NCBI GenBank assembly: GCA_002753515.1
Contig: PEAK01000041.1
Location: 1 to 40,356 of the forward strand
Direction of reading: 5' to 3'
DNA length: 40,356 bases
Source: Magnetococcales bacterium
GTDB taxonomy: Bacteria > Pseudomonadota > Magnetococcia > Magnetococcales > UBA8363
The notes beneath the pieces were generated by a model. The model was given only the letters and a program-made list of their open reading frames with translations. It was not told the DNA's origin and did not search any database. Numbering within the stretch: position 1 is the stretch's first letter; each line of letters starts with the position of its first letter. Of this stretch, positions 1-40,356 are shown in pieces. Made by a program: the position numbers and the translations under genes.

Positions 1-127
1 ATGCCATGTGGCCAGCAGTTCGCTTCCGTCATATTGACTTCCCATCCGTGTTCAATGAACAGGCAATTGTTGGTGCCTGAAATTAACGCAAATATGTCAA
101 GTTCTGTGGAGTAATAATATAAAGTGG

Positions 128-291
128 CCTTGATCATCGTTTCGTCCGAGCCAACTCATTCTGGATTCCCGCTTTCGCGGGAATGACGAAAAAAACGCTG
201 AGATTGCAGTCGTTTGTCATTCCCGCGAAAGCGGGAATCCAGACGGAACCGAAGCATCTTCGATGCGCTTTGGCCGAAACGATGATCAAGG
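128..291. repeat. Family B palindromic MITE-like element, complete copy
   Basis: The element is bounded by perfect 17-bp inverted ends (CCTTGATCATCGTTTCG at 128-144 and its complement ending at 291). Inside are two facing copies of the core hairpin (ATTCCCGCTTTCGCGGGAAT and its complement). Related but damaged copies lie at 28517-28654 and 28673-28769. No coding capacity is seen, so a non-autonomous, MITE- or REP-like element is the likely identity. Nothing else is recognisable in 1-127 or 292-431. Confidence 0.75.
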
Positions 292-431
292 CCCATAAAG
301 TGCTGCGCTACAAAGTCCCTCTCATGTTCTCGTACGTCCGCACCCGATGGATGGCACTCAAAGACTTTGCTATACTCGACCCCTGAGAAGACGCAACGTC
401 TCATCGGCATGAACACTCCAAGGAGTGAAAC

Positions 432-803
432 ATGAATTGGTATTTCGTTGCCTTGAAGAAGTACGCTGTGTTCAACGGCAGATCCCGAAGGAAAGAATAT
501 TGGTACTTTTCTTTATTCGGAATGCTGTTATTACTCTCTCTTTCTGTTGTGGACTTTTTTATTGGAACCTTCGATGCGGAAGCTGGCATAGGTCTTCTCG
601 GTGGAGTATATGCGTTTGCAACCTTTCTACCATCCCTGGCTGTCATGGTACGGAGGCTGCACGATACGGGCCGTAGTGGATGGTGGTCGTTAATTTTTCT
701 CATCCCTCTCTTTGGCCCTATTATAATTATAATCTTCCTCGTGCAAAACAGCAAACCCGGCGAGAATCAATACGGGCCAAATCCTCTAGAATTGGCGGCC
801 TGA
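432..803 (+). CDS. DUF805 family inner-membrane protein
   Basis: The 123-residue product matches the DUF805 (YhaH-type) family in length and motifs. It starts with MNWYFVALKKYAVFNGRSRR, continues with an EYW motif, and has RRLHDTGRSGWW between the second and third hydrophobic segments and a C-terminal hydrophobic stretch (about residues 86-104). Three to four membrane segments are visible. The start follows a good ribosome-binding site (AAGGAGTGAAAC). The function of the family is not known beyond being a small integral membrane protein. It is a single-gene unit: a family C repeat begins 13 bases after the stop and probably forms the transcript end. Confidence 0.9.
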   Translation: MNWYFVALKKYAVFNGRSRRKEYWYFSLFGMLLLLSLSVVDFFIGTFDAEAGIGLLGGVYAFATFLPSLAVMVRRLHDTGRSGWWSLIFLIPLFGPIIIIIFLVQNSKPGENQYGPNPLELAA

Positions 804-816
804 AGAATGCGCTTCT

Positions 817-979
817 CTTAATTCTACTTTGTCACATTAGAATATACGCCCTGGATCCCCGCTTTCGCGGGGATGACAGAGCAGGAAATCCGTTGAAAAA
901 AGGCAACCGTCATCCCCGCGAAAGCGGGGATCCAGAAGCTACAAACGCCGAGCTGGAAATGTGACAAAGTAGAATTAAG
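817..979. repeat. Family C MITE-like element with perfect 22-bp inverted ends
   Basis: The left arm 817-838 (contains TTCTACTTTGTCACATT) and right arm 958-979 are exact inverted complements. Between them are two facing GC hairpins of the GGATCCCCGCTTTCGCGGGG type. It sits 13 bases after the DUF805 stop codon. There is no ORF of its own. Seventeen bases of the same terminus recur at 40237-40253 inside a chemotaxis-receptor gene, which suggests that a larger element with the same ends exists in this genome. Confidence 0.8.
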
Positions 980-1559
980 CATGGATATTTCATGGTGAAT
1001 AGTTCTACGTTATCACATTCGTTAACCGGAACGGATATCTTGAAATTCTTTGATATCTATGAATATTGAAAGAAGAAAGGGATCTGAGGGATTGCCCCGG
1101 ACCCCTTTTATCTTTCAATAATTTTTCAATCGACCAGCAAGCGCGGATGTGACGAAGATGCAGCCCCTCCTCCCGTAAGCTTGCAATCTGGGCAAAAAAA
1201 ATCAATACCCAGCCCTCATGCGCAACGGCATGAAACATTTGTTACATAACAACATGGTAGAAGGGACATGCCAGGTGGTCCCGACACCATTTGCCACGCA
1301 GTTCTGTCAAAATTTTAAAATTTCTTAAAAAGAATAAATATTTATAATAAACCGCCAAAAATTAACTTATTGGTTATTTTTTTTCTTGCAAAATCTGCAC
1401 ATCAAGCAAATAATTCATCTTGACAGGTTCATGCACCCGCCCTGGACAACCAATCGTGGCGGCACGGAACCATCCTTTTTGTTTGCTTTTTTATAAATTA
1501 TTGGCTTGTAGAGTCCAACAATATTAATAAAAGTTTTCTAAAATTATTGGGGCTGTGCC
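980..1559. other. Intergenic region, AT-rich, with one imperfect stem-loop
   Basis: No credible gene is seen. A long imperfect stem (17 bp, two mismatches) pairs 1065-1081 with 1103-1119. It is followed by a T-containing run and may be a terminator or a structured RNA. The remainder (1300-1559) is AT-rich leader DNA of the kinase gene. No confident promoter could be assigned. Confidence 0.4.
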
Positions 1560-4500
1560 ATGCCAAAACAATATCACCATAATAAACAAATCTTTATCTT
1601 CATGGTATTGTATTTTTTCATGGGCATTTTTCCCGCCCATGCAGACCTCCACTTGACCGTGGAAGAACGCAACTGGCTTGCGAAACATCCCGTGCTGCGC
1701 CATGCCCCGGACCCCGATTTCGCCCCGTTTGAATTCAGCGATAGCAGTGGACACATTGAAGGAATCGCTACGGACACCTTGCATCGGGTTGCGCACATTC
1801 TCGGTGTGCGCGTGGAAACCGTGTCGTCCCCATCCTGGGATGAATCCCTGAAAAAAATAAGAAATGGCGAAGCCGATCTGGTGACCGTGGCCACGCGGAC
1901 TCCGGAACGGGATGAATTCCTTCTCTTCACCAAGCCTTTTGCCACATTCCCGGATTTGCTCCTCATGCGCCAGGATGTGCAAGGCCGGTATGAATTGAAA
2001 CAACTCGCTGGAAAAACCTTGGCGGGAATCAAGGGATGGGCCATAAATGGCATGATACTCAAGGATTACCCGGAGATTCACTTCCAGTGGTATCCCGGGG
2101 TCAAAGAAGCCATGACCGCCGTATCCCTGGGTGATGTGGACGGGGTTTTGTTAAACCGGGCCACGGCGGGATTTTGGACCGAACGCCTGCATCTCACCAA
2201 CCTGCGCAACGCCGGTGAAACCAGTTACAACTATCGATTGAGCCTTGCTTCCCGCAAGGATTGGCCCGTGTTGCAACGTGTGCTGGATAAGGCATTGGCT
2301 GAAATCAGTGCCGAAGAACACCATCGCATCCATGCCCGCTGGTTTACACTGCAAGAGAACTCAGGAATCTCATCAGTCAAATCATGGTGGCTGATCACCG
2401 CTGGCTTGATGGCCATTTTCCTGGGAATCGTGCTGTATTTGTATTGGCAAATGCGTCGACAAATGATGCATCACACCAGGATACTCAATCAGGAACTGTC
2501 CGATGCACAAACGAACGCGGCAACCATCTATCCCAACCGAACCCTTGGAATGCTCATCGCCCAGCTCCCCTGGCTGCTATTGCTTGGCGGATTGTCCTTG
2601 ACCTATTTTTTTTATCAATTGGCCAAGGAAGATGCCCATGAAGATTTGCAGGGTAACTTCCAATACCAGGCTCAGGAAATCACCGCACGTATACAGGAGA
2701 GAATGGAAAGCTATGAGCAGGTGTTACGGGGGGTACGTGGCCTGTTCCAAGCGTCCTATGAGGTGGAACGTCGAGAATTCAAGAACTTTGTCGCATCATT
2801 GCAATTGGAAGAACTGGCACCGGGCATTCAAGGGGTCGGGTTCTCTCTCATTGTGGCACCGCAGGATAAAGAGCAACATGTGGCCACCGTCCGGCGGGAA
2901 GGGTTTCCGGACTACAGCATTCGCCCAGAGGGGGAACGTGACCCGTATTCCGCCATCGTCTATCTCGAACCATTCTCCGGGCGGAACCTGAAAGCCTTTG
3001 GCTATGACATGTTTTCCGAACCCGTGCGGCGAGCGGCCATGGAACTGGCACGGGATTCGGGCCTGGCCTCCCTGTCGGGCAAGGTCAGGCTGGTGCAGGA
3101 AGATCAACAGCACGTACAGGCGGGTGTTCTGCTGTATTTGCCGATTTATCGCAATACGGCCCCCATCCATACCCTGGAAAACCGACGCGCCAACATTTTG
3201 GGTTGGGCCTACTCCCCCTTTCGCATGGATGACTTGATGAAGGGTATCCTGGGTAGCCATCCGGCCAACTTTGACCTGGAGATCTTTGATTGCGACTGCA
3301 TTCAACCCGAAACATTATTGTACGATTCGGACAAGATCCTTTCATCCGCCAAGGTTTTGCCTTCCCTGTTCCAATACAGGAAACCCATGACGATCGCCGG
3401 TCATACCTGGACCCTTGCCATTGATTCCACCCTGCAATTTGAATCCCTGGTGGATTCTGAAAAACCGCAACTGCTCCTCTATTCAGGTCTGATGATCAGC
3501 CTGTTTTTATCCTGGCTCGTATGGCTCCTGGTACATGGCAGGAAACAGGCCTTGCAGATGGCACAGCAAATGACCCAGGACTTGCAAGAGAGCCGATTCC
3601 GCTGGAAATTTGCCATTGAAGGTGCCGGCGATGGGTTGTGGGACTGGGATATCACCTCGGGAAGCGTCTTTTTCTCCAAACGCTGGAAAGAGATGCTTGG
3701 CTATGAGAATCACGAACTATCCAACCATCTTAAAGAATGGGAGAACCGGATTCACCCGGAGGATAAAGACCAAGTACTCGCCGCAGTGCAGGCCCATTTA
3801 GCCGGTCAAACGCCCATGTACACCAACGAGCATCGTATCCTTTGCAAGGATGGCCATTGGAAATGGATCCTTGACCGGGGCATGGTCGTCAGCCGTAACG
3901 CCGCGGGTGAGCCGATGCGCATGATCGGCACCCATTCCGATATCACGGCACGCCGCGCTGCCGAGGAGGCCTTGCACACCCAGGCGGAAGAGTTGCGTTA
4001 CTTTTACGACCTGCCATTCATCGGCATGGCCATCAGCAACCCGATTACCAAACAATGGGTTGAGGTCAATGACCACCTATGCCATATGCTGGGCTATAGC
4101 CGCGAAGAATTGATCACGAAAACCTGGACGGAAATGACCCATCCCGATGACATCCAATCCAACCTGGAACAATTCGGCAAAATGATGCGGGGGGAATGCG
4201 ACGGCTATGTCCTGGATAAACGCTATATCCGCAAGGATGGTCAGACCATATTCGCCATCCTGAATGTCCGCTGTCTGCGCCGTGCCGATGGTCAGCCGGA
4301 GCGTCTCGTCGCCACCCTCATGGATGTCACCGAGCGTAAACGTACCGAATTGGCGTTGCAGGATGAGTTGCGGCGCAACAAATGGTTTGCCGACATCATG
4401 GACGATGTGGATGCCTATATTTATATCAAAGATCGTCATTTGCGCTATATCTACGCCAACCGTTTGACCTTGGAATTATTCCACTGCACCGCAGAGGAAT

Positions 4501-6311
4501 TAATCGGCAAGAGCGACGAACAATTCTTCACTTCGGATGAGTCCATGCGCCAACTCAAGCTGGTTGACCGCCACATCATCGAGACTGGCGAACCCAGCCG
4601 GACAGAGATGGAGGTTGCCCCGATCAGTACCGGCGAGATGAGAACCTATCTGGAAGCCAAGCGTCCGATTTTCGACCATACGGGGAACGTATGGGGTCTG
4701 AGCGGCGTCTCGACAGATATCACCGAGCAGAAACAAATAGAAAATGCCTTGCGAAAATCCACTGGTTTTTTGGAAAAATTGTTTGAAACCACTCACCTTT
4801 CAATCGTCTTCCTTGATCGTGATTTTAACTTTATACGGGTCAACCAAGCGTACGCCGATGCCTGTAAACACGCAGCCGATTTTTTTCCCGGGAAAAACCA
4901 TTTTACCTTGTATCCCCATCAGGAAAACGAGACTATTTTCCGCCAAGTGGTCGCGAGTGGTGAAATGTTTTCCGTTATGGCTAAACCTTTTGAATTTCCA
5001 GACCATCCGGAATGGGGAACCACCTACTGGGACTGGACGTTGTACCCAATCAAAGACCTCCATGGGGATGTGGAGTGGCTGATCTTTGTCTTGCGTGATG
5101 TAACCAAAAACAAACAGTCTGAAACGGAACTATTGCGAGCCAAGGAACATGCCGAGGAAGCGGCTCGGATCAAAGGCGAATTCCTGGCCGCCATGAGCCA
5201 TGAGATTCGTACCCCCATGAATGTGGTTCTGGGCATGTCCGAATTGTTGCTGGAGACCGAACTCACCCCCAGGCAACATCATTTCGCCCTGATCATGCAT
5301 AACTCAGGCAAGGCCCTGCTGGGGGTCATCAATGATGTCCTGGATTTTTCCCGCATCGAGGCGGGGCGTTTGAACCTGTCCGAGGTGCCCTTCTCACCCC
5401 GTCAAGTCGTGGAGGAAACCACGCATTTGATGCATATGGCCGCCGAAGAGAAAGGACTCATCATGGAAGACCGGGTCGCTGCCGATATCCCGGTGGCCAT
5501 CCTGGGTGATGATGGGCGGCTGCGTCAAATCCTCATCAACCTGATGGGCAATGCCATTAAATTTACTCATCAGGGGCGTGTGGACGTTCATCTGACCATG
5601 GATTCGGCAGCACCGGAACCCCTGCTGCTGTTTTCCATTTCCGACACCGGCATCGGCATCGAGGAAAAAAATATTGGCAATATTTTTGAACAATTCACCC
5701 AGGCCAGTGCGGGAATCACCCGCAGTTATGGGGGGTCCGGCCTGGGACTGACCATCTCCCGGCGCTTGGTGGAAATGATGGGGGGGCGCATTGGGGTGGA
5801 AAGCCAACCGGGCCATGGGAGCCGATTTTTCTTCACGCTGCCGGTTCGGCTTGCGAACGCGGCGGCACTCCCCCCCCCGCCTCAGGAAACCTCCGGCGCA
5901 ACCAATACCAAAAGTTTGCGCATCCTTCTCGCGGAAGACGTCGAGGAAAATCAAATTCTCTTCGAAGCCTATCTCATGCAGACGCCACACCAGGTAACCA
6001 TCGTCAATGATGGACAGGAAGCGATTGCACGGGTAAAAGAAGGTGTGTTTGACGTGGTGTTCATGGATGTGCAAATGCCCAGGCTGGACGGTTATTCCGC
6101 AACCCGTCACATACGCCAGTGGGAGCGGGACACGGGCCGCGCCCCTGTGAAAATTATCGCTCTGTCGGCGCATGCCTTGGAGCAGGAAACACAACGGAGT
6201 CTGGAAGCCGGATGTGACTTTTATCTGACAAAACCACTGCATAAGAAAAAGCTCTTGGAGGTTTTGGCGCAACATTCCGAGCAACTGGCCGTTATTCCCG
6301 GGGCATCGTAA
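1560..6311 (+). CDS. Hybrid sensor histidine kinase (SBP_bac_3-CHASE-PAS x4-HisKA-HATPase-REC)
   Basis: The 1583-residue membrane kinase has a signal peptide (about 1-28), a periplasmic amino-acid-binding-type domain (about 30-265) and a transmembrane segment at about 276-297. A second one at about 331-354 is followed by a CHASE-type extracytoplasmic domain (about 364-550) and a third segment (about 638-660). Cytoplasmic PAS/PAC domains follow at about 680-800, 811-930, 940-1060 and 1068-1185. The HisKA box MSHEIRTP gives phospho-acceptor His1214. The ATPase domain has the N box NLMGNAIKFTH and G boxes DTGIGI and GGSGLGL. A C-terminal receiver has Asp1503 in FMDVQMP. All phosphorelay residues are intact, so it should autophosphorylate and relay to its own receiver. 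The ligand and cognate regulator are not evident. The ribosome-binding site is weak (GGGGC). Two different extracytoplasmic sensors in one chain is unusual. Confidence 0.93.
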   Translation: MPKQYHHNKQIFIFMVLYFFMGIFPAHADLHLTVEERNWLAKHPVLRHAPDPDFAPFEFSDSSGHIEGIATDTLHRVAHILGVRVETVSSPSWDESLKKIRNGEADLVTVATRTPERDEFLLFTKPFATFPDLLLMRQDVQGRYELKQLAGKTLAGIKGWAINGMILKDYPEIHFQWYPGVKEAMTAVSLGDVDGVLLNRATAGFWTERLHLTNLRNAGETSYNYRLSLASRKDWPVLQRVLDKALAEISAEEHHRIHARWFTLQENSGISSVKSWWLITAGLMAIFLGIVLYLYWQMRRQMMHHTRILNQELSDAQTNAATIYPNRTLGMLIAQLPWLLLLGGLSLTYFFYQLAKEDAHEDLQGNFQYQAQEITARIQERMESYEQVLRGVRGLFQASYEVERREFKNFVASLQLEELAPGIQGVGFSLIVAPQDKEQHVATVRREGFPDYSIRPEGERDPYSAIVYLEPFSGRNLKAFGYDMFSEPVRRAAMELARDSGLASLSGKVRLVQEDQQHVQAGVLLYLPIYRNTAPIHTLENRRANILGWAYSPFRMDDLMKGILGSHPANFDLEIFDCDCIQPETLLYDSDKILSSAKVLPSLFQYRKPMTIAGHTWTLAIDSTLQFESLVDSEKPQLLLYSGLMISLFLSWLVWLLVHGRKQALQMAQQMTQDLQESRFRWKFAIEGAGDGLWDWDITSGSVFFSKRWKEMLGYENHELSNHLKEWENRIHPEDKDQVLAAVQAHLAGQTPMYTNEHRILCKDGHWKWILDRGMVVSRNAAGEPMRMIGTHSDITARRAAEEALHTQAEELRYFYDLPFIGMAISNPITKQWVEVNDHLCHMLGYSREELITKTWTEMTHPDDIQSNLEQFGKMMRGECDGYVLDKRYIRKDGQTIFAILNVRCLRRADGQPERLVATLMDVTERKRTELALQDELRRNKWFADIMDDVDAYIYIKDRHLRYIYANRLTLELFHCTAEELIGKSDEQFFTSDESMRQLKLVDRHIIETGEPSRTEMEVAPISTGEMRTYLEAKRPIFDHTGNVWGLSGVSTDITEQKQIENALRKSTGFLEKLFETTHLSIVFLDRDFNFIRVNQAYADACKHAADFFPGKNHFTLYPHQENETIFRQVVASGEMFSVMAKPFEFPDHPEWGTTYWDWTLYPIKDLHGDVEWLIFVLRDVTKNKQSETELLRAKEHAEEAARIKGEFLAAMSHEIRTPMNVVLGMSELLLETELTPRQHHFALIMHNSGKALLGVINDVLDFSRIEAGRLNLSEVPFSPRQVVEETTHLMHMAAEEKGLIMEDRVAADIPVAILGDDGRLRQILINLMGNAIKFTHQGRVDVHLTMDSAAPEPLLLFSISDTGIGIEEKNIGNIFEQFTQASAGITRSYGGSGLGLTISRRLVEMMGGRIGVESQPGHGSRFFFTLPVRLANAAALPPPPQETSGATNTKSLRILLAEDVEENQILFEAYLMQTPHQVTIVNDGQEAIARVKEGVFDVVFMDVQMPRLDGYSATRHIRQWERDTGRAPVKIIALSAHALEQETQRSLEAGCDFYLTKPLHKKKLLEVLAQHSEQLAVIPGAS

Positions 6312-6370
6312 GGGAACACCCCGCAAAGCCGGTAACCCACGGCACGAATCAACGCGTTAAGGAGTTGAAC

Positions 6371-7384
6371 ATGTCATCGCAAAAGGCGTTCAATGTGATT
6401 GGTGGAATGACCGGCGGTCCAAGCAGTGGCAAAGTGAAACTGATCCTTGCCCTGATCGTGGCGGGCTTCTTCTTGAACGGATCCTACTTCATCGTTGGAC
6501 CTGCGGACCGGGCCAATGTTCGACGTTTCGGTAACGTGCAATACGACGCACCACTCAAACCGGGTCTGCACTTTAAACTGCCGCTGATCGATAAGATCGA
6601 TGTCGTCCAGGTGAGCCTGACGACACTGCATGTGGAACCATTCCATATCATGACCATCGACAATCAAAAAGTCACTCTCGATATCAATTTTAATTTCACA
6701 ATCCCCCCGGAAAAAGTGAATCATTTGTTGTACGAAGTTGGGGCGGCGGGAAATGTTGATGTCGTCTCCAGTGTCGTGCCCATTGTCAAAGACCGGACCG
6801 CTCGCATTTTCGCCATACAGAACATGGTCTCCGTCAACGAAAAACGCGAAAAGATCCAGGCCGATATCGAACGCAGTGTCTCAACATCCGTCAAGGAGCT
6901 TTTCGGCATCGAAACCCACAGCCTGCAAATTGCCGCGATCACCCCTTCGGAAGCCTTCATGAAGTCCAATGAAGTGGCTGTCAAAGCGAAAAATGATGCC
7001 GTCGCCGCTGAAAATACCAAACGCGTTCGCCAGTTTGAAGCGGAACAGGTGGTCATCAAGGCCAAAGGTGATGCCGACTCCGCCATCGAAGCGGCAAGAG
7101 GGCGGTCTCAATCCATCATCCTGGAAGCCGAGGCCGCAAAACAAAGGCTTGTCCTGGAGGGGCAAGGTCAAGCGGCACGACTCAAGGCTGAAATTGAACC
7201 GTTTGGTTCTGCCGAGACCTACATTCGCTTCCTGGAGGCCAGGGCGCTCACAAACTGGAATGGGAACCCGCCGCAGATCGTGGGGGGACAGGGGGGATCG
7301 ACCAATCTTATCGTGCCCGTTCCCACGTTGACAGCCACCACCCCCAAGCCACCTCCTGGTAACACAGTCTTGGAAAACAAATAG
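6371..7384 (+). CDS. SPFH/band 7 (prohibitin-like) membrane protein
   Basis: The 337-residue protein has one N-terminal membrane anchor (about residues 18-38). A band-7 domain follows (YFIVGPADRANVRRFGNV through about 200), then an Ala/Glu-rich coiled coil (about 200-285) and a Pro/Gly tail. This is the layout of the stomatin/prohibitin/HflK-like superfamily, which forms oligomeric scaffolds at the inner membrane, often modulating proteases or microdomains. The ATG at 6371 is preferred over an in-frame TTG two codons earlier because AAGGAGTTGAAC precedes it. The gene lies 59 bases after the kinase and may be co-transcribed. No partner protease or NfeD protein is adjacent, so the specific role is unknown. 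Confidence 0.85.
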   Translation: MSSQKAFNVIGGMTGGPSSGKVKLILALIVAGFFLNGSYFIVGPADRANVRRFGNVQYDAPLKPGLHFKLPLIDKIDVVQVSLTTLHVEPFHIMTIDNQKVTLDINFNFTIPPEKVNHLLYEVGAAGNVDVVSSVVPIVKDRTARIFAIQNMVSVNEKREKIQADIERSVSTSVKELFGIETHSLQIAAITPSEAFMKSNEVAVKAKNDAVAAENTKRVRQFEAEQVVIKAKGDADSAIEAARGRSQSIILEAEAAKQRLVLEGQGQAARLKAEIEPFGSAETYIRFLEARALTNWNGNPPQIVGGQGGSTNLIVPVPTLTATTPKPPPGNTVLENK

Positions 7385-7443
7385 CACCCGTCATGGTGCC
7401 GTTCAGCCCCCCTCTTTCGGAGAGGGAAATCGAACAATTCAAG

Positions 7444-7594
7444 TAAACCGCAACCAACACGGAAAACGTAGTTTTCCGGCGTCATTCCCGCGAAAGCGGG
7501 AATCCAGAAAGTCAGGGAGTGGTAGGAAAACTCCCAGGATCCCCGCTTTCGCGGGGATGACGATAACTACACATTCCAAGATAGCTACGGTTTA
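7444..7594. repeat. Family A MITE-like element, copy 1
   Basis: The 151-bp element begins TAAACCGCAACCA and ends TAGCTACGGTTTA, so the ends form a short imperfect inverted repeat (TAAACCG). Two facing core hairpins (GTCATTCCCGCGAAAGCGGG and GGATCCCCGCTTTCGCGGGG) lie inside. Other copies are at 13363, 33604 and 38159, with a half copy at 28707-28769. It lies 60 bp after the SPFH stop. The remaining gap to 7823 is AT-rich with no gene seen. Confidence 0.8.
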
Positions 7595-7823
7595 AAACAC
7601 CGGCAAATATGTTTATCAGCAACCCGGTCAGGCAATTTTTTCGCGCTTTGAAATGACGCAAATGAAAACATGTCAATAAATATTATCAATATATAACAAT
7701 AACTTATAAAAACAGACCAAGCTACACCCCGTCTTAAATAGTTGGCACAAATATTGATCACTCCCTGAATAGAGCCTCAAAAGGGTCCATGCCAGTACAC
7801 AATTTCACCATCAGGAGACACTC

Positions 7824-8027
7824 ATGAAACGCCAACAAACCATTCGTCATTGCCCGGACGGGTACCCGGTTTTCCGTGTTGGCTGCCAAATGAAATGGCG
7901 CAACGAGTATTGCCGCCAATGTCCGCACGGGTCGCGCTTCTCCTTGAGCAAACTGGTGGGTCTCACCACCCTCACCAGTGCCATCGCCACAATATCCATC
8001 AACATGTTGTCGTTGGTGAAATCCTGA
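7824..8027 (+). CDS. Small hypothetical protein, 67 residues
   Basis: This short reading frame is supported mainly by a strong, well-spaced ribosome-binding site (CAGGAGACACTC before ATG). The N-terminal half has four cysteines (positions about 10, 21, 30 and 33, the last two as CRQC) and is basic. The C-terminal half (about residues 42-64) is hydrophobic and could be a membrane segment. No family is recognised. It stops about 110 bases before the most likely start of the SGNH-hydrolase gene and could be its leader gene. Alternatively it may be a chance frame in the 5' region of that transcript. Confidence 0.45.
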   Translation: MKRQQTIRHCPDGYPVFRVGCQMKWRNEYCRQCPHGSRFSLSKLVGLTTLTSAIATISINMLSLVKS

Positions 8028-8138
8028 TCCTTGGCCAGTCTGAAACAACATTACAAAGCCTTGGGGGCATTGCCCAAGAATTATGCACCAAAGTGGGGGA
8101 CGGGTTGTGCATCACGGAACGGCCTGTCCCTGGAATCC

Positions 8139-9365
8139 ATGAATCACAAAAAGCCAAGCCGATTTTTTGCCCTGGTTGGCGCTTTGGTACTGCTATTGGG
8201 TTCCTTGCTGGTGGTTTTCACGCTCCTTGAAGTCATCTTGCGCGCGGCCGGCGAGCAAAAGGGTGTCGCCAATTTTCGCTGCCATGACCCCATTATTTTT
8301 GCGGTCAATTGCCCCAACATGGTTGGCGAAGTCATTTCCTACACCGGTGCCTACAAGACCATCAGCAGTACCAACGCGGCTGGCATGTTTGATCAAGAGT
8401 ATGCGCTTTCCCGCCCCACCCCTGACACGATGCGTATCGTCGTGCTGGGTGATTCCCAAACCGTTTTGGAATATCTGCCCCGGGAGCAGCGTTTTGAAGA
8501 CTTGTGGGAACAACAGCTCACCCAAACCTTGGGCAGGCGGGTGGAAGTCCTGAATTTTGGGGTGGGTGGCTCGGGAACCTGGGATCAACTGCAACTTTTC
8601 CATCAGCAAGCGGTTCGCTTCCAACCGGATCTGGTCGTTGTCGCCTTCAACTGGGGCAATGACGTTTCCGATAATCTGGAACGGTGGAACAACAAGCGTG
8701 TCAATCCCGTTTGGGACGAATACCCGGAGCCGACGCTTTCGACAAAACTTCACGTGGCCCGTAAAAGTTTTAACAAATGGCTTTGGAACCATTCCGTTGC
8801 CTATCATTTCATCAATCTGCGCTACAGCAAGCTGGAAGCCTCCATCAAATATTATTTCCGTCCGGATTTCATGAAGAAAAATGTCGCTGGCGACTACACG
8901 ACCCGGGTCAACCCGGAAGATTCCACAAAAGAGAGGTATGCCGACCCACCCAAACCCGACCCGGACTTGCTACGGGACATGATCGATACCGATTCGATTT
9001 ATGACGATGTGTATTTTTGGAACTCGCCGGGTTGGCGCATCACAAGACAGGTGTTATTAAAATTAAAGCGCGAAGTGGTGCAAGCCCAAGGTCGCCTGGT
9101 CGTCGTCCATTTCCCCTCACGCAGCCAAATCATGAGCCCCCTGCCCCTGCCGGTGGAACAATTCCGTCAATTCCTCTCACGCAACGCCATTCCCGCAACC
9201 GACCTGCACACCCTTTTCTCCCTGATGCCCGGTACCCAATTGGGACGCCTGCACATACCCGGTGATGGTCACTTCACCATAGAGGGTGTGCAAGTCCTGT
9301 TTCGGCACACGTTTCCGTTTCTCCTGGAACAAGTCAAAGATATCCCGGTTGATGGGAAAAAATAA
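8139..9365 (+). CDS. Membrane-anchored SGNH/GDSL-like hydrolase or O-acyl-transferase
   Basis: The 408-residue protein has an N-terminal membrane anchor (about residues 9-33) and an extracytoplasmic SGNH-type domain. Visible blocks are VVLGDSQT (nucleophile Ser106), NFGVGGSGTWDQ (block II Gly), FNWGNDVSDN (block III Asn) and PGDGHFT near the end (Asp376, His378). The D-x-H spacing resembles AlgX/AlgJ-like acetyltransferases more than classical D-x-x-H esterases. It may therefore act on a cell-surface polysaccharide (inference). The start is uncertain: an in-frame TTG at 8031 would add 36 residues before the anchor. No exopolysaccharide genes adjoin it. Confidence 0.75.
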   Translation: MNHKKPSRFFALVGALVLLLGSLLVVFTLLEVILRAAGEQKGVANFRCHDPIIFAVNCPNMVGEVISYTGAYKTISSTNAAGMFDQEYALSRPTPDTMRIVVLGDSQTVLEYLPREQRFEDLWEQQLTQTLGRRVEVLNFGVGGSGTWDQLQLFHQQAVRFQPDLVVVAFNWGNDVSDNLERWNNKRVNPVWDEYPEPTLSTKLHVARKSFNKWLWNHSVAYHFINLRYSKLEASIKYYFRPDFMKKNVAGDYTTRVNPEDSTKERYADPPKPDPDLLRDMIDTDSIYDDVYFWNSPGWRITRQVLLKLKREVVQAQGRLVVVHFPSRSQIMSPLPLPVEQFRQFLSRNAIPATDLHTLFSLMPGTQLGRLHIPGDGHFTIEGVQVLFRHTFPFLLEQVKDIPVDGKK

Positions 9366-9552
9366 CGATCAGGAATCGGGGGCACTGAGTTCCGACTATT
9401 CCAAAGAAAACGGGAATTCAATGAAATCAACCCGTTGCCGCTGCACCGGGAGAAAACAACCTATTGATTTCATTGAGATCCTCTGATTGGCAGAATTGTC
9501 GGGGCCCAGTGCCGTCAAGAGGGGGCGGAATAGTCGAAGCCCAGTGCCCAGA

Positions 9553-10302
9553 TCACCAAGTGCGTGGTACAAACTTTCCGTCGTTGGCCAGCTTGACGCT
9601 GTCGCCAGACTGGACGATGACGAACAGCCCCTCGTTCATGGCGAATTGATCGACATCTCTATCAATCACGATGCCGGCCACAGCACCCATCACCCGGGCG
9701 TCAGCATAGCGTGGCATAAACTCTTTCAGTTCTCCCAGGCGTTGGATGAAATCCCGCACATCCTCCCCACGCAAACGACTCTTGACCTCAATGGGAATAA
9801 CCACATCGCCGTCGACCGCCAATAAATCAACTTCCAGGTGACGATTGCCGGGTAAATTCGCCTTTATACGTGGATGAACTTCGCGCACCGTTATGCCGCG
9901 AGCGGCAAACAGGGCCTCGCAAGCGGGAGCCACGATTCCCTCGACAAATTCACCCCACCGGCTACCCAGGTTGCCGACCTGTTGGCTGACTTCCTTGACC
10001 TTGCGGTCGGTGTCCCGCATTTGAGCGGAGACTTCTTTAATCAGTTGTCCAGTCTCTTTGATCTCACGGTCGGTATCCTGGAATTTGCGGTCGGTATCCT
10101 GGAATTTGCGGTCGGTATCCCGCATTTGAGCGGAAATCTCCTTAATCTGTTGGTCTGTTTCCTGGAATTTGCGGTCGAGTTCCGCCCACCGCTCACGGTC
10201 TTCCCGGACCATTTCCTGAAACTTACGGTCAGTCTCCTTAAATTTACGGTCAGTTTCCTGAAACATTCTCCATACATCATCAAAGGTTACGGACTGCGAC
10301 AT
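9553..10302 (-). CDS. DUF3782-like coiled-coil protein with PD-(D/E)XK nuclease fold
   Basis: The 249-residue product has two parts. Residues about 10-110 are a repetitive heptad coiled coil (DRKFQET-type units). Residues about 115-249 form a nuclease-like domain with EVDLLAVDGDVVIPIEVKS, i.e. the E...D...(I)EVK signature of PD-(D/E)XK enzymes. This is the layout of DUF3782 proteins, common and multi-copy in some proteobacteria and cyanobacteria, with no defined function. The start has a fine ribosome-binding site (CAGGAGACACTGTT). It is divergent from the cyclase gene, with 189 bases between. The coiled-coil coding DNA is itself a 21-bp repeat and is likely length-variable. Confidence 0.8.
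   Translation of the reverse strand: MSQSVTFDDVWRMFQETDRKFKETDRKFQEMVREDRERWAELDRKFQETDQQIKEISAQMRDTDRKFQDTDRKFQDTDREIKETGQLIKEVSAQMRDTDRKVKEVSQQVGNLGSRWGEFVEGIVAPACEALFAARGITVREVHPRIKANLPGNRHLEVDLLAVDGDVVIPIEVKSRLRGEDVRDFIQRLGELKEFMPRYADARVMGAVAGIVIDRDVDQFAMNEGLFVIVQSGDSVKLANDGKFVPRTW
10010..10280 (-). repeat. 21-bp tandem repeat coding for heptads
   Basis: Repeats of a 21-base unit (for example GGAATTTGCGGTCGGTATCC at 10079 and again 21 bases later) encode the seven-residue coiled-coil period DRKFQDT. A longer duplication is visible at the protein level: KEISAQMRDTDRKF and KEVSAQMRDTDRKV occur about 40 residues apart. Slippage at such repeats can change coiled-coil length without breaking the frame. 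Confidence 0.75.
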
Positions 10303-10491
10303 AACAGTGTCTCCTGTTTACAACGTTATTGGCTGAAAGATACCCGGTTTGTTCGGCATAGGGAACTCCTTTTCAATTTATGCATCGGTGAAACCATCGG
10401 CACTGGGCTCCGACGCGTTTCCAACGGGGTATCCCTTCGGCATCGTTGCACCAGAAACATCACCGTGTTATAAGTCCAATTCGGTACGAAA

Positions 10492-13365
10492 ATGTCAAAA
10501 CGATGTTTTCGTACAGCTGATACCACAGGGACAAAAAACAAGACCCACATGGCATTTATCCCCCATCAATCCACGCTGGCCCACCAAGCTTCCCGTCGCG
10601 TCATCGCATCCATCGCGGTGGTCTCACTGATCGTGGGACTGGCTGCATGGTGGATGCAACAAATGGCTTACTTGAAAATGGCCACGTTCGAGGCCACCCT
10701 GCTCAGTGAGGATTATCAGAAACGCATCCATTCCGAAGAACAGTTGTGGAATTATGAATTCAGCCTTTTGGAACACGAATTCGACCATTTCCAGTTTCCT
10801 GATCCCAGGAATTTGGATAACCTGAAAAAACTTTTTTCAGGACATCTCGCCAGCAAGGTACCCTTGTACGTCGTCATTCTCGATGCCAAGGGAAAAATGA
10901 TCCTGTTTGATCGTCCTTTGCCATTCCCCCTCAGCGACCATTTCTTCCCGGAAGAGGAGTCGGGATGGTTCCATGCCGCGACTGCCAACCTGCTGGTGCA
11001 TTACCAAAGCAAAAAAATCCCCCTTCCCGATCAAACGGGTGGTTACCTGCTCGTCATGATCCCCGTTGACAACGCACTCCTTAAACACTTGACCTTTGGT
11101 AACACAACACTCTCCCTGCTGTGGCACGGGAAGTCGGTGGTCCAATCGGAAAACGAAGAACACATATCCATCGGGGAAAATCCCTGCGGCATTCACCATC
11201 ATGGCAGTATTCTCGACTTGCGCGAATGCATCCCCTGGGGCGGTGATGCCTCGAAAAATCCGATTCTGGTTGTCCACAAACGCATTCACCCCCTGATCTC
11301 CTTGGAAGCTTTGATCGTTTCCATGGTTGGCATCTTCCTGGCCATCACCTTGACCATCCATATACTCCTGGGGTCCTGGGTATGGAAAATGGCCCGGAGA
11401 ATCGTGGTGCTGCGGGAGTTTTGTCACGATTATTCCCAGATCACCCGCTTGACCCCTTTCATGTTGCAAGACTTGGAGGCGGCCAAACACCCCCCGGGTG
11501 ATGAAATTTCCACCGTCGCCGATTCCCTGGCCCTGTTGGCTCATGGGGTGGAACAGCGTGTCGCCGAACAGGAAGCCAAGGAAAAACAACTGGTTGAAAG
11601 TGAAAACCGCTTGCGGGAAATCACTTCGACCATCGCCGATGGTGTGATGGTCCTGGACCATCAAGGGCTCGTCACCTTTCTCAACCCCCAGGGTGAAGAA
11701 CTTTTGGGATGGTCCGAAAAAGAACTCCTCGGCAAAAACAGCCATGAATGGGTTCATCACCATCGCCCCGATGGCTCCGTCATGCCTGAAGAAACCTGTG
11801 CCATTCACCAAACCGTCTGTTCCGGCGTTCCCGCCCGCATTTACGAAGACCATTTCATCCGTCGTGATGGTTCCTTTTTGCCCGTCGCCCTGGCATCCGC
11901 CCCCTTATTGCGCAATGGCCAACCCGCGGGAGCCGTCATAACCTTCCAGGACATGACCGAACATATGGCGCTGGAACAAGAGGTTTGGGAAAGCCAAAAC
12001 CGCTTTCGCACCCTTCTCCATTCCATAAGTGATGCCATTCTACTGTTCAATGAACAAGGTGATATCATCCTCCTCAATCATAGTGGAACCCGTATGTTCG
12101 GCTTTGAAGAGCTTGGATTCCTGGATCGCCCCGCGATTTCCCTTTTTTCCCGCAACCGTCGCGCCATCCAGTGGGATTCCATCCTCGGACAACTGGCAAC
12201 GGATGGTATCCCCCTCACCTTGGAAACCGTTGCACGACGTTTGGACGGCGAGGAGTTTCCCGTTGAGGTTTCCCTCGCCTCCTGGACCCGGAAAGGGAAA
12301 CGATACTTTTCCGCTGTCATACGTGATATCTCTGAGCGGAAACTTCTCGAACAGAGAGATCTCCAGGCCTACATCAGAAGGATCGCCATCAGCGCCCTGC
12401 TGGAAGTCGCTTTGGAGCCCCTGACCCTCAAACGTAAGCTGGAAGTGGCCATGGATATCATCCATACCATTCCCAAAATGGCGCTTCAAGCCAAAGGTTC
12501 CATCATGCTGCTCACCGAAGATGGCGACCTGGAATTGATCGTCGAACGCCATTTGAGCGCACCTCTGTTGGAGAAATGCAAACGCGTTCCTTTGGGTTAT
12601 TGCCTTTGTGGCCGGGCGGCCCAGTCCAAAGAGCTGCTCTTTGTCGACTCCGTGGATGCACGCCACGATATCATCTTTGATGGGATCCAACCACATGGCC
12701 ATTATTGCGTCCCCATATTGTCCCACGGGCAACTGCTTGGCGTTCTCAATCTTTATGTGGCCGCGGGCCAGGCTCAGGATCCCGAAGAAAGTGCCTTCCT
12801 CACCACCGTGGCCAACACACTCGCCGGATTGATCGAACGCGGACGCGTTGAAGAAAAAATTCGTCATATGGCCAATCATGATGCCCTGACCGGTCTGCCC
12901 AACCGGGCGTTGTTTCACGAACACCTGGATCAGGAATTGCGCCGCGCCCAACGTGGCAAACGGTCGCTGGTCATCGCCTTCATGGATCTGGACCGCTTCA
13001 AGCAGGTCAACGATACCCTGGGCCATGAAGCCGGCGACATCCTCCTCAAACAGGTGACCCAGCGGCTACGCCAGTGTCTCAGGGATTCCGACACCCTGGC
13101 CCGTCTGGGTGGCGATGAGTTCACCCTCATCCTTCCGGAAATCGACAATCCCCCTGATGCCGGTACCGTGGCGGAAAAAATTATCGCCGCCCTTCAAAAA
13201 CCATTCCTTATCTTTGGCCAACCATGCGAAATTGGGGTCAGCATAGGGATGAGTTGTTATCCCGAACAGGGTACCCGGGCGGAAGAATTGCTGCAAAAAG
13301 CGGATCAAGCGATGTATGCCGTCAAAAATTCCGGTCGCAACGCCTTTCAATTCTTTCGCGATTAA
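10492..13365 (+). CDS. Membrane-bound diguanylate cyclase (PAS-PAS-GAF-GGDEF)
   Basis: The 957-residue protein has an N-terminal membrane segment (about 35-55), an extracytoplasmic sensor region (about 60-270) and a second membrane segment (about 272-298). A linker, PAS domains at about 370-490 and 505-620, a GAF domain at about 640-785 and a GGDEF domain at about 795-955 follow. The active-site motif GGDEF (873-877) is intact. An inhibitory I-site RDSD (864-867) lies exactly five residues upstream, so an active, product-inhibited c-di-GMP synthase is predicted. No EAL domain is present. The start is uncertain: ATG at 10549 is a good alternative, as both have weak ribosome-binding sites. The TAA stop is formed by the first three bases of a family A repeat. 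Confidence 0.9.
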   Translation: MSKRCFRTADTTGTKNKTHMAFIPHQSTLAHQASRRVIASIAVVSLIVGLAAWWMQQMAYLKMATFEATLLSEDYQKRIHSEEQLWNYEFSLLEHEFDHFQFPDPRNLDNLKKLFSGHLASKVPLYVVILDAKGKMILFDRPLPFPLSDHFFPEEESGWFHAATANLLVHYQSKKIPLPDQTGGYLLVMIPVDNALLKHLTFGNTTLSLLWHGKSVVQSENEEHISIGENPCGIHHHGSILDLRECIPWGGDASKNPILVVHKRIHPLISLEALIVSMVGIFLAITLTIHILLGSWVWKMARRIVVLREFCHDYSQITRLTPFMLQDLEAAKHPPGDEISTVADSLALLAHGVEQRVAEQEAKEKQLVESENRLREITSTIADGVMVLDHQGLVTFLNPQGEELLGWSEKELLGKNSHEWVHHHRPDGSVMPEETCAIHQTVCSGVPARIYEDHFIRRDGSFLPVALASAPLLRNGQPAGAVITFQDMTEHMALEQEVWESQNRFRTLLHSISDAILLFNEQGDIILLNHSGTRMFGFEELGFLDRPAISLFSRNRRAIQWDSILGQLATDGIPLTLETVARRLDGEEFPVEVSLASWTRKGKRYFSAVIRDISERKLLEQRDLQAYIRRIAISALLEVALEPLTLKRKLEVAMDIIHTIPKMALQAKGSIMLLTEDGDLELIVERHLSAPLLEKCKRVPLGYCLCGRAAQSKELLFVDSVDARHDIIFDGIQPHGHYCVPILSHGQLLGVLNLYVAAGQAQDPEESAFLTTVANTLAGLIERGRVEEKIRHMANHDALTGLPNRALFHEHLDQELRRAQRGKRSLVIAFMDLDRFKQVNDTLGHEAGDILLKQVTQRLRQCLRDSDTLARLGGDEFTLILPEIDNPPDAGTVAEKIIAALQKPFLIFGQPCEIGVSIGMSCYPEQGTRAEELLQKADQAMYAVKNSGRNAFQFFRD

Positions 13366-13511
13366 ACCGCAGCCAACGCGGGATACGTAGTTTTCCGGCG
13401 TCATTCCCGCGAAAGCGGGAATCCAGAAAGTCAGGGAAAGTAGGAAGGTTCTCTGGATCCCCGCTTTCGCGGGGATGACAATAACTGCACATTCCAGATA
13501 GCTACGGTTTA
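13363..13511. repeat. Family A MITE-like element, copy 2
   Basis: The 149-bp copy has ends TAAACCGCAGCCA and TAGCTACGGTTTA and the same two inner hairpins as copy 1. Its first three bases are the stop codon of the diguanylate cyclase gene, and it ends 54 bases before parE. The hairpins may act as a transcript end or boundary between the two genes. Confidence 0.8.
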
Positions 13512-13565
13512 GATCGCCACCGGCATCCCCCTAGTCAACCCGAAAGACCACCTGATGAGACGATC

Positions 13566-15485
13566 ATGACCTACAATGCTTCCCATATCGAAGTCCTCGA
13601 AGGATTGGAAGGGGTACGCCGGCGTCCGGGCATGTATGTCGGTGGTACCGACCTGAAAGCCTTGCATCACCTGGTCGCGGAAATTCTTGACAATGCCACC
13701 GACGAAGTCGTGGCAGGCCATGCCAACCGCATCGAAGTCATCCTGGGCCTGGAGGGATCCGTCTCCGTCTGGGACAACGGACGGGGTATCCCCGTTGATT
13801 CCCACCCGCGCTACCCCGAAAAATCGGCCTTGGAAATCATCCTGACCAAACTCCATGCCGGGGGAAAATTCCACAACCAGGCCTACACCACCTCGGGTGG
13901 TTTGAATGGCGTCGGCATCTCGGTCGTCAATGCCTTGTCGAGCAAAACCGAAATCGTGGTGGAACGCGACGGCTTTTGCTGGCGGCAATCCTTTTCCAAA
14001 GGGATACCCACGACCGCCTTGATCCGGGAAGAGCCAACCAAAAAACGGGGCACCCGCGTCACTTTTCTCCCCGATCGGGAAATCTTTCCCGATGTCACGT
14101 TCGATATGGAACGCATTCTCGACATGTGTCGCGCCAAGGCCTATTTGAATCGGGGGGTCCGCATCCATCTGACGGTTGCGGCCACCGGGGAGAACCATCA
14201 ATTTCATTATCCCGGGGGGGTCAAGGATTATCTCGATCAATGGCTGGCCGACAAACAGTTCGTTATCGACAAACGTTTCTCCGGATTCGTCGAGCAGCAG
14301 GCGGATGCCACCAATCCCTTGCGCCTCGAATGGGCCATGGCGTGGACCCATGAGGAAAAAGGAAAGTTACTCTCTTATTGCAATACCATTCCCACTCTGG
14401 AAGGGGGAACCCACGAAACAGGGGTGCGGGCAGCCCTGTTGAAAGGCATTCGCGACTATGCCGAAGCCCGCAATCTTTTGCCCAAAGGGATCACCATCAT
14501 CGCTGAAGATGTCCTGGATGGTTTGTGGGCCATCGTCTCCCTGTTCATCCACGAACCGGAATTCGCCGGCCAAACCAAGGAACGTCTGGCGTCGGTCTGG
14601 GTGGCACGGCAGGTGGAGGGTGCTTTCAAGGATCATCTGGACCATTGGCTGCACGGCGATGTGGAACAGGCGACCCGTCTGGTATCCGCCATTGTCGACA
14701 AAGCCCAGGAGCGGCAAAACCGCCGCAAGGATTCCAACCTGGTCAAACGCAAAACCGCCACCACCCGGCTGACACTGCCCGGAAAATTGACCGACTGCTC
14801 CTCCCCCGACACCAGCCAAGCGGAATTGTTCATCGTCGAAGGCGATTCGGCGGGTGGTTCGGCCAAGCAGGCGCGCAATCGCCACAACCAGGCCATCCTG
14901 CCGTTGCGCGGTAAAATTCTCAATGTCGAGCAGGCCAACCTGGAAAAATTTGAAAAAAACACCGAAATCCAAAGCCTAGTGACCGCCATCGGCACCGGCT
15001 GCGGGAATCATTTCAACCTCAGTGCCCTGCGCTACGGGCGCATCGTCATCATGACCGACGCCGATGTGGATGGGGCGCACATCGCCAGTTTGTTGTTAAC
15101 CTTTTTCTTTCGTTTCATGGCACCGTTGATTCAGAACGGTCATTTGTACCTTGCCCAACCCCCTCTTTATCGCCTGACCTGTGGCGCGGAAAGCTGGTAT
15201 GCGCTGGATGATGCCGAAAAAGAATCCATGGTGACCAAGATTCAGAAAAAAAAGCCCAAAGCCAAAATCGACCTTTCCCGCTTCAAAGGATTGGGTGAAA
15301 TGGATCCCAAACAATTGCGGGAAACAACCATGGACCCCGCGTCCCGACGCTTGTTACGGGTATTGGTGGATGACTCCGACCTGACCCACGACACCTTCAA
15401 CCGCCTGATGGGAAAAAAACCCCTGGAGCGTTTTTTGTTCATCCAGGAAAAAGCCCCGTTCGCCGAAGCCTGCCTGGATATCTGA
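13566..15485 (+). CDS. parE: DNA topoisomerase IV subunit B
   Basis: The 639-residue product is a full-length type IIA topoisomerase ATPase subunit (E. coli ParE is about 630). Visible elements are the N-terminal YNASHIEVLEGLEGVRRRPG, the GHKL ATP site (EILDNATDEV, DNGRGIP, GGLNGVGISVVNAL), EGDSAGGSAKQARNR (from Glu425) and the Toprim metal motif TDADVDGAH (Asp498, Asp500, Asp502). AKQARNR after the EGDSAGG motif and QAILPLRGKILNVE fit ParE rather than GyrB. It works with ParC to decatenate replicated chromosomes. parC is not in the window, so the two subunits are unlinked here. The ATG at 13566 directly precedes the conserved N-terminus. Confidence 0.95.
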   Translation: MTYNASHIEVLEGLEGVRRRPGMYVGGTDLKALHHLVAEILDNATDEVVAGHANRIEVILGLEGSVSVWDNGRGIPVDSHPRYPEKSALEIILTKLHAGGKFHNQAYTTSGGLNGVGISVVNALSSKTEIVVERDGFCWRQSFSKGIPTTALIREEPTKKRGTRVTFLPDREIFPDVTFDMERILDMCRAKAYLNRGVRIHLTVAATGENHQFHYPGGVKDYLDQWLADKQFVIDKRFSGFVEQQADATNPLRLEWAMAWTHEEKGKLLSYCNTIPTLEGGTHETGVRAALLKGIRDYAEARNLLPKGITIIAEDVLDGLWAIVSLFIHEPEFAGQTKERLASVWVARQVEGAFKDHLDHWLHGDVEQATRLVSAIVDKAQERQNRRKDSNLVKRKTATTRLTLPGKLTDCSSPDTSQAELFIVEGDSAGGSAKQARNRHNQAILPLRGKILNVEQANLEKFEKNTEIQSLVTAIGTGCGNHFNLSALRYGRIVIMTDADVDGAHIASLLLTFFFRFMAPLIQNGHLYLAQPPLYRLTCGAESWYALDDAEKESMVTKIQKKKPKAKIDLSRFKGLGEMDPKQLRETTMDPASRRLLRVLVDDSDLTHDTFNRLMGKKPLERFLFIQEKAPFAEACLDI

Positions 15486-15504
15486 ACCAAGCCTGTAAAA
15501 TGCT

Positions 15505-15522
15505 ACGCCATCACAATGGCGT
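15505..15522 (+). terminator. Weak stem-loop after parE
   Basis: The perfect 7-bp stem ACGCCAT/ATGGCGT has a four-base loop, 19 bases after the parE stop. The following bases are only moderately T-rich, so it is a candidate terminator, not a strong one. Confidence 0.4.
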
Positions 15523-15596
15523 TTCACTCTCCCACCATTCTCAATGCCATGTTGATTACTGTCACCCCGGCGGAGCTGAGGGATTATCCATTGTAT

Positions 15597-16108
15597 TTAC
15601 CCTGATTGAGATTTCCACAATCTCCAATTTAGCATGTTTATGGCCATCAAGGAAATAACTCTGGTGTCCCCAGACTTACGCTTCCCCATAACGAAGCGAC
15701 AATAGATAGTCTCCATCGGTACCGCGTGACCACCCCAGCGGACACGCATCGTTACGCGGTCGATGGCCATTTGCACATCGGGCAAACCCAGAAAAACCAA
15801 TTTTACACGATACCCCATAGCCTGCCATTGCGGTATGGAACGAGCGTACCCTAGCCACTCAAGGTGGTCTTGAAAGCAAGGCTTCTTCCTGCCACCACAT
15901 GTTCGGCTATGGTCTGGAGCATCAGGCGACCCGCCTTCACTGCAGACAACTCCGGGGCAAAGGGAGACAGACCAGCGGCGATCTGGTCCGCATTAACAAA
16001 ATTCGGACAGTGCGCTTCCATGGGCAAAGATTCGCGGGCGAAGGTAGTCTTGCCCGCACCATTAGGGCCAGCGATAATGACGATTCTTTTTCCAGAAAGC
16101 ATGGGCAT
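15597..16108 (-). pseudogene. Zeta-toxin-family kinase, frameshifted remnant
   Basis: Reading from 16108, the product starts [20 protein letters not shown], with a Walker A P-loop (GPNGAGKTT) and zeta-toxin hallmarks FARE and [11 protein letters not shown], and continues to FKTTLSG. An in-frame TAG follows at about 15855. A +1 shift then restores the expected continuation (YARSIPQWQAMGYRVKLVFL, then AIDRVTMRVRWGGHAVP and RFVMGKRK). The extreme C-terminus is not family-like, so the gene is both frameshifted and eroded. Intact homologues phosphorylate UDP-N-acetylglucosamine-type or related nucleotide substrates. This copy is unlikely to be active. No antitoxin is seen nearby. A sequencing error could mimic the single shift but not the eroded end. 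Confidence 0.75.
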
Positions 16109-16166
16109 TCCATCGAAAACCATTGCGCACGTATTGCAATGCACCGAGTAACACGACCCAATTCTA

Positions 16167-16275
16167 CCAGATTCCGCCTGCCATCAACATGTGGTATTTC
16201 CCCGGTGACGAAACGGGCTGCCAGCAGAACACACACCGCCTGGCAAACACCCTCCCATCCCGCCTGATCTTACAG
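16167..16275 (-). pseudogene. Copied 3' fragment of the nearby SDR gene
   Basis: About 109 bases align with 17378-17486, inside the C-terminal part of the SDR gene. A perfect run includes CCTGGCAAACACCCTCCCAT. The encoded peptide [20 protein letters not shown] corresponds to LVARFVTGEILHVDGGRHLV of the intact gene. It is a partial duplication left beside the decayed zeta-toxin gene, in the same orientation as the intact copy. The stretch 16276-16544 holds no recognisable gene. Confidence 0.75.
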
Positions 16276-16438
16276 ATCTGAACCGGAATCCATTGAATAA
16301 ACACCAGGACACCCCTACCGTCCGCTCCCCCAATGGCCCATTTTCAAGGGAATGGAACACCTCATTGGCGAAAATTGCCTGTATCAGCAGATAGTTGTGG
16401 TGATTGAGAGAGGATAAGCCATTTTTTCCTTGCGCCTT

Positions 16439-16483
16439 ATGCTGCATTGCAATATGCTGCACCGCAACATGCTGCAGCATCAC
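16439..16483. repeat. Three 15-bp imperfect tandem repeats
   Basis: Units ATGCTGCATTGCAAT, ATGCTGCACCGCAAC and ATGCTGCAGCATCAC follow one another directly, upstream of the small zinc-motif gene. Role unknown; it may be a slippage product or repeated binding sites. Confidence 0.6.
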
Positions 16484-16544
16484 ACAAATCTCGGTTTTTT
16501 TAATCTGCAAAGCGTATCAAGGCCAGAAAGAAGCGGATAAAGTC

Positions 16545-16850
16545 ATGAGAATAAACTATTCACACATACATCTGTGCAAAACGTGTCATGGCATGGGAAT
16601 GATCACGCCACCGACAGGAACCCGGGCCACTTTCTTCCCCTGTGAACGCTGCATGGGGCGTGGAACCATCGAAGAAAATGATATCGTATCCATGATCGTG
16701 GATGCCATCCGCCCCTATGTCATGCAAAGATGCCGTTGCCCGGAAACATACAAACACAGCGGTATGAAAGCGGACGATTGCGGAATCCATGATTTGGACA
16801 TCGCTGCCATGGCGCAAGCGGCCATTCAAGTGGCGGCACGCTATGATTGA
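16545..16850 (+). CDS. Small protein with paired DnaJ-type CxxCxGxG motifs
   Basis: The 101-residue product has two copies of the DnaJ zinc-finger half motif, CKTCHGMG (about 11-18) and CERCMGRG (about 33-40). Together they could bind one zinc ion. They are followed by a helical tail with further cysteines (CRCPE, DDCGIHD). No J domain is present, so it is not DnaJ itself. It resembles short zinc-finger-like domains used in protein-protein contacts. The start at 16545 has only a modest upstream purine stretch (AGAAAGAAG). Its stop overlaps the DUF423 gene by eight bases, suggesting translational coupling. Function unknown. Confidence 0.65.
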   Translation: MRINYSHIHLCKTCHGMGMITPPTGTRATFFPCERCMGRGTIEENDIVSMIVDAIRPYVMQRCRCPETYKHSGMKADDCGIHDLDIAAMAQAAIQVAARYD

Positions 16851-17277
16851 TCCTTCAGAGCTGTCAAAAGGAAAGTCATCCAGTTCTCAATGCATCTTTT
16901 TCGGCAGCATCCTCGCCGGTCTCGCCGTGGCATTGGGTGCCTTCGGTAAACATGTTTTATTGCCCATTCTTTCAAAGGCCGCCTTGGAAACCTGGCATAC
17001 CGGGGCATACTACCAACTGATACATGGGATGGGCATTATACTCGCAGGTCTGGTGGCGGAACGTGCGCCACACCCGCAACGTGCGATCAGGGCCGGCAGG
17101 ATGTTCCTGGTTGGTAGCATACTGTTTTCCGGCTCCCTTTGCGCCTTGGCCCTGACCGGAGCCGGCATTCTGGGAGTTCTGACACCGCTCGGCGGCTTAT
17201 GTTTTCTGGGCGGATGGATGCTGCTGGCCTGGTCGGTCAAGCCGGGGCACCCGTACCCCCCGCAACAGCATCCTTGA
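16843..17277 (+). CDS. DUF423 family membrane protein
   Basis: The 144-residue product has four hydrophobic segments (about residues 18-40, 50-68, 80-105 and 112-135) and the family pattern GSILAGLAVALGAFGKH, followed by ETWHTGAYYQLIHGMGIILAG. This matches DUF423 (YgdD-type) small inner-membrane proteins of about 120-130 residues, whose role is undefined. The usual GAFGAH reads GAFGKH here. The start overlaps the upstream zinc-motif gene by eight bases, so the two form a transcription unit. The next gene on the other strand ends 85 bases downstream (convergent). Confidence 0.88.
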   Translation: MIDPSELSKGKSSSSQCIFFGSILAGLAVALGAFGKHVLLPILSKAALETWHTGAYYQLIHGMGIILAGLVAERAPHPQRAIRAGRMFLVGSILFSGSLCALALTGAGILGVLTPLGGLCFLGGWMLLAWSVKPGHPYPPQQHP

Positions 17278-17362
17278 GAGGGGGTGACACCCGTGCCCGG
17301 CCTGGAGGGTGTTGCAATGTCATCGGACATGTACGTTTCGCGGATGCCCCATGGTACGCCAT

Positions 17363-18121
17363 TCAAACCAGATGCCGTCCGCCATCGACATGCAGGATTT
17401 CCCCGGTGACGAAGCGGGCCACCAGCAGATAGCGCACCGCCTGGCAAACACCCTCCCATCCCGCCTGATCTTTCAGGGGAGTACGTTCCAACATCCTTTG
17501 ATAGCCCGGATTCCCTCCTTCCGGGGGCAGCACCGCCCCGGGCAGGATAGCATTGACACGTATTGTCGGTGCCCAATCCCGTGCCAAAACCCGGGTTGCC
17601 ATGATCATTCCCGCCTTGGCGGCACCATAAGCGGCGTATCCCGTTAAAGGGCGCTCACCCCAGATATCCGCGATATGGATCACCTGCCCTGAAACCTGCG
17701 CTTGCCGCATGGCTTGCGCCACCTGCATGGAAAGCCACAAGGGACCTTGCAAAGTCACCTTGAAAAGGCTTTCCATGTGCCGCCACCCCTCCTCCCCATC
17801 CAGAACATGATCGGCCAGGAAAACCCCGGCATTGTTGATCAACAAGGTCACCGGCCCCCATTGTTGATGCACGTCAGACAAAATTGATGTAATGGCAAAC
17901 GGATGCTGTAAATCCAGTGGATAGCACCTGGCCGCACCTCCCGCCGCTATGACCTCAGCGACCCATTGAACCGCCTGCACACCGGATCGATGATAGGTGA
18001 TAGCCACTGCAAATCCCAAAGCGGATAAATCGCGAGCGATCACCGCCCCCAGGCGACTGCCGCCGCCGATCACCAGGGCGATCCCACCGGGTGTCATCGT
18101 CGAAAACGACACGATCGTCAT
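17363..18121 (-). CDS. Short-chain dehydrogenase/reductase, pteridine-reductase-like
   Basis: The 252-residue Rossmann oxidoreductase has a nucleotide-binding GGGSRLG (about residues 18-24), NNAG and the active-site YGAAK. At the place of the usual catalytic Ser (13 residues before the Tyr) the sequence reads IADIWGERPL with Asp. That pattern is shared by pteridine reductase/FolM-like SDRs, so reduction of dihydrobiopterin/dihydrofolate-type substrates is plausible but not proven. The ATG at 18121 overlaps the xerD stop (ATGA), so the two are translationally coupled. A second possible start is ATG at 18097. It is the last gene of a methyltransferase-xerD-SDR operon. A 109-bp piece of its 3' end is copied at 16167-16275. 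Confidence 0.75.
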   Translation of the reverse strand: MTIVSFSTMTPGGIALVIGGGSRLGAVIARDLSALGFAVAITYHRSGVQAVQWVAEVIAAGGAARCYPLDLQHPFAITSILSDVHQQWGPVTLLINNAGVFLADHVLDGEEGWRHMESLFKVTLQGPLWLSMQVAQAMRQAQVSGQVIHIADIWGERPLTGYAAYGAAKAGMIMATRVLARDWAPTIRVNAILPGAVLPPEGGNPGYQRMLERTPLKDQAGWEGVCQAVRYLLVARFVTGEILHVDGGRHLV

Positions 18122-19017
18122 TCCCCGCCACATCGTGGATGAAACCGTTGGTGTACATCCTTCAAGCGTTCCCGGGCCACATGGGTATAGATTTCCGTTG
18201 TGGCTATGTCGGCATGACCCAACATCATCTGCACCCCCCGAAGCTCGGCACCATGATTGAGCAGATGCGACGCAAAGGAATGCCTGAGCAAATGGGGGGA
18301 CAACGTCATCTGGATACCCGCTTCCAGGGCATAACGGCGAATGATGTACCAAAAATTTTGCCGCGTCATCCCGTGCCCCCTTTGGGTCACGAACAAATCG
18401 GCCACAGAACGTCGCCCCAGGAGAACCGGCCGGGAGAATCGTTGATAACGTTGGATGAAATCCAAAGCCACCTCCCCCATCGGCACAACGCGCTCTTTAT
18501 CCCCCTTGCCCACCACCCGCAAAAAACCATACCCCGCGTCCAAGGCATCGGTGGTCAAGCCCACCAGTTCGGACACCCGCAATCCGGTGGCATACAAGGT
18601 TTCCAGCATGGCGGCATCACGCAAACCCAACGTATCCTTTTGGTCTGGAGCCGCCAATAAAGCCTCCACATCCGCTTCGCTCAACACCTTGGGCAAGCGC
18701 CGCCCCCGCTTGGGACTCTCCAGCAAGGAGGTTGGATCATCCCCCCGCCATTCATTGGCCGCCAACCAACGAAACATCCGTCCCACCGCGGATCGCTTGC
18801 GGGCCACGGATGCCGGGGACAACGGTTCCGCCACCAGCGCCGCCAACCATGCGGAAAGATCCTCCCGCTTGGCCGTTGTCAGGGCAACACCATGTTTGGC
18901 GAAATGACCCAGGAGCCCCTCCAGGTCATGGCGGTACGCCTCCAGGGTATTGGTCGAAAGTCCGTGTTCCACCAGCATATCGTCCAGGAAGCGTTGCACG
19001 AGTTCGGTATCGTTCAT
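18118..19017 (-). CDS. xerD: Site-specific tyrosine recombinase XerD
   Basis: The 299-residue protein (E. coli XerD 298) has an N-terminal SAM-like DNA-binding domain (about 1-90) and a C-terminal catalytic domain. All catalytic residues are visible: Arg147 (ATGLRVSEL), Lys171 (GKGDKER), His242 and Arg245 (HLLRHSFASH), His268 (LGHADI) and the nucleophile Tyr277 (EIYTHV). LLNHGAELRGVQMMLGHA favours XerD over XerC. It acts with XerC at dif sites to resolve chromosome dimers after FtsK translocation. It lies 24 bases after the methyltransferase gene and overlaps the SDR start by four bases. A GGAG lies 11 bases before the ATG. It is not next to mobile DNA, which supports a housekeeping role. Confidence 0.93.
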   Translation of the reverse strand: MNDTELVQRFLDDMLVEHGLSTNTLEAYRHDLEGLLGHFAKHGVALTTAKREDLSAWLAALVAEPLSPASVARKRSAVGRMFRWLAANEWRGDDPTSLLESPKRGRRLPKVLSEADVEALLAAPDQKDTLGLRDAAMLETLYATGLRVSELVGLTTDALDAGYGFLRVVGKGDKERVVPMGEVALDFIQRYQRFSRPVLLGRRSVADLFVTQRGHGMTRQNFWYIIRRYALEAGIQMTLSPHLLRHSFASHLLNHGAELRGVQMMLGHADIATTEIYTHVARERLKDVHQRFHPRCGGE

Positions 19018-19041
19018 GTGTTTTTGATCTCCATCGGCAGG

Positions 19042-19779
19042 TCACGGCCAGGTTTTTTCGACAATGGGTACGATGAGACGGGCGGGTCGTCGGATGATGG
19101 AGCGCTTTTGCACCAGGGGGGAAGAGGCATAAACCACCTTTTCCGCCTCGCATAGGATGACCCCTCCCAAAGGGGCGAACCATCGGTGACCCGCTTTTTC
19201 CCACGCCGTGGCCCATCGCCAGCTTATTTTGCGCTTCAATGGGGGGAAATACAGGGCGTAGCGCCACTGCCGTGGAATCAGCAACGCCTCCTCCAGGATC
19301 ACGCGTAATTGCCTTGGGGAATAGGGGCGTCCCCAACCAAACGGGGTCGAGTCGCGCCTGGCCCATAACCCGCCGCGGTTGGCCACCAGAATCAACAGGC
19401 GCCCACCGGGAGCCAGGATACGCCAAACTTCCCGCAAAGCCGGGCGCGGATCGGAAACGCCCTCCAACAGGTGGGCGATCACGACCCGCTCAAACCAGGC
19501 GTCAGGAAAAGGGAGGGCATCGGGACGCACCTGAGCGATGCGATTGGCAGAGGCTGAAGCCGCCAACACCACCCCCATTTCCGCCGGGGCCGCTCCCAGG
19601 GCATGTCCGGTCCAGGGGCGCAGCCAGTCCAGATAGGGTTGCGCAAATCCAAGCCCAAGGGTACGCTCCGCCGGATTATCTTTAAGCCATGGTTCCATGG
19701 CCCCCCCCACCAGTCTGACCACCATACGACCCCGGGGCTCTTCATACCAACTTTGCAATTGGGTCGCTTCAAAGTTCAT
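19042..19779 (-). CDS. SAM-dependent methyltransferase-like protein
   Basis: The 245-residue product resembles class I methyltransferases of the Methyltransf_11 type: DALPFPDAWFERVVIAHLLE (motif II region) and ALREVWRILAPGGRLLILV (motif III/post III) are clear. The glycine-rich SAM motif I is degenerate (LGLGFAQPY instead of xDxGxGxG), so SAM binding may be altered. It is first in the operon with xerD and the SDR gene and is divergent from gloB, with 53 bases between the two starts. The methyltransferase/gloB pairing is, from memory, recurrent in alphaproteobacteria. The substrate is unknown. Confidence 0.78.
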   Translation of the reverse strand: MNFEATQLQSWYEEPRGRMVVRLVGGAMEPWLKDNPAERTLGLGFAQPYLDWLRPWTGHALGAAPAEMGVVLAASASANRIAQVRPDALPFPDAWFERVVIAHLLEGVSDPRPALREVWRILAPGGRLLILVANRGGLWARRDSTPFGWGRPYSPRQLRVILEEALLIPRQWRYALYFPPLKRKISWRWATAWEKAGHRWFAPLGGVILCEAEKVVYASSPLVQKRSIIRRPARLIVPIVEKTWP

Positions 19780-19832
19780 ACTGATGACGATCCCGTTGTT
19801 GTAATGATGCCAAGATGATAAGGATACCCACC

Positions 19833-20600
19833 ATGTCTGGAACCACGCCCACCATCCTTCCCATACCCATTTTCAAAGACAACATCGTGTGGCTCCTGGA
19901 AACCGACCCGGGCCAGGCGATCCTGTTCGATCCGGGTGATTCCGACCCGGTAATGGAAGCATTGCAGCAACAACACCGGGTCCCAACCCATATCCTCATC
20001 ACCCACCACCACCACGATCATATCGACGGCGTCCTCTCCTTGGCCCGTCATTTTGGCGCAAAAGTCGTTGGTCACACAGTGGATGCAGGACGTTTGCCAC
20101 CTTTGGATATCGCCCTCCAAGACGGCGATTCCCTTCAATTGGGTCCCTGGACGTGTACCGTCATGGCGACTCCCGGTCATACCTCGGGTCATGTCGTCTA
20201 TCGGATCCATGACGCACTTATAACTGGCGACACTTTGTTTTCCCTGGGATGCGGGCGTTTGTTCGAAGGTACCCCGGAACAAATGTGGACTTCTTTGCGG
20301 AAGATTCGCGGATGGACCGGCATTCGACGCCTTTTTCCCGCCCACGAATACACGTTGCTCAATTTGGGATTTGTCGAACGCCACGACCCCGACAACCCGC
20401 ATCTGGGGGCGATGCGGGAATGGCTCTTCCAACAGACGGACCATGGTTTGCCAACCTTGCCGACGACCATGGAACGGGAATGTCAATGCAACCCTTTTTT
20501 GCGAGCGGACGACGTTGATTTCGGTGGACAACTGGGTTTGACCGGCAAAAGCGCGGTCGAAGTATTCGCCCACCTGCGCACGATGCGTAATCAGTACTGA
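19833..20600 (+). CDS. gloB: Hydroxyacylglutathione hydrolase (glyoxalase II)
   Basis: The 255-residue metallo-beta-lactamase-fold enzyme (E. coli GloB 251) has the binuclear metal motif THHHHDH at residues 57-63. Further ligands are in ATPGHTSGHV, GDTLFSLGCGRLFEGT and FPAHEYTLLNL. The C-terminal substrate-binding part has RECQCNPFLR, the family glutathione-contact region. It hydrolyses S-lactoylglutathione to lactate and glutathione in methylglyoxal detoxification. The ATG at 19833 is chosen because AAGGA lies eight bases upstream. An upstream in-frame ATG at 19815 would add six residues. Glyoxalase I is not in the window. Confidence 0.93.
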   Translation: MSGTTPTILPIPIFKDNIVWLLETDPGQAILFDPGDSDPVMEALQQQHRVPTHILITHHHHDHIDGVLSLARHFGAKVVGHTVDAGRLPPLDIALQDGDSLQLGPWTCTVMATPGHTSGHVVYRIHDALITGDTLFSLGCGRLFEGTPEQMWTSLRKIRGWTGIRRLFPAHEYTLLNLGFVERHDPDNPHLGAMREWLFQQTDHGLPTLPTTMERECQCNPFLRADDVDFGGQLGLTGKSAVEVFAHLRTMRNQY

Positions 20601-20680
20601 TTCGCTCACCGCATGCAATCCCGGGATGCTTGCGGTATCCAAATCAGCGCACGAAATTGTACGGCAGGGCTCACCGTCCC

Positions 20681-20712
20681 AAAAAAACCGTGGGGGACCA
20701 GCCCCCACGGTT
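20681..20712 (-). terminator. Intrinsic terminator of the mesaconyl-CoA operon
   Basis: On the minus strand an 11-bp perfect stem (AACCGTGGGGG/CCCCCACGGTT) with a five-base loop is followed by a run of seven T. It lies 33 bases after the mch stop codon, so it is the expected end of the six-gene operon that starts near 28.05 kb. Confidence 0.88.
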
Positions 20713-20744
20713 CGGTACATCGACGAGAAACGGTCAAACGGGAA

Positions 20745-21803
20745 TTACGGTTTGCGTGGCATGAGAACCGTATGATCAAATTCCAGGACCACGGAAGGAT
20801 GGTATTTCCCTTCCGCATCTTTGTAAGGGAAATCGGCGCAGGAATGATCCTTGGCGGCGATCATCCGTACCCGCAAGGCACCGAAATCTTTGCGACCCGA
20901 CAATTCATCCTTGCTGATGATTTCACTCCAGGAGTACACCGTGTCACCGGCGAAGATGGGGGCGACATGACGCCCGCCATTGATGGCCGCCAGCTTGAAG
21001 GCATTGGCCAGGCCATTGTACGCAAAGGAACGGGCCAAACTGATGATGTGGCCACCGTAAACGATACGCTTGCCGAAGCGCCCATCCTTTTCGGTGTGTT
21101 GATTGAAATGAACCTTGGCGGTGTTTTGATACAGGCGCGTAGCGGTCATATGGTCCGCCTCTTCCACCGTCATGGCATCCACATGGTCGATTTTCTCCCC
21201 TTTTTCGTAATCTTCCCAGAAGTGGGGTGATCCCGCCAGATTGGTATCGTATTGGGAAAAGGAAAGACCCGACGGCACTACCAAATCGTTGATGGCGACG
21301 GCCTTGGGGAGGTCGGGAACCACCGCCTGCGGGGCGGGGGAATTGAAATCCTTTTTGCGCACCATGACCCAGCGGCAATATTCCAAAACCTTCTCCCCCC
21401 GCTGATTGGTGCCCACCGAACGGACGTAGACGGTACCCGTCTTATGGTCGGAGTTTTCCTTGACGCCGATGACTTCGGAAATGGTACGAATCGTATCCCC
21501 CGGATAGGCCAGGGTGTGGAAACGCCCGGCGGCATAGCCCAGATTGGCGATGGCATTCAGGGAAACATCGGGGACTGTTTTACCAAAAACCATGTGAAAC
21601 AATAGCATATCATCAACAGGCGCCCGGGGCAAACCAACCGACTGTGCCAAGGCATCCGAGGATTGGATACCGAAGCGGTTGCCATAAAGCGCGGTATAAA
21701 GCGATACATCCCCCTGGGTGATGGTCCGTGGGGTGGCATGATTGATGATCATGCCGACGTGAAAATCTTCGAAGAAGTTACCCGGATTGGTTTTGTTGCT
21801 CAT
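20745..21803 (-). CDS. mch: Mesaconyl-C1-CoA hydratase (beta-methylmalyl-CoA dehydratase)
   Basis: The 352-residue protein has two tandem MaoC/hot-dog-like halves (about 10-155 and 190-345). Length and sequence character are those of Mch of Chloroflexus and Rhodobacter. The C-terminal half carries a hydratase-type loop (NTAKVHFNQHTEKDGRFGKR, then IVYGGHIISLARS). It interconverts (2R,3S)-beta-methylmalyl-CoA and mesaconyl-C1-CoA, an enzyme used in both the 3-hydroxypropionate bi-cycle and the ethylmalonyl-CoA pathway. It is the last gene of the operon, 27 bases after the CoA-transferase, with a GGAG ribosome-binding site. Here mct and meh in the same operon point to the bi-cycle branch. Confidence 0.88.
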   Translation of the reverse strand: MSNKTNPGNFFEDFHVGMIINHATPRTITQGDVSLYTALYGNRFGIQSSDALAQSVGLPRAPVDDMLLFHMVFGKTVPDVSLNAIANLGYAAGRFHTLAYPGDTIRTISEVIGVKENSDHKTGTVYVRSVGTNQRGEKVLEYCRWVMVRKKDFNSPAPQAVVPDLPKAVAINDLVVPSGLSFSQYDTNLAGSPHFWEDYEKGEKIDHVDAMTVEEADHMTATRLYQNTAKVHFNQHTEKDGRFGKRIVYGGHIISLARSFAYNGLANAFKLAAINGGRHVAPIFAGDTVYSWSEIISKDELSGRKDFGALRVRMIAAKDHSCADFPYKDAEGKYHPSVVLEFDHTVLMPRKP

Positions 21804-21830
21804 GAACGTGATCTCCGACTCAAAAAAAGT

Positions 21831-23774
21831 CTAAGCGGTGGTATGACTGGTGGCCAAAAACGCCTTGGCTTCATCTTTACGCTCAAACACATGGGGTGCA
21901 ATGTTGCGTTCCGACAACGCCTGGTCCAGCTTCATCCGCATGAAGGCCGATGTCGCGTAGCGTGTGATCGTTGTGTAGTGGTGTTCCAACATGTACCGAT
22001 CCATCTCGGCATAATCGTCGTAGACGTTTTCGTTGATGCGGAACGAATCGTAGTTGATGAACACCCCCACCCGTTTGCCAATGGCCTGGCAATGTTTGAC
22101 CAGGAGTGTACGCAAGGCTTGGACATCTTCGCTGACCCGCATGTACAAACCTTCCAGGTTGATGAACAGAATGTTGCGCACGGCGTCGTAGCTGACGCGT
22201 TCGGGAAGGTCCAGATTGAGCAGATTGGCTTCCAGGTTCATCGGTTGCTCACGGAAGATACGGGGATCCATGGTAACCGGTTCGCGAATGATGGGGGTGA
22301 AATCCATGTGGGCCAGGATATCACGCTCGATATCGATACCTGGAGCCACTTCGGTCAAGACCAAGCCGCGGCGTCCGCGCCGGAAGACACAACGTTCGGT
22401 GACGAAATAGACCGGCTGCTTGCGTTCCACCGCATAATCGCCACTGAAGGTGACCTGTTTGACGGCCTTGACAAACTTGCGCGCCTTGCCTTCCTTGACG
22501 ATTCTGAGCTGACCGTTCTCAACGGCGATTTCCAGCCCTCCGGCGGTGAAGGTGCCGGTAAAGACCATGGAGCGTGCATTTTGACTGATGTTGATAAAGC
22601 CACCGCAACCGATGATGCGATCCCCGAAGCGGCTGACATTGACGTTACCCCGCTCGTCCACCTCCGCCAATCCCAGACAGGCCATGTCCAAACCGCCGCC
22701 GTCGTAGAAATCGAACATTTGATTCTGGTCGAGGACGCAGTCCACATTGACGCCGGCACCGAAACTGGGACCGCTGGAAAGCACGCCACCAATCGTACCG
22801 GCTTCGGAGGTCAGGGTGATGTATTTGGTGATTTTTTCCTCATTGGCTACCGCAGCCACCCCCTCGGGCACCCCCACCCCCAGATTGACGATACCGTTAG
22901 GGGGTAGTTCAAAAGCGCAGCGTCGGGCCATGATTTTACGTTCGTCCAGCTCCATGGGGGGGATATTGTCCACCGGGACGCGAATGCGACCCGCCAAAGC
23001 CGGATTGAAGATGGTTTCGCAATTCATCGCATGATTTTCGGGCTTGTCGGCGACGACGATACAGTCCACCAGGATACCCGGCACCCGAACCTCCCGGGAT
23101 TTCAACGAACCCATTTCGGCAATGCGTTCCACCTGGGCGATGACGATACCATTGCTGTTTTTGGCCGCCATGGCTTGCGCCAGGTTGTCCTGGAACAAGG
23201 CTTCCTTTTCCATGGTGATGTTACCCATGGGATCGGCGGTGGTACCGCGGATAATGGCCACGTCCACCTTGCCGACCTTGTAGAACAACCATTCTTCGCC
23301 GTCGATATCCACCAGCTTGACGATATCCTTGGTGGTGATATCGTTCACCTTGCCCCCTTCCAAACGTGGATCGACGAAGGTGTGCAAGCCAATCTTGGAG
23401 AAAAAGCCGGGCTTGCCCGATGCACGGGTGCGATACAGTTGGCAAATGACGCCCTGGGGCAGGTTGTAGGCGTAAATCTTGTTTTCTTTGGCCAGTTTGA
23501 CGATATTGGGCACCCGACCAAAGTTGCCGGAGACGAAACGCCGCAGCAATCCTTCATGTCCCAAGCGGTTGGTACCGCGATTCTTGCCGTCCGACTGTCC
23601 GGCAGCACCGATCAAGGTCAGATTTCTCGGCGAACCGGAGTTGACGAAACGCCGTTCCAAGGCTTCCAGAACGGTATCGGGATAGCCGGTTTGGACAAAC
23701 CCGTTGCAACAGATGGTATCCTGATCCTTGATCAAGGCGACGGCTTCGTCGGCGGATACGATTTTGCTGTACAT
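21831..23774 (-). CDS. Propionate/acetate CoA-transferase-like enzyme with C-terminal extension
   Basis: The 647-residue family I CoA-transferase has fused alpha- and beta-type halves (about 1-260 and 275-525). The catalytic glutamate is Glu324 in TLTSEAGTIGG, preceded by the oxyanion-region GVGVPEGVA. The layout matches propionate CoA-transferase/YdiF enzymes, which move CoA between acyl-CoAs and free carboxylates such as acetate or propionate. About 120 extra C-terminal residues (about 530-647) alternate strand and helix and resemble a small STAS-like domain (inference). The ATG at 23774 is chosen for its AGGAG. A 20-residue longer start has no such site. It sits between meh and mch, so it probably supplies propionyl-CoA or recycles CoA for the pathway. 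It is not part of the minimal pathway. Confidence 0.82.
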   Translation of the reverse strand: MYSKIVSADEAVALIKDQDTICCNGFVQTGYPDTVLEALERRFVNSGSPRNLTLIGAAGQSDGKNRGTNRLGHEGLLRRFVSGNFGRVPNIVKLAKENKIYAYNLPQGVICQLYRTRASGKPGFFSKIGLHTFVDPRLEGGKVNDITTKDIVKLVDIDGEEWLFYKVGKVDVAIIRGTTADPMGNITMEKEALFQDNLAQAMAAKNSNGIVIAQVERIAEMGSLKSREVRVPGILVDCIVVADKPENHAMNCETIFNPALAGRIRVPVDNIPPMELDERKIMARRCAFELPPNGIVNLGVGVPEGVAAVANEEKITKYITLTSEAGTIGGVLSSGPSFGAGVNVDCVLDQNQMFDFYDGGGLDMACLGLAEVDERGNVNVSRFGDRIIGCGGFINISQNARSMVFTGTFTAGGLEIAVENGQLRIVKEGKARKFVKAVKQVTFSGDYAVERKQPVYFVTERCVFRRGRRGLVLTEVAPGIDIERDILAHMDFTPIIREPVTMDPRIFREQPMNLEANLLNLDLPERVSYDAVRNILFINLEGLYMRVSEDVQALRTLLVKHCQAIGKRVGVFINYDSFRINENVYDDYAEMDRYMLEHHYTTITRYATSAFMRMKLDQALSERNIAPHVFERKDEAKAFLATSHTTA

Positions 23775-23811
23775 GAGATGACACTCCTGGGTAATGGACC
23801 GAGAGCCTTCC

Positions 23812-24663
23812 TCAGGCGAGTTCTGCCGAGGCATTCATGGTAATTTTCCCGTGGGGCCCGTGGGCTTCCAGTTCGACGACGTCGCCCTTGGGTCGGGCGA
23901 TCAAGCGAAACGGGTGCAGATCGAACAACGGTGCCCGTCCCTGAAACGAAAAACCCACCGCCCGCCTGCCGCTGTTGGCACGCGCCATTTCCAGGAGCAT
24001 CAAGGCCGTCAGTGGTCCATGCACCACGAGTCCGGGATAACCTTCTTCTTTCATGGCATAAGGCCGATCATAATGGATACGATGGGCGTTGAAGGTCAGG
24101 GCGGAAAACCGGAACAACAAAATGGTCGTGGGCGTCACATCCTTGACCCAAACACCGGGTCCTGGATCGGGATGGGCTGGAATCGGCACCGGGGCGGGGG
24201 TCGGCGGGCCGTCTTCCTTGTAGACGATATCCTGTTCCTCCTCGACACACAGCTCATTGTTCTGCCGGATACGGTATCTTGCCGTCACAAATACCAGATT
24301 ACCGCTTTTGCCCGATTTTTCCGACACGTTGAGAATTTCCCCTTCGCGCACCGCAGGCTGGCCGATGATCAAGGGGTGTAGAAACTTCATCCGGGCACCG
24401 GCGAACATGCGGCGTGGCAAGGTCACCGGCGGGAAAAAACCACCCCGCTTGGGATGTCCGTCGTGGTCGATACTCGACATCGGCGCCTTGGGGAGGAAAT
24501 GAAACCAATGCCACAAGGGGGGCAAAGGGTCACCAGCCTTGAAACGTTCCCCCTCCATGTCCAACATGGCGGCAACACAGTCGGCAACCACCGCGGAAAT
24601 GGTCTCCTCGCGAACCTCCTGGGATCCGATCCAATCAGTCAAAGGTTTGTTTTGTTCGCTCAT
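23812..24663 (-). CDS. meh: Mesaconyl-C4-CoA hydratase
   Basis: The 283-residue double hot-dog protein has an N-terminal FAS1-like dehydratase-type half (about 10-150). Its C-terminal half carries the hydratase-2 motif LTFNAHRIHYDRPYA, followed by EGYPGLVVHGPLTALML. This matches Meh of the 3-hydroxypropionate bi-cycle, which hydrates mesaconyl-C4-CoA to (S)-citramalyl-CoA. Eukaryotic HTD2-type dehydratases and itaconyl-CoA-type hydratases have the same fold, so sequence alone leaves some substrate doubt. Context between mct and the CoA-transferase makes Meh much the best choice. Its ATG shares one base with the mct stop (TAATG), indicating translational coupling. Confidence 0.87.
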   Translation of the reverse strand: MSEQNKPLTDWIGSQEVREETISAVVADCVAAMLDMEGERFKAGDPLPPLWHWFHFLPKAPMSSIDHDGHPKRGGFFPPVTLPRRMFAGARMKFLHPLIIGQPAVREGEILNVSEKSGKSGNLVFVTARYRIRQNNELCVEEEQDIVYKEDGPPTPAPVPIPAHPDPGPGVWVKDVTPTTILLFRFSALTFNAHRIHYDRPYAMKEEGYPGLVVHGPLTALMLLEMARANSGRRAVGFSFQGRAPLFDLHPFRLIARPKGDVVELEAHGPHGKITMNASAELA

Positions 24664-25901
24664 TATGAAATCTCCACTGGTCCGGCGACGATACCACTGT
24701 CGCGCAGGCTTTTGATTTCGTCCGCACTCAAACCCAGATCCTTACCCAAAATTTCATCGGTATGTTGACCGAGGATCGGGGCTGGTTTGGGGGGCTCCCG
24801 GGTATAAGCACCGAATTCGATGGGCGAACCCGGAACCAGGAAGGAACCGATACCGGGTTGTTCCAACATGGAAAACATGGGGTTTTTGGTGGACACACGC
24901 GCATCCTCCTCGACCATCTGCTTGAAGGTGCGATACGGTCCCCAGCAAACCCCGGTACCCTTGAAGATGGTTTCGATTTCCTGCAAGGTGCGTTGACCAC
25001 ACCATTGGCGAATGGGAACCGAGATTTCATCACTGGCCAGGAAACGGTCACCTTCCTTCTTGAAATTTTTCCCCAACCGGGTTTCAATTTCCTTGAAGGC
25101 ATCCGTCAAACCGGTCACCTTGCCCAACTCGGTCCACATGCGATCGGTCACCACGACGATATAAAGGCGGCGACCATCTTTGGTTTCATAATCGCTGCCA
25201 TAGGCACCATACAGATAGTTGCCATAGCCTTTGCGATCCTCATGATTGATCTGAACCTCGGAGACGTACCCCAGGTTGGCCGTCATGGCAAAGGCGATAT
25301 CGGAGAGGGCGATTTTCACCAATTGGCCCTCACCGGTCAGACGGCGATGGCGTTCGGCGGCCAATACCGCCAGTGCCAGGTTGATACCGGCAATGGCATC
25401 CCAGGCGGGCAGGACATGATTGATCGGCTTGGCATTGGGATTGGCGTGGTGATTACCAGTGACATGGGGGAAACCACACGCGCAATTGATGGTATAATCC
25501 ACCGCCGAAGTCCCATCGGAACTGCCCAGCAGGTTGACCATGATCAAATCGGGCCGATGTTTTTTCAAACTTTCGTAGCTCATCCACCCTTTGGCGGCGG
25601 GAAAGTTGGTCAAGAAAATACCATTGCCGGGGCCGGGAGCGGTAATCAGCTTCGTCAAAAGCTCCTGGGCCTGGGGTTTGCTCGAATCAATGGCCAAAGA
25701 ACGTTTACCCTTGTTCAATCCGACCCAGTAGAGGCTTTTGCCGTCTTTGGTAATGGGCCAACGCCGGGAATCCATCCCCCCGGTCAGGGGGTCGAAACGG
25801 ATGACATCCGCCCCCAATTGACTGAGGGTCATGCCACTCAACGGCGCGGCAACAAATGCTGAAGCCTCGATAATCCGCAATCCTTGCAACACTTTGAACA
25901 T
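24663..25901 (-). CDS. mct: Mesaconyl-CoA C1-C4 CoA transferase
   Basis: The 412-residue class III (CaiB/BaiF) CoA-transferase has the predicted catalytic aspartate Asp168 in LPAWDAIAG. In the bi-cycle Mct moves CoA intramolecularly from the C1 to the C4 carboxyl of mesaconate. Length (Chloroflexus Mct is about 408), the residues around the catalytic Asp and the immediate neighbours mcl and meh support this over formyl-CoA or carnitine transferases. Strong AAGGAG before the ATG; 33 bases after mcl, one-base overlap with meh. Mct has no other known role than this isomerisation, so it is the diagnostic gene of the cluster. Confidence 0.88.
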   Translation of the reverse strand: MFKVLQGLRIIEASAFVAAPLSGMTLSQLGADVIRFDPLTGGMDSRRWPITKDGKSLYWVGLNKGKRSLAIDSSKPQAQELLTKLITAPGPGNGIFLTNFPAAKGWMSYESLKKHRPDLIMVNLLGSSDGTSAVDYTINCACGFPHVTGNHHANPNAKPINHVLPAWDAIAGINLALAVLAAERHRRLTGEGQLVKIALSDIAFAMTANLGYVSEVQINHEDRKGYGNYLYGAYGSDYETKDGRRLYIVVVTDRMWTELGKVTGLTDAFKEIETRLGKNFKKEGDRFLASDEISVPIRQWCGQRTLQEIETIFKGTGVCWGPYRTFKQMVEEDARVSTKNPMFSMLEQPGIGSFLVPGSPIEFGAYTREPPKPAPILGQHTDEILGKDLGLSADEIKSLRDSGIVAGPVEIS

Positions 25902-25934
25902 ATTTCACTCCTTGGATTTCAGGATTGATCCGGA

Positions 25935-26984
25935 TTAAAAACCGTAGGCGGCAGCCCTCTCTGGATCCTTGGTGGCAACCAGCTTGGCCAGGTCCACGAT
26001 CACCTTGGCCTGTTTCCAGGTGGCATCATCCTGCATTTTGCCGTCGATCATCACCGCACCCGAACCATCCGGCATGGCTTCCAGGATCTTTTTGGCGAAC
26101 AAAACCTCTTTGACATCGGGGCTGAACACCCGTTTGGCAATGTCGATTTGCGTGGGGTGCAAGGTCCAGGCACCGGCACACCCTTGCAGGAAGGCGTTAC
26201 GGAATTGGGCTTCGCAAGCCGCCTCATCCTTGAAGTCGCCAAACGGGCCATAAAAGGCACGCAACCCATTGGTCAAACAGGCATCGACCATGCGGGCCAC
26301 GGTATAATGCCAAAGGTCTTGTTGGAAGAAGGCGCGTGCCGAACCATCGGCATTCGGGTCGGCCAAAACACCATAAAAGGGGTGTCCGCCACCGACGCGG
26401 GTGGTCTTCATGCCACGCGAAGCCGCCAAATCGGCGGGCCCCAGGCTCATGCCGTGCATCCTGGGGCTCGCCTGGGCGATGTCATTGACATTTTTCACCC
26501 CCTGCGCCGTCTCCAGGATGGCGTGGATCAAAATGGGCTTTTGCACATGGTGCTTGGCCTCCAGCAGCGCCAACAGTTGATCGACGAAATGAATGTCCCA
26601 CGCCCCTTCCACCTTGGGGATCATCACCACGTCCAATTTGTTGCCCACCGCGCCGATGATCTCGCTCATGTCGTCGAGGAACCAGGGGCTGTTGAGGGCA
26701 TTGACCCGGGTCCAAAGACCGGTACCCATGGCACGGAAATCAAAATTGTTCGCCACTTCAATGAATCCCCTGCGCGCCGCCTCTTTGGCTTCGATGGGAA
26801 TGGCATCTTCCAGGTTACCCAGCAGGACATCGACATTTTTCGCCATGTCACCCGCTTTGGCGCGCATCTTTTCGTTGTGGGGCGGGAGGAAATGGATGGT
26901 CCGCTCCAGGGTGATGGGCAGCTCACGCATGGGTTGGGGGGCGCCGATGGCGAGGGGCTTGTAAAATGCTGAGGGGGTCTTCAT
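25935..26984 (-). CDS. mcl: Malyl-CoA/beta-methylmalyl-CoA/(S)-citramalyl-CoA lyase
   Basis: The 349-residue CitE-fold lyase is strikingly like the trifunctional Chloroflexus MCL, judged from memory (same length; shared [10 protein letters not shown] start, [17 protein letters not shown]...[14 protein letters not shown] and the ending KDP-x-x-A-x-A-YG-x). Catalytic and Mg2+-binding residues are in place: Arg93 (RVNALNSPW), Glu158 (ILETAQG) and Asp185 (LGPADLAAS). In the bi-cycle it condenses glyoxylate with propionyl-CoA to beta-methylmalyl-CoA and later cleaves (S)-citramalyl-CoA to acetyl-CoA and pyruvate, opening and closing the route encoded here. It has AGGAGAG before the ATG. High similarity to a Chloroflexi enzyme suggests horizontal transfer (inference). 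Confidence 0.9.
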
Positions 26985-27062
26985 GGATTCTCTCTCCTAA
27001 AGGTCATTCCCGGACTCAAGATATACGTCGGGGGATCATGGATTATGTTATGGTTATACTGT

Positions 27063-28046
27063 TCAGGCCTTCTTGGCAGCCGCCAATTCCGCCTTTCGGA
27101 CAACGGCTTCCGCCTGACGGATGGAAGCGATATCAATCATTTTGCCATCCAGGCTGACCGCCGCCGCCCCTTGCTTTTCCGCCTGTTCCATGGCCGCGAG
27201 GATGCGCCGTGCCTGTTCCATCTCTTTTTCCGATGGTTTGAACAAATCGTTGGCCATCTCCACCTGACTGGGATGGATGACCATTTTGCCTTCGAATCCC
27301 AGTGTTTTGGCCCGTTTGGCCGCCGCCATCCAACCATCGGGATCCTTGATGTCGGCAAAGGGACCGTCCACGGGACGCAAACCATTGGCCCGTGCCGCTG
27401 CGACAATGCGGGCATGCGGATAATGCCACATATCCTGCCAATGGGATGAACGGTGCCCCTGGGCATCGGCGGAGCCGAGGATGTGATAGTCGGGATTGGG
27501 ACCACCGATCATGGTGATTTGCATGTTGGTAGCCGCTGCGTAGTCGGCGGAACCGAACAAGATGGTTTCATTCCTGGGGGAGGCGGCGGCAATGCTGTCG
27601 ATATTTTGCATCCCCAGGGGCGTTTCAATCAGCATTTCAATGCCGATTCTTTTCTGGATCCCCTTGGCCCGTTCGATCTGGGTCAAGAGCATGTCCACGG
27701 CGTAGATATCGGCGGCGCATCCCACCTTGGGCACCAGGATCAGATCCAGTTTATGCCCCGCTTGCTCCACCAGATCCACGACATCGCGATACATGTAGTG
27801 GGTATCCAGACCGTTGATCCTGACCGACAGGCTCTTGCCACCAAAATTCAAATCATTGAGGGCGGCAATCACATCTTTGCGCGCCTGCTCCTTGTTATCC
27901 GGTGGAACCGAATCCTCCAAATCGAAGAAAATGACATCGGCCTGACTGCTGGCCGCCTTTTCGATGAAGCGTGGATTGGACCCGGGCACCGCCAGGGTAC
28001 TGCGGTTCAAACGTTGTCGGCGCTGGGGTATGGTCATAAAACTCAT
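27063..28046 (-). CDS. mcl1: Second CoA-ester lyase, Rhodobacter Mcl1-type malyl-CoA/beta-methylmalyl-CoA lyase
   Basis: The 327-residue CitE-like lyase resembles Rhodobacter sphaeroides Mcl1 more than the neighbouring lyase: FDLEDSVPPD, SVRINGLDT, PKVGCAADIYAVD, then a C-terminal VHPSQVEMANDLF and DIASIRQAEAVVRKAE. Expected active-site residues are Arg76, Glu141 and Asp168. Known enzymes cleave (S)-malyl-CoA and beta-methylmalyl-CoA to glyoxylate plus acetyl- or propionyl-CoA. The start at 28046 is chosen over an ATG six codons upstream because GGAGGAG lies nine bases before it. It is first in the operon, so the cell may use it to generate or consume glyoxylate while the other lyase handles citramalyl-CoA (inference). 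Confidence 0.87.
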   Translation of the reverse strand: MSFMTIPQRRQRLNRSTLAVPGSNPRFIEKAASSQADVIFFDLEDSVPPDNKEQARKDVIAALNDLNFGGKSLSVRINGLDTHYMYRDVVDLVEQAGHKLDLILVPKVGCAADIYAVDMLLTQIERAKGIQKRIGIEMLIETPLGMQNIDSIAAASPRNETILFGSADYAAATNMQITMIGGPNPDYHILGSADAQGHRSSHWQDMWHYPHARIVAAARANGLRPVDGPFADIKDPDGWMAAAKRAKTLGFEGKMVIHPSQVEMANDLFKPSEKEMEQARRILAAMEQAEKQGAAAVSLDGKMIDIASIRQAEAVVRKAELAAAKKA

Positions 28047-28198
28047 CTTAGCGTTCTCCTCCATCCTGGTTGCGCTGTGATGCCTTTGATTTCATGTGTT
28101 GATAGAATCACATTTCGCGCCAGATTGGACGCTTTCATTTATTTTGTTATATATCTATACTTTGACATTGAATCAGCCGGACTTCCCTTCCCTTGAAA

Positions 28199-28316
28199 GT
28201 GTTGTCGCATTTTGCGACACTCCCGATGTATCCAAGTGGCTCATCATCGTTAACCACTGGGAATGAATCAATTACCGGGGCATGCAAAAGATGTCGCATG
28301 GTAAATAATGCGACAC
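28199..28316 (-). promoter_or_regulatory. Two inverted TGTCGCA repeats upstream of the mcl/mct/meh operon
   Basis: The arms TGTCGCA and TGCGACA occur twice: 28203-28209/28213-28219 (3-base spacer) and 28292-28298/28309-28315 (10-base spacer). They lie about 160 and 250 bases upstream of the first start codon of the operon. Repetition of an identical dyad in a leader is typical of operator or enhancer-like sites. The regulator is unknown and no regulator gene is adjacent. The rest of 28047-28516 has no gene. Confidence 0.5.
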
Positions 28317-28516
28317 CCCTTTCATGAACTGGTCGCCGAGTTCCAGGGAGGCGATCAACCGCAATCCCAGGGGCTGCGAGAACAAAAACCCGAGCGATTC
28401 GTTTGAAGGGCAAAGTGGCAATGAAAGACTTGGGAGGGGGCGAGAAAGGTTCTCAAAGACCTTTTGCCCGAACTGCATCGATTGCGGCTGGACTTGATCG
28501 AGGGGGAACCGGGGAC

Positions 28517-28654
28517 ATGATGGATTCCCGCTTTCGCGGGAATGACGAGAAAATCGTCCAAGATAGCAGCAGCTATTCGTCATTCCCGCGAAAGCGGGAA
28601 TCCAGACGGTGTCGAAGCATCTTCCGTGAGCATTGGCCGAAACGATGATCAAGG
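28517..28654. repeat. Family B MITE-like element, left-truncated copy
   Basis: It contains the two facing ATTCCCG...CGGGAAT hairpins and the right terminal sequence GGCCGAAACGATGATCAAGG, as in 128-291. The left terminal repeat is missing. It is 70% or so alike by eye in the spacer following the second hairpin (GAAGCATCTTC). Confidence 0.65.
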
Positions 28655-28672
28655 CTGGTTCCGTAAAACCGG

Positions 28673-28769
28673 TCTTGATCATCGTTTCGGCCGTGCCAAC
28701 TCATTCTGGATTCCCGCTTTCGCGGGAATGACACTGGAAAACTACGTTTCCCGTGTTGGTTGCGGTTTA
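28673..28769. repeat. Chimeric element: family B left end joined to family A end
   Basis: It starts with the family B terminus (CTTGATCATCGTTTCGGCC, then CCAACTCATTCTGGATTCCC). After one core hairpin it switches to the family A terminus read in reverse (GTTGGTTGCGGTTTA at the end). The switch point is inside the shared hairpin, suggesting recombination or template switching between families. It ends four bases from the stop of the minus-strand gene at 28774. Confidence 0.6.
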
Positions 28770-28773
28770 ATCA

Positions 28774-29256
28774 CTAATACTGACTGTTATAACGTTGATG
28801 TTGCTCGTGACGTTCGCCACGGGGAATGCCCGATTTAAGAATCAGGTCTTCGTCCATTCTCGCGATGGTCGATGAGTTATTCCGATCACAGCGCCGACGC
28901 TCGCCATCTCCAGCAGCCACGTTGATGTCCCCTTCGATACGTACGCGGCCACTGTGACCGTAGACCCGCACCTTCACCCGGGGGTGGCTTTTGTAAAAGC
29001 GACAGGTGAACGGATAAAACTCTCCGGGTTGGATGGTGGCACTGGCGCTACACTGTTCCTTTCTCCCACGTTCCCCGATCCAGGTTACGGAAACCTCCCT
29101 GGAGTCATGATCCCGGTTGAAGATGCAGGCAACCCACTCCACCCCTTCTTCACGATCATAGGCGGCGGCTGTCGGGATGTTTGAAAAGGTGGCCACCAAG
29201 GCCAGGAGGCCGGTCGCCATCCAAGCTTTTCCGGTAACATTTTTTTTATTGAACAT
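28774..29256 (-). CDS. Secreted protein of unknown function
   Basis: The 160-residue product has a clear signal peptide: a basic start (FNKKNVTGK), hydrophobic core (about residues 10-30) and likely cleavage after TAAA near residue 32. The mature part has four cysteines (in ACIF, EQCSA, FTCRF and RRCDR) that could form two disulfides. It has a beta-rich middle with VKVRVYGHSGRVRIEGDINV. No family is recognised. The start at 29256 is set by AAGGAGAAAGGA before the ATG. It is a single gene, with family A/B repeat ends at its 3' side. Confidence 0.7.
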   Translation of the reverse strand: MFNKKNVTGKAWMATGLLALVATFSNIPTAAAYDREEGVEWVACIFNRDHDSREVSVTWIGERGRKEQCSASATIQPGEFYPFTCRFYKSHPRVKVRVYGHSGRVRIEGDINVAAGDGERRRCDRNNSSTIARMDEDLILKSGIPRGERHEQHQRYNSQY

Positions 29257-29980
29257 TCCTTTCTCCTTCAAGTTGCGTTGCAGTCGGCAACTCCGACCAA
29301 CCGTACCCTCCAGGTTACCACCGGAAGTGACCATTGGACAGATCTTATCGCAACCTGGATGCACAATTTTTCGGGATAAAGGAGATTTTTACATGCCCTG
29401 GTGGTCCGCGAACGGCGCAGGGCCATGGGGCAAAGCTGATATGGAAATCACGGTATAAATATAGAGTAAAATTTTCATCGCCACGGATTCGGTCATGAAG
29501 CTTGCGTCGTAATGTTCAAATCTTTTTAAAAATAAATAGATGATACAATACCCGTTTGCCATAATCCCACTGCCCCCATATTTTCAATAATGATATCTCC
29601 TCACTATCTTTATATTAAATTTATGTGTAATGGTACAAAATAAAGCAAAAATGCTGATGCCAGCAGTGACTGATAAAGCATGACAGATTTTCCAGAGAAA
29701 TGAATGGGAGTGAAATTATTAATATTTTATTGTTTATCAATATTTTACAAGATATTTGACGGATAATGGCCTATCGTGAAAAAATTACGTTGACAGACAT
29801 ATCGGCTATTGTGGTACCTTTTCGCGGTTAATATTTTTGTATGTTTGTCGATAAATTTGTTTAAAGAAGCATATATTACCCATATAAACACCGGCGCAAC
29901 CCGGCCAATGAAAATATTGTTATTACCTATGTATACCAAGATATTGTCGTTCTATTCCCCCTCAACCAAGGTAGCTTGAC
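29257..29980. other. AT-rich intergenic region upstream of the first NhaD cassette
   Basis: No credible gene was seen. 29460-29960 is strongly AT-rich, unlike the flanking genes. The last 20 bases before the ATG (CTCAACCAAGGTAGCTTGAC, 29961-29980) are identical to those before the second NhaD copy (34150-34169), so this leader was duplicated with the gene. A TTGACA box at about 29791 lacks a convincing -10 partner. Confidence 0.5.
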
Positions 29981-31333
29981 ATGAAACGCGCTTTACTTCT
30001 TTTCCTGGCCCTGGCCTTGATACCCGTCACAGCCTGGGCCGAACCCGCCGCAGCGGCCGCAGGAGGGCCGTCCTTGTTCGGTATCCCACTGGATTTCATA
30101 CTTTTCGCCCTGGTTTTGTTGGGCGTGGCCCTGTTCAGCGAAAACACGCTGCAAGTGGGCCTGATCGGGGCAACGACCATCGTCCTTTACAAAGTCTTTT
30201 TCGCCGGCTTCAAGTACGGCACGGGCTTGGCGGGATTGGGACTGCACTTTCAACATGAATGGGTCACTTTGGCGAATCTGTTCTGCCTGCTCATGGGCTT
30301 CGCCTTGTTGTCCAATCATTTTGAACAAAGCAAGGTTCCCGACATCCTGCCCCGTTTCATCCCCGGGGGGTGGATGGGCGGTTTCGTCCTGTTGTTCATG
30401 GTGTTCGTCCTCTCCAGCTTCCTGGATAATATCGCTGCGGCGTTGATCGGTGGCGCCGTTGCCAGGACGGTGTTTCGCGGCAAAGTGCATATCGGCTATC
30501 TGGCCGCCATCGTCGCCGCTTCCAACGCGGGGGGGTCGGGAAGCGTGGTCGGTGACACCACCACCACCATGATGTGGATCGCCGGAATCAGCCCCAGTGC
30601 CGTGTTCCACGCCTATGCCGGTGCGTTGATCGCCCTGTTCATCTGCGGTATCCCCGCCGCCATGCAGCAGGATAAATATTCCGCCATCAGCGTCTCCCAT
30701 GGCGAATCCGTCAAAGTTGATGTCGCCCGGGTCGGCCTGGTCGCATTCATCCTCGTCGTGGCTGTCGTCGTCAACATGGTGGTCAACCTGAAATTCAACG
30801 AAATTTCCGATACCTTCCCGTTCATCGGCGTTGGCGTCTGGGCCGCCATCATCGTCTCCATTCCGGTGCGCAAACCCGAATGGGGCATCATGCCGGAAAC
30901 CTTCAAAGGGAGTATTTTCCTCCTTTCGTTGGTTTTGTGCGCCTCCCTGATGCCCGTGGAAAAACTTCCCACCGCTTCCTGGCCGGTGGCCATGGGACTG
31001 GGTTACGTCTCCGCCGTCTTCGACAATATCCCACTGACCGCCCTGGCCATCAAACAAGGGGGGTACGACTGGGGGGCGCTGGCCTATTCCGTGGGTTTCG
31101 GCGGCTCGATGATCTGGTTCGGCTCCTCAGCGGGCGTCGCCTTGACCAACATGTTCCCCGAAGCCAAATCGGTCGGTAAATGGGTCAAGGACGGCTATCA
31201 CGTGACGATCGCCTACACCATCGGATTTTTCGTTCTCTTGGCCCTCGTGGGTTGGCACCCGTCCTCAGACCGGTACCATACCGATGCACCGACGGTACAA
31301 ACCCAGACAACAACACCGGCTCCCGGTCATTGA
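29981..31333 (+). CDS. nhaD: NhaD-type Na+/H+ antiporter-like protein, cassette copy 1
   Basis: The 450-residue polytopic membrane protein of the ion-transporter superfamily has about 12 hydrophobic segments and a cleavable-looking signal peptide (1-20, ending AWA). Two related inverted halves are visible: SSFLDNIAAALIGG (from 145) with SNAGGSGSVVGDTTTT (181-196), and VFDNIPLTALAIK with GSSAGVALTN later. Known NhaD proteins exchange Na+ (or Li+) for H+. Citrate- or arsenite-type transporters share the fold, so the substrate is inferred. It is followed by OadG- and OadB-like genes, suggesting a Na+ circuit. Copy 2 at 34170 is roughly 90% identical by eye. The start has AAGG nine bases upstream. 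Confidence 0.85.
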   Translation: MKRALLLFLALALIPVTAWAEPAAAAAGGPSLFGIPLDFILFALVLLGVALFSENTLQVGLIGATTIVLYKVFFAGFKYGTGLAGLGLHFQHEWVTLANLFCLLMGFALLSNHFEQSKVPDILPRFIPGGWMGGFVLLFMVFVLSSFLDNIAAALIGGAVARTVFRGKVHIGYLAAIVAASNAGGSGSVVGDTTTTMMWIAGISPSAVFHAYAGALIALFICGIPAAMQQDKYSAISVSHGESVKVDVARVGLVAFILVVAVVVNMVVNLKFNEISDTFPFIGVGVWAAIIVSIPVRKPEWGIMPETFKGSIFLLSLVLCASLMPVEKLPTASWPVAMGLGYVSAVFDNIPLTALAIKQGGYDWGALAYSVGFGGSMIWFGSSAGVALTNMFPEAKSVGKWVKDGYHVTIAYTIGFFVLLALVGWHPSSDRYHTDAPTVQTQTTTPAPGH

Positions 31334-31447
31334 ACCCCGGGGTCGCAACGTCCATGGCCGCTTACATGAATCCAACCCCGACCTCTCGGGAAACGGGGCC
31401 ATGCGGGAAATCAGGTTTCATTTCAATGCAAGGCAAGGGAGTCCACT

Positions 31448-31573
31448 ATGTTGCACCAGGTGATCATGAAATCTTTATACGCGTATCTCTTGTTGATGGT
31501 CATCTCCTTCTTCGTAGCCGTTGTCATCAAGGTCATCGTTTCCATGTTTGATCGAGCGGCGGAGAAGAAATGA
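31448..31573 (+). CDS. OadG-like microprotein, 41 residues (membrane anchor only)
   Basis: The product corresponds residue for residue to the first 40 residues of the full OadG-like protein encoded at 31684, then stops: MLHQVIMKSLYAYLLL, a single membrane segment (about 11-34) and FDRAAEKK. The ribosome-binding site is strong (AAGGGAG, six bases before ATG). Against the full copy, about 24 of 40 codons differ silently and only three change the residue. That is the mark of selection on the protein rather than a fresh broken duplicate. It lacks the C-terminal region that in OadG contacts the catalytic subunit. It could be an extra assembly or anchor peptide for the pump. No counterpart exists in the second cassette. 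Confidence 0.75.
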   Translation: MLHQVIMKSLYAYLLLMVISFFVAVVIKVIVSMFDRAAEKK

Positions 31574-31683
31574 CACCGCAAACGGGAATGTGGGGCATTG
31601 TACCTTGTGGAAACAGCCCGGCTTGATCGGATCGCCACAGCGGCATGCCAAAAAGGTTATGATTATTTAGTGAAGGAGTTCCA

Positions 31684-32031
31684 ATGCTGCATCAAGTCAT
31701 CATGAAATCGCTGTATGCCTACTTACTGTTGGCCATCATTTCATTTTTCGTAGCCGTTGTCATCAAAATCATCGTCAGCATGTTCGACCGCGCCGCTGAA
31801 AAAAATGAATCGTCGCCCGGGGGCGGCGTTCAGGCCGCTTTCACTCCGGCGTCATCCCCGGTGTCCGCCAATATCAGAGGAATACCCGCCCACCACTTGG
31901 TAGCCATTATTTCAGCGGCGCAAATGGTCGCTGGCGGGCGCATCGTCAGAATCGACGAGGCCGACGAAAACAGGAGCTGGACCACAATCGGTCGTTCGCA
32001 ACACTTGGCGTCCCACGACATCCGCCGATGA
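31684..32031 (+). CDS. oadG: OadG-like gamma/delta subunit of a Na+-pumping decarboxylase, copy 1
   Basis: The 115-residue protein has an N-terminal membrane segment (about 11-34), a Pro/Ala/Ser-rich linker (about 40-65) and a C-terminal cytoplasmic part. That part has the family pattern HHLVAIISAAQMVAGGRIVRI and ends SWTTIGRSQHLASHDIRR (compare the W..aGR...H..SH ending of OadG/MmdD proteins). In known enzymes this subunit anchors the carboxyltransferase/biotin part to the beta subunit. It has AAGGAG before the ATG. It lies between nhaD and oadB copy 1. The soluble alpha subunit is not encoded nearby. Confidence 0.85.
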   Translation: MLHQVIMKSLYAYLLLAIISFFVAVVIKIIVSMFDRAAEKNESSPGGGVQAAFTPASSPVSANIRGIPAHHLVAIISAAQMVAGGRIVRIDEADENRSWTTIGRSQHLASHDIRR

Positions 32032-32075
32032 GCTGCCATCCCGTGGGCGGAATGGATGTCATAACTGAGCCAATC

Positions 32076-32120
32076 TGATCGTGTCGTATAACGTTACATC
32101 GTGTACCAGGAGGAGTTGCA
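32076..32120 (+). promoter_or_regulatory. Conserved 45-base leader of oadB copy 1
   Basis: This stretch is base-for-base identical to 36200-36244, the leader of the second oadB, although neighbouring genes differ at many silent positions. It holds direct repeats ATCGTGT at 32078-32084 and 32098-32104 (20-base period), a TAACGTTA palindrome between them, and the AGGAGGAG ribosome-binding site of the GTG start. A shared operator or translational control element is the likely reason for the conservation. Confidence 0.6.
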
Positions 32121-33362
32121 GTGGATATTAACATGTTGGATCTGTTTCAAGGCATCAGTACGCTGGTGTCCTCATTCCACACCCAGCCGGAGATCGCCTG
32201 GGCCCGTATTTTTCTCATGGGCCTCGGTTGTGTGTTGATTTATCTGGGGCACAAAGGGGTATTGGAACCCCTGTTGATGGTGCCCATGGGGTTGGGCATG
32301 TCGGCGGTGAATGCCGGCGTGATGTTCGTCCCACCCTCGATGAATCTGCCCCAACAGGGGGACAAAGGGACCCTGTTCCTCAATCCATTGATTTCCGAGG
32401 GTGAAAAGCTGACCTATATACTCCAGGTCGATTTTTTACAGCCCATTTACATCTTCACCTTCTCCAACGGTTTGATCGCCTGCTTGGTGTTCATGGGGAT
32501 CGGTTCCTTGCTGGATGTCGGCTATGTGATGCGGCGCCCGTTTGAAAGCATGTTCCTGGCCGTTTGTGCCGAATTGGGAACCATCGTCGTCTACCCGCTG
32601 GGGGTTGCCATCGGCCTGCCCGAGGGGGCCGCAGCCGCCACCTCGACCATCGGTGGGGCGGACGGTCCCATGGTGTTGTTCTCCTCCCTCATGTTGGCCC
32701 CGGATATTTTCGTCCCCATTACAGTTGTTGCCTACCTCTACCTGGGCCTGACTTATGGAGGCTATCCCTATCTGATCAAATTGCTGGTGCCGAAGAGCAT
32801 TCGTGGTATACCCATGCCCATTGAACCCCCTTCCAGAATCTCCCCCGGGCAAAAGATGGTGTTCGCCATCATCACCTGCGTTCTGTTGTGCCTGTTGTTC
32901 CCGGTGGCCGCACCCCTGTTCCTTTCGGTGTTCCTGGGAGTGCTGGTGCGTGAAGCGGGGCTCAAGGATTTTCATACCCTGTTTTCCAATACCGTGCTGT
33001 ACGGTGCCACCTTTTTCCTGGGGCTGGTTCTGGGGATTTTGTGTGAAGCGGCCACCATCATGAACCCGGTCGTGTTTCGCTTGCTGGTCCTCGGTGTAAC
33101 GGCGTTGACCATCTCGGCCATCGGTGGCATCATCGGCGGTTACATCCTTTATTTCTACTATGGCAAGAAATACAACCCCCTGATCGGTTTGGCCGGGGTT
33201 AGCTGCGTCCCCACCTGTGCCAAGGTGGCGCAAAAAAGCGCCAATGAGGCCAATCCGGAGTGTATGATTCTGCCCCAGTCCCTGGGATCCAATGTCAGCG
33301 GCGTGATCACCACCGCCATCCTCGCCGCCATTCTCATCGCCATGGTGGGACCCGTCAAATAA
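32121..33362 (+). CDS. oadB: OadB-like beta subunit of a Na+-translocating decarboxylase, 413-residue type, copy 1
   Basis: The 413-residue integral membrane protein has about ten membrane segments and the key GGADGP motif (Asp181), which in Klebsiella OadB includes the Na+/H+-handling aspartate. It is longer than classical beta subunits (about 375-385): an insert at about 66-105 is present. The C-terminal HAMGPN-type motif reads LPQSLGSN, with CVPTCAKVAQKSAN before it. The start is GTG with AGGAGGAG upstream. Known relatives drive Na+ export from decarboxylation of oxaloacetate, malonate or methylmalonyl-CoA. Which acid is used here cannot be told without the alpha subunit. It is followed by a strong terminator. 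Confidence 0.87.
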   Translation: MDINMLDLFQGISTLVSSFHTQPEIAWARIFLMGLGCVLIYLGHKGVLEPLLMVPMGLGMSAVNAGVMFVPPSMNLPQQGDKGTLFLNPLISEGEKLTYILQVDFLQPIYIFTFSNGLIACLVFMGIGSLLDVGYVMRRPFESMFLAVCAELGTIVVYPLGVAIGLPEGAAAATSTIGGADGPMVLFSSLMLAPDIFVPITVVAYLYLGLTYGGYPYLIKLLVPKSIRGIPMPIEPPSRISPGQKMVFAIITCVLLCLLFPVAAPLFLSVFLGVLVREAGLKDFHTLFSNTVLYGATFFLGLVLGILCEAATIMNPVVFRLLVLGVTALTISAIGGIIGGYILYFYYGKKYNPLIGLAGVSCVPTCAKVAQKSANEANPECMILPQSLGSNVSGVITTAILAAILIAMVGPVK

Positions 33363-33407
33363 TCCTCGATTCAATTCCTCGAATCACCCGTCATCGGGTG
33401 TTCAATC

Positions 33408-33438
33408 AAGGCCGCTCTCACAGCGGCCTTTTTTTTTA
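33408..33438 (+). terminator. Intrinsic terminator after cassette 1
   Basis: The perfect 9-bp stem AAGGCCGCT/AGCGGCCTT has a five-base loop and is followed by a run of T. It starts 46 bases after the oadB copy 1 stop. Confidence 0.92.
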
Positions 33439-33603
33439 TGGCGCTTCCCAACGCCCATGTGATCGCCTCCGGGTCAAAGATCCTTTCCACATCACTATTT
33501 TGCCAATCGTCGGCTTCAAAGGATTTTCCGCAGAATCGTCCCCGGGGACGCGGCAATCCAGGGGCTACGAACCCTGGACTACAAATTTTCATTGATAGAT
33601 ATA

Positions 33604-33753
33604 TAAACCGCAACCATCGCGGGATATGTAGTTTTCCTGCGTCATTCCCGCGAAAGCGGGAATCCAGAAAGTCAGGGAAGGTAGGAAGATCTTCTGGATC
33701 CCCGCTTTCGCGGGGATGACAAAAACTACGCATCCCAAAATAGCTGCGGTTTA
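33604..33753. repeat. Family A MITE-like element, copy 3
   Basis: The 150-bp copy begins TAAACCGCAACCATCGCGGG and ends TAGCTGCGGTTTA, with both inner hairpins intact. It separates the two NhaD-OadG-OadB cassettes. The preceding 33439-33603 holds no gene. Confidence 0.8.
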
Positions 33754-34169
33754 GATTGTTAATTTTATAGTAAATTTTTCATAAAGTTTGTCTTTTATAT
33801 ATATTTTCATTATAAAACAATATATTAAAAAATAGGGCCTGGATGTTATCGATACCTTTCTGGACCGCCCCTGAGTCGGGATAGGAACTCAATCCAGGCG
33901 TTCATAATATTTTTATTATTTTTTTTCAATATTTTATATGAATTCTTCAGAAGGGATCCCCATGACGGTGCATTGATGATGAGGCAAACTTACTGTACAG
34001 TGCGCGCAAAATACTGGATGTCCAGAAGGGGAATTTTTTATCTGTTATTAATTTTGTATTAAGATGTTTATGTTTCCAATATGTGTGGCGTCTATCCGGT
34101 ATAGTGCCATTATTCAATTGAGATTCAACATGTTGTCGTTATTTTTCCTCTCAACCAAGGTAGCTTGAC
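33754..34169. other. AT-rich leader of cassette 2 with a stem-loop
   Basis: No gene is seen. A GC island in AT-rich DNA (33837-33899) is closed by the 8-bp stem GCCTGGAT/ATCCAGGC with a 47-base inner region and a T-rich tract after it. It could be a small structured RNA or a terminator-like element. The final 20 bases equal the leader of the first nhaD. Confidence 0.4.
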
Positions 34170-35522
34170 ATGAAACGTGCTTTTCTTCTTTTCCTGGCTT
34201 TGGCCTTAATGCCCGTTACAGCCTGGGCTGAACCCACCGCCGCGGTCGCTGCGGGACCGTCCCTACTCGGTATCCCCCTGGATTTCATCCTTTTCGCCCT
34301 GGTTTTGTTGGGTGTGGCCCTGTTCAGCGAAAACACGCTGCAAGTGGGCCTGATCGGGGCAACGACCATCGTCCTTTACAAAGTATTTTTCGCTGGTTTC
34401 AAATACGGCACGGGCTTGACGGGTTTGGGACTGCACTTTCAACATGAATGGGTCACCTTGGCCAATCTGTTTTGCCTGCTCATGGGCTTCGCCCTTCTCT
34501 CCAATCATTTCGAACACAGCAAAGTCCCCGATGTTCTGCCCCGCTTCATCCCCGGGGGGTGGAAGGGCGGCTTCGTCCTATTATGCATGGTCTTCGTACT
34601 TTCCAGCTTTCTGGATAACATCGCCGCCGCTTTGATTGGCGGTGCCATTGCCAGAACGGTGTTTCGCGGCAAGGTGCATATCGGTTATCTCGCCGGCATC
34701 GTCGCCGCCTCCAACGCGGGAGGATCGGGAAGCGTGGTCGGGGACACCACCACCACCATGATGTGGATCGCGGGCATCAGCCCCGCTGCGGTGTTGCATG
34801 CCTATGCCGGTGCGTTGATCGCCCTGTTCATTTGCGGCATCCCCGCCGCCATACAACAGGATAAATATTCCCCCATCAGCGTTCCCCATGGCGAAGTTGT
34901 CAAAGTCGATGTCGTTCGCATCGCCCTGGTCGCCTTCATCCTGGTGGTGGCAATCCTGGTCAATATGGTGGTCAACCTGAAATTCAACGAAATTTCCGAT
35001 ACCTTCCCCTTTATTGGCGTCGGCGTTTGGGCAGCCTTGCTGGTCTCCATCCCCCTGCGCCAACCCGAGTGGAAAATCATGCCGGAAACCTTCAAGGGGA
35101 GTATCTTCCTCCTCTCCCTGGTATTGTGCGCCTCCCTGATGCCCGTGGAAAAATTACCCCCCGCTTCCTGGCCGGTTGCCATGGGATTGGGCTACGTCTC
35201 CGCCGTGTTCGACAACATCCCACTCACCGCCCTGGCCATCAAACAAGGGGGCTACGACTGGGGGGCATTGGCCTACTCCGTGGGTTTCGGCGGCTCGATG
35301 ATCTGGTTCGGTTCCTCGGCGGGCGTCGCCCTGACCAATATGTTCCCCGAAGCCAAATCGGTCGGCAAATGGGTCAAGGACGGCTATCATGTGACAATCG
35401 CCTACACCATCGGTTTCTTCGTCCTCCTGTCCCTGGCGGGTTGGCACCCTTCCTCAGACCGGTACCATACCGGTACCCCATCGGTGCAAACCCCTATGTC
35501 CACGCCATCCCAAAACCACTGA
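34170..35522 (+). CDS. nhaD: NhaD-type Na+/H+ antiporter-like protein, cassette copy 2
   Basis: The 450-residue paralogue of the gene at 29981 has the same length, signal peptide (1-20) and core motifs (SSFLDNIAAALIGG, SNAGGSGSVVGDTTTT, VFDNIPLTALAIK). It differs mostly by silent or conservative changes. Several loop residues differ (for example GGWKGG for GGWMGG), and the periplasmic N-terminus and the C-terminal tail vary most. Both copies look functional. Differences in transport kinetics or regulation are possible but not visible. It is followed after 264 bases by the second oadG, with no extra OadG microprotein in this copy. Confidence 0.85.
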   Translation: MKRAFLLFLALALMPVTAWAEPTAAVAAGPSLLGIPLDFILFALVLLGVALFSENTLQVGLIGATTIVLYKVFFAGFKYGTGLTGLGLHFQHEWVTLANLFCLLMGFALLSNHFEHSKVPDVLPRFIPGGWKGGFVLLCMVFVLSSFLDNIAAALIGGAIARTVFRGKVHIGYLAGIVAASNAGGSGSVVGDTTTTMMWIAGISPAAVLHAYAGALIALFICGIPAAIQQDKYSPISVPHGEVVKVDVVRIALVAFILVVAILVNMVVNLKFNEISDTFPFIGVGVWAALLVSIPLRQPEWKIMPETFKGSIFLLSLVLCASLMPVEKLPPASWPVAMGLGYVSAVFDNIPLTALAIKQGGYDWGALAYSVGFGGSMIWFGSSAGVALTNMFPEAKSVGKWVKDGYHVTIAYTIGFFVLLSLAGWHPSSDRYHTGTPSVQTPMSTPSQNH

Positions 35523-35786
35523 CCGTGTCGGGTAGGGGTAGAGAGGGGGGAGCCTTTTTTTCCGGATGGATTCATGATGAAATATTAATACCATACAGTT
35601 GAAATGAGAGAGGCGATAAGGTCTATATTGATGCTTTCAATTGACTTATTTGGTCAATACGGGTAGAAAGTTTCCGTAAAGTTCAAAATCGGATGCCAGG
35701 TACCGTCTGGAGGGGTGGCGGATAGCCTCGATTGGTCAAGACGTTGTGATGCCCGAAAGGGAAAGCCATTTCGTAAAGGAGTTCCA

Positions 35787-36140
35787 ATGCTTCATCAAGT
35801 TATCATGAAATCGTTGTATGCATATCTGTTGCTGGCGATCATCGCCTTTTTCGTAGCAGTGGTGATCAAGGTCATCGTAAGCCTTTTCAACCGCGCTGCC
35901 GAAAAAACTGAGGTATCGCCCAAAGCATCCGCTCAGGTCGCCACCTCCGTGAAACCGCCACCAGCGTCCACCGTCATCAAAGGCCTACCCGCCCACCATC
36001 TGGTCGCCATCACCGCCGCCGCACAGATGGTCGCCGGAGGCCGTGTCGTCCGCATCGACGAAGCCGAAGAAATCAAAAATAAGAATTGGACCACGATCGG
36101 TCGTTCACAGCATTTGGCATCCCACGACATTCGCCGTTGA
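35787..36140 (+). CDS. oadG: OadG-like gamma/delta subunit, copy 2
   Basis: The 117-residue paralogue of the 31684 gene has a membrane anchor (about 11-34), a variable Pro/Ser/Val linker (about 42-66), then HHLVAITAAAQMVAGGRVVRI and the ending WTTIGRSQHLASHDIRR. The anchor and the C-terminal block are strongly conserved between copies while the linker is not, as expected if both ends make specific contacts. The ATG at 35787 is set by AAAGGAG. A longer in-frame start at 35715 lacks such a site. It lies in the same order as in cassette 1. Confidence 0.85.
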   Translation: MLHQVIMKSLYAYLLLAIIAFFVAVVIKVIVSLFNRAAEKTEVSPKASAQVATSVKPPPASTVIKGLPAHHLVAITAAAQMVAGGRVVRIDEAEEIKNKNWTTIGRSQHLASHDIRR

Positions 36141-36199
36141 TCCATCAGGATTCCGTAATCAGCAAACGGCGTCCGCGAATCCCCGGATGGGCGCTGCAT

Positions 36200-36244
36200 T
36201 GATCGTGTCGTATAACGTTACATCGTGTACCAGGAGGAGTTGCA
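36200..36244 (+). promoter_or_regulatory. Conserved 45-base leader of oadB copy 2
   Basis: Identical to 32076-32120, with ATCGTGT direct repeats at 36202-36208 and 36222-36228, the TAACGTTA palindrome and AGGAGGAG before the GTG start. Confidence 0.6.
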
Positions 36245-37486
36245 GTGGATATTAACCCGTTGGACCTGTTTCAAGGCATCAGTACGTTGGTCTCCTCGTT
36301 TCACACCCAGCCGGAAATCGCCTGGGCCCGTCTTTTTCTCATGGGCTTGGGTTGCGTTCTGATCTATTTGGGTCACAAAGGGGTGTTGGAACCCCTGTTG
36401 ATGGTGCCCATGGGATTGGGTATGTCGGCGGTGAATGCTGGCGTCATGTTCGTCCCACCCTCGATGAATCTGCCCCAGCAGGGTGATAAGGGGACCCTGT
36501 TCCTCAACCCGTTGATTTCCGAAGGTGAAAAGCTGACCTATATACTCCAGGTGGACTTTTTACAGCCCATTTACATCTTCACTTTCTCCAACGGTTTGAT
36601 CGCCTGTCTGGTATTCATGGGGATTGGTTCCTTGCTGGATGTCGGTTATGTGATGCGACGCCCGTTCGAGAGCATGTTTCTCGCCGTTTGCGCCGAGCTG
36701 GGCACCATCGTCGTCTTTCCACTGGGGGTTGCCATCGGTCTGCCCGAAGGGGCCGCAGCCGCCACCTCGACCATCGGTGGTGCCGATGGTCCCATGGTGC
36801 TGTTCTCTTCCCTCATGCTGGCCCCGGATATCTTTGTCCCCATCACGGTCGTGGCCTACCTTTACCTGGGGCTGACCTATGGTGGCTATCCTTATCTGAT
36901 CAAGCTGCTGGTACCGGCCAGTATCCGTGGCATACCCATGCCCATTGAAAAACCTTCCAATATTACCCCCGGCCAAAAGATGGTGTTCGCCATCATCACC
37001 TGCATCCTGTTGTGCCTGTTGTTCCCGGTGGCCGCCCCCCTGTTCCTTTCGGTGTTCCTGGGAGTTCTGGTGCGTGAGGCGGGACTCAAAGATTTTCACA
37101 ATCTTTTTTCCAATACCGTTCTGTACGGTGCCACTTTTTTCCTGGGGCTGATCCTGGGCATTCTGTGTGAAGCGGCCACCATCATGAACCCGGTCGTTTT
37201 CCGCTTGTTGATTCTCGGCATCACGGCGCTGACCATCTCAGCCATCGGCGGCATTATCGGTGGGTACATACTCTATTTTTACTATGGGAAAAAATACAAT
37301 CCCCTGATTGGTTTGGCCGGTGTCAGTTGTGTTCCGACCTGTGCCAAGGTGGCGCAAAAAAGTGCCAATTCGGCCAACCCGGAATGCATGATCCTGCCCC
37401 AAGCCTTGGGTTCCAATGTCAGTGGGGTCATCACCAGTGCCATCCTGGCTGCAACGCTCATCGCCATGGTTGGACCCGTTAAATAA
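36245..37486 (+). CDS. oadB: OadB-like beta subunit, 413-residue type, copy 2
   Basis: The 413-residue paralogue of the 32121 gene is about 95% identical by eye. It has a GTG start, the same GGADGP core (Asp181) and the same variant C-terminal motif (LPQALGSN). Changes cluster in one cytoplasmic loop (PASIRGIPMPIEKPSNITPG against PKSIRGIPMPIEPPSRISPG). It should form a Na+-conducting membrane subunit together with OadG. The carboxyltransferase must come from elsewhere in the genome. It is closed by its own terminator at 37534. Confidence 0.87.
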   Translation: MDINPLDLFQGISTLVSSFHTQPEIAWARLFLMGLGCVLIYLGHKGVLEPLLMVPMGLGMSAVNAGVMFVPPSMNLPQQGDKGTLFLNPLISEGEKLTYILQVDFLQPIYIFTFSNGLIACLVFMGIGSLLDVGYVMRRPFESMFLAVCAELGTIVVFPLGVAIGLPEGAAAATSTIGGADGPMVLFSSLMLAPDIFVPITVVAYLYLGLTYGGYPYLIKLLVPASIRGIPMPIEKPSNITPGQKMVFAIITCILLCLLFPVAAPLFLSVFLGVLVREAGLKDFHNLFSNTVLYGATFFLGLILGILCEAATIMNPVVFRLLILGITALTISAIGGIIGGYILYFYYGKKYNPLIGLAGVSCVPTCAKVAQKSANSANPECMILPQALGSNVSGVITSAILAATLIAMVGPVK

Positions 37487-37533
37487 TGGGCAATTGATCT
37501 TCAGAATCCATTTCCGTTTCCCGTATCGTGAGA

Positions 37534-37557
37534 AGGGCCGCGCAAGCGGCCTTTTTC
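37534..37557 (+). terminator. Intrinsic terminator after cassette 2
   Basis: A 6-bp GC stem GGCCGC/GCGGCC with loop GCAA, flanked by A on the left and a run of T on the right, 50 bases after the oadB copy 2 stop. The following 37558-37893 is AT-rich with no gene seen. Confidence 0.88.
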
Positions 37558-37893
37558 ATTTTTCCCACTCCCACATCATAACCGTCCCGGCCAGATGATC
37601 ATGGCCATACCTGTTGTTACAGCGTAGACCCCTCCCCCACGTAGTCACACTCCGCCCTCACCCTCATGCCAGCCCCCGTGTTTTGATCGCACCAGCAGGT
37701 TGGATCCCATTTGTAGCAAAAAAAAATCGACACCTCTGGACTATTTTACGAACTATTGAGAAAATACTGCCGTATTGATACTCTTTGACTTGTATTTTTA
37801 CTGTATTAAGCAGTTATAAATATGGTTTATAATTTTTTTATGCATTAATATTCAGTAAAGAGACCGTAAAAATTATCAATTAAGGAGGAAATA

Positions 37894-38055
37894 ATGGTTC
37901 CTGATACAGTTACCGGGGCACTCATCCTGAGCTTTATCGATTTTATATTAAGCTTCTTCATGATCGCTGGAATCGGCATCGTCCTGGCCTGGTTCCCGAT
38001 CCTCAACCGTTATTTCAAGGTTGATGAAGCCAAACTGCGGAAAGGACACCCCTGA
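37894..38055 (+). CDS. Small single-span membrane protein, 53 residues
   Basis: The protein starts MVPDTVTGALILSFIDF. It has one long hydrophobic stretch (about residues 8-37, with a polar Asp16 inside) and a basic C-terminal tail (VDEAKLRKGHP). The ribosome-binding site is excellent (TTAAGGAGGAAATA before ATG). It precedes the third oadB by 304 bases, at the place where an OadG-like gene would be expected. It may therefore be a minimal anchor subunit for that pump (inference). No similarity to the two OadG copies is visible. Confidence 0.65.
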   Translation: MVPDTVTGALILSFIDFILSFFMIAGIGIVLAWFPILNRYFKVDEAKLRKGHP

Positions 38056-38158
38056 TAGAGCGATTCAGGAAACCGGGTTTACTGGTTGGAGCTGCAAGAA
38101 GGGGAGGTGTCAAGCCTGTAAACCTCTTAACAACGCGGCATGTGACGGCATGAACCGT

Positions 38159-38335
38159 TAAACCGCAACCATCGCGGGATATGTAGTTTTCCTGCGTCAT
38201 TCCCGCCCCCGATTCAGGCATTCGGGGGCAGGCTTCAGCGGGAATCCAGAAAGTCAGGGAAGGTAGGAAAATCCTCTGGATCCCCGCTTTCGCGGGGATG
38301 ACAATAACTGCATATTCCAAGATAGCTGCGGTTTA
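38159..38335. repeat. Family A MITE-like element, copy 4, enlarged
   Basis: The 177-bp copy has family A ends. About 28 extra bases sit in the tip of its first hairpin (38208-38240), forming a second nested hairpin GCCCCCGA/TCGGGGGC. It lies between the 53-residue membrane protein gene and oadB copy 3. The rest of 38056-38158 holds no gene. Confidence 0.75.
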
Positions 38336-38359
38336 AGATACTCTCGTAAAGGTGATAAA

Positions 38360-39508
38360 ATGACGGCTGATTTAAGTTTCATCGACATGACCAATACATT
38401 TTTCCTGGCCATGTACAAGCAGACGGGCTTTGAAAGTTTATGGTGGGGCAACACGGTCATGATGGGGGTGGGATGCATCTTGATCTACCTGGGAGTCGCC
38501 AAGCACTTTGAACCATTGCTGCTGGTCTCCATCGGTTTCGCCTGCGTCATCGCCAATGTCCCTGGATCCGACCTGATCTCGGAAAATGGTCTGTTCACCC
38601 TGGCCCACCGGGGCCTGGAGCTGTTGATCGTGCCACCGCTGATCTTTTTTGGTGTCGGTGCCATGACCGACTTCGGTCCCATGATCGCCAATCCCAAACT
38701 GGTCATATTGGGGGCGGCGGCCCATTTGGGTATTTTTGTCGCCCTCATTATCGCCAAAATGATCGGCTTCACCATCCAGGAGGCGGGAGCCATCGGCATC
38801 ATCGGTGGTGCCGATGGTCCCATGGCCATCTTCGTCACCATGAAACTGGCCCCCCATCTGTTGCCACAAATCTCGGTGGCCGCCTATTCCTACATGGCTT
38901 TGATGCCGCTCATCCAACCCCCGGTCATGAAACTCCTCACCACGAAGGAGGAACGTTTGATTCGCATGGAAACCATGCGTCCGGTGACCCGGTTGGAAAA
39001 AATCGTCTTCCCCATCGTCATCGGTATCATCGTCAACCTGTTCTTCCCACCCGTCGCACCGCTGATCACCATGCTCATGCTCGGCAACCTGTTCAAAGAA
39101 GTCCTCGTCGTCGGTCGCTTGGCCAAGTCGGCAGCCAACGAAATCATGAACGTCATCATCGTCGTCTTGACCCTGGCCATCGGTTCCACCATGAACGCCG
39201 ACTCCTTCCTGACCATCAAAACGTTGGAAATCATCTTCCTGGGGCTATTGGCTTTCGTCGTCGGAACCGGATCCGGGGTGGTGGGTGCCAAGGTGATGAA
39301 CCTGTTCTTGAAGGTTAAAATCAACCCTCTCCTGGGATCGGCGGGTATTGCCTCGGTTCCCATCGCCGCCAAGGTTACCCATTCCGTGGCCATCAAAGAT
39401 GACCCGGAAAATTACCTGATCTATCACGCCATGGGACCCAACCTGGCAGGGGTGTTCGGTACCGCGATCTCTGGGGGTATCATGCTGGCTTTGTTGGGGG
39501 TGCGCTGA
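38360..39508 (+). CDS. oadB: OadB/MmdB/GcdB-type beta subunit of a Na+-translocating decarboxylase
   Basis: The 382-residue membrane protein is of classical beta-subunit length and motifs: GIIGGADGPMAIF (Asp152), an N-terminal IYLGVAKHFEPLLL, SVPIAAKVTHSVA near the end and HAMGPNLAGVFGTAISGG. It differs clearly from the two 413-residue copies, which lack HAMGPN and carry an insert, so it belongs to another branch and probably serves another decarboxylase. Ribosome-binding site AAAGGTGATAAA. The upstream neighbour is a 53-residue membrane protein rather than OadG. Substrate acid unknown; the alpha and biotin subunits are not in the window. Confidence 0.9.
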   Translation: MTADLSFIDMTNTFFLAMYKQTGFESLWWGNTVMMGVGCILIYLGVAKHFEPLLLVSIGFACVIANVPGSDLISENGLFTLAHRGLELLIVPPLIFFGVGAMTDFGPMIANPKLVILGAAAHLGIFVALIIAKMIGFTIQEAGAIGIIGGADGPMAIFVTMKLAPHLLPQISVAAYSYMALMPLIQPPVMKLLTTKEERLIRMETMRPVTRLEKIVFPIVIGIIVNLFFPPVAPLITMLMLGNLFKEVLVVGRLAKSAANEIMNVIIVVLTLAIGSTMNADSFLTIKTLEIIFLGLLAFVVGTGSGVVGAKVMNLFLKVKINPLLGSAGIASVPIAAKVTHSVAIKDDPENYLIYHAMGPNLAGVFGTAISGGIMLALLGVR

Positions 39509-39535
39509 TCCAACAACTTCGTGACGGAAAATCTT

Positions 39536-39575
39536 GAGCGGCGGAATCGGAACGGATTCATGCCGCTTTTTTTAT
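39536..39575 (+). terminator. Intrinsic terminator after oadB copy 3
   Basis: The stem AGCGGC..GAATC/GATTC..GCCGCT with a small internal bulge and six-base loop is followed by seven T, about 27 bases after the stop. Confidence 0.85.
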
Positions 39576-39747
39576 CTCAATAACATCGTCCCACAATTTG
39601 GCACGATGGATCAGCCCATCCTTGCCATGGGGACGAAAAGAACGTTCGTTTACAAAGAATCAACAACATGATATTGTAACCACGTTCCTTTTATACATGA
39701 TCATAATGTGTAATTTTAGTCTATCAACAATACGGGTATATAATGCC

Positions 39748-40356
39748 ATGCGCATCTCAAATCTTAAATTTAAGACGAAGCTAGGTCTCATTATTGGCAC
39801 ACCGCTTCTGGCCATTCTCATTATCAGTAATATCTATGAATATAACATCAGGCAGTCGACTTTATCACGCAACTTGCTGGAACACTATAACAATATCGAC
39901 CATATGGCATCCGGTATCGGTGTTTGCATGTTGCAGGCTCGACGGGCGGAGAAAGATTTCCTCATACGAAAGGAACTGGAATATCAGAAAAAAGTATCTG
40001 ATCAAACACAATGTGTGGAAACAACCGCCCGGGAATTAGCCACGCTTGCAGCCAAACTCAACGAAAAGGACCTGTCAGAACTGGCTGAGAAAATCATCCA
40101 ACTGATACGTAGTTATCATGGCGACTTTCAACAAGTCGTCCAGGAATGGGAAAAACGGGGGCTGAATCATGAGTCCGGGTTGCAGGGGCAATTCCGCAGC
40201 TCGGCACACGACCTCGAAACACGCCTGAACAATTATTTCTACTTTGTCACATTTCTCAGGCCGGCGAAGTTCATGCAGGTAATTGTTTTCACGTACAAAT
40301 CAATTAACCATTGCGTTTCACGGCTAATTCATCCAACACAGATTGTTCGTTATCAG
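39748..40356 (+). CDS. Methyl-accepting chemotaxis receptor N-terminus, likely interrupted; runs off the window
   Basis: The open frame has 203 codons without a stop. It begins MRISNLKFKTKLGLIIGTPL with a membrane segment (about 12-28). A helical periplasmic sensor follows with MLQARRAEKDFLIRKELEYQ (about 63-82), the signature of helical bimodular (HBM) receptors. The expected second HBM half should follow LETRLNNY. Instead, from about residue 164 the sequence is unrelated (FYFVTFLRPAKF...), and the DNA there is the family C terminal repeat (40237-40253). The genuine receptor sequence probably ends near 40236 and an inserted element follows. The signalling domain is not in the window, and whether it survives beyond the insertion is unknown. 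Confidence 0.7.
   Translation, partial: MRISNLKFKTKLGLIIGTPLLAILIISNIYEYNIRQSTLSRNLLEHYNNIDHMASGIGVCMLQARRAEKDFLIRKELEYQKKVSDQTQCVETTARELATLAAKLNEKDLSELAEKIIQLIRSYHGDFQQVVQEWEKRGLNHESGLQGQFRSSAHDLETRLNNYFYFVTFLRPAKFMQVIVFTYKSINHCVSRLIHPTQIVRYQ
40237..40356. mobile_element. Possible insertion-element end inside the receptor gene
   Basis: TTCTACTTTGTCACATT at 40237-40253 equals 17 bases of the 22-bp family C terminus. The following 103 bases do not match the family C MITE body, so this may be the end of a longer, transposase-bearing relative. The transposase and the other end would lie beyond the window. Confidence 0.5.

Follow-up and report, generated by a model that had tools for sequence, protein, structure and literature searches.

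An intact 41-residue paralogue of the MmdD-type anchor helix in a duplicated sodium-pump locus of a Magnetococcales bacterium

Introduction

In the methylmalonyl-CoA decarboxylase of Veillonella, the short subunit MmdE derives from part of MmdD and resembles the C-terminal part of this protein; no open-access papers describing MmdE were found. Anchor subunits of this family associate with the beta subunit through their N-terminal helix and with the carboxyltransferase through their C-terminal region, and a 4A:2B:2D assembly has been proposed for the glutaconyl-CoA enzyme (PMC7145394). Here, we analyze a micro-ORF from a Magnetococcales MAG that corresponds to the other end of such an anchor, i.e. 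its N-terminal helix. ORFs this short fall below the usual annotation length.

Results

Organization of the locus

The window, i.e. the whole stretch of DNA that was analyzed, is 40,356 nucleotides long (assembly GCA_002753515.1, contig PEAK01000041.1). The locus consists of two cassettes (29981-33362 and 34170-37486), each carrying an NhaD-like antiporter, an anchor and a beta subunit, followed by a third beta subunit:

29981..31333, + strand: NhaD-like antiporter, copy 1 (TIGR00775, 64 bits, below its cut-off)
31430..31447, + strand: Shine-Dalgarno (SD) region of the micro-ORF, GCAAGGGAGTCCACT, with predicted anti-SD pairing, kept in the sister species
31448..31573, + strand: micro-ORF, 41 aa, MLHQVIMKSLYAYLLLMVISFFVAVVIKVIVSMFDRAAEKK, ATG start and TGA stop, paralogue of the N-terminal anchor helix of an MmdD/OadG-like subunit
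31574..31683, + strand: spacer between the micro-ORF and full-length copy 1, without convincing remnant of the missing C-terminal part
31684..32031, + strand: full-length MmdD/OadG-like anchor subunit, copy 1, 115 aa (predicted helix 2-42, linker, C-terminal tail)
32121..33362, + strand: beta subunit copy 1, carboxybiotin decarboxylase / Na+ pump, MadB/MmdB-like (PF03977, 340 bits; TIGR03136, 489 bits, below cut-off)
34170..35522, + strand: NhaD-like antiporter, copy 2, 91% identical to copy 1
35787..36140, + strand: full-length MmdD/OadG-like subunit, copy 2, 117 aa, second full-length paralogue
36245..37486, + strand: beta subunit copy 2, 96% identical to copy 1
37894-38055: protein of 53 aa with a single helix, MVPDTVTGALILSFIDFILSFFMIAGIGIVLAWFPILNRYFKVDEAKLRKGHP, encoded shortly before the third beta subunit and preceded by a very strong SD
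38360-39508: third beta subunit, which passes the NCBIfam general Na+-pump beta model

The beta subunits match PF03977, and the first is nearest to the malonate-decarboxylase type of NCBIfam, below cut-off. At the micro-ORF locus, the beta subunit adjoins the anchor, whereas the carboxyltransferase and the biotin carrier are located on a separate contig, C87, which groups an mmdA-like carboxyltransferase gene (TIGR01117, 755 bits, below cut-off), a divergent anchor matching neither PF04277 (OAD_gamma) nor any NCBIfam model, and the biotin carrier. In this mmdA-mmdD-mmdC group (L056:3821-6311), the beta subunit is not directly downstream, whereas congeners have mmdADCB-type operons; the N-terminal helix of its MmdD also differs.

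The tandem cassettes (29981-37486) diverge unevenly, with a dS of about 0.5-0.6 for NhaD and beta and a much higher one for the anchor, perhaps because gene conversion acted on the large genes and spared the anchor. Two interspersed elements that contain inverted repeats and are each about 150-175 bases long (33604-33751 and 38158-38332) resemble small MITE-like mobile elements that entered the locus after the species split, the sister species being empty at both spots; related copies are found at 7444-7591, at 13363-13508 and partly near 28704-28769. Beside the pump locus, the minus strand (21831-28064) encodes a CoA-transferase, a 2-methylfumaryl-CoA isomerase-like protein (TIGR04253, below cut-off) and two CitE/malyl-CoA lyase-like proteins, a set reminiscent of the 3-hydroxypropionate bicycle.

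The micro-ORF and its full-length neighbor

The sequence-only reading had described a 41-residue ORF copying the first 40 residues of the adjacent gene, with about 24 silent codon differences and three altered residues. Our comparison with full-length copy 1 confirmed this description: 27 of the 40 codons differ, 24 of them silently, the differences at codon positions 1/2/3 amount to 8/2/22, and the three residue differences are A17M, I18V and I29V, the two helices being 93% identical. Since the match to the neighboring gene has an E value of 7e-17, the micro-ORF is not a chance ORF. It matches no Pfam (including PF04277) or NCBIfam model, its 19-residue hydropathy maximum is 2.84, and, ending at residue 41, it carries neither the linker nor the C-terminal carboxyltransferase-binding segment. 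The ribosome-binding site, which had been called strong, is real, with a predicted anti-SD pairing of -9.1 kcal/mol (-8.3 for the full-length gene and -7.9 for the micro-ORF of the sister species). However, 6% of all ATGs in the window have an equal or better pairing, so that this site is on par with those of its neighbors and not exceptional.

The neighbor had been named OadG. It appears to be an anchor subunit of that family, but the name is imprecise: full-length copy 1 has no match in Pfam, PF04277 included, or in NCBIfam, and in congeners lacking the NhaD cassette the anchor homologue is flanked by mmdA and mmdC within an mmdADCB-type operon (carboxyltransferase, anchor, biotin carrier, beta). 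Because of this synteny, the protein is better called an MmdD-type subunit. Its predicted structure comprises one confident element, a helix spanning residues 2-42 (pLDDT 84-96 up to residue 40), beyond which come a disordered linker and helices of low confidence; a profile search for distant PDB relatives gave nothing credible. According to this model, the micro-ORF is predicted to be exactly the complete anchor helix, without the tail.

Concerning its origin, the TGA stop of the micro-ORF aligns with an out-of-frame T|GA of codons NNT GAA/GAG that is shared by all four full-length copies, which suggests that the micro-ORF arose by frameshift. Local alignment of the spacer (31574..31683) with the C-terminal parts gave a best nucleotide p of about 0.1, and one of the six frames reached p=0.01, uncorrected. 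Trees built on 40 codons do not settle the position of the micro-ORF among the copies, and only its grouping with full-length copy 2 was rejected (AU p=0.018). Leader homology was compared to tell a tandem partial duplication from the deletion of a full copy: the leader of the micro-ORF matches copy 1 weakly (p=0.02), as it does the single G003 cassette (p 0 to 0.013, 300 shuffles), and this result is not decisive. Programmed frameshifting in full-length copy 1, where an A7 precedes a -1 frame TGA and would yield nearly the same product, was also considered and was set aside, since the sister species does not retain the A run.

Distribution among relatives

Eight genomes of the host genus were compared, the relatives being Magnetococcales MAGs. 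Decay of the frame in close relatives, which the sequence-only reading had put forward as counter-evidence, was looked for and is absent in nWRX3bin12 (G001, JADGCN010000016.1), the only other genome with the duplicated locus. There, the micro-ORF (L035:8645-8770) has an intact frame, the same length, the same stop and 93% protein identity. G003 has a single NhaD-anchor-beta cassette without the micro-ORF, and no NhaD-like gene was found in the five remaining congeners in the stretches examined around the anchor gene. No further short-form copy was found among 48 genomes of the order. Hence, frame conservation rests on one informative relative.

The 53-aa gene located before the third beta subunit is kept with this subunit in G001 (98%), G003 (90%) and G030 (68%), being thus conserved in four genomes from two families. 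Its product has no credible Pfam or NCBIfam match. Between the host and the sister species, it shows 10 base differences and one residue change, a pattern that does not differ significantly from that of the micro-ORF (Fisher p=0.16). This gene is a better-supported microprotein than the micro-ORF. Like the latter, it is small, has one predicted hydrophobic helix and a strong SD, and lies just upstream of a beta gene; unlike it, it has a different sequence, is found in four genomes and two families, and is not a fragment of a neighboring full-length gene. Its position before the third beta subunit, together with its conservation, makes small helix-only partners of beta plausible in these bacteria.

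Divergence of the micro-ORF since the species split

The two micro-ORFs differ at 7 of 126 bases (5.6%), including 3 silent and 4 replacement changes distributed as 2/2/3 over codon positions. The replacements are Q4T (two bases), S32A and R36Q, and Q4T hits a residue that is invariant in 9/9 aligned full-length homologues. The dN/dS across related loci, suggested earlier as a check, could be computed with one relative: it is 0.33, not different from 1 (Fisher p=0.16), and constraint is seen only against external yardsticks. The dN of the micro-ORF (0.042) is no different from the values of the full-length copies over the same 40 residues (0.033 and 0.050).

The flanking spacers differ at 35 of 223 bases (15.7%), and the micro-ORF diverges less, whether taken as a whole (Fisher p=0.006) or for its replacement sites alone (p=0.003). 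Synonymous sites of the adjacent genes also diverge more than the micro-ORF. The three spacer pieces next to it are at 17.7%, 9.0% and 20.9%, the 67 bases that follow the stop being at 9% and the next 43 at 21%. Constraint is favored over neutrality by a Bayes factor of 23 when genic synonymous windows serve as reference, of 55 against the pooled flanks, and of 1.5 against the 67 post-stop bases only. Since synonymous divergence within the locus ranges from 0.05 to 0.54 between windows, there is room for a locally slow patch. In neutral simulations, the frame survives intact in 2-22% of cases, depending on divergence and indel rate, and an intact frame combined with no more than three residue changes has a probability that does not exceed 0.09 at 5% divergence and stays under 0.01 from 9% upward.

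Discussion

Constraint and alternative explanations

The ratio of 24 silent to three replacement differences had been presented as an argument against a dead fragment. The ratio does not support this argument, since it compares paralogues and cannot tell selection on the short ORF from selection on a full-length ancestor truncated later. The two micro-ORFs share a long stem in the nucleotide tree as well as in the codon tree (about 24 silent and few residue changes), so that the ratio predates the species split; it cannot date the truncation because it may have built up while the copy was full length. The comparison of host and sister species bears on the short form because the changes that it counts date from after the truncation. 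This case illustrates that selection on a truncated copy cannot be deduced from a high silent-to-replacement ratio between paralogues alone.

What then stands of the proposal that the micro-ORF is kept by selection is its intact frame in the sister species, a divergence lower than that of the flanking spacers and an end that coincides with the predicted end of the anchor helix, but four of the seven changes are replacements and there is no third-position excess. A neutral relic would account for the latter facts: not long before the species split, a deletion or frameshift would have removed the C-terminal part of an extra full-length MmdD copy in this tandem-duplicated locus, rich in paralogues, the silent excess dating from the life of this copy as a full gene and the frame looking intact because little time has passed. 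The changes flat across codon positions are in agreement with this scenario, as are the location of the TGA, which a one-base shift in an A-rich tract would give, and the simulated neutral survival of the frame, which is not very rare. However, a relic is not expected to diverge less than both adjacent spacers and the synonymous sites of adjacent genes, nor to combine an intact frame with so few residue changes, and no C-terminal remnant is convincingly detectable downstream. We consider this scenario a serious possibility, although of less than even probability. The low divergence of the 67 bases beyond the stop would instead fit a cis-acting element or leader ORF, extending from the SD to the end of these bases and controlling the full-length gene located just downstream by translational coupling or as a leader peptide, the peptide itself being irrelevant. 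A leader would not need the invariant residues of the family, no terminator-like site was found on this strand between NhaD and the full-length gene, and an RNA element was rejected for lack of any Rfam match and of a stable fold, the spacer folding less stably than shuffles (z=+1.85). Such control by the region therefore seems improbable. On balance, the divergence data favor purifying constraint on the micro-ORF over its absence, and the micro-ORF is probably still used.

A tail-less anchor as the preferred explanation

Judging from its sequence, the micro-ORF is a partial paralogue of a putative MmdD-type anchor of a biotin-dependent Na+-translocating decarboxylase. We give roughly even chances to the hypothesis that it is a constrained, tail-less anchor that occupies the site of the beta subunit. 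Most likely, its own ribosome-binding site would drive its translation and purifying selection would maintain it, and the short helix would take the anchor site of the downstream beta subunit. Given the topology of the family, with the helix facing beta and the tail facing the carboxyltransferase, a tail-less helix is expected to fill the beta site without carboxyltransferase. If beta is, as proposed, a dimer with two anchors, the short helix could either stabilize beta or fill one anchor position without recruiting the carboxyltransferase, and may thereby tune the number of alpha subunits per pump. If it works in this way, the partial duplication of a pump subunit to give a helix-only partner would be a simple route to an altered stoichiometry of a membrane complex.

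A more elaborate version, which we regard as speculative and rather unlikely, is a two-anchor Na+ pump in which full-length anchors tether the carboxyltransferase while a dedicated tail-less anchor fills beta sites, the ratio of the two setting coupling or assembly.

Comparison with known anchor systems

The micro-ORF is the reverse of MmdE from Veillonella: the latter corresponds to the C-terminal part of MmdD, whereas the micro-ORF keeps the N-terminal helix instead. Compared with the MmdD, OadG and GcdD anchor subunits, which have an Ala/Pro-rich linker and a C-terminal carboxyltransferase-binding segment (PMC7145394), the micro-ORF is without both but shares with them the predicted single N-terminal helix and a gene location adjoining the beta subunit.
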